64,000 bases of DNA from Sorangium aterium. Its GTDB lineage: Bacteria; Myxococcota_A; Polyangia; Polyangiales; Polyangiaceae. Positions 1-64,000 of the stretch are shown here, piece after piece; positions within the stretch are counted from its first letter, which is position 1; each line of letters opens with the position of its first letter. Below the pieces are notes generated by a model, which saw only the letters and a list, made by a program, of their open reading frames with translations, made no database searches and was not told the origin of the DNA. Made by a program: the position numbers and the translations under genes. Where the stretch lies: the NCBI RefSeq assembly GCF_028368935.1, contig NZ_JAQNDK010000001.1, positions 930,001-994,000 of the forward strand. The letters run 5' to 3'.

Positions 1-2
1 CG

Positions 3-497
3 CCCAGCGCCAACAGGGCGCGCCTGGACGCCGACCTGGCGTTCTTCGACGCCATGCTCGAGCATGCCAAGGCGAGCTACTGCGTGGACACGAAGCGCGT
101 CTTCGCGGTCGGGTTCAGCCAAGGTGGCTTCATGACGAACACGCTCGGCTGTGAGCGGTCGTCCGTGTTCCGCGGTCTCGCCCCGGTCGCCGGATGGGGT
201 CCCAATGCATCGCAGCCCACGTGCAGCGACGCCAGCGCCGCGCACGCGCTGATTCAAACGCAAGGCGACACCGACACGACCGTGTCCCCCCAGCTGGGGC
301 AGTCGACCCGCGACTTCTGGCGGGGCCGGAACGGCTGCCAGGCGACCACGATGCGGTCGAGCTTCGGCGACTCGTGCGTCGAGTATCAGGGCTGCAAGGA
401 GGGCCAGCCGCTCGTGTACTGCACGCACCCCGGCGGTCACTCCGTACCGTCCGGCGCGGGCGGGCGAGCCTGGCGCTTCTTCCAGTCGCTCAAGTGA
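3..497 (+). CDS. Secreted esterase (PHB-depolymerase/feruloyl-esterase-like), C-terminal part
   Basis: The reading frame is open from the left edge, so this is the C-terminal 164 residues of an alpha/beta hydrolase of the polyhydroxybutyrate-depolymerase/LpqC/feruloyl-esterase type. The nucleophile elbow GFSQGG is followed by an Asp-bearing QGDTDTTV segment and the catalytic His in HPGGHS. Six cysteines (for example SYC, GCE, NGC, DSC, QGC, YC) suggest an exported, disulfide-bonded enzyme. An internal ATG at 54 is unlikely to be the start, because the preceding residues LDADLAFFDA continue the usual fold. The substrate could be a polyester or feruloylated/acetylated xylan; the nearby xylanase and SGNH relics favour plant polymers, but that is inference. 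Confidence 0.8.
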   Translation, partial: PSANRARLDADLAFFDAMLEHAKASYCVDTKRVFAVGFSQGGFMTNTLGCERSSVFRGLAPVAGWGPNASQPTCSDASAAHALIQTQGDTDTTVSPQLGQSTRDFWRGRNGCQATTMRSSFGDSCVEYQGCKEGQPLVYCTHPGGHSVPSGAGGRAWRFFQSLK

Positions 498-672
498 ACC
501 TCGCACGCCGTGTGGGGTCAACGCGGCCTCCCGCAGGCTGTGGAGCGAACGCGGTCCCCTCGAGGCATGGATTCCTCGACGTTCTGATGGACACGACAGT
601 TCCTGGATGATGGTTGCATTGTAACTACTCTGAATAACTGCTTTGTCACCCGAGCTTGATCAGGAGGCAATG

Positions 673-2346
673 ATGACCCCACCGTCTTTTTCGATGACCG
701 GCTTGCCGCGCAGCAGGAGGGCGCTCGGCGCGGGGCTCTGCGTCACGGCGCTCCTGCTCGCGGGATGCACGGGCTCCCTGGGCGATTCGGACGGCGGCGG
801 CGGCCCCGCGCCGGACGGCAGCGACCCACCCACCGGCGGGGTGGCGCGCGGCATCGACATGCCAGGGGCGCCGCAGTTCCACCGGTTCGTGCGTCTCACG
901 AACTCGCAGTGGGCGCGCAGCGTGCAGGTGGTTCTGAATCTCGCCGATCCTTCGTCGCTGTCCGACGGGTTCGAGAAGCCTGTCTCGGGCATCACGGACT
1001 TCACGAACAACGAGCACCTGCTGAGCGTGAACCAGCGCTCGTGGAGCGACTACCAATCGGCGGCGGAGGCGCTCGCCGAGGAGGTGACGGATTCGGATGC
1101 GGCGCTCGCCAGGGTCTACCCGGATAAGGACGAGACCGGCTTCATCGAAACCGTGGGGCGCCGTGCGTATCGCCGTCCGCTGACGGACGACGAGATCGCC
1201 AGGTACTCCGAGCTTTTCGAGACCGGCGCGGCGATGTCCGGCACGAAGAGCACGTTCGCCAAGGGCGCGCAGCTCGTGATCCGGACGATGCTCCAGTCGC
1301 CGCACTTCCTCTACCGCACGGAGCTCGGCGAAGATCGCAAGCCGCTCGATGGTTACGAGATCGCGGCGAAGCTCTCGCTGTGGCTGCGCGACGCCGCGCC
1401 CAGCGACGAGCTGCTCGACGAGGCGCCCACGCTCACGACGCCGGAAGCGATCGCCGCGGTCGCCAAGACCATGCTGGAGGAGCCCACCGCGGTCAAGGGC
1501 ATGCGGTACTTCCACAGCGAGCTGCTCCACTTCGATCGCTACGCCACGATCAGCAAGCTCGGCGTGCCGAGCTACAACGAATCGTTGAACGCGGAGTACG
1601 AGGAGAGCGCGTACCTGTTCTTCGACAAGATCTTCACCGAGGGTCTCGGAGTCAAGGAGATCCTCACGTCCACCAAGGGCTTCGTGGGGCCGGGGATGGC
1701 GAGCCTCTACGGCCTGGCGCCGAGCGGGAGCCGCATGGTGGAGCAAGACCTCGGTCCCGATCGCGTCGGCTTCTTCTCGCAGCTCCCCTACCTGACGCTG
1801 AACGCCCTGAACGATGAGTCGGACTCGATCCACCGCGGCGTCAGCATCAACCTCGACATGCTGTGCGCGCCGCTCGGCGCGCCGGCCCCCAACATTCCGC
1901 CGGTCCCGCCGCTCGAGCCCGGGCAGACGAACCGTCAACGCATCACGCGGCTCACCTCCGGCTGCGGCGGCACGTGCCACAACCAGCTCATCAACCCCGT
2001 CGGCTTCGCCTTCGAGCACTTCGACGGCATGGGGCAATATCGGGACGAGGAGAACGGAGGTCTGCCGATCGACAGCAGCGGTGTCTACGCGTTCTCCGAA
2101 GGGACCAAGTCGTTCGGGGACGCCGGCGAGCTGATGCACTACATGGCGGAGGGCGAGCAGGCTCACCTCTGCTACGCCAAGAAGCTCGCGAGCTTCGCGC
2201 TCCAGCGCGACGTCGTCCCGTCGGACTTGCCGCTCGTCGAGACGCTCGCCGAGGTGAGCCGCGGCGCCAGCGGCTCGGTGAAAGAGATCATGCTCGAGCT
2301 CGTGAAGAACGACGCATTCCGGACTCACATGGGAGGTACGCTGTGA
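673..2346 (+). CDS. DUF1592/DUF1588/DUF1585 lipoprotein, heme-type CX3CH motif
   Basis: This is a lipoprotein of about 557 residues with a signal peptide ending in LLLAGC. It has the domain order DUF1587 (HRFVRLTNSQW), DUF1595 (RRAYRRPLTDDE), DUF1592 (SPHFLYRTE onward), DUF1588 and DUF1585 seen in planctomycete and myxobacterial secreted proteins. The usual CxxCH of DUF1588 is CGGTCH here, with one extra residue, so heme attachment is uncertain. AGGAGG at 662-667 favours ATG 673 (ATG 670 is also possible; a TTG at 643 is not needed). The next gene starts within its stop codon. The family has no firmly assigned reaction; it occurs paired with DUF1552 proteins. Confidence 0.85.
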   Translation: MTPPSFSMTGLPRSRRALGAGLCVTALLLAGCTGSLGDSDGGGGPAPDGSDPPTGGVARGIDMPGAPQFHRFVRLTNSQWARSVQVVLNLADPSSLSDGFEKPVSGITDFTNNEHLLSVNQRSWSDYQSAAEALAEEVTDSDAALARVYPDKDETGFIETVGRRAYRRPLTDDEIARYSELFETGAAMSGTKSTFAKGAQLVIRTMLQSPHFLYRTELGEDRKPLDGYEIAAKLSLWLRDAAPSDELLDEAPTLTTPEAIAAVAKTMLEEPTAVKGMRYFHSELLHFDRYATISKLGVPSYNESLNAEYEESAYLFFDKIFTEGLGVKEILTSTKGFVGPGMASLYGLAPSGSRMVEQDLGPDRVGFFSQLPYLTLNALNDESDSIHRGVSINLDMLCAPLGAPAPNIPPVPPLEPGQTNRQRITRLTSGCGGTCHNQLINPVGFAFEHFDGMGQYRDEENGGLPIDSSGVYAFSEGTKSFGDAGELMHYMAEGEQAHLCYAKKLASFALQRDVVPSDLPLVETLAEVSRGASGSVKEIMLELVKNDAFRTHMGGTL

Positions 2347-3785
2347 ACCCGAAGATCGCAATGAACCTCGCTCCTCCGAGCACAGCACACCGGCGCGGCA
2401 TGAACCGGCGCGCGTTCCTGCGCGCGGGCGGCGTCGCCATCGCCCTTCCGTTCCTCGAGGGTTTGCCGTCGCGCTCCGCCTGGGCCGCGGACAGCTCGCC
2501 CGTGTTCAGCCTCTATATCGTGGCGGCGTGCGGCGTGGTGGGTAAGAAGTTCTTCCCGGACCAGACTGGCCAGCTCACCACCGACGGGCTCGCCGCGATG
2601 ACGGACAAGGCGACGCACGTGCTCGCGCCTCACGCCCCGAACCTGCTGTTCATCCGCGGCATCAACTTTCCGATGGGGGGCCCCACCAACTGCGGCCACG
2701 CGCAGGGCCTGTGTCAGTCGCTCACCGCGCGCCCGGCGCAGGGTGGTGGCAGCACCGCATCCTCGGGCGGCGTGTCCGCGGACGTGGTCGTCGCCAAGCT
2801 GGTGAACGAAGGCGGCGCCGAGCCGCTCACGCTCTACGCCGGTAACCGCAGGAACGGGTACATCGCCGAGCGCATCTCTTTCAAGGGCGGTGGCGCCGGG
2901 CAGGTGCGTTCTGCGGACGACAACCCGTACACGCTCTACGCCAAGCTCGTCGGCCTAGCGGAAAGCGGCGGCGGCAGCAGCGGCGGCAACGGCGGGCAGG
3001 TCGCCGACGAGCTCATCCGCAGCCGCAAGAGCGCGAACGACTTCGTGCGCGAGGAGCTGAACAGCCTGATGCGCATGTCGGCCCTGAGCTCCGCTGACAA
3101 GAAGCGCCTCCAGCAGCATTTCGAGGCCATCCGCGACGCCGAGGTCACGATGGGCGAGATGGCCAGCACCTGCAGCCAGGCGGGCCTCTCGACGTCGGAG
3201 CTCGATGCGCTCAAGAGCGGCTTCGCGTTCAAGACGAACGGCATGATCGAAGACGTCGCGAAGCTCCACCTCGAGCTCGTGGCGCTGGCGTTCGCCTGCA
3301 ACTTCAACCGCGTGGCGACGCTGCAGCACGGCGACGGCACGGATGGGACGAAGTATGCGGTACCGGCGAACGCGACGCTCGGGTGGCCCTTCCACCACAT
3401 CAGCCATCGTGTGCAATCGGACGCCGCTACGGGCAACAACCCGACGGCCGAGCAAGCACACGCCGAGATCGACGTGCTCCGCATGCAGACGCTGCTCCAC
3501 GGCCTCGATCAGTTCAAGGCGCGCGACCTGTTCGACAAGTCCATCATCATGTGGACGAACCACGTATCGGACGGCCCGTCGCACAGCTTCCGCAACGTGC
3601 CGACGATCATCGCCGGAAGCGGCGGCGGCTACCTGAAGCAGGGAGCGTACATCGACGCCGGAGACGTCACGAACAACCGGCTCTTCAACGGCCTCATCGC
3701 CGCCGCCGTTCGGGACAAGACCGAGTGGACGGAGAACTTCGGCGAGGGCAAGGGCTCCGGGCCCATCGACGGCATGCTCGCCTGA
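2343..3785 (+). CDS. DUF1552 family Tat-exported protein
   Basis: A protein of 480 residues of the DUF1552 family. The N-terminus carries a twin-arginine signal (NRRAFLRAGG, then a hydrophobic stretch ending near SAWA). The proposed GTG start overlaps the upstream TGA by four bases (GTGA) and is preceded by GGGAGG at 2331-2336 with six bases of spacing; ATG 2361 and ATG 2400 are alternatives. It contains a Gly/Ser-rich loop (SGGGSSGGNGG). It is translationally coupled to the DUF1592 lipoprotein, so the two probably act together outside the cytoplasmic membrane. The family role is unproven. Confidence 0.88.
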   Translation: MNPKIAMNLAPPSTAHRRGMNRRAFLRAGGVAIALPFLEGLPSRSAWAADSSPVFSLYIVAACGVVGKKFFPDQTGQLTTDGLAAMTDKATHVLAPHAPNLLFIRGINFPMGGPTNCGHAQGLCQSLTARPAQGGGSTASSGGVSADVVVAKLVNEGGAEPLTLYAGNRRNGYIAERISFKGGGAGQVRSADDNPYTLYAKLVGLAESGGGSSGGNGGQVADELIRSRKSANDFVREELNSLMRMSALSSADKKRLQQHFEAIRDAEVTMGEMASTCSQAGLSTSELDALKSGFAFKTNGMIEDVAKLHLELVALAFACNFNRVATLQHGDGTDGTKYAVPANATLGWPFHHISHRVQSDAATGNNPTAEQAHAEIDVLRMQTLLHGLDQFKARDLFDKSIIMWTNHVSDGPSHSFRNVPTIIAGSGGGYLKQGAYIDAGDVTNNRLFNGLIAAAVRDKTEWTENFGEGKGSGPIDGMLA

Positions 3786-3834
3786 GCGGCATCGCCGGGC
3801 GGTGAGCGTCGCTGGACTCGATACCAGAATCGCC

Positions 3835-3844
3835 AACGCTCACA
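3835..3844. promoter_or_regulatory. Half-site AACGCTCACA upstream of hydrolase
   Basis: Ten bases are identical to the right half of the LacI-type site at 11501, about 75 bases before the ATG at 3919. The left half is not conserved, so this is only a weak operator candidate. Confidence 0.2.
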
Positions 3845-3918
3845 TCGACTGCGAAAGACCCCAGTGAGCGGACGAAGAGCAAGTCGCGCGCGTACCCTTC
3901 GCGCGAGAGGAGACCTCC

Positions 3919-5109
3919 ATGCAAGCATTGGCGCACGTAACGGCAGCAGCCGTCGCCCTCCTCCTGTTCGGCTGCGGTGCTGACGACTCGCTGCCCTCGG
4001 AGGCCGCTGGCACTCCGGCGGGCTCGAGCGGAGCCGCGGGCTCTGCCGGCTCTGCGACCACAGGCGCTGCGCCCGCGGGCAGCGGCGGCGGCGATGTGAG
4101 CGCGACCGGTGGCACGGCGGGTGGGGGCGCCTCCGACGGAGCGGCGGGTGGCTCCAGCGGAGCGGCGGGCCATGGCGGCGCAGGCGCCGGTGGCGCTGGC
4201 GCCGGTGGCGCTGGCGCTAGCGCAGGCGCCGGTGGCACGGGCGCAGGCGCCGGTGGCGCAGGCGCGGGCGGCGCGGCGACGTGTGACCCCGCGGACGAGA
4301 CCGCCGATCCGACGCCGGTCAACGTGAGGGGCATGGGAGCCGCGTTTACCGGCTCCCACGAGGTCGTGGTCGAAAAGGACCCCGGATTGTCTGGTCGCAC
4401 GATCTTCAGGCCGAAGGACCTGGGCGGAGCCAACAAGTACCCGATCGTTGCCTGGGGGCAGGGCGGCTGTTCCTTGAACGGCACCACCAACCCAGATTTT
4501 CTGGGCGAGCTCGCGTCGCACGGGTACCTGGTGATCTCCGACGGTGAACCGAACGGCTCCGACTCGAGGCCCATGGTCGACGACTACAAGGCCATGGGAA
4601 AGCCCCTGATCGAATCCCTGGATTGGGCGATCGAGGAGAACGGGCGAGCGTGCAGCCAGTACTACCAGAGCCTGGCTGCCGACAAGGTCGCGGTCATGGG
4701 TTGGTCCTGCGGCGGACTGATGGCGGAGGGTGCTGCCGGCGACCCGCGCGTGACGACCGCAGTGATCTGGAGCAGCGGGATGATCAACCCCGATCAGAAG
4801 ATCCTCGACGCGCTCCACGCGCCGATCGCGTTCATCCTCGGCGGCCCCGATGACGTCGCTTACCCGAACGGGACCCGGGACTACCGGAACACCAGCCGCG
4901 TGCCCGCCGTCCTTGCGAGCACCAACGTGGGCCACGGCGGCACGTACGGCCAAGACAACGGCGGAGTCTTCGGCAAGGTCGGCGTCGCCTGGCTAGGCTG
5001 GCAGCTGAAGGGTGACATGGGGGCGACCGGCAAGGGCATGTTCGTCGGCGCGAGCTGCGGGCTGTGCACCGACCGGGCATGGACCATCGAGTCGAAGAAC
5101 GTGAACTGA
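3919..5109 (+). CDS. Lipoprotein alpha/beta hydrolase with Gly/Ala-rich linker
   Basis: A protein of 396 residues. A lipoprotein signal (VALLLFGC) is followed by about 100 residues of low-complexity Gly/Ala/Ser with AGAGGAG-like repeats. Then comes a dienelactone-hydrolase/chlorophyllase-like catalytic domain from about residue 125. The nucleophile is Ser in GWSCGG; candidate acid and base residues lie in GGPDDVAY and VGHGGTYG. A purine-rich ribosome site (GAGAGGAG) stands before the ATG. The linker probably spaces the enzyme from the outer membrane, as in other myxobacterial lipoproteins. The natural substrate is unknown; esters of plant polysaccharides or aromatics are plausible given the neighbourhood. 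Confidence 0.8.
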   Translation: MQALAHVTAAAVALLLFGCGADDSLPSEAAGTPAGSSGAAGSAGSATTGAAPAGSGGGDVSATGGTAGGGASDGAAGGSSGAAGHGGAGAGGAGAGGAGASAGAGGTGAGAGGAGAGGAATCDPADETADPTPVNVRGMGAAFTGSHEVVVEKDPGLSGRTIFRPKDLGGANKYPIVAWGQGGCSLNGTTNPDFLGELASHGYLVISDGEPNGSDSRPMVDDYKAMGKPLIESLDWAIEENGRACSQYYQSLAADKVAVMGWSCGGLMAEGAAGDPRVTTAVIWSSGMINPDQKILDALHAPIAFILGGPDDVAYPNGTRDYRNTSRVPAVLASTNVGHGGTYGQDNGGVFGKVGVAWLGWQLKGDMGATGKGMFVGASCGLCTDRAWTIESKNVN

Positions 5110-5147
5110 GTCTACGGCGCACGACCGGCGCTCCCGGCGAGCGCGAG

Positions 5148-5165
5148 CCGCAGGAGCTCCTGCGG
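5148..5165. terminator. Perfect 18-base palindrome after the hydrolase gene
   Basis: CCGCAGGAGCTCCTGCGG is a perfect palindrome that can fold into a 7-bp stem with an AGCT loop, 38 bases after the stop codon at 5109. No U-tract follows, so termination is inferred from position and stem only. Confidence 0.4.
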
Positions 5166-5247
5166 AATCCGAGGCGGACCTGGAAGGTGCGCCACCGCCC
5201 CCGTGCCAGACGCCGATGGCGTGCAGCCTCGCCTGGCCCCAAAAAAA

Positions 5248-5261
5248 AGTGAGCACTCACA
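5248..5261. promoter_or_regulatory. LacI-family-like operator, imperfect
   Basis: AGTGAGCACTCACA has the GTGAG/CTCAC arms of a LacI/GalR-family operator but a central CA instead of CG. It lies just after an A8 run, in the 382-base gap between the hydrolase and the PAS-STAS gene. The rest of that gap shows no gene that can be supported. Confidence 0.35.
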
Positions 5262-5491
5262 CAGTTGGTCTCCGGTCCCATCGACTGCGCGCGCCTTGAC
5301 GCGATCCGGCGGCTCGACGATAGGCCCAGCGAGGTGGTGCAGCGCTCGTCACTGGCCATCGCCACCGCGGGGGACGGCAGGTGCGCGTCGCGGTGGGCCT
5401 TGTCGACTTTCTGGCGAGATCGACGTGCGGAACCGTTACACTACGGCACGACGGGCGGCGCGCTTGCGGATCAGCGCGGGGAGGAGCGAGC

Positions 5492-6961
5492 ATGGGTCGG
5501 GACAGGGGCGAGCGGACATCCGGACCGTTCGGACACGCGGACGCGAACGGGGCGTCCGGAGGGGACCACGACTCGGAAGCAGGGAGCCCGGTGGGCGGGC
5601 CCTGCCAGCTTGGCGGGATCCCCGCGCCGGGCGGGGTGACCGCGCGCGGCGATGACGAGATTGACTACAAGGCCGAGTGCGCGGCGCTGCGCGCGCGCGT
5701 CGAGGAGCTCGAGAATGAGCTGGCCAGTCGGCGCGGCGAGCTCGGGCGCGAGAGAGGGTTGGTCAGCGCGGCGGCGGCGTACCTCGACGCGCCGTTCCCG
5801 CTGGGCGCCACGCAGGTGCCGGCGCTGATCCACTGGCGCGTGGATGGCACCGTGACGCGCTGGAACGACGCCGCCAGGTGCCTCTTCGGCTGGAGCGAGG
5901 GCGAGGCCGTCGGCCGCCGGCTCTCCGAGCTCGTGGCCGCAGATCCGGTGTCGCCCGAGGAGGTGCAGGCGTTCAACCACGATCCCGGCGAGAGCCTCTT
6001 CGCGACGACGACGAGCGTGGGCAGGACGAGAGAGGGAGACGCGATCACCTGCCGGTGGACCTACGCCGTGCTGCGCGATGAGCGAGGCGACGTCCGGGAG
6101 ATCGCGGCCATCGTGGATGAAGGCGACGATCCGCGGCAGAGAGAGCGCCTGATGCACGAGCGCTATCGGATGCTCCTGCAGCTCGTGGACAACTCGCCGA
6201 ACGTCATGTTCATCAAGGACGCGGAGGGGCGCTACGTGTTCCTCAACCGCCATTATGCGCGGGCCATCGGGCGGCACGTCATCGAGTTCCTCGGCAGGGA
6301 CGAGCATGAGTTCGGCGCCACGCCGCCCGGCGTGGCCGACCGGATCGTGGAGAAGGAACGGGAGGTGTTCGCGAGCGGCCAGGCCATGCGGTACCAGGAG
6401 GTCCTGGACTACGGCAGCCAGAATTTCTATTTCTTCACGGTCAAGTTCCCGGTTCGCAACGAGCGCGGCGAGCTGATAGGCGTCGGCGGCGTCGTGAGAG
6501 AGGACACCGACCTGAGGCGCGCGGAGGCGGAGCGGGCCGCGCTGCAGGAGCAGATCATCGCCGCGCAGCAGGAGGCGCTCAGGGAGCTGTCGACACCGCT
6601 CATCCCGCTCGCCGACGGCGTCCTGGTCATGCCGCTCGTCGGGACGGTGGACAGCGCGCGCGCGGGGCAGATCATGGAGACGCTGCTCACCGGGATCAGC
6701 GGCCAGCGCGCCCACACCGCGATCCTGGACATCACCGGCGTGCGCGCTGTCGACACGCTCGTCGCCGATGCGCTGACGCGGACCGCGCGCGCCGCCCAGA
6801 TGCTCGGCGCGCGCGTGGTGCTCACCGGCATCCGCCCCGAGGTGGCGCGCGCCCTGATCGATCTCGGCGCCGACCTCACCGGCATCGTCACGATGGGCAC
6901 CTTGCAGAGCGGCATCGCCTATGCGCTCCGGCCCACGGAGCGCCCGCGCGCTGCCCGGTGA
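5492..6961 (+). CDS. PAS-PAS-STAS sensor protein (RsbR type)
   Basis: A cytoplasmic protein of 489 residues: an acidic, low-complexity N-terminus, a short coiled coil (about 55-75), PAS domain 1 (about 95-205), PAS domain 2 (about 225-345), a coiled linker, and a C-terminal STAS domain (about 370-480). The STAS part carries LDITGVRAVDT, with Thr415 at the place phosphorylated by RsbT-type kinases in stressosome proteins. The ATG at 5492 is preceded by GGGGAGGAG with six bases of spacing; the frame is open upstream to 5381 but without a ribosome site. No RsbS or RsbT partner is adjacent, so it is an orphan. A second, single-gene relative lies at 41252. Confidence 0.85.
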   Translation: MGRDRGERTSGPFGHADANGASGGDHDSEAGSPVGGPCQLGGIPAPGGVTARGDDEIDYKAECAALRARVEELENELASRRGELGRERGLVSAAAAYLDAPFPLGATQVPALIHWRVDGTVTRWNDAARCLFGWSEGEAVGRRLSELVAADPVSPEEVQAFNHDPGESLFATTTSVGRTREGDAITCRWTYAVLRDERGDVREIAAIVDEGDDPRQRERLMHERYRMLLQLVDNSPNVMFIKDAEGRYVFLNRHYARAIGRHVIEFLGRDEHEFGATPPGVADRIVEKEREVFASGQAMRYQEVLDYGSQNFYFFTVKFPVRNERGELIGVGGVVREDTDLRRAEAERAALQEQIIAAQQEALRELSTPLIPLADGVLVMPLVGTVDSARAGQIMETLLTGISGQRAHTAILDITGVRAVDTLVADALTRTARAAQMLGARVVLTGIRPEVARALIDLGADLTGIVTMGTLQSGIAYALRPTERPRAAR

Positions 6962-7116
6962 AGCGCGCCGCCCGCGCGCTGCCCGGTGAAGCGCGCCCTG
7001 GGTGCATGGCAAAGAGACCGAGGCCCTTCCCCTGCGCGCCGACTGGAGCGCGCGATCCGGGGACGAGCTCGCCCATGAGAGGCCGCGCGCGGGTCCATTT
7101 TCGTTGGCACCCACAA

Positions 7117-7130
7117 TGTGAGCGCTCACA
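7117..7130. promoter_or_regulatory. Perfect LacI-type operator palindrome
   Basis: TGTGAGCGCTCACA is a perfect 14-base palindrome with the central CG typical of LacI/GalR-family operators. It lies 155 bases after the PAS-STAS gene and about 260 bases before the SGNH-hydrolase relic on the + strand. Apart from this site, 6962-7379 shows no supportable gene. Confidence 0.6.
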
Positions 7131-7379
7131 GTCCGTCTCGGGGTCTCCTTTCGCTTTCCCCTGACCAGGCCGTCATGCGCTGGCTCTTCGGCCCTGGGAT
7201 CGGGCTCGCTCTCTGCGCCGATTCCATTCGCCTGATCGTCGCAGACGCGAGCGACGGCGAGGTCGCAGGGGCGCCGCTCGCGCCGTAGCGCGCTGGGCGC
7301 GAGGTCTCGTGTCTCTTCGGGGGCTCTCGATCGATCACTTCGATGGCGCCAGCGGAGCTCGCATCCCCGCGGCCCTCCA

Positions 7380-7525
7380 CTTCGGTGTGCGTGGTACGGA
7401 GGCTGGTGGACATGCACACCGGGTTTCCGACAGCGGAGCTCCCGGACAGGATACACCCGAACGAGCCCGGCTACGTGCGCATGGCGAACGTCTGGTACGG
7501 GGCGATCGGCGACCTGCTGCGGTGA
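7380..7525 (+). pseudogene. Relic of SGNH/GDSL esterase, C-terminal end only
   Basis: The last ~45 codons before the TGA at 7523 read as the C-terminal block of an SGNH/GDSL hydrolase: a DMHTGF segment, then DRIHPNEPGY with the catalytic Asp-x-x-His pair, then MANVWYGAI and a short helix. The Ser, Gly and Asn blocks are missing upstream, so only a remnant remains. The family includes acetylxylan and rhamnogalacturonan esterases. With the LacI-type site upstream, this suggests a lost polysaccharide-utilisation gene. Confidence 0.6.
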
Positions 7526-7610
7526 GGCGACGTCGCGGTCGCGCCTTCCCGGTGCGACCATCCTGCTCGCGCCGCGTCGCGTGACGGCGCCAGCCTGTAC
7601 CTCGAGGACC

Positions 7611-7700
7611 GCCGGCCGGCGTCGTTGAAAACGCGCCGGCCAGCGTCGTTGAGCTCGCGCCGGCCAGCGTCGTGGCACTTGCGCCGGCCGGCGCTCTGTC
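7611..7700. repeat. 24-base tandem repeat, about 3.8 copies
   Basis: Units begin with GCCGGC at 7611, 7635, 7659 and 7683, an exact 24-base period. The core GCCGGCCAGCGTCGT is nearly conserved in the first three units and diverges in the last. It sits just downstream of the DUF1552 stop codon at 7711 (minus strand) and after the SGNH relic; the GC-rich units could fold and act in termination. Confidence 0.7.
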
Positions 7701-7710
7701 CTTGCGACGG

Positions 7711-9090
7711 CTACGTCAGGTTCGTGAGCGGCCCGGTGCAGAATTTCGGGTCGCCGAACGTGTTCCGGTTGTCGCCGAACAGGTTCAAGATCGAGACGAG
7801 CAGGTTGTTGTGCGAGAGGTTGGGGTACCGGACCCAGCGTCCAGTGCGCAGACCTCCGCCGCCGCCGGCCAGCAAGAACGGCATGTTCGACTTGTTGTGG
7901 CTCGGCGGATCCGAGAGCTCGGACCCGAAGAAGACGACGCTCTCGTCGAGCAGCGAGTGTCCACCCATGTCGATCTTCGCCATCTCCTGCAGGAGATAGA
8001 GATGCTGCTTCGAATACCAGTTGCAGATGAGCTCGCACTCGGCCGCCCTGAAGCCACCGTCGTGCTGGTAGAAATGGTGGTGCTCGCTCAGGTTGAGCCA
8101 GGGGAAGGTGTGCTTCGCCTCGGTGTCGCTCCACTGCAGCGTGCCGACCGCGGTGATGTCGCAGGCGAGCGACATCACCAGCATGTCCATCATCAGCTTG
8201 CCGACCTTCGGGATCGCCGCGTCGGTCGAGGTGTCCTTGACCTTGCCGTCGTTGTCCGCGCTGAGCCCCGTGCGCGGGTTGTAGTCGGACGTGTCGACCT
8301 TCGTCGGCGCCTTGCACGCGCTCGTCTCGACCGGCGCTGCGGTGTCGAGGCTCTTCTCGATCTCGCGGATCTTCGTCAGGTGCTGGTCGATCTTCTGCGC
8401 GTCGGCGGCGCCGAGCCGCGAGGACAGGGCGGAGTAGCGCCCGTCGAGGAAGTCGAGGATCGACTTCTTTCGCGCGAGTCGGCGGGCGGCGTCGTTGCCG
8501 GCGCTGGGATCCAGCGTGCCGAAGAGGTCGGTGAAGATCTCCGTCGGATCGAGGCGCGGCGCGATCGGCCTGAACGGCGCGGTGCTCTCGAAATTCGCGG
8601 CGTTCATGGGTGACAGCAGGCCGTGGGACTTTCCCGTCGCCCAGCGCACCGCGATCTCGATGCTCGCCTTCGCCTTTTGACCGGCGGAGATCCGGGAGGC
8701 GATCACCTGATCGATGGACGGTCCGCCCCCGTAGCCGCCGTTCGGTGCCTGGGTCGTGCCCGAGAGCCAGGCGATGATCCCGGCCTGGTGCTGCTCACCG
8801 ACCGCGCTCTTCATGTCGAGGCCGTCGACGACGAGCAGCTTGTCCTGCACCGGCGCGAGCGGCGACAGGATGGGCCCCAAGGTGAAGCTCGTCTCGGTGC
8901 CGGTCGGCCGCCAGCGGTTCATCACCGTCCCGCCCGGCGTGTAGACGGAGAGGAAACGCTTGGCGGGGGCGGGTGCCGCGCTCGCCGTGCGTTCGGTGCC
9001 CATGATCTCCAGCCAGGGGAGCGCGATGGCGATGGCGCCAGCGCCGCGCAGCACGGCACGTCGGCTCAAACGAAAGTTCGACATAACCAT
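7711..9090 (-). CDS. DUF1552 family Tat-exported protein (second copy)
   Basis: A protein of 459 residues, the second DUF1552 protein in the window. The N-terminus has a twin-arginine signal (SRRAVLRGAGA, a hydrophobic core and a cleavage site near TASAAPA). Motifs shared by the family include GGTVMNRW, FGSELSDPPSH, ADCEL-like segments and a final LLVSILNLFG. Its ATG shares one base with the upstream stop (TGATG), and AGGAGGAG lies immediately before it, so the pair is translationally coupled. The role is unproven; the constant pairing suggests a joint extracytoplasmic function. Confidence 0.88.
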   Translation of the reverse strand: MVMSNFRLSRRAVLRGAGAIAIALPWLEIMGTERTASAAPAPAKRFLSVYTPGGTVMNRWRPTGTETSFTLGPILSPLAPVQDKLLVVDGLDMKSAVGEQHQAGIIAWLSGTTQAPNGGYGGGPSIDQVIASRISAGQKAKASIEIAVRWATGKSHGLLSPMNAANFESTAPFRPIAPRLDPTEIFTDLFGTLDPSAGNDAARRLARKKSILDFLDGRYSALSSRLGAADAQKIDQHLTKIREIEKSLDTAAPVETSACKAPTKVDTSDYNPRTGLSADNDGKVKDTSTDAAIPKVGKLMMDMLVMSLACDITAVGTLQWSDTEAKHTFPWLNLSEHHHFYQHDGGFRAAECELICNWYSKQHLYLLQEMAKIDMGGHSLLDESVVFFGSELSDPPSHNKSNMPFLLAGGGGGLRTGRWVRYPNLSHNNLLVSILNLFGDNRNTFGDPKFCTGPLTNLT

Positions 9091-10826
9091 CACTCCTCCT
9101 GGGCAGCCATGTAGTGGAACGCATCCGTCTGCGTGAGCTCGATCAGGAGCTGCTTCACATTGTATCCGGACGCCTTGAAGGCGTCCGTGACAGCCTTCTT
9201 GGTGCAAGCGTCCCCGGCGCGGAGCGTGAGACCATAGCCGTACTCGGCCCAGTGCGTCGCGAAGCAGTTCTGCACCGCATCGGTCTGGGCGAGCCCCTGC
9301 ACCAGCTCGATCGGCCCGTTCACCTTGATGTCCGTGCCCGGGACCCCGCCGCTCGCGTCGATCGGGACGTCGTTCTCCGTCGTACGGAACAGCCCGACCG
9401 CGTCGTAGTTCTCGAGCGCGAACCCGACCGGATCCAGGTACTGGTGGCAGGTCGCGCAGACCGGGTCCTTGCTGTGCTGGCTGAAGCGCTCCCGCGCCGT
9501 CTTGCCGGTGTACGGCTCCGGCGGCTTCACCCTCGCCAGGATGTCGCCGGTGGGGAGCGGGATCTTCTGGCACATCAGCTTGTCGAGCACGAAGCCGCCG
9601 CGGACCACGGGGTTCGTGTTGTTCGAGTGCGTCGTCCCGGCCATCATACCGGCCTGGGTGAGGAGCCCGAGGCGCTGGGTCGTGTCGAGCTGCACCTGCT
9701 GGAACTCGTCGCCCGTCACGCCGGAGACGCCGTAGAACGCCGCGAGAGGTCCATTCATGAAGGTGTACGGGGCCGTCAAGATGGACGCCCAGGTGCCGTT
9801 CTCCTCGAAGATCTCGTGCGCGAGGAATCGCTGCGTCTCTTCGTGCAGGAGCGAGCCGATCGTCCGCGAGAAGGTCGGGAACGTCTCCGCGTTTCGCTCG
9901 AGATCCGCGAGGCTGCTGATGGGGAGCAGGTTGTCGAAGAAGTACCGGACGGTGACCCGGGACCGAGGATCCTCGAGCATGCGCTCGGCGTGAGCGCGCA
10001 CGCCTTCCTTGGTCGAGAGCTCACCCGCTTGCGCCGCCAGGCGCAGCTTCTCGTCGGGCATCGTGCCCCAGAGCAGGTACGATAGGCGCGTCGCCATCTC
10101 GTCGCCCGTGGGCCGGCGGAGCTCGGGGCGCTGCGGGTCGGGCGTGCCGAACTCGATGCGGTAGAGAAAATCCGGCGATTGAAGCAGCCCCTCGATCACC
10201 GTCGCGACGCCGGCGTCGAACGTGGCATCCGTCCGGCCGGCGGTGTACAGCCCGAGGAGCTCGTCCGCCTCGCCGGCGGCGAGCGGCCTTCGGTAAGCGA
10301 GCGGCGCGAGTCGCTCGATGATCGAGCGCGCGCACGCCTCCTCGTCCTCCGCCCTCACGCTGCTCGCGCAAGGGTGGAGCTTCGCGAGCGCTTCCGGGGT
10401 GGCGGTCGCGCGCTTGGCGATGCCCTCCGCGACGGTGCCCAGCTGCTCGGCGAGCAGGCTCGAGACCGACAGCACGTCCGCGTCATTTCCAAAGCCGTTC
10501 CCGACCTCCTCGCTCGGCAGTGAATAGGCCGGGTCGGTCGTGTCGCCCAGGAGGTCGCGGACGGTCTTGTTGTACTCGAAGCGCGTCAAGCGCCGCAGCG
10601 GTGCTCGCCCGGGGTACACCGCGCCGTCCTCGCAAGCGGCCGGGTCCGTCGGGCCCGTGCCCGTGCCCGTCGAGGTGGGCGGCGGGTCGTCGATCGGCTT
10701 GGAATCGTCGGAGCGAAATCCGCCCAGGTCTCCCGTGCAGCCGCTGGCCACGATCAACGCGATCGAGACAGCTGACCGAGAGCCTAGGCGAGGACGCGCC
10801 TTCTCATGTTCTGAGGGCCTAACCAT
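9090..10826 (-). CDS. DUF1592/DUF1588/DUF1585 lipoprotein (second copy)
   Basis: A protein of 578 residues with a lipoprotein signal (ALIVASGC). Domain order is DUF1587 (RRLTRFEYNKTVRDLLG), DUF1595 (YRRPLAAGE), DUF1592 (SPDFLYRIEFG), DUF1588 and DUF1585. Unlike the copy at 673, its DUF1588 has a canonical CxxCH (CATCH), so covalent heme binding is plausible. GAGGAG lies eight bases before the ATG. It is the first gene of a two-gene operon with the DUF1552 protein. Sequence divergence between the two pairs suggests old paralogues or separate acquisition rather than a recent local duplication. Confidence 0.86.
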   Translation of the reverse strand: MVRPSEHEKARPRLGSRSAVSIALIVASGCTGDLGGFRSDDSKPIDDPPPTSTGTGTGPTDPAACEDGAVYPGRAPLRRLTRFEYNKTVRDLLGDTTDPAYSLPSEEVGNGFGNDADVLSVSSLLAEQLGTVAEGIAKRATATPEALAKLHPCASSVRAEDEEACARSIIERLAPLAYRRPLAAGEADELLGLYTAGRTDATFDAGVATVIEGLLQSPDFLYRIEFGTPDPQRPELRRPTGDEMATRLSYLLWGTMPDEKLRLAAQAGELSTKEGVRAHAERMLEDPRSRVTVRYFFDNLLPISSLADLERNAETFPTFSRTIGSLLHEETQRFLAHEIFEENGTWASILTAPYTFMNGPLAAFYGVSGVTGDEFQQVQLDTTQRLGLLTQAGMMAGTTHSNNTNPVVRGGFVLDKLMCQKIPLPTGDILARVKPPEPYTGKTARERFSQHSKDPVCATCHQYLDPVGFALENYDAVGLFRTTENDVPIDASGGVPGTDIKVNGPIELVQGLAQTDAVQNCFATHWAEYGYGLTLRAGDACTKKAVTDAFKASGYNVKQLLIELTQTDAFHYMAAQEE

Positions 10827-10942
10827 GGTTCTCTCTCCTCGCCCGCTGTGGGCACGCTAAAGTGGAGCGCAGGCGGGATCTGGTGTCTACCCTCGCCCGT
10901 ATCGCGACAGCTCGTGGCCAGTCCGGCCTGAATATATTTCTG

Positions 10943-11145
10943 CTACCTGCCGAGAAAATCCAGCAACCACTCCAGGGCGGGGCGCGGCTGGCCATCACGG
11001 ATGAGGCCGAGTCCCTCCCCCACGTCGTGCCATGGACGTAGCCCGAGAGCGCGATGCCTTCGACGTTCTCGTGGCTCCGGAACATCGTGAACTGCTCCTC
11101 CATCACCCGCCGCTGCCTCTCGTCATCAACGCCATTTGGCCTCCC
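10943..11145 (-). pseudogene. Relic of GH10-like endo-xylanase, frameshifted C-terminus
   Basis: On the minus strand the sequence reads DDERQRRVMEEQFTMF, then RSHENVEGIALSGYVHGTTW, which matches the late barrel block of GH10 xylanases (hydrophobic residue, His, nVxGIT, GY, TW). A one-base shift then puts GLIRDGQPRPALEWLLDFLG in another frame, ending at TAG 10943-10945. This is the usual GH10 C-terminal helix (RPALxWL). The catalytic part is gone. The stretch 10827-11714 otherwise holds only the operator at 11501. Confidence 0.6.
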
Positions 11146-11500
11146 GTCGGGATGGTAAGGAAACGACTCACAATGCAGGCATCAGCGACGACGATGACAA
11201 GATGCTTGTGGCCTGCGGTGACACGACCATCGAGGTAGCTACGCTCGCGCGGACCACCCCCTGCGCACCGATGCTACCGGTGAACAGCATCCATGATTTT
11301 TCACGACAATCGTGGAACAACCGAGGTCTGTCGCGTTCTCCGGTGGCTCGCTCCTGGCGAAACGCCGATCGCCATCGTTCGGCAATCATCTGCGCAACGA
11401 CCGAACGCGACCGGCACCAGGCTCGACCCGATACCCGACCACGCAGCTCGCAATGCGCATGGCGACCCACCCAGAGCAAAGCGAAAGGATACCTCTGCAA

Positions 11501-11514
11501 TGTGAACGCTCACA
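11501..11514. promoter_or_regulatory. LacI-type operator
   Basis: TGTGAACGCTCACA differs by one base from the perfect palindrome at 7117. It lies upstream, on the minus strand, of the GH10 relic and the second DUF1592/DUF1552 operon. No LacI-family regulator gene is in the window. Confidence 0.5.
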
Positions 11515-11714
11515 TGCCCGATGTCAACGCCTATCGACCGTTCCGCGCGCGTCCGCCGACCCGAGGGAGGACAAGGCCGGCGGAGCTCCTCCGGAGCGAC
11601 GCGTCAACAGGAGCAGACGCCGCACCACGGTCGTGCAGCTGAACGAGATTATGGTGTTGAACGCATACCGACGCTCCGGGCTCCCCCGCGGACGCCGGAA
11701 CCGCAGCGGCGCGC

Positions 11715-12839
11715 TCAGCCGCGCGAGGGCCGCCCCTGTTCCAGGAGCCCGCCCGATTCCCCCTCGCCCACCGACGCCGCCGCGCGCATCGACTGCAAGG
11801 CGGCGATGATCTCCTTCGTGACCCGCGGCCCGCCCGGGGCGTAGGACGGCGCGAGCGGCTTCAGCGGCGCCGGGAGCACCTCGGCGACCCGCGCGCCGAT
11901 GGCGTCGCGCGACGCCGCGTGCCCCTCCTCCTCGGCCGCGGCCCGGAGCGCCCGCGCGAAATCGGCCGCCGTGGGCCAGCGCGCGTCGCGATCGCGCTCG
12001 ATCGCCCGCGCGACGGCGGCCGTGACGGCCTGGCTCACGCCCTCGCGCTCGCTCGAGAGCGGCGGCACCTCGCGCTCCAGGACGGCGTGGAGGGTCGAGA
12101 CCATGTTGCTGCCGGCGAACAGCCGCCTGCCCGCCAGCACCTCCCACGCCACGACCCCGAGCGAGAACACGTCCGAGCGCCGATCCAGCGGCCGCGCATT
12201 CGCCTGCTCCGGCGAGAAATAGCTCAGCTTCCCCTTCACCATCCCGGTCTTCGTCCGCGTCGTGCGGCGCAGGGCATACGCGAGCCCGAGATCGCAGATG
12301 GACGCCCGGCCGTCGACCCCGACAAGGACGTTGGAGGGCGAGATGTCCCGGTGGATCACCTGGAGCAGCTCCCCCGAGCTGTCGCGCGCCTCGTGCGCGG
12401 CGTGGAGCCCCTCGGCGGCCTGCGCGATGAGCTCGATCGCGTCGCCGACCCCGAGCGCCTCGGGTGCCCGGGTGAGGTGCTTGAGGGTGACCCCCACGAC
12501 GAGCTCCATGACGATGTACGGCGCCCCGTCGTCGAGACCGTAATCGAGGACGGGCACGAAATGGGGGCTCGCGACGCGCGACGCGATGCCCGCCTCGTCG
12601 AAGAGCATGGACGAATAGCTCGACTCGTACCGCAGATCGGCCCGGATCCGCTTCACCGCCACGAGCGACTCGCGCTCCAGACCCGCGCAGCCCGCCCCCG
12701 CCGCACCGCCCGCGCCGCTCGCGTCCCCTCGGCCTGCAGCGCAGGCGCGACGCGCGATGAAGACCTCGGCCATGCCGCCCTTGGCCAGCTGCAACAGCAG
12801 CTCGTAGGGACCGACGGTGCCCAGATCAGACGAATCCAT
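11715..12839 (-). CDS. Ser/Thr protein kinase
   Basis: A Hanks-type kinase of 374 residues with no membrane segment, so probably cytoplasmic. The kinase domain spans about residues 9-290. The Gly-rich loop is AKGGMAEVF; Lys lies in VAVKRI after an unusual Ala/Gly-rich insertion of about 25 residues between strands 2 and 3. The catalytic loop is HRDISPSN, and the DFG motif reads DLG. The activation segment ends in SYFSPEQA. The C-terminal ~80 residues are unassigned. A GTG at 12845 or the ATG at 12839 could be the start; neither has a strong ribosome site. It follows the kinase-cyclase gene by fewer than 50 bases and is probably co-transcribed with it. Confidence 0.88.
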   Translation of the reverse strand: MDSSDLGTVGPYELLLQLAKGGMAEVFIARRACAAGRGDASGAGGAAGAGCAGLERESLVAVKRIRADLRYESSYSSMLFDEAGIASRVASPHFVPVLDYGLDDGAPYIVMELVVGVTLKHLTRAPEALGVGDAIELIAQAAEGLHAAHEARDSSGELLQVIHRDISPSNVLVGVDGRASICDLGLAYALRRTTRTKTGMVKGKLSYFSPEQANARPLDRRSDVFSLGVVAWEVLAGRRLFAGSNMVSTLHAVLEREVPPLSSEREGVSQAVTAAVARAIERDRDARWPTAADFARALRAAAEEEGHAASRDAIGARVAEVLPAPLKPLAPSYAPGGPRVTKEIIAALQSMRAAASVGEGESGGLLEQGRPSRG

Positions 12840-12883
12840 GCTCACTGCTCTGGGCGGCGGGTTATCACGTCAATGTAACTTCA

Positions 12884-15628
12884 TCAACCTTGGCCCCCTT
12901 GCGCTTCGTTCCGTTCACGCTCTGATTTGCGCTCCGGGGGGCGCCCTTGTCCGGCTCCGCCTCCGCTGCCTTCCCGCGCGCGGTCCTGCGCAGGGCCGCG
13001 GGCGACGAGGCCCTCGTTGTCCGTGGGGGCGTCGCCGCCCCGCTCGGCGTGCTCGGCCAGCACCCGCTCGTCGGTCTCGCCCACCGAGCGCAGCCAGCGC
13101 GCCGCAGCCCGGTGGCCGGCCGCGCGATCGCCGTCCGTGAGCATCCCGTAGGCGGCGTCGCGCACCAGGGCGTGACGGAACGTGAGCTCGTCGTGCCCCG
13201 GGTAGCGCGACACGCCGCGCCGGGCGACGAGCTCCTCCGAGAGCAGGCTCTTGAGCCAGCGGTCGAGCGACTCGGCCGAGGTGCCGGCGCCGAGCAGCTG
13301 CCGCACGCCCTCGGGCCAGAAGCTGCCGCCGAACAGGCTCGCCGCCCGCAGCGTACGCCGCGCCTCGGCCGGCAGCGCCTCGATGCGCGCGTGCATCAGG
13401 GCCACGACCGTGGGCGGCATGTCGCTCCGGCCCTCCGCGCGCGCGCGCATAAGCTCCTCGAGGAAGAAGGGGTGGCCGTCCGCGTGCTCGACGAGCCGCG
13501 CCACCTCGGGCAGCGCGAGCTCCTCGCCGAACACGCTGCGGACGAGCCGCTCGGCCGCCCGCTGGCTGAGCGCGCCGAGCTTGATGTGCTGCACCCCGCG
13601 CGAGCCCCAGAGGCCGGGGAACGTCTCCATCACGCTGTGGCGCGCGAAGCCGAGCACGAGGAGCGGGCGATCCGAGAGCACCTGGAGCGCCTCGTCCAGC
13701 AGCGAGAGCGAGGCGTGATCGCTCCAGTGCATGTCCTCGAGCACCACAACGACCGGCCCCTCGCCGCAGCGCGCCGCGAGCCACTCGAGCACGGCGCGGC
13801 GGGCCTGCTCGCTCACGGCGACAGCGTCCCCGCGGGCGGCGCGCAGCTCCACGTCGGGGTCGTCGAACGGCGTGCCCGCGATCTCGCCGAGGTACCAGGC
13901 GACGCGCGGGGCGTCGTCGGCTGGCGCGGGCAGGGCCCGCGCGACGTGCTCGCGGATCTTGACGCGGCGCGCCTCGAGCGCCTCGCCGGGCAGGCAGCCG
14001 GCGGCCGCGAGGACGATCTCGCCCAGCATGCCGAACGGCGCGCCCGCGCCGAGGGGGTCGCCCCGCGCCACGTAGACCGACGCGCGCGCGTCGCGCTCGC
14101 GCACGGCGCGGACGAGCTCGCAGCGCAGGCGCGTCTTGCCGATGCCCGCCTCGCCGAGGACCAGCGCGGCGCGCGCCACGGGCTCGTCGGCGCTCTGCTC
14201 GAAGAGGCCGCGCAGCGTCGCGAGCTCGCGGTCGCGCCCGACGAACGAGGTGACGCGGCCGAAGAGCGTGCGCTCGGGCTCGGTGCCGTCGCGCTCGCCC
14301 TTCAGCAGGAACGAGGGGCCGTCGCCGATCACCTCGAAGCGCGGCGCCGCGAGCCCGGCCGTGACCTCGTCGATGCGCACGTCGCCCTCGGCCTCGCGGA
14401 GGCGGGCGACCGCGCGGTCGATCACGTCGCCCGCGGGCAGGCGCTCGCCCACCTGCGCGCGGCCCGTGGCGAGCGCGACCGGGCGCCCGGGCAGGCGCGC
14501 CTTCAGCGCGAGCGCGCACTGCGCGGCGCGCGCCGCGAGGTCGAAGGCGGCCATCGTGCCGGCGCCGCCGCGGCCGGAGAACACCTCGTCGGTCTGCGAG
14601 GACAGGAGCACCATGCGCGTGCCGCCCGGGAGCCGCACGCGCTCGCCGCCGAACGCCTCGGCGAGGTCCGCGACGATCCGCTCGACGCCGCGATCGCTCG
14701 CCGGCTCCGGGTCCGCGGCGCCCAGATCGACGAGGACGACGCTGACGAGCCGCCGCTCGTCGTCGGTGACCGACGCCGGCGCGCCGTCCGCGCCCGCGCT
14801 GGACGCGCGCGCGAGCAGGGCGCGCGCCTCCGCGAGGGCGGCCGCCGCCGCGCGGCCGTCCGCGGGGCGCGCCGCCGGGTCCTTCGCCAGGAGGCGCGCG
14901 ACGAGCTCGTCGATGAAGGGCGGCACGTCCGGGCGCCGCTCGACGAGGCGCGGCGCCTCCTCGAGGAGGATGCGGCACACCTCGGCGAGCGGGTCGTCGG
15001 CCGCGAAGGGGCGCTGGCCGGCGAGGCACTCGAAGAGCACGACGCCGAGCCCGAAGACGTCGGCGCGCGCGTCGACCTCGGCGTCGCCGCGCGCCTGCTC
15101 GGGCGCCACGTAGCCGAGCGACCCGACGAGCGAGCTGGCCTCCGTGACGAGCGAGGTCGACGCCGCCGCCCGGGCGACGCCGAAGTCGAGCAGGACGACG
15201 CCGTCGACCCTGCCTTCGCGCAGGAGCACGTTGCTCGGCTTGAGATCGCGGTGCGTGATCCCGATGGCGTGGATCGCGGCGAGCGCCTCCGCGATCTGGT
15301 GCGCGACGAGCAGCGCGTCGGCCACGGGGAGCGCCCCCTCCCCTAGGCGCGCGTCGAGCGTGACGCCCTCGAGCCACTCCATCGCGAGCCACAGGGCGCC
15401 GTCGTCGCCCGTGCCGTGCGCGATGTGCTGCACGATGAGCGGGTGCTGCACGGCCTCGAGCATGCGCGCCTCGCGCCGGAAGCGGGCGGCGAGCTCCGGG
15501 GGCGCGACCTTGAGCGCGACGGGGCGCCCGGTCAGCTGGTCGATCGCCCGGTAGACCGTGCCCATCCCGCCGGCGCCGGCAAGGCGGTGCACCTCGAACC
15601 GGCCTGCGACCAGCGTGCCCTCGCGCAT
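12884..15628 (-). CDS. Ser/Thr kinase fused to cyclase-like and AAA ATPase domains, short C-terminus
   Basis: A protein of 914 residues. The N-terminal kinase domain (about 10-270) has GAGGMGTVY, VALKV, HRDLKPSN and DFG. A degenerate nucleotide-cyclase-like region follows (about 290-440; it lacks clear metal-binding aspartates). An AAA/ATPase domain (about 455-700) has the P-loop GEAGIGKTR and Walker B-like VVVLEDMHWSD. Such fusions normally continue into a long TPR tail. Here, after AEHAERGGDA, the frame runs into about 45 low-complexity residues and stops, so the tail is missing. It is divergent from the kinase gene at 15818 and upstream of the kinase gene at 11715. Confidence 0.85.
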   Translation of the reverse strand: MREGTLVAGRFEVHRLAGAGGMGTVYRAIDQLTGRPVALKVAPPELAARFRREARMLEAVQHPLIVQHIAHGTGDDGALWLAMEWLEGVTLDARLGEGALPVADALLVAHQIAEALAAIHAIGITHRDLKPSNVLLREGRVDGVVLLDFGVARAAASTSLVTEASSLVGSLGYVAPEQARGDAEVDARADVFGLGVVLFECLAGQRPFAADDPLAEVCRILLEEAPRLVERRPDVPPFIDELVARLLAKDPAARPADGRAAAAALAEARALLARASSAGADGAPASVTDDERRLVSVVLVDLGAADPEPASDRGVERIVADLAEAFGGERVRLPGGTRMVLLSSQTDEVFSGRGGAGTMAAFDLAARAAQCALALKARLPGRPVALATGRAQVGERLPAGDVIDRAVARLREAEGDVRIDEVTAGLAAPRFEVIGDGPSFLLKGERDGTEPERTLFGRVTSFVGRDRELATLRGLFEQSADEPVARAALVLGEAGIGKTRLRCELVRAVRERDARASVYVARGDPLGAGAPFGMLGEIVLAAAGCLPGEALEARRVKIREHVARALPAPADDAPRVAWYLGEIAGTPFDDPDVELRAARGDAVAVSEQARRAVLEWLAARCGEGPVVVVLEDMHWSDHASLSLLDEALQVLSDRPLLVLGFARHSVMETFPGLWGSRGVQHIKLGALSQRAAERLVRSVFGEELALPEVARLVEHADGHPFFLEELMRARAEGRSDMPPTVVALMHARIEALPAEARRTLRAASLFGGSFWPEGVRQLLGAGTSAESLDRWLKSLLSEELVARRGVSRYPGHDELTFRHALVRDAAYGMLTDGDRAAGHRAAARWLRSVGETDERVLAEHAERGGDAPTDNEGLVARGPAQDRAREGSGGGAGQGRPPERKSERERNEAQGGQG

Positions 15629-15817
15629 GGTGCCAGCTTATCCGAGACCTCCCGTCAAGTGCGCGGCGCGAGCGCTCGGTGGTGACGGTCCGGGGTGTTT
15701 GTTGTACGCTGTGCGCGCCGACACGCTCCGACACGCGCCAACACCAGAGCGCCGCGCCGCCCGCACAGGACGCCTCCCCAGGGCCGTCGGCCCGGCCGAT
15801 CGAAGAGGGACCCCCCG

Positions 15818-17317
15818 ATGAACCCCGGACAGCAGGTGACGAGCACGCTCAGGCTGGCGCGCGAGCTCGGGAAGGGGGCGATGGGGAGCGTGTGGGTGGC
15901 CGATCACCTCGCGCTCGGGACGCAGGTGGCGGTGAAGTTCATGGCGCCGGCCTACGCGGACCAGACCGGCTTCGTGGAGCGCTTCCGGCGGGAGGCGATG
16001 GCGGCCGCGCAGATCAAGAGCCCGCACGTCGCGCAGGTCTTCGACCACGGCGTCACGACGGACGGGGTGCCGTTCATCGTGATGGAGCTCCTCGAGGGCG
16101 AGGACCTCAAGAGCCGCATGCAGCGGCTGGGCGCGCTGCCGCCCGTCGAGGTCACGACGATCGTGTCGCAGACGGCCAAGGCGCTCGGCCGGGCGCATCA
16201 GGTCGGGATCGTCCACCGCGACATCAAGCCGGACAACATCTTCCTGCTCGACGTCGAGGGCGAGCTGTTCGTGAAGGTGCTCGACTTCGGGGTGGCCAAG
16301 CGGGTCCACGGCGAGCTCGGCATGACGTCGACCGGGAGCGTGCTGGGCACGCCGCTCTACATGAGCCCCGAGCAGCTGCTCAGCGCGAAGCACGTCGACT
16401 TCCGCGCGGATCTCTGGGGGCTCGCGGTGGTCGCCTACCACGCGCTCACCGAGCAGGTCCCGTTCCGGGGCGAGACGCTGGGCGCGCTGTCGGTGGTGCT
16501 GCACACCGGGATCTTCACGCCGCCGAGCGAGGTGAGGCCGGAGCTCTCTCCGGCGATCGACGCCTGGATGAAGAAGGCGCTGGCGCACGATCCCGCGGCG
16601 CGCTTCGCGTCGGCGCGGCAGATGGCGGAGGCGCTGGAGCGCGCGGTCCTCGGGATCGGGCGCACGGCGTTCACGACCGAGCCCTCGTCCGCGGGGGAGC
16701 GCTCCCACCACGGGAGCGCGTCGCAGCCGGTGCTGTTCGGGGAGCCGACGCCGCTGCCGCCGGCGCCGGGCGCGCGGCTCTCGACGACCGGCACGCCGCC
16801 GTCGTCGGCGCCGGGCGCGCGGCTCTCGACGGACGGCGCGCCGGGGCGGACGCTCGCCGGCATGGCGACCTCGGGGACGGACGGGGCCCGGAGATGGGCG
16901 CCGGCCATCCTGGCGGCCGCGCTCGCGTTCGGAGCGCTCGTGGCGGCGGTCGTCTTCCTGGCGACGAAGCGAACGCCCACGGCCGAGGTGACCCCCTCGT
17001 CGGAGGCTCCGGCCCGGCAGGCCGCGCCCGTCCCGGCGCAGCCGGTGGTGCCGGCGCCGGCGAGCGCCGCCGCGCCGGTGCCGGCAGAGCCCGCGAGCGC
17101 GACGCCCGCGGCCGAGACGGCGCAGCCGGCGGCCACGGCGGCGACCGCGCAGCCGGCGAGCGCTGTCCGGACCGGCGCAGCGGGGAGGCCGGGTGCGACG
17201 GCGGCGCCGCGCGGCACCTCGGAGGGGCGCGGCCGTGCCACGCCGCGGGAGGGGGCGGCGGGCCGCCCGACGGGGACGAAGCCGCCCGCGCAGGTCGAGG
17301 ACACGATCGGCTTCTGA
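15818..17317 (+). CDS. Membrane-anchored Ser/Thr protein kinase
   Basis: A protein of 499 residues. The kinase domain spans about 10-280, with GKGAMGSVW, VAVKF, HRDIKPDN, LDFGVAK and the activation-segment end GTPLYMSPEQ. All catalytic residues are present, so it should be active. A linker with a repeated PAPGARLST element leads to one membrane segment (about 350-372, ILAAALAFGALVAAVVFLA) and a Pro/Ala-rich tail of about 120 residues, presumably periplasmic. The ATG at 15818 has GAAGAGGGA seven bases before it; upstream in-frame codons look non-coding. A 189-base gap separates it from the divergent kinase-cyclase gene and should hold both promoters. Confidence 0.9.
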   Translation: MNPGQQVTSTLRLARELGKGAMGSVWVADHLALGTQVAVKFMAPAYADQTGFVERFRREAMAAAQIKSPHVAQVFDHGVTTDGVPFIVMELLEGEDLKSRMQRLGALPPVEVTTIVSQTAKALGRAHQVGIVHRDIKPDNIFLLDVEGELFVKVLDFGVAKRVHGELGMTSTGSVLGTPLYMSPEQLLSAKHVDFRADLWGLAVVAYHALTEQVPFRGETLGALSVVLHTGIFTPPSEVRPELSPAIDAWMKKALAHDPAARFASARQMAEALERAVLGIGRTAFTTEPSSAGERSHHGSASQPVLFGEPTPLPPAPGARLSTTGTPPSSAPGARLSTDGAPGRTLAGMATSGTDGARRWAPAILAAALAFGALVAAVVFLATKRTPTAEVTPSSEAPARQAAPVPAQPVVPAPASAAAPVPAEPASATPAAETAQPAATAATAQPASAVRTGAAGRPGATAAPRGTSEGRGRATPREGAAGRPTGTKPPAQVEDTIGF

Positions 17318-17579
17318 CGCGGCCTCCGGCCCCGTCCTGCTCCAAAGCCGTCCCAGGCGCCCGTGGACACGGCCTTCGGACGACCTGGTCAGACGGAGCG
17401 CCCGAAATGGGGCGCTCGCGCCGATCGACTGCAAAATATGGAATCAACCGCGCTGGCACGGGCGAGGTCGACATCGGAAGGTGAGGCCCGGGGGGCGCAC
17501 TGCGACATCCCGCCTCACTCCTCCAGCGGAAGGGGCACAGAAATCGGCGCAAACGCACCGAGGCGCGAGAATTCCGGAT

Positions 17580-17594
17580 TGGCACAGAGCGTGC
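17580..17594 (+). promoter_or_regulatory. Candidate sigma-54 promoter (-24/-12)
   Basis: TGGCACAGAGCGTGC has GG and GC dinucleotides ten bases apart, as required for sigma-54, with one mismatch in the -12 element. The predicted start near 17606 is about 47 bases before the ATG at 17653. The rest of 17318-17652 shows no gene. Confidence 0.35.
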
Positions 17595-17652
17595 GGTATC
17601 CGTCGCCGGGGCCCTGAGCGAGGACGCGCTCGACGCGAAGGAGGTCTCTTTC

Positions 17653-18135
17653 ATGGAGAAGCTGGTAATTGGCCTGGTGCAGACGCACGACGAGGCGGAA
17701 GCCGCGGCGGAACGCATCATCGACTGCGGCTACACCCGACAGGAGGTCAGCCTGCTGATGACCGACGCGACACGCCACAGGTGCTTCCGGAGCCCGGACG
17801 GAGCGCCGTCGTCACAGACGTTCGGCGCGGCGGTCGCGATGAGCGTCGTGGTCCCCGACCTCGGGTTCGTTGTCGCCGGCCCGCTGGCCGCGGTCGTGGC
17901 CAGCGCGGTCGGCGCCGGGATCACGGGCGGCCTGCGCGAGATCCTCATGACCGCGGGCGTCCCGAGGCACTGGGCGGAACGCTACGAGGCCGGCGTCCGG
18001 CAGGGCGGGATCCTCGTGAGCGTGTTCGCCCGCAGCGAGCGAGACGTCGGCCTGCTCCATCTGGTCCTGGACGACAACGGCCTCTACGCGATCCGGCACG
18101 CCGCCGAACGCGAGGCGTACGATATCTTTTGCTGA
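17653..18135 (+). CDS. Small stress-type protein with hydrophobic glycine-rich core
   Basis: A protein of 160 residues resembling low-temperature-induced / general stress proteins of the YflT type. The N-terminal block LVIGLVQTHDEAEAAAERI and the turn CGYTRQEVSLL fit an alpha/beta domain that detects or binds an unknown partner. A hydrophobic Gly-rich stretch follows (about 60-95, PDLGFVVAGPLAAVVASAVGAG region), which may insert in a membrane. The C-terminal block GGILVSVFA is also typical. AAGGAGG stands ahead of the ATG. A sigma-54-like promoter lies upstream. Function is not established for the family. Confidence 0.7.
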   Translation: MEKLVIGLVQTHDEAEAAAERIIDCGYTRQEVSLLMTDATRHRCFRSPDGAPSSQTFGAAVAMSVVVPDLGFVVAGPLAAVVASAVGAGITGGLREILMTAGVPRHWAERYEAGVRQGGILVSVFARSERDVGLLHLVLDDNGLYAIRHAAEREAYDIFC

Positions 18136-18165
18136 TCGCGCCAGCAGCGCGAGCGGCGCTCGGGC

Positions 18166-19329
18166 TCAGCCTCCCAGCGACCTGAGCCGCGCGCGCAGCA
18201 TCAGGGCCCCGATGAGGTCCTCCTCCGCGTCGCTCCGGCGCGACCAGCCGAGCGACAGGTAGCGCAGGAGCTCGCCGAACGTCGGTCCGGCCGGCGCCGC
18301 GCTCGTGCCGCCGCGGACGACCCAGAGCTGCTCGCCGTCGGCCCCTAGCGCGACGATCGCGCGGTGGGGCGCCGCCGCGCCGCCGCCGAGCGCCGAGCCC
18401 GAGAGCCGCGCGATCGGGTAGAGCTGCCGCGCCGCCGCCGCCTCCCAGCCCGGCTCGCGCTCGTGGCCGAGGAGCTCGTCCTCGCGCAGGAAGCGCAGCG
18501 TGCCCTCGATGGCGCCGATCGCGAGCTCCCGGTAGAGGTCCTCCGGATCCGCCGGATCGGCCCAGTCGTACGCGCGCGCGAACGCCGTGTACGTCGCCGG
18601 CGGGGCGACGCCGCGGACGGGCGGCGACGACGCGGGCGCGCCGCGGCCGCTGTCGCGCCGGAGCACCCGGTTGAGCCGTGCCACCTCGTCGGCGATCGAC
18701 CCCGGCCCCGGCTCGACGAGGCGCACGGCGACGCGGCGCTCGGGCGCGAACAGGGCCCCCATGAGCGCGCCCAGCACCGGGGCGCCCAGCTCGGCCGCGA
18801 GGAACGTCGAGCCGCGGTGCGGCCGGATCGCCCGGTCCGTGGCATCGCGCTCTTCGGCCGCCGTCGCGCCCTCAGGCAGGTCGACGTCGAGCTCGACGAC
18901 ATCGCTCCGGTCGGGCGCCTCCACGCCCGCCTCGAGACCCTCCTCCCCTTCCCTCACGAAATGGCGGACGAACCCGCTCGCCTCGAAGCACCAGCCGTCG
19001 TCGTGGACGACGTCCTCCGAGAACACGAGCGCGAAGAGCGTCGCGCCGGGGTGGCCGAGCTCGGCGGCCGCGTCGAGCACGGCGACGGGCGGAGAGAGCT
19101 CGTCCTCGAAGAGCTCGGAGAGGTGGTCGAGCTCGTCGTCCCCGCCGCCGGCCGCCTCGCCGCTCGAGTAAAACGCCGCCGAGTACCCGGGCACGCCGGG
19201 GAGCGGCGCGATGAACAGGCGCGGCGAGGCGACGCCCCAGCCACCGAGCGCCACGGCAAAGCCCTGGGACAGCGCGCGGTCCGGGATCTCGGCGGGTCGA
19301 AAGATCAACGCAGCGAACGTGGTGGCCAT
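18166..19329 (-). CDS. Hypothetical protein, 387 residues
   Basis: No family is recognised. The protein is soluble, rich in Ala, Glu and Asp, without signal peptide or membrane segments. The N-terminus ATTFAALIFRPAEIPD resembles the first strand of an alpha/beta fold. Strong third-position GC bias over the whole frame supports coding. ATG 19329 is preferred over the more upstream start at 19395, because the residues between are basic and compositionally unlike the rest. It converges with the stress gene (30 bases between stops) and is divergent from the peroxiredoxin gene. Confidence 0.7.
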   Translation of the reverse strand: MATTFAALIFRPAEIPDRALSQGFAVALGGWGVASPRLFIAPLPGVPGYSAAFYSSGEAAGGGDDELDHLSELFEDELSPPVAVLDAAAELGHPGATLFALVFSEDVVHDDGWCFEASGFVRHFVREGEEGLEAGVEAPDRSDVVELDVDLPEGATAAEERDATDRAIRPHRGSTFLAAELGAPVLGALMGALFAPERRVAVRLVEPGPGSIADEVARLNRVLRRDSGRGAPASSPPVRGVAPPATYTAFARAYDWADPADPEDLYRELAIGAIEGTLRFLREDELLGHEREPGWEAAAARQLYPIARLSGSALGGGAAAPHRAIVALGADGEQLWVVRGGTSAAPAGPTFGELLRYLSLGWSRRSDAEEDLIGALMLRARLRSLGG

Positions 19330-19564
19330 GAGGCGCTCATCGTAACCCGATCGCCGGCCCGCGGCCGGCGTCCGACGCGCGCGGCGCGCCTTCATAACCG
19401 CTTACTCAAGTTCTCCCTGGTCCGGCGCGCGGGCGCCGCCACGGCAGGAAATCTCGAAGGAACCTGCCGAGAGCCCGGCTCGCCGCGCCCCCGCCCGACG
19501 GAGAGCCGCCGCGCTCCGCTGGGCGCCTTGGACGCGGCGCGGCGCATCGGGTAGAGGACACACC

Positions 19565-20047
19565 ATGCTCGGTAAATCCACCCTGTCCGTCGGTGAGACC
19601 GCCCCTGATTTCAGCCTGCAATCGCAGAAGCAGGAGACGGTGAAGCTCTCCGACTTCCGTGGCAAGAAGACCGTTGTCCTCTTCTTCTATCCCAAGGACG
19701 ACACCCCGGGGTGCACCGCGGAGTCGTGCGCGTTCCGCGACCATTACGATGCGTTCGCGGAGGCCGGCGCCGAGGTCATCGGCGTGAGCGCCGACTCGGC
19801 GGGGTCTCACCAGCAATTCGCCGACAAATACCGCCTGCCCATGACGCTGCTCAGCGACCCTGGCGGAGAGACCGCCGCGCGCTACGGCGTCAAGTCGCTC
19901 TTTGGCCTCCTCCCGGGCCGCGTGACGTTCGTCATCGATCGCGACGGCATCGTTCGACATGCCTTCTCCTCCCAGCTCCGCGCGACCCGCCACGTCGACG
20001 AGGCGCTCACGGTCGTGAAGCAGCTCGAGGCCTCGGGGCGCGGCTGA
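19565..20047 (+). CDS. bcp: Thioredoxin-dependent thiol peroxidase (Bcp/PrxQ-type peroxiredoxin)
   Basis: A 160-residue peroxiredoxin of the BCP/PrxQ group, the usual length. It reduces hydrogen peroxide and organic hydroperoxides in the cytoplasm using thioredoxin. The active-site block YPKDDTPGCTAESCAFRD holds the peroxidatic Cys50 and a second Cys55 five residues later, the arrangement of atypical two-cysteine enzymes. The start has GGGTAGAGG ahead of it. A single-gene unit with a possible hairpin downstream. Confidence 0.95.
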   Translation: MLGKSTLSVGETAPDFSLQSQKQETVKLSDFRGKKTVVLFFYPKDDTPGCTAESCAFRDHYDAFAEAGAEVIGVSADSAGSHQQFADKYRLPMTLLSDPGGETAARYGVKSLFGLLPGRVTFVIDRDGIVRHAFSSQLRATRHVDEALTVVKQLEASGRG

Positions 20048-20090
20048 CGCGCGGCGCCGCGCCCTATCTCCCGGCCAGCCACCGTCGTTG

Positions 20091-20109
20091 ACGCCCTCCG
20101 GAGGGGCGT
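20091..20109 (+). terminator. Possible terminator hairpin after bcp
   Basis: ACGCCCTCC pairs with GGAGGGGCGT with one bulged base, 43 bases after the bcp stop and before the next gene. The U-tract is poor (TTAT), so confidence is limited. Confidence 0.4.
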
Positions 20110-20162
20110 TATGGACACCTCCGGGGCGGGGCCACAGCACGCCTCCGCCGGGGGAGGCGACG

Positions 20163-22169
20163 ATGAACCATGGATTGAGGACCACGGCGACGCTGAGGGC
20201 CGCCGCGATGGATCCGGCCCGATCGGGGGCCGTGTCGGGCACGCTGCTGCTCCGCCGGGTGGTGCTCTCGACGGGCGGAGTCGGATATTTCGAGTACGAG
20301 GCGCGGGTGCGCGGCGACGCCGAGCTCCGGCTCGAGGTGCGGCTCGATCAGGTCGACGACGTATTGAAGAGCATCGTCGTCTACGACCTTCACGGGGTGA
20401 CGGGGAATATCACGCTTCCCGGGAAGGAGCCGCTGCGCGACCTGTTCCGCGAGCTCCCGTTCGACGAGGGCGCGCTCGAGTCCGCGCCCGCCCTGCTGAA
20501 CGCCCTGCGCGGCGCCGAGGTGCGGACGCGGGGCCTGCAAGGCGCCGTCGCCGGGCGGATCCTCGCGGTCACCACGGCGCAGGCGGCGCTGCCGCACGGC
20601 GGATCGGAGGAGCGGCACCGGCTCGCGCTGATGTCGGAGGGCGCGCTGAAGCAGGTCGTCCTGGAGGAGCTCGAGAGCGTGGAGCTCGTCGAGGAGCGGC
20701 TGCGCCAGCAGGTCGGCGCGGCGCTGGTCGGGCTCTCGAGCGGGCGGGAGCGCAACCGCCGCGAGCTCGTCGTGCGCACGGCCGGCGAGGGCGAGCGGGT
20801 GGTCCGGGTGGCCTACGTCATCGAGGTGCCGCTCTGGAAGACCACGTATCGGCTCACGGTGCCCGAGGACGCGCAGACGAAGACAGCGGCGCTGACCGGG
20901 TGGGCCGTCGTCGAGAACCAGAGCGGCGGCGACTGGCAGAACGTGGACTTCACCCTGGTGTCGGGCGACCCGGTGACGTTCCGCCAGGCGCTCTACGAGA
21001 TCTACTACGTGTCTCGCCCGGAGGTGCCGGTCGACGTCGCCGAGCGGGTGCTGCCGCTGCTCGACAAGGGCGCCGCCGAGCTCGCGGCCAGGGCGGCGCC
21101 GCGCATGGGTTACCGCGCCGGCGGCGCCGATGGGGCCCCCGCGCCCGCCGCGGGGACCGCCGCGCCCATCGCGAAGGTGGAGCCGGAGGCCGAGGAGGCG
21201 GCGACGCAGGTCGTGTTCCGCTTCCCGGCGCCGCTCACGATCGCGAGCGGGCAGACGGCGCTCCTCCCGATCGTCCAGCGCGATATCCCCGCAGAGCGGC
21301 TGTGGCTCTATCAGCCGGAGGCGAGCGCGCGCAGCCCGCTCGCCTCGGTCCGGCTGAGGAACGACGAAGACACGACGCTCCCGGCCGGAGCGATGACGGT
21401 CTACGAGCGCTCGAGCCGGGGGGTCGTCACCTATGTCGGCGACGCGCGCCTCGCGCCGCTGCCGCCGGGCGAATCGCGGATCGTGAGCTTCGCCGTGGAC
21501 CGGAAGGTGCGGATCGACCGCGAGGAGCGCGGCGAGGAGGTGTTCTCGCGCGCCAAGATCCAGGGCGGCGTGCTCGAGATCGTCAGGACCGCCCGCAAGG
21601 TGACGGTCTACACGATCGTGGGCGCGGCGCGCGAGCCGCGCGTCGTGCTCATCGAGCACCCGCGCATCGCCGGCTGGGACCTCGCCGAGCCCAGGGAAGG
21701 CGTCGAGACGACAAGCGACCGCTACCGGATCCGGCGCGAGGTCGCCGCGGGCGAGACGGCGCGCGTGACCGTATCGCTGGAGCAGCCCATCTCGCACGCG
21801 GTCGCGCTCACGAGCCTCTCGAGCGAGCAGATCGAGGTCTACCTGTCGTCGCGCGAGATCCCCGAGGCGCTGCGCGCGGCGCTCGCGCGGCTCGCGGAGC
21901 TCAGGGCCGCGGTCGCCGAGAGGCAGCGGGCGCTCTCGGTCCTCGAGTCCGAGCTCGCGGCGCTGCGCGTGGAGCAGGAGCGCGTGCGCAACAACCTCAA
22001 GGCCGTGCCCGCGGGGAACGCGCTCCACGAGCGCTACCTCAAGGCGCTGGGCGAGCAGGAAGACCGGATCGCGGCCGTGTCGGCGAAGCTCCCGGGCGCG
22101 CGGGAGGCGGTGGCCAGCGCCGAGCGGGCGCTCGCCGAGTATGTGCGCGGCCTGTCTCTCACGGCATAG
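20163..22169 (+). CDS. DUF4139 domain protein
   Basis: A soluble protein of 668 residues with a DUF4139 domain in the C-terminal two thirds. The family hallmarks are visible: VIEVPLWKTTYRL, GWAVVENQSGGDW and the beta-rich segments up to SLEQPISHAVALTSLSSEQI. A coiled coil follows (about 575-660). The N-terminal ~200 residues form a separate alpha/beta block. GGGGGAGG lies just before ATG 20163; the frame is open upstream to 20088, but that region contains the bcp hairpin. No signal peptide was seen. The function of the family is not defined. Confidence 0.85.
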   Translation: MNHGLRTTATLRAAAMDPARSGAVSGTLLLRRVVLSTGGVGYFEYEARVRGDAELRLEVRLDQVDDVLKSIVVYDLHGVTGNITLPGKEPLRDLFRELPFDEGALESAPALLNALRGAEVRTRGLQGAVAGRILAVTTAQAALPHGGSEERHRLALMSEGALKQVVLEELESVELVEERLRQQVGAALVGLSSGRERNRRELVVRTAGEGERVVRVAYVIEVPLWKTTYRLTVPEDAQTKTAALTGWAVVENQSGGDWQNVDFTLVSGDPVTFRQALYEIYYVSRPEVPVDVAERVLPLLDKGAAELAARAAPRMGYRAGGADGAPAPAAGTAAPIAKVEPEAEEAATQVVFRFPAPLTIASGQTALLPIVQRDIPAERLWLYQPEASARSPLASVRLRNDEDTTLPAGAMTVYERSSRGVVTYVGDARLAPLPPGESRIVSFAVDRKVRIDREERGEEVFSRAKIQGGVLEIVRTARKVTVYTIVGAAREPRVVLIEHPRIAGWDLAEPREGVETTSDRYRIRREVAAGETARVTVSLEQPISHAVALTSLSSEQIEVYLSSREIPEALRAALARLAELRAAVAERQRALSVLESELAALRVEQERVRNNLKAVPAGNALHERYLKALGEQEDRIAAVSAKLPGAREAVASAERALAEYVRGLSLTA

Positions 22170-22179
22170 CGCCGAGCGC

Positions 22180-22214
22180 AGGCCGCGCGCGCCCGGCGCT
22201 GTCCTGCGCGGCCT
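22180..22214. terminator. Possible bidirectional terminator
   Basis: AGGCCGCGC and GCGCGGCCT form a perfect 9-bp inverted repeat with a 17-base loop, in the 88-base gap between two convergent genes. There are no clear flanking T-tracts. Confidence 0.35.
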
Positions 22215-22257
22215 CCCCTCCCCTCCTGACGACCCTGAGCCGGGCGAGCGCGCCCGA

Positions 22258-23499
22258 TCAAGGCGGCGGGCCGAGGAGCTCCTCGAAGTCGCTCATCATC
22301 GTGCGAAAGTAGCTCTCCGCAGGCGAGTAATGGTCCCCTGCGTACGTGCGCAGCACGACGTCGGCGTCGGCCGCCAGCAGCGCGGTGTAGGTATCCACGC
22401 TGTTGTAGTACGGCACGATATCGTCCTGCTCTCCGGAGTGCAGGAACACCTTGCCGCGGGGCGTCCAGCCTTCATGAAGATCCTGGCGCTCCGCGACCAT
22501 TGCGAGGAAATCGCCCTCCACCCCCTCGGCGAACCCGTCGAGGAACCCCCGTTGATACACCTCCGTGGGCCGCTGCGACTGGACGGAGAGCGCGTCGAGC
22601 GCGCCTGCGACCGGATAGCGCCAGATCTCCTCCGCGGGGATGTTCAGCCCGGAGAGCGTGTTGGCGCTATAAACGGCCCAGTTGTAGATGGCGAGAGAGT
22701 CGAGCTCGCCCTCGGCGGTCATGATCTCGCGGTAGAACCGGCTCATGTGGTACGGGCCCGCGAAGGGAGCGCTGGCCGTCACCTCCAGGCGGTCGCTGTG
22801 CTCCTCCGTGATGAGCTTGTGGGTCGCGAGCGTGGCGCCGCCGCCCTCGGACCAGCCGGCGAGGAACAGCCGGTCATTCAGCGTCACGTCGAGCTGTTCG
22901 GCGAGCGTCTGAGCCGCCAGGATCATGTCCACCGAGACGGCAGCCAGCTCCGGATGATACGCATAGGTGTGCTCCAGATCGCTCGTGATATTGTAGCCTG
23001 CATAGTCGGGAGCCGAGACGAAGTAACCATGAGACGCCGGAACCGCGACGAGGAAGCGGGTCTCCAGCTGATTGGCGTCGTCCTTCGGTCCTGAGCCATC
23101 GTAGAGCGACGGAGCGTCGAGGCTGCCCTCGCCGTCCGACGACGGAAACGGCAGCATCGTGCCGTGGTGGTACTGGTAGTGCGAGAGGGGCCCCGCCGCT
23201 CTGGGCACCATCACGAGGCCGGAGAGCACCTCCGGAGTGTCCTTGTAGACCGACGAGTAATAGACACGATAGACGTCCACATCGTATCGCACGAGCTCGG
23301 CGAGGTCGTACTCCGGCACGTTGGCCGCGATCTGCTCCCCGGTGAGGGTGGCTGCCTTCTCATGGCGCAACAGGTCGCCACGCTCCGAGGGCTCGAGCTT
23401 CGGCACACCGCCGCCCACGACATCATCAGGAGCCGTGGGAGCGCAGGCAGCGAGCAGAGACACGGAGAGGACCGCTGCGAGGCGTTCAGCGCAGGTCAC
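22258..23499 (-). CDS. Secreted lipase-like alpha/beta hydrolase (lipoprotein)
   Basis: A protein of 413 residues with a lipoprotein signal (SVSLLAAC). The fold is that of secretory lipases: nucleophile Ser in GWSEGGGATL, an acidic residue in HSGEQDDIVP, and His in YAGDHYSPAESY. The oxyanion-side segment YQYHHGTMLPFP is also typical. The GTG start at 23499 is decided by AGGAGGAG four bases upstream; the frame is open far upstream, but that part overlaps the next gene in another frame. It probably hydrolyses lipids or esters at the cell surface. The 314-base gap to 23813 contains no other gene. Confidence 0.88.
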   Translation of the reverse strand: MTCAERLAAVLSVSLLAACAPTAPDDVVGGGVPKLEPSERGDLLRHEKAATLTGEQIAANVPEYDLAELVRYDVDVYRVYYSSVYKDTPEVLSGLVMVPRAAGPLSHYQYHHGTMLPFPSSDGEGSLDAPSLYDGSGPKDDANQLETRFLVAVPASHGYFVSAPDYAGYNITSDLEHTYAYHPELAAVSVDMILAAQTLAEQLDVTLNDRLFLAGWSEGGGATLATHKLITEEHSDRLEVTASAPFAGPYHMSRFYREIMTAEGELDSLAIYNWAVYSANTLSGLNIPAEEIWRYPVAGALDALSVQSQRPTEVYQRGFLDGFAEGVEGDFLAMVAERQDLHEGWTPRGKVFLHSGEQDDIVPYYNSVDTYTALLAADADVVLRTYAGDHYSPAESYFRTMMSDFEELLGPPP

Positions 23500-23813
23500 G
23501 TTGCTCCTCCTGAATATCGGCGTGTGCCCGAGCGGCGCGCCTCGCTTGCCGTCTGAACCAGCTTGGCGACCCAACGACCGCAGCGAGCTTATCACGGGCC
23601 GTTGAGCAGCACCAGCGAGATGGAGGTCCCCGGGCGCCATCCTGAGCGCGTTCGTCGAGGGGCGAGAAACGAAGCCCCTCGGATAACCTGGTCGGTTCGC
23701 TTCTCTGCTGCCGCTCGTGAGCGTGGCGTGCCGGTCTCGGCCGCGAGCCGCCGCATCACTCGGGGGCAGAACAGGCCAGGGAGACGCCATGGCCGGCGCT
23801 ACGCCGAGCAGGT

Positions 23814-24797
23814 CTATCGACGGCCATCGCGGGCATCCTCGGCGCAGCGGGCGCCGCGTCGATAGTCGGCCAGGGCCTCCAGGTAAAGGGCGCTGAACCG
23901 ATCGGTGGAGAAGGGATTCTGGCTGGTCACGAGGTTGCAATCCCGCTGCGCATAGGCGCTCCCCGGGAATGCGGCCTCGTGCTCGTAGCCGTGGTCCTCG
24001 AGCTGCTCGCCGATGCCCCGGACCTGGGCGTCGGCCCCCATCACGAAGGTCTCGATATAAACCTCCTCGAATGACGAGACCGACGTCACCGTCCGACCGC
24101 TGAGCGGGTTCGGCTGCCGCATGCGGGTGAGCACCGCCGGCGCATGGCAGATGAGCCCCACGGGCTGGTGTTTCGCGCCAAAGTGAGCGAGCAGCGCGTG
24201 CAGATCCGCGTTGTCGAGCAGGTCGACCATCACGCCCTGACCGCCGGGAACGACGATGCCGTCGAACGAGTCGGCCGCGGCGCGCGCCGCCTTCAGGCTG
24301 AGCGGCGCGCGGACCTCCGGGGCGCGCTCGACGAAGCGCTGCGCTTGCGCGCGCCGCGCTCCGTCTCCCCAGTACCGCGCATCGAGGCTCTCCGGGTCGA
24401 TCGCCGGGGCGGCGCCTCCGTCGGTCGCGAACACGACCTCGTGCCCCGCGCCGGTGAGCGCCAGGTACGGCTCGTAGAGCTCGCCGAGGAAGGTGCCGGT
24501 CGCGCGCTTCGAGCTGTCCGCGAGCGTCTGCTCTCGCGCGGCGCTGAGGACGAAGAGGATCTTCCCTCTGGGTTTTTCTGCCACCGGGCGCTCGGGGAAC
24601 ACGGGGTGGAGCCTGGGCGCCGCCGCGCCGCACGCGACGAGCGCCGAGCCGGCAAGCAGGACCGAGAGGCCCGCTATCAGCGCCGTCCTTCGGGCCGCGC
24701 GCTGCGGCGCTCCGCGGCGCCCCGGGCCGCGCGTGGGTTCCGTTGCTGGGCGCTCGCCGTCTCGCTTCGTTCGTTCCGTCGTCATGCGGGAGACCAT
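23814..24797 (-). CDS. DJ-1/PfpI family lipoprotein
   Basis: A protein of 327 residues. A basic N-terminus and hydrophobic stretch end in a lipobox (ALVAC), then a DJ-1/PfpI (class I glutamine-amidotransferase-like) domain. Key features are Glu/Asp-containing GTFLGELYEPY, the nucleophile elbow VPGGQGVMVDL, and the reactive Cys in GLICHAPAVL, as in Hsp31-like chaperones and glyoxalases. ATG 24797 or 24785 may be the start. The perfect Fnr-type palindrome at 24821 lies between this gene and the Crp/Fnr regulator gene upstream, so it is probably controlled by that regulator. Confidence 0.85.
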   Translation of the reverse strand: MVSRMTTERTKRDGERPATEPTRGPGRRGAPQRAARRTALIAGLSVLLAGSALVACGAAAPRLHPVFPERPVAEKPRGKILFVLSAAREQTLADSSKRATGTFLGELYEPYLALTGAGHEVVFATDGGAAPAIDPESLDARYWGDGARRAQAQRFVERAPEVRAPLSLKAARAAADSFDGIVVPGGQGVMVDLLDNADLHALLAHFGAKHQPVGLICHAPAVLTRMRQPNPLSGRTVTSVSSFEEVYIETFVMGADAQVRGIGEQLEDHGYEHEAAFPGSAYAQRDCNLVTSQNPFSTDRFSALYLEALADYRRGARCAEDARDGRR

Positions 24798-24820
24798 GAC
24801 CAGCGGAGCGAGATCGCACC

Positions 24821-24834
24821 TTGACCTAGGTCAA
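24821..24834. promoter_or_regulatory. Crp/Fnr-type operator TTGACCTAGGTCAA
   Basis: A perfect 14-base palindrome of the form TTGAC-N4-GTCAA, close to the Fnr/Dnr consensus TTGAT-N4-ATCAA. It lies 24 bases before the DJ-1 gene start and overlaps the stop codon of the Crp/Fnr-family gene. Confidence 0.6.
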
Positions 24835-25442
24835 GAAGCAGCGGACCTGGTCGCCGCGCGCTTCAGGCGGCTCAGGGCTTCGGGTGTGATGCCGAGATAC
24901 GCCGCGATGTGGTAGTCGGGCACGCGGCGCGCCACGGCCCCGTGCTCTGCGAGGAACGCGCGATAGCGCTCGGCCGCCGGTTCCATCAGCAGCGACGCCT
25001 CGCGGCGCACCTTCTTCAGGTACACCCGCTCGACGATCCGCCGGCTCACCCGCTCCCAGTAGATGTCGTGCTCACAGAACTCGCTCAGCCGCGAGTAGGG
25101 CGCGACGAAGAGCTGCATCGGGGTCAGCGCCTGGATCGTCAGCCGGGCGGGTTCTCCGGTGATCAGCGCCTCCAGCACCGACATGAAGTCCGGCGCGGAG
25201 ATGAACCCCTTGTTGAACTCCTTCCCATCGCTCCGCATGTAAAACATCCTCGCGATGCCGGAGCTGACGAGCGCCACCGAGTCGCTCGCCTCGCCCGCCC
25301 GCACGAACGCCTCGCCCTTCCGCAGGCTCTTCCCGTGAAACAGGGCCGCGAAGGCGTCGAAGCGCGGCGCCGGCCGGGCGTCGAGCGCGGCGATCATGCG
25401 CGCGAGCGCCGCGATCTGTTCCGCGCGCGAGAGCTGCACCAT
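24831..25442 (-). CDS. Crp/Fnr family transcriptional regulator
   Basis: A protein of 203 residues from ATG 25442. The cyclic-nucleotide-like beta-barrel spans about 30-120 (GKSLRKGEAFVRAGEASDSVALVSSG region), followed by a dimer helix. The C-terminal helix-turn-helix is degenerate but recognisable: RVPDYHIAAYLGITPEALSRLKRA. No Cys cluster for an Fe-S sensor is present. Proteins of this type often auto-control a neighbouring oxidoreductase or DJ-1 gene. Starts at 25490 and upstream are possible but would overlap the promoter of the divergent gene. Confidence 0.85.
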   Translation of the reverse strand: MVQLSRAEQIAALARMIAALDARPAPRFDAFAALFHGKSLRKGEAFVRAGEASDSVALVSSGIARMFYMRSDGKEFNKGFISAPDFMSVLEALITGEPARLTIQALTPMQLFVAPYSRLSEFCEHDIYWERVSRRIVERVYLKKVRREASLLMEPAAERYRAFLAEHGAVARRVPDYHIAAYLGITPEALSRLKRAATRSAAS

Positions 25443-25528
25443 CGACGGCGAGCCTAGCACAGCGCGTCTCCCGTGCGCATACGCCTTCATCGTGACTCGC
25501 CGAGTTGGACGGGCTAGATCACACATGC

Positions 25529-26122
25529 ATGAAGCACTCTTCAGCCACAGCGGTTCTTGTCGCCTCTTGCCTCCTCGTTGGCGCTGCATCGGCGCAGGCG
25601 GACGGCTCGCCCCTCGCGGGGAGCCCTCCCCCCGTGGTGTATCCCGCGGAAGGCTGGCCCAACGTGGGGCGCCCTGGCGATCCGGTCGTGAGCGTGGGCG
25701 GCCTCTTCAGCTATACTGGCCGCGAGAACGCCGATGACGCCGTGGGCGCCGGCGTCGAGGGCAGCTTCGCGTGGTACGGACAAGGCTCGTTCGTCTGGAT
25801 AGGCGCCGTTGCGCAGGCGCAGCTCGTCGCCGACCGACCGGTCCACGAGAGGTTGGCGCTCGGTTTCCAGGGTGGGTTCGGCCCGATCGGCGCCGAGCTC
25901 TCGATGTACACCGAGGGCTCGGGCACGTCGAACGCCCGGACGTATGGGGCGCAGATCGTCCCCTTCATCGGGCTCCCCATCGCCTACGCGGGCTTTCGGC
26001 TCGCCCTTCCGTTCAACGAGGGAAATGGCGCGACGGCGCCCTCCTACGGCACGGAGTACGGGTTGGTCATCGGCCTGAAGTTCCCGATCAACCCGAGAGC
26101 CTTTGGACATAGTCTTCACTGA
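25529..26122 (+). CDS. Exported beta-strand-rich hypothetical protein
   Basis: A protein of 197 residues with a clear Sec signal peptide (MKHSSATAVLVASCLLVGAASAQA). The mature part alternates short Gly-rich and hydrophobic strands (VVSVGGLFSYTG, LALGFQGGFGPIGAEL, IVPFIGLPIAYAGFRLALPF) ending in FPIN. This could be a small outer-membrane barrel or periplasmic protein. No family is recognised. No strong ribosome site precedes the ATG. It is divergent from the Crp/Fnr gene, 86 bases between starts. Confidence 0.65.
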   Translation: MKHSSATAVLVASCLLVGAASAQADGSPLAGSPPPVVYPAEGWPNVGRPGDPVVSVGGLFSYTGRENADDAVGAGVEGSFAWYGQGSFVWIGAVAQAQLVADRPVHERLALGFQGGFGPIGAELSMYTEGSGTSNARTYGAQIVPFIGLPIAYAGFRLALPFNEGNGATAPSYGTEYGLVIGLKFPINPRAFGHSLH

Positions 26123-26272
26123 GCCGGTTCACAGCCCCGTACGCAAGCCACGCCATTCTCCACCTATGCAGCTGGCCCGCGTCCGCTCTCCCCTCCTCGA
26201 CCATCACCTCGGCGGCGACTCGCCAGGCGATGGGCTTGCTCCTGTGCCCCTTCACGTCGGCCGCTCGTTCAA

Positions 26273-26307
26273 CGTCGCACGTCGCACGTCGCACGTCGCA
26301 CGTCGCA
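26273..26307. repeat. Heptamer tandem repeat, five copies
   Basis: CGTCGCA is repeated five times without error in the 423-base gap before the mscS-type gene. The rest of 26123-26545 shows no supportable gene. Confidence 0.85.
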
Positions 26308-26545
26308 CGCCGCGTGCGTCCCCGCCGCCGGTTGCTCCTTCGCTACACGAGGTATCCGCTCCGCGGCCGCCTGATGTCCGCAGGCCGCAGCGCTGAGGCT
26401 CGAAAATCTCGGTCACGCCCCTCGCGGAGCGACCCGCCGGTGTGATAAAGCTGGCCGCCAGGGGGCGAATCCAGCAAGGCGCGGCGCGCATGCGCCTTGC
26501 ACGGGGCCCCCCGCGAGCGACGCAGACGTCGCCAGGAGGCTTGAG

Positions 26546-27409
26546 ATGGACGAGAGGGTTCAGCGGTACGTGGACATGGGGGTAGCGCTCGGGGTGAGCG
26601 TCGGCGGGAAGATCGTGGGCGCGATCCTCGTCTGGGTCATCGGCCGCATGATCGTCCGGGGGCTCCTGTCGATGCTGCAGCGCAGCTCCGCGCTGAAGAA
26701 GCTCGACACGACGCTGGCTCATTACCTGGAGTCGGCGGCGTCCGTGCTGCTGAACATCCTGCTCGTCATCGCCGTGCTCAGCGTCTTCGGCGTCGAGACG
26801 ACCACCTTCGCCAGCCTGCTCGCCGCGATCGGCATCGCCGTCGGCATGGCATGGTCCGGCCTCCTGTCGAACCTCGCGGCCGGCATCTTCATGATCCTCC
26901 TGCGCCCCTTCAAGACCGGGGATTACGTGACGGCCGGCGGCGTGACGGGCACCGTCCACTCGATCGGCCTGTTCGCGACGACCCTCGACACGCCCGACAA
27001 CGTCCGCACCATCGTGGGCAACAACAAGATCTTCAGCGACACGATCCAGAACTTCAGCACGAACCCGGTCCGCCGCGTCGACTGCACCGCGCAGCTCGCC
27101 CACGGCGCGGATCACGAGGCGGCGATCGCCCGGCTCAAGACGCACCTCGCGCTCATCCCCAACGTCGCGAAGACCCCTGCTCCCAGCGTCGAGATCCTGG
27201 ATTTCACCCTCGCCGGGCCCGTGCTGGCCGTCCGGCCCTTCTGCCACACCGATCACTACTGGGACGTCTACTTCGCCACGACCAAGATCATCCGCGAGGA
27301 GCTCGGCAAGATGGGGCTCCCCGTCCCGAGCCAGCACGTGCACATCAACCAGCTCGCGGCGGCGCCTCCCCATCGCGCCGCGAGCTCGGAGATTCACCCG
27401 ACGGCCTGA
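26546..27409 (+). CDS. mscS: Small-conductance mechanosensitive channel, MscS type
   Basis: A protein of 287 residues, the size of the basic MscS channel. Three membrane segments are visible: about 15-40, 60-85 and the pore helix at about 90-125 (GIAVGMAWSGLLSNLAAGIFMILLRPF). The beta domain follows with FKTGDYVTAGGVTGTVHSIGLFAT and the conserved DNVRTIVGNNKI block, then the alpha/beta vestibule domain. It opens on membrane tension and releases small solutes during hypo-osmotic shock. CAGGAGG lies before the ATG. Confidence 0.93.
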   Translation: MDERVQRYVDMGVALGVSVGGKIVGAILVWVIGRMIVRGLLSMLQRSSALKKLDTTLAHYLESAASVLLNILLVIAVLSVFGVETTTFASLLAAIGIAVGMAWSGLLSNLAAGIFMILLRPFKTGDYVTAGGVTGTVHSIGLFATTLDTPDNVRTIVGNNKIFSDTIQNFSTNPVRRVDCTAQLAHGADHEAAIARLKTHLALIPNVAKTPAPSVEILDFTLAGPVLAVRPFCHTDHYWDVYFATTKIIREELGKMGLPVPSQHVHINQLAAAPPHRAASSEIHPTA

Positions 27410-27667
27410 CGCTCCGTCGACCGCGGGTCGGCCTGCCCGCGCGCGCAGCCGGGCAGGCGGGTGGTCTCGCGAGCAAATCCTACGCGTCGCGGCGCTCGAG
27501 GAGCTCGACGCGGCCGGCGTCAAGCGGATGAACCGGACGCAGCTCGTCCTCCATCAGCGGAGCAAGGGCCCGTCCTAGTCAGGCTGCGCCCAGGCGCATG
27601 GTCGAGCGGGCGAGACGACGCCGTCGAGGCTCTTGCGCCCGCGCTGGCCGGGGAGCATGGTCGCTGC

Positions 27668-28099
27668 ATGAGCGTCGAGGAGCGCGTCGCGGCGGAACGG
27701 CTTGTCCTGGCCGCAAACGAGGCCTTTTACGAGGCGTTCCGCGCCGGGGACTACCAGGCGATGTGCCGGGTGTGGGCCGAGCGGGCGCCCCTGGCCTGCG
27801 CCCATCCCGGCATGGAGGCGCTCTCGGGGCGCGCCAGCGTGCTCGAGAGCTGGAGCCAGCTCCTGCGCCAGACCTCGCCCCTGCGCATGCGCTGCCAGGG
27901 CGCCTCGGCGCACCTCTTCGGGGAGTTCGCCTTCGTCACGTGCTACGAGGCGAACGGCGACGAGCCCGCACACCTGTGCGCAACCAACGTGTTCGTCCTC
28001 GAAGACGGGCAATGGAGGATGGTCCACCACCACGCCGGTCCGCTCTCCGCGCCGCGACCCGAGCGGTGGGCGCCCGCTCGCTCCCGGCTCATGAACTGA
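27668..28099 (+). CDS. SnoaL-like / NTF2-fold protein
   Basis: A protein of 143 residues with the NTF2-like pattern of small calcium/calmodulin-type association and SnoaL domains. A first helix (AANEAFYEAFRAGDYQAM), VWAERAPLACAHPG, GRASVLESW, a strand pair FGEFAFVTCYE and the final VLEDGQWRMVHHHAG. Such proteins are isomerases, hydratases or oligomerisation modules; the reaction cannot be assigned. The gene stands alone, convergent with the haloperoxidase-like gene. Confidence 0.8.
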   Translation: MSVEERVAAERLVLAANEAFYEAFRAGDYQAMCRVWAERAPLACAHPGMEALSGRASVLESWSQLLRQTSPLRMRCQGASAHLFGEFAFVTCYEANGDEPAHLCATNVFVLEDGQWRMVHHHAGPLSAPRPERWAPARSRLMN

Positions 28100-28180
28100 G
28101 AGGCTGGCCGGGGCCGGGGGGACCCGCCATGAGGCCACGAGTCTCCGCTCGATGGATCGAGCGGCTCGCTGGCCAGCTCG

Positions 28181-29581
28181 TCAAGGAAGCGGCTGGAGGA
28201 CCCTGTCGAAGACGGCGTCTCCGACGCGCTTGCCCTGACGGATCCCGCGCACTCCATCGAACCTCCAGTGGACGCCCAGGTAGATGCGGCTGACCGCGTT
28301 CTCCCAGGACGCCTCCTCGAAGCTGGAATAGCAGCGCGTGATCTCGGGTCGAACGTTGCCCCGCTCGTCCGTCGTTACCCCGTTGTACTCGTCGGACATG
28401 AAGCAGAAGGGGACACGATTCGTCCCATAATACCGGGTCAACACCTGGAACATGGCAGCCCCGAAGCTCGCGTGCCCGGAGGTGTACGCCGGGAACGCTG
28501 GGGTCATGCGCGGCGGGCCCTGGTTGCTGCCGGGGGATCCGAGGGGCGTCCACCTCCTGTCAGCTATCGTGAGCGAGTTGCTGTCCCTGTCGGCCCGACG
28601 AATCGCGACGATCGGCCGCCAGAACTCGTAATGGTATTTCGTCTCCCACGTGGCGATGGCGGCGTCGGCCAGCGCGATGTTGACCAGCGCAAAGTAACGA
28701 GCGTTCTCGATCTCCGAGTTGCACTCCTCGATCGCGAGGACCCGCGCGATCTGGTTGTAGAGCCGGGGCGGCTCCCCGAGGCGCGGGGCGGAGTCATACG
28801 ACCAGAAGATCCCGATGACGGTCTGTTCCCGGGTGCGCGCGGTCGGGGTGATCTCGCCGTCGCCCCCCACCAGGAAGAGCTCATAGAAGCTCAACGCATA
28901 CTCCAGGCTCCATAGCGGCGGCGGCGGCGGCGACCGGAACTCGGCGCCGCTCTCGATGGCGAACGGCCGTACCCTCCCCCATCTCGGGGTCAAGTACCCC
29001 TGATCGGGATAAAGCGGATCGACGCGATGCCGGCCGGGGGCGATGTCTGGGGTGTAACGCATCGGGGCGTCCGACCCGTCGTCCTCCCGCTCCGCGAGGA
29101 TCTCGTCGGCGACAGCGCCGCCCAGCGCACGACCGTCCTCCTTGGCGTCGCCGTCGGGGATCGCCGCCAGGTACTCGTCGAGCCTCCCGTCGAGCAGCGC
29201 CCTCTGCCTCGGGAACAACGCCGTCAGCGTGCGGTGAGCTGCCGTGGCCACCGCCGCATCGATGGATGCATCCGGCATGTCGAGGAGGACGGAGTACGGC
29301 TCGTACCTCGGGACGATCGAGTTCACGGCGTCGAAGATCGCCGCATGAACGATCGCGAGAGCCCGTGATACGCGCGTCGGCCCGCGCTGGTCCCGCCCGC
29401 GCGCGCGGGAGGTGTCTCCTGCGACCGCGTCCAGAGCGACGGCGTTCCAGTCGAGGACCGCGTCCCTGTCCGGCGGATCTCCCGGCGCTTCCGGCACGTG
29501 CGCGGACGCTGGGCCTCCGAGCAGGGCGGCAGTCATGGCAGCGAAGGAGATGGACGCCCATCTCGCGGCTGAACAGTTCAT
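28181..29581 (-). CDS. Vanadium-dependent haloperoxidase-like protein (PAP2 fold)
   Basis: An exported protein of 466 residues with a signal peptide ending near ASAHVPE. The C-terminal half carries the vanadate-binding pattern of the PAP2/vanadium haloperoxidase superfamily: KYHYEFWRP (Lys and Arg), PAFPAYTSGHASFG (Ser-Gly-His) and SRIYLGVHWRFD (Arg and His). Family members oxidise halides or act as acid phosphatases; which applies here is unknown. AAGGAG lies five bases before the ATG. The 448 bases upstream (29582-30029) show no gene. Confidence 0.85.
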   Translation of the reverse strand: MNCSAARWASISFAAMTAALLGGPASAHVPEAPGDPPDRDAVLDWNAVALDAVAGDTSRARGRDQRGPTRVSRALAIVHAAIFDAVNSIVPRYEPYSVLLDMPDASIDAAVATAAHRTLTALFPRQRALLDGRLDEYLAAIPDGDAKEDGRALGGAVADEILAEREDDGSDAPMRYTPDIAPGRHRVDPLYPDQGYLTPRWGRVRPFAIESGAEFRSPPPPPLWSLEYALSFYELFLVGGDGEITPTARTREQTVIGIFWSYDSAPRLGEPPRLYNQIARVLAIEECNSEIENARYFALVNIALADAAIATWETKYHYEFWRPIVAIRRADRDSNSLTIADRRWTPLGSPGSNQGPPRMTPAFPAYTSGHASFGAAMFQVLTRYYGTNRVPFCFMSDEYNGVTTDERGNVRPEITRCYSSFEEASWENAVSRIYLGVHWRFDGVRGIRQGKRVGDAVFDRVLQPLP

Positions 29582-30029
29582 TCACGCTCCTTGGTTCGAA
29601 TCCTCAAGAATGGCCACCACACACGATGGCCCCTTGATCGTCGAATGGATGGATGGCCACCCAGGGACGAGCGGCATGCATCGACAACCTCGGCGAGCTC
29701 GAAGCCGTATTTACCCGCGCGACACCGGCCACCGCACGCAGGCGAGCACGGCTTCAGGGGGCAGGTCGGCCGTGCGCCATCGATCGCTGGTCACTCCTCG
29801 GCGGGGGCTCTCTCTGCAATCACCCGGAATCGAGCAGGCACCCCGTGCACCGGACGTCGCTCTTCGTTCTGGTCACTCGCCAAGATGTCGTGTGTTGTAT
29901 CAAACCTAAGCTATCAGGCAGAGCCGATACGCGCAACCATACGACACCGTGCGTCCCAGGCTCCGCTGGTCGAACCGTGGTGGGCACAGGATCGGAGCGT
30001 GAACGGGGTCCGTCCGCCTTGGCCGACAT

Positions 30030-30767
30030 TCACGGTCGGTCGCCGAGGAGCGGTCGCCACGCGCATTCGTTCGGCAAGAGCGCCCAGATGACGTCGGCGT
30101 TCGGACGAAACGCGATCTCCCGCAGGACGCGAGGCGTCGAGATGCGATCCATCCTGAACATTCGCGGCTCGTTCTTTCCCGTGTCCAGGGCGAGCACGTA
30201 CCAGACAGGGCTCTGGATCAGGAGGCCGTGCGGCTCCACGCGCCGCCTCGACGTCCTCCCCTCGCGGTCGCTGTAGTCGAACCCGAGGCCGACGCCGGAG
30301 GAGAACGACTCCTCGAAGAGCCTCACCAGCTCAGCTGGAGGCGTCCCGGCTCCGGCGCGCACTGGCCCGCTCGCCGGATCGCCGACGATGACCCTGCGGC
30401 AGAGGGCGCGCAGCTCTCGCGCTCGTTCAGGAGGAAGGCTGCTGAGCAGCTTGGCCAGCGCGGAGCTGGCGGCGTTGCTCCACGGGAGGTCGCTCGCGGC
30501 CTGAGAGAGGCGGGCGGAGAGCCAGAGCGTGACGATCTCGGCGACCGAGAGGTGCACGGCGGTGACGCCCCGGCCTGCATCGAGCCGGATCCCCCCGCCG
30601 GGGCCGGCCTCGCCCTCGATGTTGACGCCGCGCTCCCTCAGCGTCGCGAGGTCCCTGCGCACGGTGCGGGAGCTGACCCCGAGCGTGGCGGCCAGCTCGC
30701 CGACGGTCGTCGCTCCCCGCGCGCGAAGCAGGTCGGAGAGCTCCATGACGCGGAGGGCGCGCGACAT
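30030..30767 (-). CDS. WYL-domain transcriptional regulator (DeoR-type HTH)
   Basis: A protein of 245 residues. The N-terminal helix-turn-helix (about 8-55, ATTVGELAATLGVSSRTVRRDL) is of the HTH_11 type. The C-terminal WYL domain is recognisable by RRVEPHGLLIQSPVWYVLALD, with a Trp-Tyr pair, and the arginine-bearing FRMDRI. WYL domains bind nucleic-acid or nucleotide ligands and often control DNA-damage genes. It is divergent from alkC, and a perfect inverted repeat lies just before its start. Confidence 0.9.
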   Translation of the reverse strand: MSRALRVMELSDLLRARGATTVGELAATLGVSSRTVRRDLATLRERGVNIEGEAGPGGGIRLDAGRGVTAVHLSVAEIVTLWLSARLSQAASDLPWSNAASSALAKLLSSLPPERARELRALCRRVIVGDPASGPVRAGAGTPPAELVRLFEESFSSGVGLGFDYSDREGRTSRRRVEPHGLLIQSPVWYVLALDTGKNEPRMFRMDRISTPRVLREIAFRPNADVIWALLPNECAWRPLLGDRP

Positions 30768-30771
30768 ATGG

Positions 30772-30786
30772 TGACAGAATCTGTCA
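30772..30786. promoter_or_regulatory. Operator candidate TGACAGAATCTGTCA
   Basis: A perfect inverted repeat (7-bp arms, one central base) five bases before the WYL regulator start and about 80 bases before alkC. Its position suggests autoregulation and joint control of the divergent pair. Confidence 0.6.
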
Positions 30787-30864
30787 GGGTCTCGCGCTAG
30801 TCAACGCCCATGTCCGACCCACAGAAGACCTGGCCAATCGGCCTCGGCGTCCCCTCACCGACAG

Positions 30865-31983
30865 ATGCCCATGGGTGACCGGCTGAAGGACCTCTTCGAC
30901 GAGCGGCGCGTCCGCTCGATCGCCCGCGACCTCCGCTCGGCGCACCCTGGCCTCGATGAGCGCGGCTTCGCCCGTGACTGCCTGGCCGGCCTCTCCGATC
31001 TGGAGCTCACGGGCCGCGCCTCCCGGATCGCGGACGTCATGCACCACCACCTGCCGCAGCCCTTTCCGGAGGCAGCTCGTGTGATCGTGGCTTCCCTCGG
31101 GCCCGAGCTGGGTCGGAGCGACGCGTTCGGCCTGGAGCCGCTGCAGTACATGCCGCACGTGTTCTATGTGGCAAAGCGCGGTCTCGATCACTTCGAGGAC
31201 GCGATGACCGCGCAATACGAGCTGACGAAGCGGTTCTCCGCCGAGTTCAGCATCCGCGCGTTCCTGACGAGGTACCCCGACGCGACGCTCCGCCGGCTCC
31301 GCGCGTGGGCCGCCGACCCGAACGTCCACGTCCGCCGGCTCGTCTCCGAGGGGACCCGTCCGCGGCTGCCGTGGGCCCCGCGGCTCCGCGCTTTCCAGCA
31401 GGATCCAGGCCCCGTCATCGATCTGCTCGAGATCCTGAAGGACGATCCGGAGCGCTACGTGCAGCGCTCCGTCGCGAACAACATCAATGACATCGGCAAG
31501 GACCACCCGAGCGTCGCGGCGAGCCTCTGCCGGCGTTGGCTCGACGGCGCGCCGCCCGGGCGGCAATGGATCGTGCGCCACGCGCTGCGCTCGCTCGTCA
31601 AGAAGGGGGATCACGGCGCGCTCGACGCGCTCGGCTTCGGCGCGGCGCCGAGCGTCGCGATCGCCTCGGCTTCGCTGTCCCCGCGATCGGTGAAGCTCGG
31701 CGGAGAGCTCCGGTTCTCGTTCGAGCTCACGTCGACGGCCCCGCGCGACCAGGAGCTGATCGTCGACTGCGCCGTGCACTTCGTGAAGGCGAACGGCTCG
31801 ACGCGGCCAAAGGTCTTCAAGCTGCGGAAGCTCGTCTTGCCGCCGTCGGGTCGCGCCGAGATAGCCGGCAAGGTCTCCTTCGAGGAGATGACGACCCGCC
31901 GTCACTATCCCGGTCGCCACAGCATCGACGTGATGGTCAACGGCGTGGCGCACCCGCTGGGGCAATTCGAGGTGTGCCGGTGA
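30865..31983 (+). CDS. alkC: AlkC-type DNA alkylation repair protein
   Basis: A protein of 372 residues with HEAT-like helical repeats and a C-terminal immunoglobulin-like domain (about 265-370), the two-domain layout of many AlkC DNA glycosylases. The hallmark SEGTRPRLPWAPRL and the block VANNINDIGKDHP are clear. AlkC removes 3-methyladenine-type lesions from DNA. The ATG at 30865 or 30871 could start translation; neither has a strong ribosome site. It is divergent from the WYL regulator, an arrangement that suggests lesion- or stress-induced control. Confidence 0.92.
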   Translation: MPMGDRLKDLFDERRVRSIARDLRSAHPGLDERGFARDCLAGLSDLELTGRASRIADVMHHHLPQPFPEAARVIVASLGPELGRSDAFGLEPLQYMPHVFYVAKRGLDHFEDAMTAQYELTKRFSAEFSIRAFLTRYPDATLRRLRAWAADPNVHVRRLVSEGTRPRLPWAPRLRAFQQDPGPVIDLLEILKDDPERYVQRSVANNINDIGKDHPSVAASLCRRWLDGAPPGRQWIVRHALRSLVKKGDHGALDALGFGAAPSVAIASASLSPRSVKLGGELRFSFELTSTAPRDQELIVDCAVHFVKANGSTRPKVFKLRKLVLPPSGRAEIAGKVSFEEMTTRRHYPGRHSIDVMVNGVAHPLGQFEVCR

Positions 31984-32040
31984 CCGAGCGAAGAAGACCG
32001 AGCCGTTGCGCGGGTCGGCTTCCGCGTCTATGAGGCGGCC

Positions 32041-32694
32041 ATGAAGGACTGGGAAGCGCTCTTCGCAAAGAAGCTCGAGGAGACCGACCTCGGCAATGAT
32101 CCGGCCCATGATCTGGCGCATTTCACGAGGGTGGTCGCCACGGCCAAGGCGCTCGCGGCGGACGAAGGGGCGATGCTCGAGATCGTCGTCCCCGCGGCGT
32201 GGCTGCACGATCTCGTCAACGTCCCCAAGAACGACCCCAGGCGCTCCCAGGCGTCCCGGCTCTCCGCGGAGGAGGCGCTGCGCTTCCTGCGGAGCGTGGA
32301 GTACCCCGAGGCGTTCCTCCCCGATATCGCCCACGCGATCGAGTGCCACAGCTACAGCGCGGGGATCGAGCCGACGACCCTCGAGGCGAGGGTGGTCCAG
32401 GACGCCGACCGCCTCGACGGCCTGGGGGCGATCGGGATCGCCCGCTGCTTCGCCGTGGGCGGCCTGCTCGGGGTGCGGTTCTACGATCCCGGGGATCCGT
32501 TCGCCGAGCGGAGGCCCTGGGACGACCGGGTGAACGCGATCGACCACTTCCACGTGAAGCTGTTCAAGACCGCCGAGAGCCTCAAGACGGCAGCAGGGCG
32601 CCGCGAGGGCGCGCGGCGGGCGGAGTTCATGAGACAGTACCTCGCTCGCCTCGCGCTGGAGATCGGCGGCGAGATGGCTTCTGACGTCAGCTGA
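32041..32694 (+). CDS. HD-domain metal-dependent phosphohydrolase
   Basis: A soluble protein of 217 residues of the YedJ-like HD superfamily. The metal ligands are visible: His in PAHDLAHFTRV, the His-Asp pair in AAWLHDLVN, His in AIECHSYS, and Asp in VVQDADRLDGLGAIGIAR. Members hydrolyse nucleotide or other phosphate esters; the substrate is unknown. Its last codons run into the CTGACGTCAG array, which supplies the stop codon. Confidence 0.88.
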   Translation: MKDWEALFAKKLEETDLGNDPAHDLAHFTRVVATAKALAADEGAMLEIVVPAAWLHDLVNVPKNDPRRSQASRLSAEEALRFLRSVEYPEAFLPDIAHAIECHSYSAGIEPTTLEARVVQDADRLDGLGAIGIARCFAVGGLLGVRFYDPGDPFAERRPWDDRVNAIDHFHVKLFKTAESLKTAAGRREGARRAEFMRQYLARLALEIGGEMASDVS

Positions 32695-32720
32695 CGTCAG
32701 CTGACGTCAGCTGACGTCGG
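32681..32720. repeat. Four tandem copies of the palindrome CTGACGTCAG
   Basis: Three perfect copies and one with a single change (CTGACGTCGG) stand head to tail, so the first 30 bases form one perfect palindrome. The array covers the stop codon of the HD gene and the gap before the convergent gene ending at 32737, so it may act as a two-way terminator or as a protein-binding array. Confidence 0.8.
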
Positions 32721-32736
32721 ATAGCGTCGGAGCGCG

Positions 32737-33696
32737 TCAGCCCGTGCCGACGACCGTCACCGCGGCTGCCACGGCGACCGGGATGGTGAAGTTGTCGTCC
32801 ATCCGCGTGGAGAACAGCTCGGTCGCCGCCCCGGCGAGGCCGGCGACGGCGGCCAGGAGGAGCCGCGAGGAGAGCGACGCCGGGCCGAGCGCCCACATCA
32901 CGGCGAGGGCGCTCAGCGCGCCCGCCGCGAAGAAGGCGAGCGTGCCCTCCAGCGAGCGGCCGTCGCGCAGCCGCGTGCGGCCGAAGCGGCGGCCGATGAG
33001 GGCCGCCGCCGGGTCGGCCACCGCCAGCACCACAACCGCGAGCGACTGGCTCAGCCGTGTCCCGAACAGCGCCAGCAGGAAGAGCGCTGTCACATACCAG
33101 GTCGACGAGTTCACCCTGTAGCGCTCGTGCGGGTGCGCCACGAGCCGGAAGACCCCCATCAGCCGCTCATTGACCCGCTCGCTGACCCGGCGGGCGATCT
33201 CCATCGACCACACCGCCACCACGAACGCGCCGCTCGCGGCCACGAGCCCGCCGCGCTCCGGCAAGAGCTGGATCAGCCCGAGCACCGAGAGCCCCGAGCC
33301 CACGTGCCACAGGCTGCGCACATGGTTCGTCGGCCTGACGCTCGGCGGCGCGGCGACCACGCCGCGCAGCGTCAGCAGCAGCGACTCGTAGGCAGGCTGC
33401 ACCTCCCGCTGGAACGCGATCCACGCCGCCTTGGGCGAGGGCGTACCGGTCGGGGTCGCCCGCTCGACCGCCGCGAGCAACACGCGGAGCCGCTCGCGGA
33501 GCCGCTCGAGCCTGCCCCCCGCGTCGTCACGCTCGGCGGCCACGACGAGCTCGCGGAGTCGCGACGCCACCCGCTCGACCCGGGCGCGGACCTCGGGCTC
33601 GTCGTGGAAGACGAACACGGCGGGATCGACCTGACGCAACAGTACGCAGAGCTCTTCGGAGACGAGCTTGGTCTCGACGTGCAAGGCGTGGATCAC
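32737..33696 (-). CDS. Polyprenol/phytol/diacylglycerol kinase-like membrane protein
   Basis: A protein of 319 residues. The N-terminal ~110 residues are soluble and helical and not recognised. The rest has about seven membrane segments and the motifs of the CTP-dependent dolichol/phytol kinase (SEC59/DGK1/VTE5) family: RSLWHVGSG, VADPAAALIGRRFGRTRLRDGRSLEG and ATELFSTRMDDNFTIP. It should phosphorylate an isoprenoid alcohol or diacylglycerol at the membrane. The start is a GTG with no strong ribosome site, so the N-terminus is tentative. Confidence 0.8.
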   Translation of the reverse strand: MIHALHVETKLVSEELCVLLRQVDPAVFVFHDEPEVRARVERVASRLRELVVAAERDDAGGRLERLRERLRVLLAAVERATPTGTPSPKAAWIAFQREVQPAYESLLLTLRGVVAAPPSVRPTNHVRSLWHVGSGLSVLGLIQLLPERGGLVAASGAFVVAVWSMEIARRVSERVNERLMGVFRLVAHPHERYRVNSSTWYVTALFLLALFGTRLSQSLAVVVLAVADPAAALIGRRFGRTRLRDGRSLEGTLAFFAAGALSALAVMWALGPASLSSRLLLAAVAGLAGAATELFSTRMDDNFTIPVAVAAAVTVVGTG

Positions 33697-33810
33697 GTTG
33701 GGTTTTGCGAAGATAATCGCCGGGGGTCGGGCGCCATGTCAGCGCTTCGTCATACCAGCACCCCGCGCGTGAGCTGGCTCGCGGGGCCAACCCTGCATGA
33801 GCCCGCACCC

Positions 33811-33890
33811 ACGAGCCGGCGCGGCACGACGCACCGCGCGAGTCCCCGCCACGGGCCGGCGCTGCACGACGCGCCGCGCGAGCCGCCCCA
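33811..33890. repeat. 40-base direct repeat, two copies
   Basis: Units at 33811 and 33851 share most of their first 32 bases (CCGGCGC.GCACGACGC.CCGCGCGAG pattern). They lie in the 599-base gap 33697-34295, which otherwise holds no supportable gene; the last 250 bases are locally AT-richer and may contain the M36 peptidase promoter. Confidence 0.6.
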
Positions 33891-34295
33891 AACGCCCGAC
33901 CAGGGCCCGGAGGAGATCGCGGGCGCGACAACCCCCCTCCTGCCCCACCCCGCGGCGACCGCGGCATACGCTCGGCTCGCCTCGCGAGGACGCATGACAT
34001 GGCAATTCATGGATTCGTGCAATCTGCCAACAAGGATTGCTTCTCTATTCCATTCCCGCCTCGGCTCCGCGTGACTCGCGCTCTGCAGAGCGTCCGGACG
34101 AGATCGCATGAGAGGCGCCTTACGACGCCGGACAGAGCGATAGCCGTCGCGCTTTCCCTGCGCGCGCGCTGCGGCTAGGTTGCGTCGCGCCGCGGATTCG
34201 ACGGGTGGGCGCGAGGCGCCCGGGGAGGCAGCGCGCGACCTGCGCGCGCGCGGCCGGTCATGCGTCGTCCCCTCGGAGTCGGAGAATCGAGGAAC

Positions 34296-37200
34296 ATGAA
34301 GGTCTCAGTTCGGTACACCGCGCTATCGCTCGCTCTGCTCGCAGGCCCCACCGCCCACGCGCGGGAGCGCCCGAACTACGACGCATACTTCAAGGCCCCA
34401 CCCGCGCTGCCCGCCCGCGCGGGGCGCGACGTCGACGAGCGCGCGCCGGGCGCCGTCGTCGCGTCGACCGATCCGCAGCGCGGGGTGCCCACCTTCGCGT
34501 GGGCGACGTCCCCGGGCCACCGCCCGCCCGCCGCGACCCACGGGACGCCCGAGGCCGCGGCCCGATGGTACGTGCAGCGGTACGCGCGGCTCTACGGTCT
34601 TCCGCAGGCCGCGCTCGATACGGCCGTGGTGCGCCACGTCCACGACACCGGGCGCGGCGGCGTCGTCGTGACGCTCGGCCAGGACGTCGACGGGATCCCG
34701 GTCTTCCGGAGCGGGCTCAAGGTGCTCATGAAGCGCGACCTCGAGCTCGTCGCCCTCGCCGGCAACCTCCACGCGTCGGCCGTCCCGCTGCCGCCCGGCG
34801 CCGCCTCGCCGACGGCCGGCTCGCTCCGCGGCCGGGCGTTCTCCGGCTCGCCGGCGCAGGCGCTCGTCCGCGCCCTGCGCGACGCGCACCGCATCGACGT
34901 CAAGACGGCCGACCTCCGCGAGCTCGGCGGGGCGAAGGGCGGGTATCGGCTCTTCGACATCGCGGACACCGATCACGCGCGCCAGCGCGCCGGGGGCCTG
35001 CGCTTCACGCAGCCGGCGCGGGTGAGGAAGGTGCTCTTTCCGCTGCCCGATCGGCTCGTCGCCGGCTACTTCGTCGAGCTCGTCTCGGGCGACGCCGGCG
35101 GCACGAGCTCCGCGGCGTACGCCTGGGTGTTCGGGGCCGGCGACGGGCAGATGCTCTACCGGGAGAACCTCTCCCACGCCGCGTTCGATTACCGGGTCTG
35201 GGCAGAGGAAGGGGGCGATCACAGGCCGCTCGACGGCCCCCTCGCGGATCTCTCGCCGCACCCGACCGGGCGGCCCGACGGCCAGATCGCTCGGTTCATC
35301 GCGCCGAGCCTCATATCCATCGATGGGTTCAACACGAACCTCGACGGCGGGGCCGATCCTTGGCTGCCGGCCGACGCGACCTCGACCCGCGGCAACAACG
35401 TCGACGCCTACGCGGACCACAACCCGCCCGACGGGTTCTCCAGCGGCGATACGCGCGCGGAGCTCTCGGGGCCGGGCTCGTTCGACCACATCTATGACCC
35501 GCTCGCCGAGCCGCTCGCCACGCCCGAGCAGACCATGGCGGCCGTCACCCAGATCTTCTACGTCACGAACTGGCTCCACGACTGGTACTACGACTCCGGC
35601 TTCACCGAGGCCGCGGGCAACGCCCAGCGCGACAACCTCGGTCGGGGCGGCCTCGACGGCGATCCGCTCCTCGCGGAGGCGCAGGACGACGCGATCGGCG
35701 GCAGCCGCGACAACGCGAACATGGACGCGACGTACGACGGCGCGTCGCCCCGGATGCAGATGTACCTGTGGTCCGGGCCGGACCAGCGCTCGCTGAGCGT
35801 CACGCCGCAGAACGCCAGCTACGCGTCGAACACCGCCTTGTTCGGGCCCCAGCGCTACGAGGTGACCGGCGAGCTCGCCCTCGCCCTGGACGGCGCCGAG
35901 CCCCGCGGCGACGCGTGCGGGCCGATCACGAGCGACGTGGCCGGCAAGATCGCCCTCATCGACCGGGGCGGGTGCACCTTCGCCGAGAAGGCGCAGAGCG
36001 CGCAGGCGGCGGGCGCCGTCGGCGTGCTCATCGCCAACAACCGCGAGAGCGACGGCGCCCCGCGGCTGTTCGGCGAGGCCCCCGAGGTGACGACCCCCGC
36101 CCAGAGCATCTCGCAGGCGGACGGCAGCGCGCTCAAGGCGGCGCTCGCCGCCTCGGACGCGCCGATCACGGTCACCATGACCCGCGAGCCCAGCGTCGAG
36201 CGCGACGGCACGATCGACAACACCATCGTGGCGCACGAGTGGGGCCATTACATCCACCTCCGTCAGGTCGCGTGCGGCACCAAGATGTGCGGCGCGCAGA
36301 GCGAGGGGTGGGGCGACTTCATCGCGCTGCACATGGCGCTGCGCGACGGCGACGACCTCGACGGCGCCTTCCCGCTCTCGAGCTACGGGAGCGCGGCGCT
36401 CGGCGACAGCTACTTCGGCATCCGCCGCGCCCCCTACTCCGTCGACTTCACCAAGAACGGGCTGACGTTCAAGCACATCTCCGAGGGCGCCCGCCTCCCC
36501 GACCACCCGCTCAACGGCTCGGGCTCCGACAACTCCGAGGAGCACAACGCGGGAGAGGTCTGGGCGAGCATGCTGTTCGAGGCCTACGTCGGGCTGATCC
36601 GGCACGGCAGCGGCCTGACCCCGCCGCGCGCGTTCGAGCAGACCCGGCGGCGGATGAGCGATTACGTGGTGGCCGGCATGCAGCTCGCGCCGGTGAGCCC
36701 GACGTACACCGAGCAGCGCGACGCGCTCCTCGCCGCCGCGCTCGCCAGCGATCAGGGCGACTTCCTCGCGCTGGCAGAGGCGTTCGCCCGGCGCGGCGCC
36801 GGCACGTGCGCCGTGTCCCCGCGCGCCGACTCGCACGATTTCTCGGGCGTCGTGGAGAGCTTCAGCGTCCAGCCCGAGATCTCGCTGGTCCGGGCGGAGC
36901 TCGACGACAGCGCCGGCTCCTGCGACCGCGATGGGCTGCTCGACGCGGAGGAGTCGGGCACGATCGCGATCGAGATCGTGAATCGCGGCGCGGCGCCCCT
37001 GACGGGGGCGGTGGCGTCCATCGAGGTGCCTTCCGCAGGGGTGACGTTCCCGGACGGCGCGCGCGCGTCGTTCGGCGACATCGCGCCGTTCGCGACCGGG
37101 ACCGCGACCGTGGCGGTGAAGCTCGACCGGACCGTGGCGCCCGCCGAGGACCTCAAGCTCAGCCTGACGCTGAAGAGCGCCGCGGCGTGCACGCCGGCGC

Positions 37201-38243
37201 GGGTGGAGGCCCTGGTGCGCCGCGTGAACTACGACGAGGTGCCGGGGTCCTCGGCGGTCGACGACGTCGAGGCGCAGAGCACGACCTGGAGCGTCGAGGG
37301 GCTCTCCGGCGAGGTCGTCTGGTCGCGCGCCGAGGGGACCGCGCCTAACCGCGTGTGGCGCGGCGTCAACCTCGGGAGCGTGTCCGACACGGCGCTGGTG
37401 TCGCCTGCCCTGGAGGTCAGCGAGACCGAGCGCTTCGTGCTGACGTTCGCGCACCGGCACCAGTTCGAGACGAGCGACGAGACGTTCTGGGACGGCGCGG
37501 TGGTCGAGCTCAGCGCCGACGGCGGCGAGACGTGGCAGGACATCGGGAGGCGCGCGCAGCCCGGCTACAACGGGAAGGTCACCGTCGAGTCCGGCAATCC
37601 GCTGGGCAGGCGGAGGGCGTTCGTCGGCCAGAGCCCCTCGTGGCCCGACGTCGACCACGTCGCGATCGACCTGGGGACCGCGTTCGCCGGGAAGACGGTG
37701 CAGGTGCGGTTCCGCGTCGGCACGGACGCGGCCGCGGGCGACACCGGCTGGGAGCTCGACGACCTCGGGTTCGCGGGCCTGAAGAACAAGCCGTTCGCGA
37801 CGGTGGTCGAGGACACGGCCTCCTGCCAGGGCGGGCCCGAGGCCGACGCGGGGACGGACCAGGTGGCCGCGATCGGCGAGTTCGTGACGCTCGACGCCTC
37901 GGGGAGCTCGGACCCCGAGGAGGACGAGCTGACGTTCTCCTGGGTGCAGACGGCGGGGCCCGCGGTCGAGCTGACCGGCGAGGGCGCGCGGGCGACCTTC
38001 GTGGCGCCCGAGGTGACCGAGGCGACGACCCTGGCGTTCGCGGTGACGGTCAGCGACGGGATCCTGGAGGCGACCGACCAGGTCAGCGTGGTGGTCGATC
38101 TGGCGAAGGAGCCGGAGGCTGAAGGGTGCGGGTGCGCGATCCCGGGGGGCGCGCCGCGCGGGCCGCTGGGCGCGCTCGGGGCCGCCGCGGCGCTCGCGGC
38201 GTTCGCGGGGCGGCGGCGGCGGCGGGGCGGCGGAGCGAGTTGA
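34296..38243 (+). CDS. M36-family metallopeptidase with PA domain and MYXO-CTERM tail
   Basis: An exported protein of 1315 residues. A signal peptide ends near AHA; a propeptide-like FTP region covers about 70-300. The M36 catalytic domain has the zinc motif HEWGH (His647, Glu648, His651) and the third ligand Glu670 in SEGWGDF. A protease-associated domain is inserted before it (about 530-625, IALIDRGGCTFAEKAQ). C-terminal beta domains and a PKD-like repeat (about 1180-1270) follow. The end carries the myxosortase signal: CGC at 1278-1280, a hydrophobic helix and RRRRR. It should be anchored at the cell surface by myxosortase and digest external protein. AGGAA precedes ATG 34296. Confidence 0.93.
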   Translation: MKVSVRYTALSLALLAGPTAHARERPNYDAYFKAPPALPARAGRDVDERAPGAVVASTDPQRGVPTFAWATSPGHRPPAATHGTPEAAARWYVQRYARLYGLPQAALDTAVVRHVHDTGRGGVVVTLGQDVDGIPVFRSGLKVLMKRDLELVALAGNLHASAVPLPPGAASPTAGSLRGRAFSGSPAQALVRALRDAHRIDVKTADLRELGGAKGGYRLFDIADTDHARQRAGGLRFTQPARVRKVLFPLPDRLVAGYFVELVSGDAGGTSSAAYAWVFGAGDGQMLYRENLSHAAFDYRVWAEEGGDHRPLDGPLADLSPHPTGRPDGQIARFIAPSLISIDGFNTNLDGGADPWLPADATSTRGNNVDAYADHNPPDGFSSGDTRAELSGPGSFDHIYDPLAEPLATPEQTMAAVTQIFYVTNWLHDWYYDSGFTEAAGNAQRDNLGRGGLDGDPLLAEAQDDAIGGSRDNANMDATYDGASPRMQMYLWSGPDQRSLSVTPQNASYASNTALFGPQRYEVTGELALALDGAEPRGDACGPITSDVAGKIALIDRGGCTFAEKAQSAQAAGAVGVLIANNRESDGAPRLFGEAPEVTTPAQSISQADGSALKAALAASDAPITVTMTREPSVERDGTIDNTIVAHEWGHYIHLRQVACGTKMCGAQSEGWGDFIALHMALRDGDDLDGAFPLSSYGSAALGDSYFGIRRAPYSVDFTKNGLTFKHISEGARLPDHPLNGSGSDNSEEHNAGEVWASMLFEAYVGLIRHGSGLTPPRAFEQTRRRMSDYVVAGMQLAPVSPTYTEQRDALLAAALASDQGDFLALAEAFARRGAGTCAVSPRADSHDFSGVVESFSVQPEISLVRAELDDSAGSCDRDGLLDAEESGTIAIEIVNRGAAPLTGAVASIEVPSAGVTFPDGARASFGDIAPFATGTATVAVKLDRTVAPAEDLKLSLTLKSAAACTPARVEALVRRVNYDEVPGSSAVDDVEAQSTTWSVEGLSGEVVWSRAEGTAPNRVWRGVNLGSVSDTALVSPALEVSETERFVLTFAHRHQFETSDETFWDGAVVELSADGGETWQDIGRRAQPGYNGKVTVESGNPLGRRRAFVGQSPSWPDVDHVAIDLGTAFAGKTVQVRFRVGTDAAAGDTGWELDDLGFAGLKNKPFATVVEDTASCQGGPEADAGTDQVAAIGEFVTLDASGSSDPEEDELTFSWVQTAGPAVELTGEGARATFVAPEVTEATTLAFAVTVSDGILEATDQVSVVVDLAKEPEAEGCGCAIPGGAPRGPLGALGAAAALAAFAGRRRRRGGGAS

Positions 38244-38332
38244 ACCGTGAGCCCCGTGAGCCCGGGAACATCTGAGGCGGAATATTCACCCATTGACGCC
38301 CGCGGCCCGGTCCCCCACGGTGGCCGATCAGC

Positions 38333-38992
38333 ATGGGACTCAGCAACGCACCTCCCGCCTTTCCCGTCGTGCCCGCCGATCAAGCGCTGGAGCGCCTGAT
38401 CGAGGGCAACCGGCGCTTCGTCGACAACATCCGCAGCGAGCACATCGAGATGGGCCCGCGGGCGCGGGCCGCCCTCGTGGACGGGCAGCAGCCCTTCGCC
38501 ATCGTCCTCAGCTGCTCGGACTCGCGGGCGCCGTCGGAGCTCATCTTCGACCAGGGGCTCGGGGACCTGTTCGTCATCCGGGTCGCGGGCAACGTGGTGG
38601 CGCCCTCGCTCGTCGGCAGCGTGGAGTTCGCCGCCGCCGCCTTCGGGACCCGCCTTGCCGTGGTGATGGGCCACTCGCGCTGCGGCGCCATCGACGCCAC
38701 GCTGAGCGAGCTGCTCCACGAGGACCACCGCGGCCCCCTCACCGACAACATCCGCGATATCGTCGAGCGCTGCCGGGCTCCCGTCGAGACGGTGGTGAGC
38801 GCCGCGGGCCGCCACGCCGACAGAGACTTTCTCCTGCGCGAGGCGGTGCGCGCCAACGTGCGCAACTCGTGCGATCACCTCCGGCACGGCAGCCGGCTGC
38901 TCGAGCGCCTGTGCGCCGAGGAAGGCATGCTGATCGTGGGCGCCGAGTACGCCCTGGAGACCGGCAAGGTGACGTTCCTCCCGCGCCCGTGA
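38333..38992 (+). CDS. Beta-class carbonic anhydrase
   Basis: A protein of 219 residues that interconverts CO2 and bicarbonate. Zinc ligands are in CSDSRAPSE (Cys, with the Asp-Arg dyad) and HSRCGA (His, Cys). Glycine-rich RVAGNVVAP between them is also typical. Soluble, with no signal peptide, so probably cytoplasmic. It stands 90 bases after the M36 gene, whose last segment shows no terminator-like hairpin. Confidence 0.95.
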   Translation: MGLSNAPPAFPVVPADQALERLIEGNRRFVDNIRSEHIEMGPRARAALVDGQQPFAIVLSCSDSRAPSELIFDQGLGDLFVIRVAGNVVAPSLVGSVEFAAAAFGTRLAVVMGHSRCGAIDATLSELLHEDHRGPLTDNIRDIVERCRAPVETVVSAAGRHADRDFLLREAVRANVRNSCDHLRHGSRLLERLCAEEGMLIVGAEYALETGKVTFLPRP

Positions 38993-39013
38993 CGAGCCGG
39001 CGCGCCTCGTCAC

Positions 39014-39175
39014 GAGATCAAAGACATCCTGTTCTCGCTCTCCAAGCAAGTTCACCTGATAAGGCCGCTGCAGAGCAAGCAATCGCTCTTCTTCTACGTG
39101 GCCCTCGACCGCGCGCGGGCCAACCTGGCGATGGCAAATCACGCTGGCGGAGATCGAGAAGAGCTCACGCTCTAG
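39014..39175 (+). pseudogene. Relic of a roadblock/LC7-type protein gene
   Basis: The frame reads EIKDILFSLSKQVHLIRPL, then SKQSLFFYVALDRARANLAMA, the C-terminal half of small roadblock-like proteins common in myxobacteria (pattern DIL..L..QYHLIRPL....LFLYLxLDRxRANLAMA). After NH a one-base shift separates it from LAEIEKS in another frame. The N-terminal half is absent. This short region follows the carbonic anhydrase gene directly. Confidence 0.5.
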
Positions 39176-39228
39176 AGCGAAAACCGGTTGAAACTGCCTG
39201 AAAGCGCAGAATTTCGAACCGAAGGCGT

Positions 39229-39285
39229 CATGAGACGCCAAGATATTCATCTTATGGCATCTTGGCGTCTCATGGCGTCTTGGCG
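39229..39285. repeat. 16-base inverted repeat plus direct repeat of TCTTGGCG
   Basis: CATGAGACGCCAAGAT (39229-39244) and ATCTTGGCGTCTCATG (39259-39274) are perfect complements around a 14-base loop. The element ATGGC(A/G)TCTTGGCG is also repeated directly at 39255 and 39272. It could be a terminator for the convergent P450 gene or a dispersed palindromic element. Confidence 0.7.
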
Positions 39286-39344
39286 GTTCACTTCTCGCTT
39301 GAGCAACGTGATCGGTGGTCTAGCGGCTCCAGCGCCCTCGAAGT

Positions 39345-40568
39345 TCAGGGTTTGGCGCGCCTCCGCAGCACTAGCGGGAGCGACTCGAACCCGAGCGGCA
39401 TCATCGCCCGCGTCTGCCGCAGCGGAGGCGCCTCGCCGGGCGTGATGGACTCATAGCCGTCGAGGAGCGCGTTCAGGGCGATCCGCGCCTCCATCCGCGC
39501 CAGCGCCGCGCCGATGCAGAAATGGGTCCCCTGCCCGAACGCCAGGTGCTCCACCGGCGGACGGTCGAGCCGGAACGCGTCCGGCTCCTCGAAGACGGCC
39601 GGATCCCGGTTCGCCGCGCCGAACACGACGTCGACCAGGTGCCCGGCCGGTATCATCACGCCGCTCACGTCCACCGGCCGCGTGGCGACGCGCAAGAGGC
39701 GCTGCACCGGGCTCGAATGGCGCAGCGTCTCCTCGATGATGGGCTCCACGAGGCTCCGGTCCTGCTGGGCGCGCCGGTAGAGCTCGGGCCGCTCGGACAG
39801 GAGGTGCGCCATGTTGCCGATGAGGTTCGTCGTGGTGTCGTTGCCGGCGACGAGCAGGCCGACGCAGAAGCCGACCGCCTCGGGCGTGTCGAGGCGCGCG
39901 CCGTCGATCTCGGCCTCCACGAGCGCCGAGATGAGATCGCCTGACGGCGCGCGCCGCCGCGCCTCGAGCTCCGCCGCGAAGAAGTCGACCATCGCCTTAC
40001 CGCGGCTCGCGCGTTCCTCCGCCGGTATACCGCTGTACGACATCACGGACTCGGACCAGCTCCGAAATTGCGCATAGCGCTCCGCCGGGATGCCGAGCAG
40101 GGTGGCGATCACCATCATCGGCAGGGGCATCGCGTAGGCGTCCATGAGATCTGACGGCCCGTCGCCCGTCGCTTCGAGCAGCGAGGCGGCGAGGCGGCCA
40201 ATCCACGGCTCGAGCTCTGCGATGCGCCGCGGCGTGAACGATCGGCTGACGAGCCTGCGGAGGTGGGTGTGCCGGGGCGGATCGTCGTGCAGCAGCGTGA
40301 TCCGCGGCAGGACACGGATCTTGTCCGTGACGTTCGACGAGAACGTCTGGGGATCCCGCAGCGCCGAGAGCACCTCCGCGTGGCGCAGGAGCGCGTAGGC
40401 ACGGATTGGCTCGCCGAGGCCCGCGGCGCCGCCCGCGGGCACGCGCGCATAGAGCACCGGAGATCGCCCTCGGAGCGCGCGGTATGCGGGGTAAGGATCG
40501 GCTATCACCGAAGGCGCGGAGAGGTCGATGTGCTCGGGCGAGGGGCTCGCGGCGGTCTCGGTTTCCAT
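39345..40568 (-). CDS. Cytochrome P450 (bacterial class I type)
   Basis: A soluble P450 of 407 residues, as usual for bacterial enzymes. The I-helix oxygen-binding block is AGNDTTTN, the ExxR motif is EETLR, and the heme loop is FGQGTHFCIGAALAR with Cys351 as the axial ligand. It needs separate ferredoxin and reductase partners, which are not in the window. It is divergent from the PAS-STAS and terpenoid genes; a role in oxidising the product of the nearby cyclases is inferred from position. Confidence 0.92.
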   Translation of the reverse strand: METETAASPSPEHIDLSAPSVIADPYPAYRALRGRSPVLYARVPAGGAAGLGEPIRAYALLRHAEVLSALRDPQTFSSNVTDKIRVLPRITLLHDDPPRHTHLRRLVSRSFTPRRIAELEPWIGRLAASLLEATGDGPSDLMDAYAMPLPMMVIATLLGIPAERYAQFRSWSESVMSYSGIPAEERASRGKAMVDFFAAELEARRRAPSGDLISALVEAEIDGARLDTPEAVGFCVGLLVAGNDTTTNLIGNMAHLLSERPELYRRAQQDRSLVEPIIEETLRHSSPVQRLLRVATRPVDVSGVMIPAGHLVDVVFGAANRDPAVFEEPDAFRLDRPPVEHLAFGQGTHFCIGAALARMEARIALNALLDGYESITPGEAPPLRQTRAMMPLGFESLPLVLRRRAKP

Positions 40569-40698
40569 GTCAAGGTCACAGCGGCGCAGCCGCTCTACCG
40601 GACAGGAGATCCAAGCGGTTCGTGGAAGTCAAGTCCTTTCCCCTGGTGGTACGACAGCATAGGTGACCGCGTGGATCTCCGGGCGGTGTCCGCTCGAT

Positions 40699-40770
40699 CA
40701 CCGCGATGAGGCACCGCGATGAGGCACCGCGATGAGGCACCGCCATGAGGCACCGCCATGAGGCACCGTC
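40699..40770. repeat. 13-base tandem repeat, five copies
   Basis: CACCGCGATGAGG is repeated at 40699, 40712 and 40725, then CACCGCCATGAGG at 40738 and 40751, with a partial sixth copy. It lies in the 683-base gap between the divergent P450 and PAS-STAS genes. Confidence 0.85.
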
Positions 40771-41025
40771 ACGCGACGGTCACCGGGCGGCGTCGCCGAG
40801 GGAGCGATGATCGCGAACCCCCGGGGAATATGCGTAGCTCCTCCGATGTCGCCGGCGCCCTCACGGCGCGGCGGCAGACATGAGGAGCTCGGTCTTCCCA
40901 TCTCGTCTGACCCCGTGCATCGCGGCGCTTCCGGGCCGAACGGATTGAACAGCATCCTGGACGCCGACCCCGATCACACATCGGGAATGGCCTTAGCACG
41001 AGTTCCGGATCTACCCGGCCTCAGC

Positions 41026-41101
41026 CGGAGATGTGCGGCTTGTAATCTCGCAATGCAAGCTGGAACCCTCGCTCGGATCGAAGCGTTTTTGCACATCTCC
41101 G
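41026..41101. promoter_or_regulatory. Spaced 11-base inverted repeat upstream of PAS-STAS gene
   Basis: CGGAGATGTGC (41026-41036) and GCACATCTCCG (41091-41101) are perfect complements 54 bases apart, about 150 bases before the ATG at 41252. They could be paired operator sites or a stem. No gene is supported between 40771 and 41251; the open frame at 40807 lacks coding features. Confidence 0.35.
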
Positions 41102-41251
41102 AGCGCTCGTCATCGCTCTCGCGGGTCCTGAGAGGGGTGAGTCTGCCGATGCCGATTCTTGGTCAATGACACGCGCGATCCACGGCCCCTACGAACGAGG
41201 TGAGCACGGGTAGGAGGCCTGAATCGGGCTTGGGGGAGGGCAACATTCGTC

Positions 41252-42442
41252 ATGACACAGCATTATATGAGTTCACGCGACCCGTGGGAGGCGGCCTATC
41301 TCTACTCCCCCGAGGCGCTGTTCGTAGCGGACATCGACGGCACGCTGTCGCACTGGAGCGAGTCATTCGGCCACACGGTCGGGCACGCGGCCACGCCGGG
41401 GACGGCGTTCTTCCAGCTCTTCCACGACGACGATCGCGAGGCGGCCCGGGCGAAGTGGTCTGTGCTTCTGGAGACGCCCGGGGCCGTCGAGCTCTGCGGG
41501 CGGGTGATGACGGCCGGGAACGTGTATGCGTCCTTCTCCTGCGTGCTGCGCAGAGCGCCGCACGGCCAGGCGGTCTACGGCTCGCTGCACCCGACGTCCG
41601 GCGCCGTCGATCTCCCCGCCGCCGGGCCCGGGAAGGGAGAGGACGCGGACATGCTCCGCGCCCTCTCCGACAACCTCCCTGTCATCGTCTGGTCATGCGA
41701 CGCGGCGGGGGTCATCACCCGTCACGACGGGAGGGGCCTGGCGGGGCTCGGCCTCAAGCGGGGGCAGCTCGTCGGGACGAACCTCTTCGACGTCTTTGCC
41801 AGCGCTCCCGAAGGCACGGAGAACGTGAGGAGGGCGCTCCGCGGGTGTCCCTCCCATTCGATGAGCCACGTCCCCGCCAACAATTCGTTCTGGGAAAACT
41901 GGATGGTGCCGATCCAGAGCCCGCTCGGAAACGTCGAGTCCGTGATCGGGCTCTCGCTCGACGTCTCGGAGGCGAAGAGAGCGGAAGAGGAGCTCCGACT
42001 ACGGCTGTTGCAGATCCAGAAGCAGCAGGAGGTCATCGGCAAGCTCTCGACGCCCATCATCCAGGTCTGGGACGGGGTGGTCGCGCTGCCCATGGTCGGC
42101 GTCGTCGACAGCGCGAGGACCGCCGACGTCATGCAGAACCTGCTCGACGAGATCGTCCGCACCAGCGCGCGGTATGCCATCCTGGATCTCACGGGCGTCG
42201 AGATGGTGGACACGCAGGTCGCGAATCACCTGATCAAGCTCGTGAACGCCATCCGGCTCCTCGGCGCGGGCGGGATCATCTGCGGCATCAGGCCGTCGGT
42301 CGCGCAGACGATCGTCGAGCTGGGCCTCGATCTGGACAGCATGGTCACGCGATCGAACCTGCGGGCTGGAATCATGTTCTGCATCAACCAGATGCGCCAG
42401 CCCGCGACGACGCCGGCGGCGAACGGCTCTTCGGGCCGCTGA
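41252..42442 (+). CDS. PAS-STAS sensor protein (RsbR type)
   Basis: A cytoplasmic protein of 396 residues. Two PAS-like domains (about 10-115 and 130-240) are followed by a coiled linker rich in Gln/Lys and a STAS domain (about 270-375). The STAS core ILDLTGVEMVDTQVANHL keeps the Thr and Asp-Thr residues of stressosome RsbR proteins. GGGGGAGGG lies upstream of the ATG, with a longer than usual gap. No rsbS or rsbT is adjacent. It sits between two P450 genes at the head of the terpenoid genes and could sense a signal for the cluster, but that is inference. Confidence 0.85.
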   Translation: MTQHYMSSRDPWEAAYLYSPEALFVADIDGTLSHWSESFGHTVGHAATPGTAFFQLFHDDDREAARAKWSVLLETPGAVELCGRVMTAGNVYASFSCVLRRAPHGQAVYGSLHPTSGAVDLPAAGPGKGEDADMLRALSDNLPVIVWSCDAAGVITRHDGRGLAGLGLKRGQLVGTNLFDVFASAPEGTENVRRALRGCPSHSMSHVPANNSFWENWMVPIQSPLGNVESVIGLSLDVSEAKRAEEELRLRLLQIQKQQEVIGKLSTPIIQVWDGVVALPMVGVVDSARTADVMQNLLDEIVRTSARYAILDLTGVEMVDTQVANHLIKLVNAIRLLGAGGIICGIRPSVAQTIVELGLDLDSMVTRSNLRAGIMFCINQMRQPATTPAANGSSGR

Positions 42443-42608
42443 CCCGCGGCGTCTCCCCTTCTGCTTCTGCTCGCGCGGCGCGGGCGTTCGGCATCGTCGA
42501 TCCGGCAAGCACCCCCGGCGCCTCCGGCGGCGCGCGCGCGAGCTCGTGACGACGACGAGACAGGCTCCGCAGGCGCGGTCGCAGCGAGAAGCGAAAACGA
42601 GGTTCGTC

Positions 42609-43937
42609 ATGCTCTCCCCGGGTCGAACCGACCAAGACAGCATCCCCACCGCGGCCGGAGAGCTGCCGGTGCTCGGTCACCTGCCCGTCCTTTACCGGGA
42701 CGCCGTCGGCCTTCTGCGCCGCAGCAGGAGCGCGCTGGGTCCGCTCTTCTGGGTCAACCTCGGGTTCGCGCAACGTCGGCTCTTCTATGTGGGAGCCGAC
42801 GCGCTCGATCTCCTGCGCGCGCCCGAGGTGGTCATGGACCATCCGGAGCACCTCAAGGGGATCGTGGGCCGCTCGATGGCTGGGCAGGACGGGCCGATGC
42901 ACCGGCGCATGCGCTCGGCCATCAACCCCTCGTTCTCCCCGCAGGGGTTCGCCAAGGAGGCCTCCGCCACCATGGCCTCCGCGTTCGCTGCGAAGATCGA
43001 TGGCTGGCTCCAGCAAGAGAGCTTCGCGGTCCATCCCGCCATGCGGGATCTGACCCTCGAGATCATCTTTCGAATCTGCGGGGTCCCGATAGAGGATGTG
43101 CCCGCCTGGAGCCGGGCCTATCGCGAGCTGTTCTTGGGTGTTTACCCGATCCCGGGTCGTCTGCCAGGCATGCCCGCGTACCGCTCGGATCGCGCGCGCG
43201 CCTGGATAGACGACCGCCTGCGGAGGCTCCTCGCGCTCGCTCGCCGGGGCGGCGCCGCGGGCTCTCTCGTCGAAATGCTCTCGAAGGCTCGCGACGACGA
43301 GGGCGAGCCCCTGTCGGACCAAGACATCGTCGACAACCTTCGCGCGATATTGCTCGCCGGGCACGAGACCAGCGCCTCCATCCTGGCCTGGATCGTCATC
43401 GTCCTGTCGCGCCGGAGCGAGGTGTGGAGCGCGCTCTGCGACGAGCACACGGCGGCGCCGGACGCGTCCGTGCCCATGTCCGCGAGAGAGGCGGACCGGT
43501 TCCCTGTCACCAACGCCATCTTCCGGGAGGTCCTGCGGATGTACACGCCGGTCTGGTTCATCTTCCGGACGGTCACCGAGACGATCACGCTGAACGGTAG
43601 GCGCATCCCTCGAAATACGCCGCTGGCCCTCAGCCCCGCGCAATTCGGTTATGATTCATCGCTGTTCCCGGACCCCGACCGCTTCGATCTGAGCCGCTGG
43701 AGCGATCGCTCTAGCCCACCGGGTCCGCTGGAGCTGGCCGCGTTCGGCGGGGGGCCGCACTTCTGTCTTGGATACAACGTCGCTTGCATCGAGGCGCTCC
43801 AGCTTCAGTTCCTCCTCGTCCGGGCGTTGCGCCGCGCCGGGCTCGTTCCACACTTGGAGGGCGCTTCGCCGAAGCACGTGTACTTCCCGACCGGGCATCC
43901 GGCGGCCGCGACACGGGTCGTCTTTCGCCCGAGCTGA
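42609..43937 (+). CDS. Cytochrome P450
   Basis: A P450 of 442 residues from ATG 42609, preceded by GAGG (a GTG start at 42546 is possible but has no ribosome site). The proline-rich entry GELPVLGHLP resembles eukaryote-like families such as CYP120 or CYP51. The I-helix is AGHETSAS, the ExxR motif is REVLR, and the heme loop is FGGGPHFCLG with Cys386. It is unlike the P450 at 39345. It lies 122 bases before the class II cyclase gene on the same strand, so it probably hydroxylates the cyclised diterpenoid. Confidence 0.92.
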   Translation: MLSPGRTDQDSIPTAAGELPVLGHLPVLYRDAVGLLRRSRSALGPLFWVNLGFAQRRLFYVGADALDLLRAPEVVMDHPEHLKGIVGRSMAGQDGPMHRRMRSAINPSFSPQGFAKEASATMASAFAAKIDGWLQQESFAVHPAMRDLTLEIIFRICGVPIEDVPAWSRAYRELFLGVYPIPGRLPGMPAYRSDRARAWIDDRLRRLLALARRGGAAGSLVEMLSKARDDEGEPLSDQDIVDNLRAILLAGHETSASILAWIVIVLSRRSEVWSALCDEHTAAPDASVPMSAREADRFPVTNAIFREVLRMYTPVWFIFRTVTETITLNGRRIPRNTPLALSPAQFGYDSSLFPDPDRFDLSRWSDRSSPPGPLELAAFGGGPHFCLGYNVACIEALQLQFLLVRALRRAGLVPHLEGASPKHVYFPTGHPAAATRVVFRPS

Positions 43938-44058
43938 ACGGGCAGCGCTCGAGCGCCCCAGCGCATCGAGGCATCGACCACGATCTCCGGCGGGACGACT
44001 CTCTTCACCATCAACACGGTCGCCGGCGGCAGCCGGTCCTCACCGGGTGGATCAGCGC

Positions 44059-45594
44059 ATGAACACCTCGCCGCATTCGAGTCCTTCCGATCGCGCTCTG
44101 GCCGGGCTTCGCGCGCTGGTGGCGGAGCTCGGGCGAGGCGGAGGCTCCGTCAGTCCCTCGGTGTACGACACCGCCACCGTGCTGATGTTCGATGTCTTTC
44201 CCGAAGCCAGGGAGAGCATCATCCGGTGGCTTCTCGAGCAGCAGCGGCCGGACGCGGGCTGGGGGCTCTCGTCGGTGCCCCGCGCGCGCGATCTCCCGAC
44301 GCTGGCGTCGATCGTGGCCCTCCATCCCTACCGCGAGCTCATGCCGCAGGTACGCCGCGCCTGCGAGGGGGGCCTGGCGTTCCTGCGCGACCAGGCAGCT
44401 CATTGGGGCACGTCCTTGCCGGACGACATCCCTGTCGGGCTGGAGCTGCTCATGCCCAGGCTCCTCGACCGGGCCTCCTCGCTCGGCCTCGGTGTCGATT
44501 GGGACCCGTACAGGGCCCTCATCGCGCTCGGCGAGCGACGCCGGGCCTTGATCGGCAAGGCCCGGCCGGCGGCCGGCAGCGCGGCGTCGCACTCCTGGGA
44601 GGGCTGGGGGGGCGGCCCCTCGCCTGACCTCATCGACGTGAGCGGCGGCGTCGGGCACAGCCCCGCGGCCACAGCGGCCTGGCTCCACGCATCTCGGGAC
44701 AAGGCCGGCCTCGATGGCGCACGAGCGGCGGCGCGCGAGTACCTGCTCCGAGCGAGCGGCGCTACCGAGGTCGGAATTCCCGGCATCGTCCCCACGGTGT
44801 GGCCCATTCACCGGTTCGAGCAGGCCTGGGTCCTGTACGCACTGCGGGTCCTCGATCTGCTCGACCATCCCCGGCTGGGCGACGTGGCGCGGCCGCAGCT
44901 GCTCGACCTCGGCGCCGCGCTTCGCCCCGAGGGCATCGGCATGAGCGACGCGTTCACTCAGGATGGCGACATCACATCGACGGTCATCGCCACCCTGGGA
45001 GAGCTCGTGGCGCCTCGCGCCATCGGGACGCTGCGGCGCTTCGAGCGAGGGGGGATGTTCATCACGTACGCGAACGAGCTGCAGCCCTCGCTCACGACGA
45101 ATGCACACGCGATCCACGCCCTCGCGTCCTGCGGGGAGAAGGCGTCGACGCCAGCGCGGTACCTCCTCGAGCGCCAGCAGCCGGACGGGCGGTGGGTTGG
45201 CGACAAATGGCACAGCTCCTGGCTCTACACGACCAGCCAGGTCATCTTGGCCCTCTCGCACGAGGGGCACGTGCCCGCGGTGAAGCGCGGCCTGGAGGCG
45301 CTGCTGCGCGCCCAGGGTGGCGATGGCGGCTGGGGAGCCGGCAGCGCGCCCACCGCGGCAGAGACGGCGTACGCCGTGCTCGCGCTCCGCGCCGCACGAA
45401 GGAACCGCGAGCTCGAATCCATGGCGCGGAGCGCCTGGCGACGGGGGTGCGACTGGCTGATGTCGAACCATGACATCGGCGCCGGCCAGGAAGATCTCCG
45501 CTGGATCGGCAAGGAGCTGTATTGCCCGGCCCGGGTGGACCGCGCGTGGGTCCTCGGCGCGCTCCTCGTGTCGCAACCGCCATGGGAAAGCTAG
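44059..45594 (+). CDS. Class II diterpene cyclase (copalyl-diphosphate-synthase-like), DGDI motif
   Basis: A soluble protein of 511 residues, the length of bacterial ent-copalyl diphosphate synthases. The alpha-barrel repeats are marked by QW-like motifs (QRPDAGWG, QQPDGRWVGDKW, GGDGGWG). The catalytic DxDD motif reads D302-G-D304-I305-T: the middle Asp, the general acid in this family, is kept, but the last Asp is Ile. No DDxxD class I motif is present. It should protonate and cyclise GGPP, or a related diphosphate, to a bicyclic diphosphate for a partner enzyme. Its last 13 bases overlap the next gene. The start is ATG 44059. Confidence 0.85.
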   Translation: MNTSPHSSPSDRALAGLRALVAELGRGGGSVSPSVYDTATVLMFDVFPEARESIIRWLLEQQRPDAGWGLSSVPRARDLPTLASIVALHPYRELMPQVRRACEGGLAFLRDQAAHWGTSLPDDIPVGLELLMPRLLDRASSLGLGVDWDPYRALIALGERRRALIGKARPAAGSAASHSWEGWGGGPSPDLIDVSGGVGHSPAATAAWLHASRDKAGLDGARAAAREYLLRASGATEVGIPGIVPTVWPIHRFEQAWVLYALRVLDLLDHPRLGDVARPQLLDLGAALRPEGIGMSDAFTQDGDITSTVIATLGELVAPRAIGTLRRFERGGMFITYANELQPSLTTNAHAIHALASCGEKASTPARYLLERQQPDGRWVGDKWHSSWLYTTSQVILALSHEGHVPAVKRGLEALLRAQGGDGGWGAGSAPTAAETAYAVLALRAARRNRELESMARSAWRRGCDWLMSNHDIGAGQEDLRWIGKELYCPARVDRAWVLGALLVSQPPWES

Positions 45595-46760
45595 ACGATC
45601 TGATCGAAAAGACGTGGCAGAGCCATGTCTTCGGCGATTCCTACCCGACCGCCGTCGGCCCTCGCGCGCTCTCCGAGAGGATGCGGGCCGTTTACTCGTG
45701 TTTTGTCGAGAGGTTCCGCCCGATCGTCCAGGAAGCCTTACCCGACCTGGATCCGGAGCACGTCGAGCGCCTCGTGCGCCAGATCGGCCCCAAGGCGACC
45801 GCGTTCTGCGCCGCGATCGCGATCGAAATCGAGAATGTCGAGCGCCTCGCCGCGGTCTCCATCGTATTTGGACTCCTCTACCTTCTCGATGGCCTGATGG
45901 ATGACGGGGACCTGGCGATCGTCGCCGCAACGCACCGGTTCATCGAGGTTCACGCGCCGCGCCTGCACATTGCTGCAGCGAACGACACGAAGCAGCTGGC
46001 GTCCGCCGTACTCCTGAGCGAGCTCGAGGCGGCCAGAGCGCCGCGCCCCGATCCTGCCCTCGTCGCTGCGCGCGCTCGACCCCTGGAGGAGGTGGCGCGC
46101 CTGCTGCGTCGCCTGAGCCCTGAGGACGCAGGCGCGCTCATCGAATCGCCTGTCGCCGGCTTTCTGAGCCATGGCTCCGCCATGCGGCAGCTCAGCCAGC
46201 GATACGTCGAGCGCGAAGAGGGCGCGTTCTGGGACGATCACGCCGACGATTTCGTCGCGCATGCGATCGGGAGCATTCAGACGGCCGGGACGGTCGCCGT
46301 CGTCTATAGCCTCTACCGGAGCGCGAGCCCCGAGCTCCCCACGATCGGACAGGTGCTGGCCGCCCCGGCGGTCAGGCGCGTGTGCGAGCGATTCGCCGAC
46401 GCGGCTTCGCGCATCTTCGACGACGTGGGAGATCAGGACGTCGATCGACGCTCGGGCTCCCGGGGCCGGTTCGATCTCAACCTCTTCAACCATCCGAACA
46501 GAAGGCTCGTCGAGGCAACCATGCGGTTCGTCGGCGTCGATGACGAGGACATCATCGCGGCGACGCTGCGCGACCTCGCCGCCGACGACAGCGCCGGGGA
46601 TGGCCGCGTCGTCGAGCGATTCGTCGACGTCGTGCGCGGCGGCGTGGCGAGCTTGCCGGCGGAGCGCTGGCGCGACGCGGGCGTGTTCCTGATGCTCCTC
46701 AAGAGGATCATCGAGTCGGGATACGTCAACACGCTGGGGGACGCCGCGCTCGCGGAGTGA
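45582..46760 (+). CDS. Isoprenoid synthase-fold protein (class I terpene synthase or prenyl synthase-like)
   Basis: An all-helical protein of 392 residues. Two metal-binding signatures are placed as in the type I isoprenoid synthase fold: D103-GLM-D107-D-G-D110 in LLYLLDGLMDDGDL, and D280-D-VG-D284-QDV-D288 in RIFDDVGDQDVD. The second has the spacing of the class I NSE triad but also resembles a prenyl-synthase second Asp-rich motif (followed by FDLNLF and Pro). It could be the class I synthase acting on the cyclase product, or make the prenyl diphosphate. The ATG overlaps the cyclase stop by 13 bases, so the two are translationally coupled. Confidence 0.7.
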   Translation: MGKLDDLIEKTWQSHVFGDSYPTAVGPRALSERMRAVYSCFVERFRPIVQEALPDLDPEHVERLVRQIGPKATAFCAAIAIEIENVERLAAVSIVFGLLYLLDGLMDDGDLAIVAATHRFIEVHAPRLHIAAANDTKQLASAVLLSELEAARAPRPDPALVAARARPLEEVARLLRRLSPEDAGALIESPVAGFLSHGSAMRQLSQRYVEREEGAFWDDHADDFVAHAIGSIQTAGTVAVVYSLYRSASPELPTIGQVLAAPAVRRVCERFADAASRIFDDVGDQDVDRRSGSRGRFDLNLFNHPNRRLVEATMRFVGVDDEDIIAATLRDLAADDSAGDGRVVERFVDVVRGGVASLPAERWRDAGVFLMLLKRIIESGYVNTLGDAALAE

Positions 46761-46888
46761 CGCCGGGGCGGCGGGCGCGCTGGGCGCCCAGGCGCTCTGC
46801 TCTTTGCCGGTGTGCTCGATTCGCCCGTCGCTCACGCGCTCGCCGCCCCCTGGCGCGCGCGCGCCGGATCGCCGATCCTCCCTGCCCC

Positions 46889-47056
46889 ATGCCAGCCCCC
46901 ACGATCGTCCTGCTGACCGGCGGCGCCGACAGCACAACGTTGCTCCACGTCGTGAACGCGCGGGCGGCCGTCGTCCCGGCGTTCGTCGCTGGCGGCGTGC
47001 CGGAGAGCCCCGGGTTCTACCTTCACGACGCCCAGGGGTCCGACGAGGGCTCGTGA
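46889..47056 (+). pseudogene. QueC-like PP-loop ATPase fragment (55 codons)
   Basis: The frame begins PAPTIVLLTGGADSTTLLHVV, which matches the first strand and PP-loop (SGGxDSTT) of QueC-type adenylyl-transferring enzymes. It then runs AAVVPAFVAGG and stops after about 55 residues; the rest of the roughly 220-residue family is missing. The stop overlaps the start of the TPR gene (GTGA). It may be a decayed gene or a short coupled leader. Confidence 0.45.
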
Positions 47057-48189
47057 GCGCCTCCCCCGCGTCCGCCCCTCGCGCGGCGCGGCCGGCCCGG
47101 GGACAGGCCGCCGCGGGCGCCCGCGCCCTCCGCGAGCGCGCCCTCTGTCATCTCTCCATGGGCATGCTCGGCGAGGCCCGCTCGGATGCGGGCGAGGCGC
47201 TCGCGCTCGTCGAGCGGGAGCTCGGGCCCGCCGACCCGGAGGCAGCGGGCGCGCTGCTCGTGCTCTGGCGGATCGCGGCGGCGTCCGGCGACCCTCCCGC
47301 CGCCGAGGCGCACGCGCGCCGCGCCGTCCTCGCGCTCGCGCGGGCGCGGCGGGGCGGCGAGATCAAGCGGCTCCGCGTCCACGCATGGCTCGCCCTGGCC
47401 GCGACCGCGCGGCTCCAGGGCCGCTACGCAGACGCGGCGGCGCGCGCCCGCCGCGCGCTCCGGCTGGCCGAGGCCGCCTTCGGCACTCGCGACGTCGAGG
47501 TCGCCGCCTGCCTCAACGAGCTGGCGATGAGCTGCAAGTACCGCGCGCGCTTCGCCGAGGGGGCGCGGCTCTACCGCCGGGCGATCCGCGTCCTCGAGCG
47601 GGCCCACGGACCGGATCACCCCGATCTCGCGCCGCTGCTCCACAACCTCGGCGGGCTCGAGCACGCTCGCGGCCGGGCGGCCCGCGGAGAGCCGTTCGCG
47701 CGCCGCTCGGTCGCGCTGCGGGAGGCGGCGCTCGGACCCGAGCACCCGCTCGTCGCCGAGGACGCGGCCGCGCTCGCGGCCATCCTCGACGCGCAGGGCA
47801 AGCGCAGCGAGGCGGCGGCGCTCTACCGGCGCGCGCTCGCCATCTTCGAGCGCGCGTACGGCCCCGCGCACCACGAGGTCGCCTTCACCACGAGCAACCT
47901 CGCCGCCCTGCTCTGCGCCGAGGGCGAGCTCGACGCCGCAGCGCGCCTGTTCCGCAAGGCGATCGGGACGATGGAGGGGCTCCTCGGCCCGACCCACCCC
48001 GACCTGGCGATGGCGCTCAACAACCTCGGTGTGCTGCGCCTCCGGCAGGGCAGGCGAGCGTCGGCGCGCCGGCTGCTGGAGCGGGCGCTCTCCATCTACA
48101 TGGCGACGCTCGGCCCGGGCCACCCGACGACCGCGGCCTGCCGGGAGAACCTGGCGGAGGCGGGTCCTGCCGGCTCGATCGTGGCCTGA
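47053..48189 (+). CDS. Tetratricopeptide-repeat protein (kinesin-light-chain type)
   Basis: A protein of 378 residues made of about eight 42-residue TPR units of the kinesin-light-chain type, with HP(D/L)xA turns (GPDHPDLAPLLHNLGG, GPTHPDLAMALNNLGV and others). No signal peptide or membrane segment, so probably a cytoplasmic protein-binding scaffold. The GTG at 47053 overlaps the stop of the QueC-like fragment by four bases and fits the composition change. In-frame codons upstream of it look non-coding. Confidence 0.85.
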   Translation: MSASPASAPRAARPARGQAAAGARALRERALCHLSMGMLGEARSDAGEALALVERELGPADPEAAGALLVLWRIAAASGDPPAAEAHARRAVLALARARRGGEIKRLRVHAWLALAATARLQGRYADAAARARRALRLAEAAFGTRDVEVAACLNELAMSCKYRARFAEGARLYRRAIRVLERAHGPDHPDLAPLLHNLGGLEHARGRAARGEPFARRSVALREAALGPEHPLVAEDAAALAAILDAQGKRSEAAALYRRALAIFERAYGPAHHEVAFTTSNLAALLCAEGELDAAARLFRKAIGTMEGLLGPTHPDLAMALNNLGVLRLRQGRRASARRLLERALSIYMATLGPGHPTTAACRENLAEAGPAGSIVA

Positions 48190-48270
48190 GGAGGCACCAC
48201 GCCGCGCGGTCGCCGCGGCTCGAAGCGTGGCGCGTCGCTGGCTCTGGCCCGCGGCGCCGCGCGCCGTGGG

Positions 48271-48807
48271 TCACCGCGCGCGCCGGGTCGAGCGCGCGGC
48301 GCCGGTCGTCCGCGCCTGCCGCGTCGCCTTGCGCCCGGCCTTCGGCTTCGCGCCGCCGGCCCGGAGGAGCGTGCCGTTGTGGTTGACGCCGATGGGGACG
48401 ACGGCGCTCAGATCGCTGGTGGCCGACGGTGAGGACGACCCGCCGCACGTGATGCCGAACGTCGCGGTATACGTCCCCGGCGACCCTGGCGCGGTGAAGG
48501 ACACGCTGACGTTCCGCTGGCCTTTGAAGGAGGCCGGGCAGCTCGAGACGCCGAAGTGCTGGCTCGAGACGCTGCACTGGCAACCCGTCAGCGTCACCCC
48601 TTGGCTGTCCACGGTGACCGTACGCCAGGCCGTCGTCTGCGCCTGGACTTGCCCGAAGTCACGGAGCGCCGGGCTGGACGCCAGCGCCTGCTCTGCCTCG
48701 CCGAGGGTGTCTTCTCCTCCCTCGTTCTCGAGGCTCTCCACCACGCAGCCCGCGGTTCCCAGGCTTGCGAGCAGCAGTGTCCCGACCATCACACATGATT
48801 GTTTCAT
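48271..48807 (-). CDS. Small lipoprotein with beta-sandwich-like domain
   Basis: A protein of 178 residues. The lipobox is LGTAGC; a short acidic linker follows, then about 100 residues with a beta pattern (FGQVQAQTTAWRTVTVDSQG, SVSFTAPGSPGTYTATFGITC) like the HYDIN/choice-of-anchor Ig folds. Four cysteines may pair. The tail is strongly basic (KPKAGRKATRQ onward). GGAGG lies five bases before the ATG. Probably an outer-membrane or surface protein of unknown role. A palindrome array lies 270 bases upstream. Confidence 0.7.
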   Translation of the reverse strand: MKQSCVMVGTLLLASLGTAGCVVESLENEGGEDTLGEAEQALASSPALRDFGQVQAQTTAWRTVTVDSQGVTLTGCQCSVSSQHFGVSSCPASFKGQRNVSVSFTAPGSPGTYTATFGITCGGSSSPSATSDLSAVVPIGVNHNGTLLRAGGAKPKAGRKATRQARTTGAARSTRRAR

Positions 48808-49074
48808 AAAACCTCCGTCGCTGGACTCCACACAGGACGAGCGGCGCCCCGAAGCGACGACCAAGGCGGCGATCGCCGCCAGGCCTGGCCTCAGGGCCTC
48901 TCGCGGAGCCGCCTCAGCAACCGGCACGCCAGCGCCCGGGAAACCACGGCCCCGCCGCTGCGGCAGCTCGATGTGGATCTCCGTGGCCCGAGCGGGCGGC
49001 GGATCCTGCCGAATCGGGCCCATTCGTCCGACGCAGTGGAGCGCGGAGCCCAACCGCATCTCCGATGGGCGACC

Positions 49075-49128
49075 GTGACATGTCACGCCGCGACCGTGAC
49101 ATGTCACGCCGCGATCGTGACATGTCAC
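49075..49128. promoter_or_regulatory. Three GTGACATGTCAC palindromes at 21-base spacing
   Basis: Perfect 12-base palindromes at 49075, 49096 and 49117, with a degenerate half copy at 49138. The 21-base period is two helical turns, which would put bound dimers on one face of the DNA. They lie in the 439-base gap 48808-49246, upstream of the lipoprotein gene and after the HPP gene. No other gene is supported there. Confidence 0.6.
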
Positions 49129-49246
49129 GCCGCGGCCGTGACACCGCGGACAGGCGCGGCGCGACGCGCGACGAGGTGCCCTGATGCCATGGAGCGACGA
49201 CGCGAGTCGCCCGTCCTCGGCCGCCCGGCGACGGGAGGTCCTTGGG

Positions 49247-49951
49247 TCAAGGAGGCGGCGGCGGATCCTGCTCCGGGCGCGCCTGCCGCGGGGCCCACAG
49301 CGGGTAGTCGACGCCGGCGAGGCGATTGATGACGATGGCCTGGAGCGTGAGCAGGACGACCCCGCCGAGGAGCACGAGGAGCATCGGAGGCCGGGACAGG
49401 ATGCCCAGCGAGACGATGAGGGTCGTCGCGCCCGCGGGAGGGTGTGGCGCGCGGGCGAGCACCATGAGGCCGGCCGTGAGCCCCAGCGAGAGCGCCGCGG
49501 CGATGGCGCGCGCGAGGGTCACGCCGGTCGCGGTCGCCGGACCTGCGTGCGTGAGCCCGGTGATGAGCAGGCTCATGTACGCGACCGCGATGCCGATGCT
49601 GTGCCCGAGGATGGTGGTGCGCGGCGCGGCCGACGCCGCCGTTGGAGTGTAAAAGAACAGGAAGGCCGTTGGCCCGAGCGACGGAAAGACGAAGGGCGAC
49701 TTCGTCACCACGGCGAGGGCTGCCATCAGGCCGATGCTCACGAACCCGTTCACGCAGCTGAAGACCGCGAGCACCGGTATCTTCGAGTAACGCTGGAGGA
49801 GCCACGGGAGCCTGAGGCGCGTGAAGATGCCGCGCACGACGTCCGTCATCTCGCCGCCGAGCGGGTGCCGCGGCGAGATCGGACCGTAGCCGCGCCCGCT
49901 TCCCCACGGCTCCGCCGCCGCGGGGGTCGATTGCCTGTCTCTCTCTGCCAT
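49247..49951 (-). CDS. HPP family integral membrane protein
   Basis: A protein of 234 residues. A hydrophilic N-terminus (about 55 residues) precedes four to five membrane segments. The name-giving motif is HPPAGATTLIVSLG; PSLGPTAFLFF in the second segment is also conserved. HPP proteins have been linked to nitrite transport in plastids and cyanobacteria, but the substrate here is unknown. A purine-rich AAGGAACGAAGG precedes the ATG. Confidence 0.9.
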   Translation of the reverse strand: MAERDRQSTPAAAEPWGSGRGYGPISPRHPLGGEMTDVVRGIFTRLRLPWLLQRYSKIPVLAVFSCVNGFVSIGLMAALAVVTKSPFVFPSLGPTAFLFFYTPTAASAAPRTTILGHSIGIAVAYMSLLITGLTHAGPATATGVTLARAIAAALSLGLTAGLMVLARAPHPPAGATTLIVSLGILSRPPMLLVLLGGVVLLTLQAIVINRLAGVDYPLWAPRQARPEQDPPPPP

Positions 49952-50223
49952 CCTTCGTTCCTTGCGAGCTGGCTGCGCCTGGGCGCGCCCGCTTCCGCGG
50001 GAGCTCGCTCGCCGGCGGGCGCAACGGCCAGCTCACCACGATTCTACCCCGGGCTCCGCCAGATGGATCGGGGATCTCGCCCGACGCGCTCGGGCCCGCC
50101 GGGCAGCGCGCCTGCGCGCGGAGCTCGCGACCGATGGCGCGGCCCGTCGGGCGATCGACACGACCCCTCCACGCTCGAGACGACCGTCCCACGCTGGTCG
50201 GTGACCGCGCCTCCCCGGGCAGG

Positions 50224-50940
50224 TCAGAACTTCTCCTCCGACGGGCGCACGTCGATCTCGAGGGTCCAGGCGCTCGGCGCCTGGGCGTGGAGCTGGAAGT
50301 AGGTCTCTGCCAGCGCCTCCGGCGATAGCAGGGTGGCGGCCGTCCTCCCGGGCATCATGGCGCGGACCCGCGGGGTGTCGATCAGCCCGTCGATGACGAC
50401 GTGCGCCACGTGGATGCCGCGCGGGCCGAGCTCGCGCGCGAGCGACTGCGCGAGGGCGCGCAGGCCGGCTTTGCCGACGGCGAGGGCCGCGAAGCGGGCT
50501 CCGCCGCGGAGCGAGGCGGTGGCGCCCGTGAAGAGGATCGTCCCTCGGCCGCGCTGGAGCATGCCGGGCAGCGCCGCCTGCGCGCTCAGGAAGCCGCCGA
50601 GGCAGTTGATCTTCCAGTCGTCCTCGAGCTCTCGCGGCGTGAGCTCCAGCGCGCCGGCCACGCGGAACACGCTGGCGTTGTAGATCAGCACCTCGACCGG
50701 CCCGAGCGACTCCTCCACGCGCGCGAAGGCCGCCGCGACGGAGGCCGCGTCGGTGGCGTCCCCCGGGACGCTCAAGGCGCGCCCTCCGGCGCCCTCGATC
50801 TCCCGCTGCACCGCCTCACACGCGGCGGCCGTCCGGGCCATGAGGCCGACGGAGAACCCCTCGCGCGCGAAGCGCCTCGACACCGCGGCCCCGAGTCCTG
50901 GGCCGACGCCGACGACGACCGTTGCCTTGTTCGAGCTCAT
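50224..50940 (-). CDS. Short-chain dehydrogenase/reductase lacking the catalytic Tyr
   Basis: A protein of 238 residues with an SDR Rossmann fold. The cofactor motif is GVGPGLGAAV, the NNAG-type block is IYNASVF, and the Ser region is FTGATASL. In the YxxxK position the sequence is LAVGK, so Lys is kept but Tyr is replaced by Leu. Close families with F in this place exist. It may be a poor oxidoreductase or have another role. The helix LARELGPRGIHVAHVVIDG is characteristic of this subgroup. Confidence 0.88.
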   Translation of the reverse strand: MSSNKATVVVGVGPGLGAAVSRRFAREGFSVGLMARTAAACEAVQREIEGAGGRALSVPGDATDAASVAAAFARVEESLGPVEVLIYNASVFRVAGALELTPRELEDDWKINCLGGFLSAQAALPGMLQRGRGTILFTGATASLRGGARFAALAVGKAGLRALAQSLARELGPRGIHVAHVVIDGLIDTPRVRAMMPGRTAATLLSPEALAETYFQLHAQAPSAWTLEIDVRPSEEKF

Positions 50941-51051
50941 GAACGCACACCTCCCGCCGGCCCTCGCGCCGGCGAACCGCGGCAGCGTAGCCCGTCCTGG
51001 CCCGCGCGAACGACACGAGCCGACCGAGCCCGTCCCCGGCTCGTTCTGCGG

Positions 51052-51489
51052 TCAGCCCCCCGGAGAGCTGCGGGGCCCCGGCGCATCCCTCCACTGCCGC
51101 ACGAAGAACGGCCACGCGTCGTGGAGGTACAGGCCGAAGGGGATCCACCAGACGAGATCGTTCGTCAAGCAGAGCACGGCGGACCGAGGCGGCCACTGCC
51201 CGGTGGCGAGCAGCGCCGCGAGGCCGATCGGCCCGAGCACCTTGCCGAGCAGACCGACGCCCGCAAGGAGGAAGCCGCGCTCGGGCGCGCGAGCGACCTC
51301 CGCGTAAAGGAGGGCGTACACCCCGACGACCATCCCCAGACAGGCGAAGATCGGCGGGTGATTGAGGGGTTCCATCCCCGCGAAGCGGAAGAGCCATTGC
51401 GGGTCAACGGCGGCGTAGAGCCCCCAGCAAGCGTTGTAGAGGGCAGCCAGCGCGAAGACGGCGCGGTGCAGGCGGCGGCGGGGGATCAT
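51052..51489 (-). CDS. Small four-helix membrane protein
   Basis: A protein of 145 residues with four predicted membrane segments (about 8-30, 43-63, 72-94, 105-125). No conserved family is recognised. Short motifs such as YNACWGLYAAVDP and DLVWWIPFGLYL recur in bacterial membrane proteins of unknown role. The gene lies just downstream of epsC on the same strand, 107 bases apart, and may belong to that transcription unit. Confidence 0.65.
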   Translation of the reverse strand: MIPRRRLHRAVFALAALYNACWGLYAAVDPQWLFRFAGMEPLNHPPIFACLGMVVGVYALLYAEVARAPERGFLLAGVGLLGKVLGPIGLAALLATGQWPPRSAVLCLTNDLVWWIPFGLYLHDAWPFFVRQWRDAPGPRSSPGG

Positions 51490-51596
51490 CGCGGGGCGAC
51501 CTCGGCGGACGCCCGGCGCTCATACACCGCGCGGGCGCCGGGGACGAGCCGGATCTCGCCCGCGCCGAGCGCGCCGGGACGACGCGCTCGGACCTC

Positions 51597-52562
51597 TCAG
51601 ATGCCGCCGCCGTCCTCGAAGACGTCGCTCCGCACCTGGGCCTGGCTGATACGGCTGTTCGCCGGGACGCTGCGCGTGAGCCACACGTTGCCGCCGATGC
51701 TCGATCCTCGGCCGATGGTGATGCGCCCGAGGATCGTCGCGCCGGCATACACCACCACGTGGTCCTCGACGATGGGGTGGCGGTCGATCCCCTTGATGGG
51801 GTTCCCGCTCGCGTCGCGCGGGAAGCTCTTCGCGCCGAGGGTGACGCCCTGGTACAGGCGCACGCGCTCGCCGATACGGGACGTCTCCCCGATGACGACG
51901 CCCGTCCCGTGATCGATGAAGAAGCTCGCCCCGATCTCGGCGCCGGGGTGGATGTCGATGCCGGTGTCGGCGTGCGCGATCTCCGCGAGGATCCGCGGGA
52001 TGAGCGGCACGCCGAGCGTGTAGAGCAGGTGCGCGATCCGGTGGTGCATGATCGCGGTGATGCCCGGATAGCAGAACACCGCCTCGTCGATGCTCGTCGC
52101 CGCCGGATCCCCCTCGAACGCCGCGCGCACGTCGGTCTCGAGCAGCTCCTGCACCGCGGGGAGGCCCGCGGCGAAGTCGCGCACGATCTCGGCCGCGCGG
52201 CCCTCGCGGCGCGCGGCCTCGCGGGCGTCGAGCTCCCTCGGGAAGCCAAGGCCCCTCCGGACCTGCTCGTGGAGCGCGAGCAGCGCCGCGTCGAGCGTGT
52301 GCCCGACGAAGTAGTCCGTCCCCTCCTCGGTGAGATCGGCGGGCCCGAAGTGCGCCGGGAAGAACACCGCGCGCAGATCGCGCGCGATGCCGACGAGCAC
52401 CTCGCGCGACGGCAGCGCCTGCCGCCCGAGCTTCTGGCGCGCGCCGTCGATCCCCCGGCCGGCGGCGCGCAGCTCCGCGACCACCGAGCCGAGCGCCCAG
52501 GACGCGCCGGACACGGCGGGCGCGGCGGGCGCGCGGAAAACCCCGTGATCGGCCTCGCTCAT
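51597..52562 (-). CDS. epsC: Serine O-acetyltransferase (EpsC/SrpH type)
   Basis: A protein of 321 residues that makes O-acetylserine from serine and acetyl-CoA, the first step of cysteine synthesis. An N-terminal helical domain of about 170 residues precedes the left-handed beta-helix (hexapeptide repeats). The active-site His occurs in [18 protein letters not shown], and [12 protein letters not shown] is typical. It lacks the C-terminal Ile peptide of E. coli CysE in its standard form but ends in Gly-Ile, so binding to CysK is possible. Its ATG overlaps the cysK stop by four bases (ATGA). The homologue srpH lies beside srpI encapsulin genes in cyanobacteria. Confidence 0.93.
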
Positions 52563-53548
52563 GTCGCGAGCCCCTTCTCGTCGAAGAGCCCCTCGAAGAG
52601 GGCCGTGCTCAGGTAGCGCTCACCCGAGTCGGGGAGGATGACCACGATCGTCTTGCCCTCATTCTCCTTGCGCTTCGCGATCCGCGCCGCGACCGCCACC
52701 GCCGCGCCGGACGAGATCCCCGAGAGGATGCCCTCCTCGCGCGTCAGCCGCCGCGCGTAGGCGATCGCCTCCTCGTTGGTCACCTGCTCGATCTGATCGA
52801 CGATCGACAGATCGAGCACGTCGGGCACGAAGCCCGCGCCGATCCCCTGGATCTTGTGCGGCCCCGGCTTGAGCGGCTCCCCGGCGCGCGTCTGCGTGAG
52901 CACCGGGCTGTGCGTGGGCTCGACCGCGACGGACGTGATCGCCTTGCCCTTCTGGTGCTTGATGAAGCGCGAAACGCCGGTGATCGTGCCCCCGGTCCCG
53001 ACGCCGGACACGAGGATGTCGACCTTCCCGGCCGTGTCGTCCCAGATCTCCGGGCCCGTCGTCCGCTCGTGGATCGCGGCGTTCGCCGGGTTCTTGAACT
53101 GCTGCAGGAGCACGTACCGGCTCGGGTTCGACGCGACGATCTCCTCCGCCTTCGCGATGGCGCCGCTCATCCCCCGGGGCCCCTCGGTGAGCACCAGCTT
53201 CGCGCCATAACCCACGAGGAGCTTGCGGCGCTCGATGCTCATCGTCTCGGGCATGGTCAGCGTGAGCGGATAGCCGCGCGCCGCCGCGACGAAGGCCAGC
53301 GCGATGCCCGTGTTGCCGCTCGTCGGCTCGACGATCTCCTTGCCCGGACCGAGGAGCCCCCGCTTCTCGGCGTCCCACACGAGCGCCGCGCCGAGGCGGC
53401 ACTTCACGGAATACGCCGGATTGCGCCCCTCGATCTTCGCGAGCACGAGCGCGCCCGCGCCCTCGACGACGCGACGGAGGCGCACGAGCGGCGTGCGGCC
53501 GATGGATTCTGCGTTGTCTTCGAACCAGCCGCGTGTGACGTTCGACAT
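52559..53548 (-). CDS. cysK: Cysteine synthase A (O-acetylserine sulfhydrylase)
   Basis: A PLP enzyme of 329 residues that makes cysteine from O-acetylserine and sulfide. The PLP Lys is K49 in [13 protein letters not shown], as in Cys[20 protein letters not shown] binds the substrate carboxylate, and the phosphate loop is [11 protein letters not shown]; the late Ser block is [13 protein letters not shown] precedes ATG 53548; the longer frame start is not needed. It is the first gene of a cysK-epsC operon running away from the encapsulin gene. Confidence 0.95.
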
Positions 53549-53939
53549 GGGCCCTCTGGGGTGCGACGGCATGCCTCCGCGTCCTCGAGGTCGGAGGACG
53601 TCGAGCGGGAAGCGAACGCCGCGCTTGATTACCAGCGGATGTTCATCTAACATAACGGACAAAAGCCGCCAAGCACTTTGTGCCCCGCCGCCGCGGTCTC
53701 CGCTCAGTGATCGTGGCGCGTCGTGACGCGCCGTGACGCGTCGATGGCACGGGACCGGCGCTCCATCACCTCACTCCTTATCTCTTCATGTCTGACGGTG
53801 TCGCAACGACGCCGTAACGTCGCCGCAACGCCCTTGCGCCTTGACTTCGAACGATGTCCGCCGGTGTCAGCCTCCACCACGGCACGCGCGGTTGCGCTCC
53901 ACCATCGTGGAAGGAAAATCCGCTTTATAGGAGTCCGAC
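53549..53939. promoter_or_regulatory. Divergent control region, cysK versus encapsulin
   Basis: The 391-base gap between the cysK and encapsulin-side starts should hold promoters in both directions. The right end is AT-richer (GGAAAATCCGCTTTATAGG) and ends in AGGAG at 53929-53933. A TTGACT at 53840 could be a -35 element, but no convincing -10 follows at the right distance. No operator palindrome was found. Confidence 0.4.
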
Positions 53940-54323
53940 ATGGTGGAAATTACATCTGCTTTACAGGAGGAAAGCGTCCAGGGCGTCACCAGCGCCATTG
54001 CGGCAGCCTGGGAAGAAGTTGTAGTACTGGCTCAGCTTTGGCGAAGACACCCTCCCAACTCGTCAAAGTTCGAGGAAAAGCCCTGCCATGACGAACCACG
54101 AAAGCCATTTGCTTGGCGAGCGCGCCGCAAGGCAACACGCCAACACGAGCAAGACTCCGCCCCAGTGGGCCGGTGCCACCCCGCGTTGGCTCGTGCAGCT
54201 GCTCCCCTGGACGCCCGTCGAAGCAGGCGTGTACCGCCTCAACCGGGTCACCGATACCGATTTCGCGGTCGATTGCAGCCCGGAGGACGCCGCCGAGCTG
54301 CCCACGGCGCGCATCCACTATGA
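53940..54323 (+). CDS. Candidate small ORF overlapping the encapsulin start
   Basis: An ATG with an excellent ribosome site (AGGAG, six bases) opens a frame VEITSALQEESVQGVTSAIAAAW and so on, in a different frame from the shell gene. It runs about 49 codons before the encapsulin ATG and then continues 78 more inside it as low-quality basic sequence. The first part is not obviously GC-biased coding sequence. It may be a regulatory leader, a coupled small protein, or a frameshifted relic. No family was recognised. Confidence 0.3.
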   Translation: MVEITSALQEESVQGVTSAIAAAWEEVVVLAQLWRRHPPNSSKFEEKPCHDEPRKPFAWRARRKATRQHEQDSAPVGRCHPALARAAAPLDARRSRRVPPQPGHRYRFRGRLQPGGRRRAAHGAHPL

Positions 54324-54996
54324 AGAGCAGCCGCGCGAGTTCGTGCTCAACACGGTGACCACGACGATCCAGGTGCACACCCGGATCTCCGACCTGTTCC
54401 GCAGCCCCATGGATCAGGTGAAGGAGCAGCTCACCGTCCTCGTCGAGAAGCTCAAGGAGAAGCAAGAGGACGAGCTGATCAACAACGGCAATTACGGCCT
54501 GCTCAACAGCGTGCATGAGAGCATGCGGGTCAAGCCGCGCGGCGCTGGCCCCACGCCGGACGATCTCGACGAGCTGATCGCGCGCGTGTGGAAGGAGCCC
54601 GCCTTTTTCCTGGCGCACCCGCGCGCCATCGCGGCGTTCGGTCGCGAATGCACGAAGCGCGGCGTTCCGCCGCCCACCGTGACCCTGTTTGGCTCGCCGT
54701 TCCTCACGTGGCGCGGCCTGCCGCTCATCCCCACCGACAAGCTGCACCTCGCGGGCAACAAGACCGATATCCTGCTGGTCCGCACCGGCGAGAAGAAGCG
54801 CGGTGTCGTGGGCCTGTTCCAGCCGGGGATCCAGGGCGAGGTGAGCCCGAGCCTGTCGATTCGCTTCATGGGCATCAACCAGCTCGGGGCTGCCTCGTAC
54901 CTCGCGTCCCTCTACTGCTCGGCGGCGGTTCTGACCGAAGATGCGCTCGGCGTGCTCGAGGGCGTTCAGGTGGACAGCTACTATGAGTACAAGTGA
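54088..54996 (+). CDS. Family 2A encapsulin shell protein (SrpI type)
   Basis: A protein of 302 residues with the HK97-like fold of family 2A encapsulins, without the cyclic-nucleotide domain of family 2B. The N-terminal arm has AARQHANTSKTPPQ, then PRWLVQLLPWTPVEAGVYRLNRV, which is diagnostic. The E-loop segment covers FAVDCSPEDAAEL to YEEQPREFVLNTV, and the C-terminal core holds SIRFMGINQLGAASYLASLYCSAAVL. It should assemble into a protein shell of about 25 nm around the desulfurase. GAGGAAA precedes the ATG at nine bases. Its last 14 bases overlap the desulfurase gene. Confidence 0.93.
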   Translation: MTNHESHLLGERAARQHANTSKTPPQWAGATPRWLVQLLPWTPVEAGVYRLNRVTDTDFAVDCSPEDAAELPTARIHYEEQPREFVLNTVTTTIQVHTRISDLFRSPMDQVKEQLTVLVEKLKEKQEDELINNGNYGLLNSVHESMRVKPRGAGPTPDDLDELIARVWKEPAFFLAHPRAIAAFGRECTKRGVPPPTVTLFGSPFLTWRGLPLIPTDKLHLAGNKTDILLVRTGEKKRGVVGLFQPGIQGEVSPSLSIRFMGINQLGAASYLASLYCSAAVLTEDALGVLEGVQVDSYYEYK

Positions 54997-57238
54997 GATC
55001 CAGACAGCGGATCTCCAGGGTGCTCTGCCGCAGGTGACTCGCGTCGTGGGGAGCTCTGGGATCGCGCCGTTGAACGTGCCGCTCTCGGCGCCGGGCGTCG
55101 CGCCCGCGTCGGCACCGGAGATCCCTGGCTTCGACCCCGCCTCCCTGGCCGCGGTGATCGCGCAGCTCGCCAACGAGATGCTCGGCGCGCCGTTCAAGCA
55201 GGGGGCGGCGGCGGCGCCAGCGGCTCCGCCGGCGCCGACGGCGGCGCCGCTGCCCGGCGCGGCGCCGTCGCAGTCACCCGTCCCGCACCTGGCGGCGGCT
55301 GGCGCGACGCCGTCACCTGTTCCGGGGCCGTCCGCGGCGGCGGCCCCCGTATATCCCGGGTCGGCCCCCGCCTATTCCAGCTCGGTCCCCGCCTACTCCG
55401 GCTCGGCCCCCGCCTACTCCGGCTCGGCGCTGCCGGCTGCCGGCTCGGTCCTCGCTGCTTCCGGCGCCGCGCCCGCCTCCCCCGGCGAGGTGTCGCTGCC
55501 CGGTGTCTCGCCGTCGCTGTCGCCCGCCCCGCCCGTGCAGGCGCCTGGCGCGACGCCGTCGGGCGTCTCTCCGTCGCTGTCGCCCGCCCCGCCCGTGCAG
55601 GCGTCTGGCGCGACGCCGTCGGCTGCCGCTGGACCCTCCGCGGCGGCGGCCCCGGTCTATCCCGGGTCAGCCCCCGCCGCTCCCGGCGCGGCGCCGCCCG
55701 CTCCCGGCTCGGTCCCCGCTTATTCCGGCGCGACGCCCGCCTTCCCCGGCGAGGTGTCGCTGCCGGACTCGGCGGTGCGCGCCGGGTTCGTCCGCGTCCC
55801 GCTCGTGGGCTCCGATCCGCTGAGCCTGGGAGCGGCCGACGAGGTGCTCCGCATCCCGGTGCTGGGCGATCTCGCGGGCCGCGACGCCGACGCCTACTTC
55901 GTGCCCGGCGCGCCCGCGCTGGGCATCGAGTCGCCCGTCGGCCCTCCCCAGGTCGAAGCCCACGAGATCCGCGCCGTGGATCCCGCGCTGGTCCGCGACC
56001 TCAGCCGCTCCGCCGGCATCCTGGACCCCCACGCGATCCGCCGCGACTTCCCCATCCTCGACGAGCGGGTCCACAACAAGCGGCTCGTCTGGCTCGACAA
56101 CGCGGCGACGACCCAGAAGCCCCGGGCCGTCATCGATCGGCTCTCGTACTTCTACGAGCACGAGAACTCGAACATCCACCGCGCGGCGCACGCGCTCGCG
56201 GCCCGCGCGACGGACGCGTACGAGGCGGCGCGCGAGGCGACGCGCCGCTTCATCAACGCCCCGTCCACGCGCGAGATCGTGTTCGTGCGCGGCACCACCG
56301 AGGGGATCAACCTGATCGCCCAGAGCTGGGGCCGGAGGAACGTGGGCCCGGGCGACGAGATCGTCATCACGTGGCTCGAGCACCACGCCAACATCGTGCC
56401 GTGGCAGCAGCTCTGCTCCGAGAAGGGCGCCAGGCTCCGTGTCGCTCCCGTGGACGACAGGGGCCAGGTGATCCTCGAGGAGTACGAGAAGCTGCTCGGC
56501 CCGCGGACGCGCATCGTCTCGATCACGCAGGTGTCGAACGCGCTCGGCACCATCACGCCCGCGCGCGAGATGGTGGCGATGGCGCACCGGCACGGCGCGC
56601 GCGTGATCGTGGACGGCGCGCAAGCGGTGTCCCACATGCGCGCGGACGTGCAGCTCCTCGACTGCGACTTCTACGTGTTCTCGGGACACAAGGTGTTCGG
56701 TCCCACGGGCATCGGCGCTGTCTTCGGCAAGAGCGAGGTGCTCGACGCGATGCCGCCCTGGCAGGGAGGCGGCAACATGATCGCGGACGTCACCTTCGAG
56801 CGGACGATCTACCACCCGCCGCCCGCGCGCTTCGAGGCCGGCACCGGCAACATAGCGGACGCGGTCGGCCTCGGCGCCGCGCTCGACTACGTGACGCGGA
56901 TCGGGATCGAGAACATCGGCCGCTACGAGCACGAGCTGCTCCACTACGCGACGCACGCCCTCGCGAGCGTCCCCGGGCTGCGGCTCATCGGCACCGCGGC
57001 CGACAAGGCGGGCGTGCTCTCCTTCGTCCTCGATGGGCAGCGCACCGAGGACGTGGGCGGGGCGCTCGACCGGGAGGGCATCGCGGTGCGCTCGGGCCAC
57101 CACTGCGCCCAGCCCATCCTGCGCCGCTTCGGCCTGGAGAGCACCGTGCGCGCGTCGCTCGCCCCCTACAACACCTGCGAGGACATCGACGCGCTGGTTG
57201 ACGCGTTGCATCGGATCCAGATCGGCAGGTCTCGCTGA
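54983..57238 (+). CDS. Cysteine desulfurase (SufS type), encapsulin cargo with disordered N-terminus
   Basis: A protein of 751 residues. Residues 1-340 are Pro/Ala/Ser-rich and probably disordered, with an exact 20-residue repeat and AYSGSAP-like repeats, then more conserved blocks (about 256-310; GEVSLPDSAVRAGFVRVPL, PVLGDLAGRDADAYFVPG). Residues ~345-750 are a SufS-family desulfurase: PLP Lys570 in FSGHKVFGPTG, and active-site Cys708 in RSGHHCAQPILRRFG. It should remove sulfur from cysteine, giving alanine and a persulfide. Such an N-terminal domain directs family 2A cargo into the shell. ATG 54983 overlaps the shell gene by 14 bases, so they are co-translated. Confidence 0.93.
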   Translation: MSTSEIQTADLQGALPQVTRVVGSSGIAPLNVPLSAPGVAPASAPEIPGFDPASLAAVIAQLANEMLGAPFKQGAAAAPAAPPAPTAAPLPGAAPSQSPVPHLAAAGATPSPVPGPSAAAAPVYPGSAPAYSSSVPAYSGSAPAYSGSALPAAGSVLAASGAAPASPGEVSLPGVSPSLSPAPPVQAPGATPSGVSPSLSPAPPVQASGATPSAAAGPSAAAAPVYPGSAPAAPGAAPPAPGSVPAYSGATPAFPGEVSLPDSAVRAGFVRVPLVGSDPLSLGAADEVLRIPVLGDLAGRDADAYFVPGAPALGIESPVGPPQVEAHEIRAVDPALVRDLSRSAGILDPHAIRRDFPILDERVHNKRLVWLDNAATTQKPRAVIDRLSYFYEHENSNIHRAAHALAARATDAYEAAREATRRFINAPSTREIVFVRGTTEGINLIAQSWGRRNVGPGDEIVITWLEHHANIVPWQQLCSEKGARLRVAPVDDRGQVILEEYEKLLGPRTRIVSITQVSNALGTITPAREMVAMAHRHGARVIVDGAQAVSHMRADVQLLDCDFYVFSGHKVFGPTGIGAVFGKSEVLDAMPPWQGGGNMIADVTFERTIYHPPPARFEAGTGNIADAVGLGAALDYVTRIGIENIGRYEHELLHYATHALASVPGLRLIGTAADKAGVLSFVLDGQRTEDVGGALDREGIAVRSGHHCAQPILRRFGLESTVRASLAPYNTCEDIDALVDALHRIQIGRSR

Positions 57239-57244
57239 CGTGAC

Positions 57245-57281
57245 GCCCGGCGGCTGTCCGCTGAGACGGACACCGCCGGGC
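57245..57281 (+). terminator. Strong terminator-like hairpin after encapsulin operon
   Basis: GCCCGGCGG and TGTCCG pair with CGGACA and CCGCCGGGC, a 15-bp stem with one bulged C and a 6-base loop, starting seven bases after the desulfurase stop. There is no U-tract, as is common in GC-rich genomes. Confidence 0.6.
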
Positions 57282-57426
57282 TCCCTGCCGACCGATTTCG
57301 CCGCCCAACCCTCCGGTTGGATCTCCAAATTAGGCTGAACCCCCGGGATTTCGAAGGATTTCGTCTCGACGGCGAACTTGTGTCCCCCGGGTTGCCACTG
57401 TCGTACGCGTCCGTTATAATGGACGC

Positions 57427-57741
57427 ATGATCCAGACGATATCGCCCAGGGACGCGGACGAGCTGATCAAGAGCGGGGAGGTTGACGTTGTGGATGTGCG
57501 TGAGCCACGCGAGTGGTCGGTCGGACACGTGCCGCACGCGCGGCTGGTGCCCCTCGATCAACTGAGAGCGGATCCGCAGCGGGCCCTGCCGCGCGATCGG
57601 GTGGTGTTCGTGTGCGCGAAGGGCGCCCGCAGCCTGACGGCGGCGAAGCTCGCCGAGCGGCTCGGGTTCAACCAGCTCTACAACCTGGATGGCGGGACGA
57701 GCGGTTGGGTCAAGGCGGGGCTTCCGCTCGAGCACAGCTGA
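57427..57741 (+). CDS. Single-domain rhodanese-like sulfurtransferase
   Basis: A protein of 104 residues, one complete rhodanese domain. The active-site loop is VCAKGARSLTAAKLA, with Cys as the persulfide carrier, and VVDVREPREWSVGHVPHA is the other conserved block. It is cytoplasmic and moves sulfane sulfur to acceptors. It lies 188 bases after the desulfurase, beyond the hairpin, so it is a separate but same-strand unit that could accept sulfur released by the encapsulated enzyme. Confidence 0.93.
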   Translation: MIQTISPRDADELIKSGEVDVVDVREPREWSVGHVPHARLVPLDQLRADPQRALPRDRVVFVCAKGARSLTAAKLAERLGFNQLYNLDGGTSGWVKAGLPLEHS

Positions 57742-57867
57742 GCTGCTCGATAGAGAACATCCAGGAGTCGCGCGAGGCGCTTGTGTGGTGCCGCCGATCG
57801 CGGCGCGCGCCTCGGTTTGCGCCGCGCTGCGGTTGGCGCGCGGCGCCGCCGTCACAAGGTGTGCGGC

Positions 57868-59739
57868 ATGGACCTGCGCGCGCTCCGCACCTTCCTCCTC
57901 ATTCCCCTGTTCGGCGCTGCATGCGCCCGCGGCGCCCCGCCTCCCGCGGCCGGGCCGGCTCCCCTGCCCTCGCCGGCGCCATCGGCGGCCGCGAGCACGG
58001 CGCCCGCCGCGCGCTCGACACCTGCAGCGGCCCGGCGGCTCCCGGCCTGGGTCGAGCGCAGCAACGAGCACGCGAAGGTCCTCCTCGACGTGCTCGTCCG
58101 GTTCTCGCCGGAGCGCGCCGGCTACCTCGGGGTCGAGCGCGCCGACCGGGAGATCTCGGATCTCTCGCCCGGGGTCGAGGCGCAGAAGCGCGCGGCCTAC
58201 CGCGCGGCCATCGTGGAGCTCCAGAAACGACGAGAGACCGAGAAGGACCCGGCGGTCGCCGAGGATCTGCAGATCCTGCTGGACGCCGCGGACCGGGCCG
58301 TTCGCAGCTCGGAGCTCGAGGAGAAGCACAGCGTCACCTACGTGAACGTCACGGGGCTCGTGTTCGAGGGCATCTCGAACCTGCTGGACGACCGGGTGCC
58401 GCCGGCGCGGCGGGCCGCGGCCCGCACGCGCCTCCGGCGCTATGCCGGCATGGAGGCGGGCTACGTGCCGATCGCCGAGCAGGCCATGTCCAGGCTCCTC
58501 CAGGACCTCGAGAAGCCCGGATTGCTCGCCCCGCCCAGGATGGAGATCGAGCGGCACCTCGCCACGAACGCCCGCGTCCGCGAGGGCATCGGCGAGCTCT
58601 TCAGGAAATACGGCATCAGCGGCCATGACGAGCCGCTCGCGGCGCTGGATCGCCAGCTCGAGGCGTACGACGCGGCGCTGCGCGACGACGTGCTCCCCCG
58701 GGCGCGGACCGACTTCGCGCTGCCGCGGCCGCTCTATGCGTTCGCGCTCGAGTCGCACGGCGTCGATCTGCCGCCCGCCGAGCTCACGCCCCTGGCCCAC
58801 GCCGCCTTCGAGGATCTGACGGCGCAGATGCAGGAGCTCTCGGTGTCGGTCGCCAGGGCGCGCAAGCTGCCAGGCTCGGACTACCGCGACGTGCTCCGCG
58901 CCCTGAAGAAAGAGCAGCTGGTGGGCGAGGCCATCTTGCCGCACTACGAGGCGCGGCTCGCCCAGATAGAGGACATCATCAGGAAAGAGCGCCTCGTCAC
59001 GCTGCCCGAGCGGCCTGCGCGCATCCGGCTGGGCACCGCCGCCGAGAGCGCGGAGTCGCCAGCGCCCCACATGCGGCCGCCGCGGCTGATCGGCAACCAG
59101 GGGGAAGAGGGGGAGTTCGTGTTGCCGCTCAGCCTCCCGGGCCCCCCCGGCGCCGGGGACGAGCTGCAGAAGGTCGACGACTTCACCCATGCAGCGGCGT
59201 CGTGGACGCTCACCGCCCACGAGGCGCGCCCCGGACACGAGCTCCAGTTCGCGTCGCTCGTCGAGCGCGGCGTCTCGATCGCCCGGGCGGTCTTCGCGAT
59301 GAACAGCGCCAACGTCGAGGGGTGGGGGGTGTACTCCGAGGCCCTCGTGTTCCCGTTCATGCCGCCCGACGGCCAGCTCGTCTCGCTGCAATACCGCCTG
59401 CTGCGGGCCGCGCGCGCCTTCCTGGACCCGGAGCTCCAGGCCGGCAAGATCACGCCTGCGGCCGCGCGCGCCTTCCTGGAGCAGGAAGTGGTGCTGTCGG
59501 CGCCGTTCGCTCAGTCCGAGGTGGAGCGCTACACGTTCCGCGCGCCGGGACAGGCGACGTCGTATTTCTACGGGTTTACCCGGCTGATGGAGCTCAGGGC
59601 AGAGGTCGAGTCCATGATGGGTCCTCGCTTCGATGCGCAGCGATTTCACGATTTCGTGCTCGCCCAGGGGATCCTGCCGCCGAAGCTGCTGCGCAAGGCC
59701 GTGTTCGAGCGATTCGTCGAGGCTCAGCCGGAGCGCTGA
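57868..59739 (+). CDS. DUF885 family metallopeptidase-like lipoprotein
   Basis: A protein of 623 residues. The N-terminus is a lipoprotein-like signal (LIPLFGAAC) with a Pro/Ala-rich linker; then the all-helical DUF885 domain, which resembles gluzincin and M32/M3-type folds. The zinc-type motif is HEARPGHELQ (His-Glu, then His), with Glu in NVEGWGVYSEAL as a likely third ligand. These proteins are thought to be peptidases, but the substrate is unproven. ATG 57868 follows AAGGTG; the frame is open further upstream. Confidence 0.85.
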   Translation: MDLRALRTFLLIPLFGAACARGAPPPAAGPAPLPSPAPSAAASTAPAARSTPAAARRLPAWVERSNEHAKVLLDVLVRFSPERAGYLGVERADREISDLSPGVEAQKRAAYRAAIVELQKRRETEKDPAVAEDLQILLDAADRAVRSSELEEKHSVTYVNVTGLVFEGISNLLDDRVPPARRAAARTRLRRYAGMEAGYVPIAEQAMSRLLQDLEKPGLLAPPRMEIERHLATNARVREGIGELFRKYGISGHDEPLAALDRQLEAYDAALRDDVLPRARTDFALPRPLYAFALESHGVDLPPAELTPLAHAAFEDLTAQMQELSVSVARARKLPGSDYRDVLRALKKEQLVGEAILPHYEARLAQIEDIIRKERLVTLPERPARIRLGTAAESAESPAPHMRPPRLIGNQGEEGEFVLPLSLPGPPGAGDELQKVDDFTHAAASWTLTAHEARPGHELQFASLVERGVSIARAVFAMNSANVEGWGVYSEALVFPFMPPDGQLVSLQYRLLRAARAFLDPELQAGKITPAAARAFLEQEVVLSAPFAQSEVERYTFRAPGQATSYFYGFTRLMELRAEVESMMGPRFDAQRFHDFVLAQGILPPKLLRKAVFERFVEAQPER

Positions 59740-59849
59740 GCGAGGAGAGCGAGCGAAGGCGGCCTCGATCCAGCGCGGTGTCCCCTTGCGGCACGCCTCG
59801 CCGGCTCCACCTGTCGTGTCGGGCAACGGAGCGCCGGAGGATGTGACGC

Positions 59850-60083
59850 ATGGGAACGAGCGAGGAGAAGGCGACGGAGCGACAGCCGGAAGCACCTGAA
59901 GGCCCCGAGACCGGACCCGAGGCGACGAGGGCGAAGATGCGCAAGGAGCGGAGCCCGCAGACGCCGCTCGATCGCGGCGGGGCGCTCTCGCAGCGCGAGG
60001 CGTGGGAGCCGGTGGACGAGGCGTCGGACGAGTCGTTCCCGGCGAGCGACCCGCCGGCCTGGACGCCGATCCACCCGGGCTGA
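59850..60083 (+). CDS. Small acidic protein, 77 residues
   Basis: A hydrophilic, probably disordered protein whose C-terminus DEASDESFPASDPPAWTP matches a short motif found in many small bacterial proteins of unknown role (pattern DEASxESFPASDPPAW). GGAGG lies nine bases before the ATG. It follows the DUF885 gene by 110 bases. Confidence 0.75.
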   Translation: MGTSEEKATERQPEAPEGPETGPEATRAKMRKERSPQTPLDRGGALSQREAWEPVDEASDESFPASDPPAWTPIHPG

Positions 60084-60205
60084 GCCTGGATCCCGCTGTG
60101 CTGTAGCTCATTGCGGCTGAGCCAGCGCCCGCCCCTGAGCTGGCACGGGCGGAGCTCGGCCTGGCTCATCGCCAGATCACCGGGCCCATGGCCGGCTGCG
60201 GCCCG

Positions 60206-60730
60206 TCACGGCTCGGGAACGCCCTCTTCGAGCCACGTCCGCGCGCTCTCGGCGGTGAGCTTGAAGTCCGGGGGCACCCTCGACCGCCTCACGGTCTCTC
60301 CTGCCGCGTCTCGCCCCGTGAGGATGGCGTGCGGATCGTCCTCGTCGGGCACGATGTCGAGGTCCACCCGCATCCGGGCGCCGCCCTCGACCACCGTCGT
60401 CACGCTCCGGTGCAGCTGCGCCCGGCGTTGCTGGGCGTGCCGCGAAAGGACCTCGTTCGCCGTCTTCACCAGGGTGGCGAAGGCGCTCGCGTCGAGGGGC
60501 TTCGGGTTCTTCTTGTCACGCCCCATCGTCCACGGCCCCACAAGGGCAGGCTCGCTCTGGCCGTCGCACGTCATCTCGACCGCCCACCCGTCGTCGTCCT
60601 CGTTCTTGATGACCCGCGCCGTCCACCCGTTCCCCTTCCACAGCTTGGGGTCCTGATCTTCAGGGCGGATCGAGCGCGTCTGCCCGACCTCATCGTCCGT
60701 CGCGTCCGTCGCGTCGTGCGTCGTGTCCAT
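60206..60730 (-). CDS. Hypothetical protein, 174 residues
   Basis: No family is recognised. Soluble and charged. The central part alternates strands and helices (GWAVEMTCDGQSEPALVGPW, ALDASAFATLVKTANEVL region). ATG 60730 is preferred to the start at 60793 because MDTTHDATDATDDE begins the acidic region. Strong third-position GC bias supports coding. It lies downstream of the cytochrome gene on the same strand. Confidence 0.65.
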   Translation of the reverse strand: MDTTHDATDATDDEVGQTRSIRPEDQDPKLWKGNGWTARVIKNEDDDGWAVEMTCDGQSEPALVGPWTMGRDKKNPKPLDASAFATLVKTANEVLSRHAQQRRAQLHRSVTTVVEGGARMRVDLDIVPDEDDPHAILTGRDAAGETVRRSRVPPDFKLTAESARTWLEEGVPEP

Positions 60731-60917
60731 GGGCGCCTCGGTGTACTCGCTGCGCGCCCGGCGCGTCCACCCCGCCGCGCACGCCTCGGGCATTTCCTGT
60801 CAGCACCTGGGCGCCCTGGACCTCCTCCGCGGCGACCATCGAGTCCCCTCCGGCAGGCCCAGAGGCGGCGCTCCCCCCGCGCCGCCGTCGCTCGACGCGC
60901 CTCGCCAGGCGCGCCCG

Positions 60918-62558
60918 TCACAGCGTCTTCAGGTACTCGACCAGATCCCAGCGCTCCTGCTCGGTCAGCGCGGGCCCGATGACGCCGTTTCCGCGCGGCC
61001 CGTCGCGGTATTCGTGCCCGGCGTTCGAGTTGCCGGGGATCTCCGTCACGAGCTCGAACCCTCCCCGAAAGGGCTTCACCTGGAGGCCGACGTGCTTCGG
61101 GTCGAACTCCGTGCTGCCGAGATAAAACCTCTTCGAACGCTGGTCCGCCGGCAGGAGCAGCTCGTACAGGCTCGGGACGGAGCCATTGTGCAGGTACGGC
61201 GCCGTCGCCCAGATCCCGTTGAGCTCGCGCGCCTTGTACGCGCGCGGCGCGCGCCACCGGTTCGGGCGATACCCGTCCCACGCGAGCCGCTGCTCCGCCG
61301 ACAGGCCGTACTCGTCGTACTTCAACTCGCGGATCGCCGACGTTCCGAGCTCCAGCGCCTGCGCCATCCCCATCTTCCCGAACCCGAGCGCCCCGAGATC
61401 CGCCGTGCGCTCGTTGAAATTCACGGCGTGGGTCGGATCGGTGCCGATCAGATCGAGCGGGGACATCGTCGCTACCCGGAAGCGCTTGCCGTGCTCGTCC
61501 GGGGGAGTCAGCCCCGGGTCGTGGCAGCTCGCGCAGTGCGCGCGGTAAAGACGCTCGCCGCGCGCCGCCCGCTCGCGGTCGATGCTGCCGAGCAGGTGCT
61601 CCGGCCAGCGCGGCGAGCGGAGCTTCTCGACCTGCTGCTCGATCAGGTGCAGGTTGTCCACCCGGATGCTCGACTGGAGGTGCATCCCCGCCCCTTGTGG
61701 CGCGGGGTCGAGCCGCGTGTGCGTGCCCACCCCCAGGGCCTCCCCGATGTTGCGCCCCATCGGCTGCGAGATGGAGCCGTTCCACTGGACCCAGTCGTAG
61801 CTCGGCGCATCCCAGAGGTGGGGATAGTCGACGGGCGCGTCGACCGCGCGGAGGTTCTCCGGATTGAGCAGACCGAACAGCAGGTTGCCGGCGCGCCCGA
61901 GCGCGTCCAGCCTGCCAAACCCTGCAACGGCGGCATGGGGCCCCGCCGCGCCCCCGGTGAACGCTTGCAGCCGGGCCACCTCCAGCATCTTCTCCATCTG
62001 TGCTCGCAAGGCGCGCGTGGAGTCCTCACCGTAACGGTCCTTGAGGACCGCCCTGGCGAAGCGATCCAGCTTCTCCGGCGTCTTCAGCGTACGGTCGAGC
62101 GCGCCGAAGAGCGCGTCGGTGAAGGCGACAACGTCGATCGCCGCAGGGCCGCCGTCGATCCGGATCCTCGCGCCACGATAGGAGATCTGGCGGGTGTGGC
62201 AGGTCCCGCACGTGAACCCGACGTACACCTCGCCCGTCGCGGGATCGACGTCCCTGGCGAACCCCACCGGGAGGCGCTCCGGGTTGTTCTTCGCGTCCCG
62301 ATCTTCGATGAAACGATAGCGCGCCACATAGTCGCTCGCGGCGAACCGCTCGGCGCCGTCTTCCCGCTCGAGCGCAAGGAACCACCCGAGCGGGACTAAC
62401 CTGGCGCCCTGGGAGGCACGGTAGAAGATCCGGCGCTCCGCTTCGCCCCATCCCTGGTCGAGGTACACGACATCGCCCGCGCCCCGGCCGCCCTTCGCGT
62501 GCGCGCAGCCGACCGCCGCGACCGCCGCGAGCGCGATCGCCCCCATCTGGATCCACAT
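60918..62558 (-). CDS. Di-heme cytochrome c peroxidase-like lipoprotein
   Basis: A protein of 546 residues with a lipoprotein signal (AVAAVGC). Two CxxCH heme sites, CGTCH near residue 117 and CASCH near residue 348, define a di-heme protein of the RoxA/cytochrome c peroxidase-like group. The blocks NGIWATAPYLHNGSVPSLYELLLP and the final ERWDLVEYLKTL are typical. It should sit outside the inner membrane and reduce peroxides or oxidise a polymer such as rubber; the substrate is not known. ATG 62558 is preceded by a G-rich ribosome site (GGGGGGA). Upstream (62613-62626) lies an AT-rich stretch with CATAT/ATATG arms, perhaps its promoter. Confidence 0.88.
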   Translation of the reverse strand: MWIQMGAIALAAVAAVGCAHAKGGRGAGDVVYLDQGWGEAERRIFYRASQGARLVPLGWFLALEREDGAERFAASDYVARYRFIEDRDAKNNPERLPVGFARDVDPATGEVYVGFTCGTCHTRQISYRGARIRIDGGPAAIDVVAFTDALFGALDRTLKTPEKLDRFARAVLKDRYGEDSTRALRAQMEKMLEVARLQAFTGGAAGPHAAVAGFGRLDALGRAGNLLFGLLNPENLRAVDAPVDYPHLWDAPSYDWVQWNGSISQPMGRNIGEALGVGTHTRLDPAPQGAGMHLQSSIRVDNLHLIEQQVEKLRSPRWPEHLLGSIDRERAARGERLYRAHCASCHDPGLTPPDEHGKRFRVATMSPLDLIGTDPTHAVNFNERTADLGALGFGKMGMAQALELGTSAIRELKYDEYGLSAEQRLAWDGYRPNRWRAPRAYKARELNGIWATAPYLHNGSVPSLYELLLPADQRSKRFYLGSTEFDPKHVGLQVKPFRGGFELVTEIPGNSNAGHEYRDGPRGNGVIGPALTEQERWDLVEYLKTL

Positions 62559-62990
62559 GACCGTCCCCCCTTCGACAAGCCCCGGCGGCGACGCCCGCGG
62601 TCGCCAACACCGCATATCAGAATATGTCGATAGCTCGTTTTCCCTGCTCGGCTCTGTCGAGCACGATGCGGATCCATCCGCGCGCCGCCGCGGTCCATCC
62701 ATCCAGAACAGCGCGCAGCGGCGCGACGCCGTCGCAGGGAGCCTACGACCGTACAAAGCCGAGTCAAGCCGCGGGCAGCGAAGGGGGCGACTCCGGTGCT
62801 TCGGTGTTTTGGACGTGCGTTGAAAGAGCGGCTTCCCAGGAACTCTGGGGCTCGATGACCTGACGTCAGATCCCGAAAGACCACCGCCCGCGCAGCGCCG
62901 CTCCCGGACGCCGCTCGTAGACGCCGCGGGCCGCGACGGGGAGCGCGAGCGCGGGCTGGCTGACGGCCGCCGAGCTGCGACACTCCGCGC
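62559..62990. other. 432-base divergent gap without gene
   Basis: The region between the cytochrome and esterase genes has no frame with coding bias. It contains an AT-richer segment at 62610-62645 and a 14-base imperfect palindrome CATAT-CAGA-ATATG (62613-62626). It presumably carries both promoters. Confidence 0.5.
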
Positions 62991-63911
62991 ATGGTCCTCC
63001 ACCGGCGCCCGTTCCTGGCCCTCTGCGCCGCAGCGCTCGCCCCGCGCGCCGCCCTCGCCGACCGCGCCGGCGCCGCGCCGCCCTCGCCGCCCCCCGCCGC
63101 TTCCCCGCCCGCCTTCGACGTCCGCGACCTCCAGGTCCCCGGCGAGCGCGCCCTCGGCCGGCGGTTCACGCTGCTCGTCCCGAAGCACCTCGCCCCGGGC
63201 GAGCGCGTGCCGCTGCTCGTGCTCCTCCACGGCCTCGGCGAGACCGGCGACGAGCGCCTCGGCGCCTTCGCGTGGCTCTCGCGGTACGGCCTCGGGTCGG
63301 CCTACGAGCGGCTGCGCCGCCCGCCGCTCGAGCGCACCTCGCGCCGCATGGACTGGACCGACGCGCGGCTCGCCGAGGTGAACGCCGCGCTCGCGGCGCG
63401 GCCGTTCCGCGGCCTGGCCATCGCGTGCCCCTTCACGCCCAACGTCCACAAGGCCCCGAACCCCTCCGCGGCGCTCGACGGCTACGCGCGCTGGCTCGCC
63501 GAGGTGGTCCTCCCCCGCGCCCGCGCCGAGGCGCCGGCGCTCGACGACGCGGCCCGCACCTCGCTCGACGGCTGCTCCCTCGGCGGCTACGTCGGCGTCG
63601 AGGTGTTCCTCCGCAGGCCCGAGCTCTTCGGCGCCCTCGGCGGCGTGCAGTCCGCCATCAGCGCCCACCGCGCCGCTTCCTATGCCGACCGGCTCGCCAG
63701 GGCCGTCGCCGCGGCCGGGCCGCGCGATCTCCACCTGCTCACCAGCGAGGGAGATCCGTTCCGCGACGCGAACACCGCCCTCGCCTCGCAGCTCGCGAAG
63801 CGGTCCATCCCCCACACCCTCCGCGTCCTGCCGGGCCCGCACGACCAGCCCTGGCTCCGCGAGTCCGGCACCATCGAGATGCTCCTCTTCCACGACCGGC
63901 GCCCGCGCTGA
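62991..63911 (+). CDS. Exported esterase (alpha/beta hydrolase)
   Basis: A protein of 306 residues. The N-terminus LHRRPFLALCAAALAPRAALA is a Tat-like or Sec signal. The hydrolase domain has LLVLLHGLGETGD (oxyanion side), the nucleophile elbow DGCSLGGYVGVE, and His near the end in PGPHDQPW. It resembles esterase D or PHB-depolymerase-type enzymes. The substrate is unknown. The last 89 bases of the window after its stop are not assigned. Confidence 0.85.
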   Translation: MVLHRRPFLALCAAALAPRAALADRAGAAPPSPPPAASPPAFDVRDLQVPGERALGRRFTLLVPKHLAPGERVPLLVLLHGLGETGDERLGAFAWLSRYGLGSAYERLRRPPLERTSRRMDWTDARLAEVNAALAARPFRGLAIACPFTPNVHKAPNPSAALDGYARWLAEVVLPRARAEAPALDDAARTSLDGCSLGGYVGVEVFLRRPELFGALGGVQSAISAHRAASYADRLARAVAAAGPRDLHLLTSEGDPFRDANTALASQLAKRSIPHTLRVLPGPHDQPWLRESGTIEMLLFHDRRPR

Positions 63912-64000
63912 GCCGGCGCCGCGCGCCCTCGCAACGCCCGCGAGGCGGACGAAGCGGTTCGGCCGGCCTCCGGGCGCTTCTTCACGGTCGTCATCGGCGC

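Follow-up and report, generated by a model that had tools for sequence, protein, structure and literature searches.

A candidate diterpenoid gene cluster in an apparent myxobacterium combines a relative of gibberellin-type cyclases with a CYP117-like P450

We found that a 64,000-nucleotide stretch of DNA (the window) encodes a predicted class II diterpene cyclase, a CYP117-like cytochrome P450 (P450B), and a protein of 392 aa (gene 5) that we presume to be a divergent class I diterpene synthase. We propose P450B-cyclase-gene 5 as the core unit of a cluster. The best explanation of the whole, to which we give slightly better than even chances, is that these three genes make an oxidized ent-labdane-related diterpenoid and not gibberellin.

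Results

Layout of the locus

All five ORFs that the first-pass annotation had drawn between 39345 and 46760 are present where it put them, with P450A on the minus strand and the other four on the plus strand (Table 1). All cluster ORFs are intact, with a GC3 of 0.84 to 0.90. The host genome is 13.5 Mb, and we judge it to be that of a Sorangium-like myxobacterium. The group had been called a candidate undescribed diterpenoid cluster, and we likewise found no description of a cluster of this sort in myxobacteria in the open-licence literature, among the matches listed.

Table 1. Coordinates of the cluster genes and of a nearby SDR gene in the window
Feature	Position	Strand	Basis
P450A, divergently oriented bacterial P450	39345..40568	-	Pfam p450
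PAS-STAS (RsbR-like) regulator, possible cluster regulator	41252..42442	+	Pfam STAS, PAS_4
P450B, CYP117-like cytochrome P450 (ent-kaurene-oxidase family)	42546..43937	+	R. tropici CYP117 match, heme motif
Class II diterpene cyclase, relative of gibberellin-type ent-CPP synthase	44059..45594	+	R. tropici CPS match, tree, alignment
Gene 5 (392 aa), presumed divergent class I diterpene synthase	45582..46760	+	Overlap, ks-like place, motif pair
SDR, not counted as member	50224..50940	-	blastp vs R. tropici SDR

The cyclase and its catalytic motifs

The cyclase is 39.7% identical to the R. tropici CPS over 496 aa (E 4e-97), and in the PDB it best matches 6vpt ("Cyclase"; E 1.9e-38) and the ent-CPP synthase 5bp8 (E 3.6e-35). 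A plasmid search with the cyclase matched 124 records, and the best 20 of the 124 were all from Rhizobium (39.4 to 39.6% over 98%). In a tree built without Haur_2145-type and gammaproteobacterial CPS, the cyclase grouped with four rhizobial CPS at a support of 100/100, separate from 7 other cyclases. By these comparisons, the nearest relatives found for it are the ent-CPP synthases encoded in rhizobial gibberellin operons. A triterpene cyclase, of the squalene-hopene or another type, which a match to Pfam SQHop_cyclase_C (E 5.5e-13) might suggest, is barely credible: the protein scored 46.6 bits against a hopene_cyclase cut-off of 431.1, it has 511 aa against a model of 640 positions, and its best relatives are diterpene cyclases. 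We concluded, in agreement with the first-pass annotation, that its sequence is that of a diterpene cyclase and not of a squalene-hopene cyclase.

Further class II cyclases were few: only two in the even phylum draw (34% and 29% identical) and two among the order genomes (35% and 33%). The loci of G073, G477, and G465 are unlike this cluster, and the G158 contig is just 4.6 kb. A scan of genome contigs, which reaches close relatives only, confirmed no relative of the cyclase.

We found that the catalytic motifs are altered. The acid motif DxDD reads DGDI (44962 to 44973), with the middle Asp kept and the third replaced by Ile. The third Asp is kept in the other bacterial cyclases whose motif we read except PDB 6vpt, which has Thr (DCDT). 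PMC12410513 gives a His-Asn base dyad (LHS and PNV motifs) as a mark of gibberellin-type bacterial CPS and describes the other verified bacterial cyclases as lacking a closely upstream aromatic residue before DxDD. The complete dyad is absent here: the His is kept in SHS (within 44587 to 44601), and the Asn is Thr, PNV reading PTV (start of 44791 to 44829). The remaining marks of gibberellin-type CPS are present, namely F299 three residues before DxDD, FEQAW, DKW, and WIGKELY (45502 to 45522), with the FxTF mark in a Tyr variant, FITY. An Asn-to-Ser change of the dyad in a Rhizobium lineage leads mostly to 8-beta-hydroxy-ent-CPP, according to PMC7273348.

P450s and the PAS-STAS gene

Both genes annotated as P450s proved to be such (Pfam E 1.6e-30 for P450A and 1.1e-35 for P450B), with the I-helix, ExxR, and heme-Cys motifs kept in each. 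P450B, whose heme motif is FGGGPHFCLG, is 34.6% identical to R. tropici CYP117 over 434 aa (E 8e-85). Its best 20 listed plasmid matches are Rhizobium P450s, with CYP117 at 35.6%, and in several of those records the P450 lies about 2 kb from a CPS, the place of cyp117. These matches identify P450B as CYP117-like (ent-kaurene oxidase family). CYP117 acts on ent-kaurene at the C-19 methyl. P450B is also 48.8% identical to a P450 in a diterpene cluster of a congener (G477), with which it forms a clade supported at 100/100; the order of branching among CYP117, this pair, and other myxobacterial P450s is not settled in the tree.

The first-pass annotation had named conservation of the P450s elsewhere without the cyclase as a point against the cluster, and here the picture is mixed. 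Among the order genomes, P450A has its best relative in G373 (53%), and the 13.7 kb fetched of that locus contain no cyclase; of the CYP117-like loci opened besides this one, 6 of 7 have no cyclase in the stretch fetched. In contrast, the P450B lineage occurs twice with diterpene cyclases, since the P450 of the G477 cluster is 49% identical. Membership of P450A in the cluster is doubtful.

The PAS-STAS gene had been described as an unusual companion between the P450 genes. Its domains were confirmed (STAS, E 1.1e-12; PAS_4, E 4e-11; Pfam), but its family has many paralogs in these genomes; even so, STAS proteins adjoin three of the four terpene loci seen in the genus, two of them other terpene-P450 loci. 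The protein is a possible regulator of the cluster.

Comparison with the rhizobial gibberellin operon

The rhizobial operon has the layout cyp112-cyp114-fd-sdr-cyp117-ggps-cps-ks, and the neighbors of the R. tropici CPS (three P450s, a ferredoxin, an SDR, a polyprenyl synthetase, and a 300-aa protein) conform to it. Gene order had been reported to differ from this operon. We found instead that P450B-cyclase-gene 5 mirrors cyp117-cps-ks, that the downstream gene overlaps the cyclase as in the rhizobial operon, and that the cyclase and P450B are nearest to the operon CPS and CYP117. The differences lie elsewhere. The cyclase has its altered motifs, gene 5 is not recognizable as a KS, ggps and fd matches are absent at the cyclase, and P450A is only 32% identical to R. 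tropici CYP114 and 29% to CYP112.

When we compared the eight R. tropici operon proteins with the window (tblastn, E ≤ 0.01), the only matches were to the cyclase, P450A, and P450B, and the SDR was missed. Using blastp against called ORFs, we found an SDR 33% identical to the operon SDR over 198 aa, lying 3.5 kb downstream on the minus strand, and no ferredoxin or GGPP synthase match in the window better than E 0.1. With R. tropici KS as the query, one match of 46 aa (E 0.007) fell in a 130-aa ORF that is unrelated (23164 to 23556). The first-pass annotation had recognized no separate kaurene synthase, ferredoxin, or dehydrogenase; a dehydrogenase, this SDR, does exist in the window, outside the range first read. 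We did not count the SDR as a member because it is at least two genes away, is on the opposite strand, and belongs to a very large superfamily; its likeness to the operon SDR nevertheless means that the parts list of the larger pathway may be incomplete. The eight operon genes do not occur together here, and with no GGPP synthase or ferredoxin match in the window, gibberellin is very unlikely as the product. The host has five prenyl-synthase matches outside the cluster.

Gene 5

Gene 5 had been annotated as a coupled gene of isoprenoid-synthase fold. The coupling stood: gene 5 is a real ORF with a GC3 of 0.84, its first 13 nt are also the last 13 of the cyclase ORF, and it occupies the ks place of the rhizobial operon. 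The fold was supported by no search. Relative to the class I consensus, DDxxD and (N/D)Dxx(S/T/G)xxx(E/D), gene 5 has two noncanonical motifs, DGLMD at residue 103 (45888 to 45902; DGxxD, not DDxxD) and DDVGDQDVD at residue 280 (46419 to 46445), and this Asp-rich and NSE-like pair stands at class I-like spacing. With a degenerate pattern written after seeing gene 5, the pair was found in 1 of 264 control proteins and in 238 of 20,000 shuffled gene 5 sequences. The same post hoc pattern occurred in 13 of 223 ORFs of a mixed set rich in fetched terpene loci: gene 5, nine isoprenoid synthases (so assigned from annotation, Pfam, or blastp), an ORF of locus L022 that has no annotation, and two others. 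The L022 ORF sits where similar clusters have a GGPP synthase.

Gene 5 had no family or PDB match in any search. No match to the class I profiles PF19086 and PF03936 was listed at E ≤ 10, with HMMER filters that discard the majority of weak matches; class I profiles do match KS and the G477 synthase. We found no homologs in the other 376 genomes of the even phylum draw (E ≤ 1e-3) or among plasmids, and none were confirmed in genome contigs or viral contigs by scans that reach close relatives only. Six partial matches in the other 182 order genomes (E 4e-4 to 9e-3, at most 168 residues) were taken as noise. By hhalign, the match of gene 5 to KS was not significant (P 0.086), and against two synthase profiles gene 5 ranked 15th and 13th of 251, within the range of the decoys (250 of the 264 controls). 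Single-sequence AlphaFold2 gave an all-helical prediction of low confidence (pLDDT 43), and Foldseek on this model returned no match at E ≤ 0.001. From its motifs, its position, and the parallel congener cluster described below, we consider gene 5 somewhat more probably than otherwise a divergent class I synthase.

Other terpene clusters

The congener cluster (L063 of G477) reads GGPPS-class II cyclase-class I synthase-P450, with a STAS protein adjoining. As in our locus, the cyclase has a neighbor gene and a STAS regulator is adjacent; the P450s of the two loci are sisters in the tree. In contrast, identity between the two cyclases is only about 31%, the G477 enzyme retains DxDD, Pfam recognizes the class I gene there (Terpene_syn_C_2, E 7e-13), which does not resemble gene 5, and the genes stand in a different order. 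Labdane-type clusters on Streptomyces plasmids (L021, L023, and L024) have alike content in the order P450-GGPPS-cyclase-P450-class I synthase, but their cyclases are 27 to 30% identical and form a separate actinobacterial clade.

Discussion

According to our model, GGPP would be supplied by a prenyl synthase encoded elsewhere in the genome. The cyclase, with D304 as the general acid, would protonate and cyclize it to an ent-labdadienyl diphosphate. This would be ent-CPP or, given the Thr in place of the base-dyad Asn, in part or for the most part its 8-hydroxylated counterpart. Gene 5, co-made with the cyclase through the overlapping frames, would act as a class I synthase and ionize the diphosphate; the resulting hydrocarbon or oxide would be kaurane-, pimarane-, or manoyl-oxide-like. 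P450B would then oxidize this product, plausibly at the methyl group that CYP117 attacks in ent-kaurene (C-19), and a STAS-type switch may govern expression. Several findings count against this model: the lack of significant terpene synthase similarity in gene 5 and its DGxxD motif, the lost third Asp of the cyclase, the absence of a GGPPS from the cluster, and the cyclase-free CYP117-like loci.

The same lack of class I similarity, with hhalign ranks inside the decoy range, would also fit a simpler scheme in which the cyclase and P450B alone make a bicyclic diterpenoid and gene 5 is a tailoring or accessory protein, whose substrate might be, for example, the diphosphate or the alcohol end product. 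There is precedent, since some bacterial class II clusters have no canonical class I gene, according to PMC9814783. We think this rather unlikely: gene 5 overlaps the cyclase in a cps-ks-like position and has a motif pair rare among controls, its low-confidence prediction is all helical, and in the G477 cluster the cyclase does have a class I synthase as its neighbor. A product other than an ent-labdane is conceivable as well, if the cyclase makes a rearranged clerodane or halimane diphosphate like Haur_2145. PMC9814783 places gibberellin-associated CPS and Haur_2145 in one subfamily of a similarity network, whose members mostly have Gly where Tpn2 has G485; by our own mapping, that place is the Gly of WIGKELY, and the dyad is altered. 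The CYP117-like P450B, the Phe before DxDD, and the retained dyad His argue the other way and make such a product improbable in our view. It is compatible with the bicyclic scheme, and the odds of the two need not sum to one with the others.

The lost Asp and Asn and the missing operon genes could also mark a decayed fragment of a gibberellin operon in which the cyclase and gene 5 are inactive. We judge decay to be quite improbable, as the ORFs and P450 motifs are intact, the middle Asp is kept, GC3 stays high, and 6vpt likewise has no third Asp. Returning to the oxidized ent-labdane-related product, we can extend it to a more speculative proposal, less likely than not: gene 5 would be the first of a new class I lineage (DGxxD/DDxxDxxxD) that arose together with a cyclase of gibberellin type, and the altered acid/base motifs of this cyclase would give an 8-hydroxylated or rearranged ent-labdane. 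A predatory soil bacterium would in that case have adapted a plant-hormone cassette, with a STAS-type control, to the making of a new diterpenoid.

A relative of gibberellin-type CPS thus stands with a CYP117-like P450 in an apparent myxobacterium, where most of the pathway is absent, and the gene set was apparently rewired from part of the gibberellin pathway toward a different diterpenoid. The cyclase offers a natural test of how class II acid/base motifs set the product. Gene 5 is a candidate class I synthase missed by current profiles; if it is a true one, genome mining undercounts bacterial diterpenoid clusters.

The diterpenoid cluster is partly gibberellin-like

We found that these genes form a real, partly gibberellin-like diterpenoid cluster in which two catalytic motifs are altered and the partner gene is unrecognised. 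Each ORF named in the first-pass annotation, which had proposed a diterpenoid cluster, was present at the position listed in the table. Pfam confirmed the two P450s and the PAS-STAS protein and placed the cyclase in the squalene-hopene superfamily, and the nearest solved structures to the cyclase are diterpene cyclases, including PDB 6vpt, titled merely "Cyclase". We rejected the alternative of a hopene cyclase, since the score of 46.6 bits falls below the cut-off of 431.1. In the titles and opening abstracts of the open-licence papers listed, such a cluster is not described for myxobacteria or Sorangium. Myxobacterial terpene synthases are treated in PMC7192455 and PMC7321100, the available parts of which do not describe this system.

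Features of the cluster, the window, and related loci
Feature	Location	Content
P450A	39345-40568 (-)	
PAS-STAS gene (STAS-adjoining locus 1)	41252-42442 (+)	
P450B	42546-43937 (+)	CYP117-like
Class II diterpene cyclase	44059-45594 (+)	
Gene 5	45582-46760 (+)	392 aa
SDR	50224-50940 (-)	
Dispersed repeat	39166-39325	~150 bp, just downstream of P450A
Further STAS-encoding stretch	6566-6946	
Family 2A encapsulin locus	54088-57741	shell protein, cargo cysteine desulfurase, rhodanese
Second diterpene cluster, congener G477	L063:8087-13541	GGPPS, class II cyclase, class I synthase with DALLD, P450B relative
STAS-adjoining locus 2, G477 cluster	L063:3090-8054	
STAS-adjoining locus 3, host class I synthase-P450 pair	L082:2354-3580	
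Class I terpene synthase adjoined by P450 and GAF-STAS protein	L102/L082, host contig C2 ~345 kb	
Two-domain terpene synthase, then directly family 2B encapsulin shell protein	L080:4-3591, host contig C4 ~914-916 kb	
Second CYP117-like P450 in host	L067, contig C1 ~2289 kb	
Further diterpenoid locus in family, genome G465	L078, with L072	GGPPS-like, aldehyde dehydrogenase, P450, class II cyclase, protein resembling HMG-CoA synthase

The cyclase groups with rhizobial CPS and has altered motifs

A plasmid search with the cyclase gave 124 matching records, the best 20 of which were from Rhizobium (39.4 to 39.6% over 98% of the protein). The top match, R. tropici CIAT 899, encodes two P450s, a ferredoxin, an SDR, a third P450, a polyprenyl synthetase, a cyclase, and a 300-aa protein. 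This last protein matches crystallised Bradyrhizobium blr2150 (E 1.4e-172), which we take to be the Bradyrhizobium ent-kaurene synthase (KS). The layout is that of the gibberellin operon as defined in the available part of PMC7273348. Compared directly, the window cyclase and the R. tropici ent-copalyl diphosphate synthase (CPS) are 39.7% identical over 496 aa. In a tree of 12 cyclases, the window cyclase and four rhizobial CPS grouped together with support of 100/100; three actinobacterial cyclases and four others from the host's phylum lay outside that clade. Among genomes other than the host's, 2 of 182 from the order and 2 of 376 from the phylum encode protein-level relatives of the cyclase. 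At the G465 locus, PF01255 (cis-prenyltransferase) was matched only weakly (E 0.008).

Using marks of gibberellin-type CPS from the available part of PMC12410513, we found that the cyclase retains the Phe located three positions ahead of the acid motif, FExxW, (D/E)KW, WIGKxLY, and the His of the His-Asn dyad. The second Phe of FxTF is replaced by Tyr, the dyad Asn is Thr, and DGDI stands in place of DxDD. The third Asp of DxDD is present in all eight other aligned cyclases and in two further ones inspected, a count that leaves aside the motif of the G158 cyclase; PDB chain 6vpt has Thr at this position. In the available parts of the sources, a dyad Asn-to-Ser change in one Rhizobium lineage leads mainly to 8-beta-hydroxy-ent-CPP (PMC7273348), Ala changes give a shift of this kind, with one mutant retaining some ent-CPP (PMC11469919), and Thr may fill the role of the dyad Asn in fungal CPS (PMC12410513). 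Given these shifts and the possible role of Thr, it is reasonable to forecast that the cyclase would produce ent-CPP, the 8-hydroxy form, or a mixture, among which sequence cannot discriminate.

Parts of the gibberellin pathway are missing

When the eight R. tropici operon proteins were searched against the 64-kb window by tblastn (E≤0.01), nothing beyond the cyclase and both P450s matched. Searching the called ORFs by blastp added an SDR (adh_short, E 6e-38) that shares 33% identity with the operon SDR across 198 aa. The first-pass annotation had recognised neither ferredoxin nor dehydrogenase in the cluster; the SDR is a dehydrogenase in the window but beyond the range which that annotation covered. 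It lies on the other strand, 3.5 kb behind gene 5 and separated from it by at least three called ORFs, and is probably unrelated. No GGPS or ferredoxin match among the called ORFs was better than E 0.1, and GGPP must therefore be supplied from elsewhere; the host genome has five prenyl-synthase matches, two with identical scores on different contigs. Because of the missing operon parts, gibberellin is very unlikely as the product.

Gene 5 is a candidate class I synthase

Gene 5, the last gene, had zero Pfam matches, belonged to no NCBIfam family, and reached E 1.6 at best against PDB chains. A terpene synthase model gave three matches in the host genome, at two other loci, and missed gene 5. 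Relatives were absent from the other 376 phylum genomes drawn and from plasmids, none were confirmed in genome contigs or viral contigs, and order genomes gave six weak, partial matches.

Even so, we somewhat favor reading gene 5 as a class I synthase because of its position, its motifs, and the rarity of the motif pair. It overlaps the end of the cyclase ORF by 13 nt, much as ks overlaps cps by 4 nt in the gibberellin operon. DGLMD at residue 103 resembles DALLD of the G477 synthase, which the other 182 order genomes lack, and DDVGDQDVD at residue 280 was paired by hhalign with the NSE metal motif of KS. Of 264 control proteins, taken from 38 stretches of the host, 1 carried the pair. In contrast, the hhalign profile alignments ranked 15 and 13 of 251, no better than the best decoys, and the predicted structure was a poor model, which counters this assignment.

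P450B shares a lineage with a P450 of a second diterpene cluster

The 13.47-Mb host genome, whose contig C1 carries the window at positions 930001-994000, has 31 P450 matches, some being fragments of a single gene. P450B is 34.6% identical to R. tropici CYP117 over 434 aa. The 20 best-listed plasmid matches were Rhizobium P450s (35.6%), several of them about 2 kb from a CPS. Its closest relative in 183 order genomes, at 50%, is in G477, where GGPP synthase and class II cyclase genes share its cluster, along with a gene whose product matches Terpene_syn_C_2 (E 7e-13). The two P450s are sisters (100/100), but the cyclases are about 31% identical and did not group in the tree; one P450 lineage thus accompanies two dissimilar cyclases.

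The first-pass annotation had asked whether the P450s are conserved elsewhere without the cyclase. At six of seven other CYP117-like loci opened, the fetched stretch (9 to 18 kb) held no cyclase, the P450 at L069 being near a contig end, which weakens inference from the P450 alone. The second host CYP117-like P450 (39% to P450B, 40% to CYP117) has no cyclase within 18 kb fetched, and at least two congeners carry close copies of it.

P450A is divergently oriented, 683 bp from the PAS-STAS gene, and is 32% identical to CYP114 and 29% to CYP112. Its proposed tie to the cyclase is doubtful; at the locus of its best relative in the order (G373, 53%), the fetched 13.7 kb held no cyclase. Copies of the repeat beside P450A, about 75 to 85% alike, occur in all six congeneric genomes.

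The cluster may be strain specific and STAS proteins adjoin terpene loci

The left-flank metallopeptidase and carbonic anhydrase are each 83 to 88% conserved in the five congeners compared. They are adjacent in just two, G476 and G480, where the match stops directly behind the carbonic anhydrase; the latter is located elsewhere in two further congeners and on another contig in the fifth. Among the matches listed, DNA matches across the cluster in congeners comprised only the repeat, STAS paralogs, and a P450 stretch. GC content is 67 to 72% in cluster genes versus 72 to 78% in flanking genes. The flank break, sparse relatives, and lower GC would fit a strain-specific acquisition.

Encapsulins were observed twice in the host. 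The family 2A shell protein and cysteine desulfurase in the window both exceed NCBIfam cut-offs, and the family 2B shell protein, which carries a cyclic-nucleotide-binding domain, follows a two-domain synthase that we take to be of the geosmin type.

The PAS-STAS gene had been called an unusual companion. Numerous paralogs of its STAS part were seen at the DNA level in each of the six congeneric genomes, and as a gene it is therefore ordinary. Its company is another matter: STAS (RsbR-like) proteins adjoin three of the four terpene loci seen in the genus, a pattern spotted post hoc in few loci, with the host two-domain synthase locus as the fourth, lacking one. None adjoined the cyclase loci of three other phylum genomes (L016, L017, and L078), and 760 kb of control stretches held four STAS proteins. 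Possibly, a STAS regulator is a common switch for terpene clusters.
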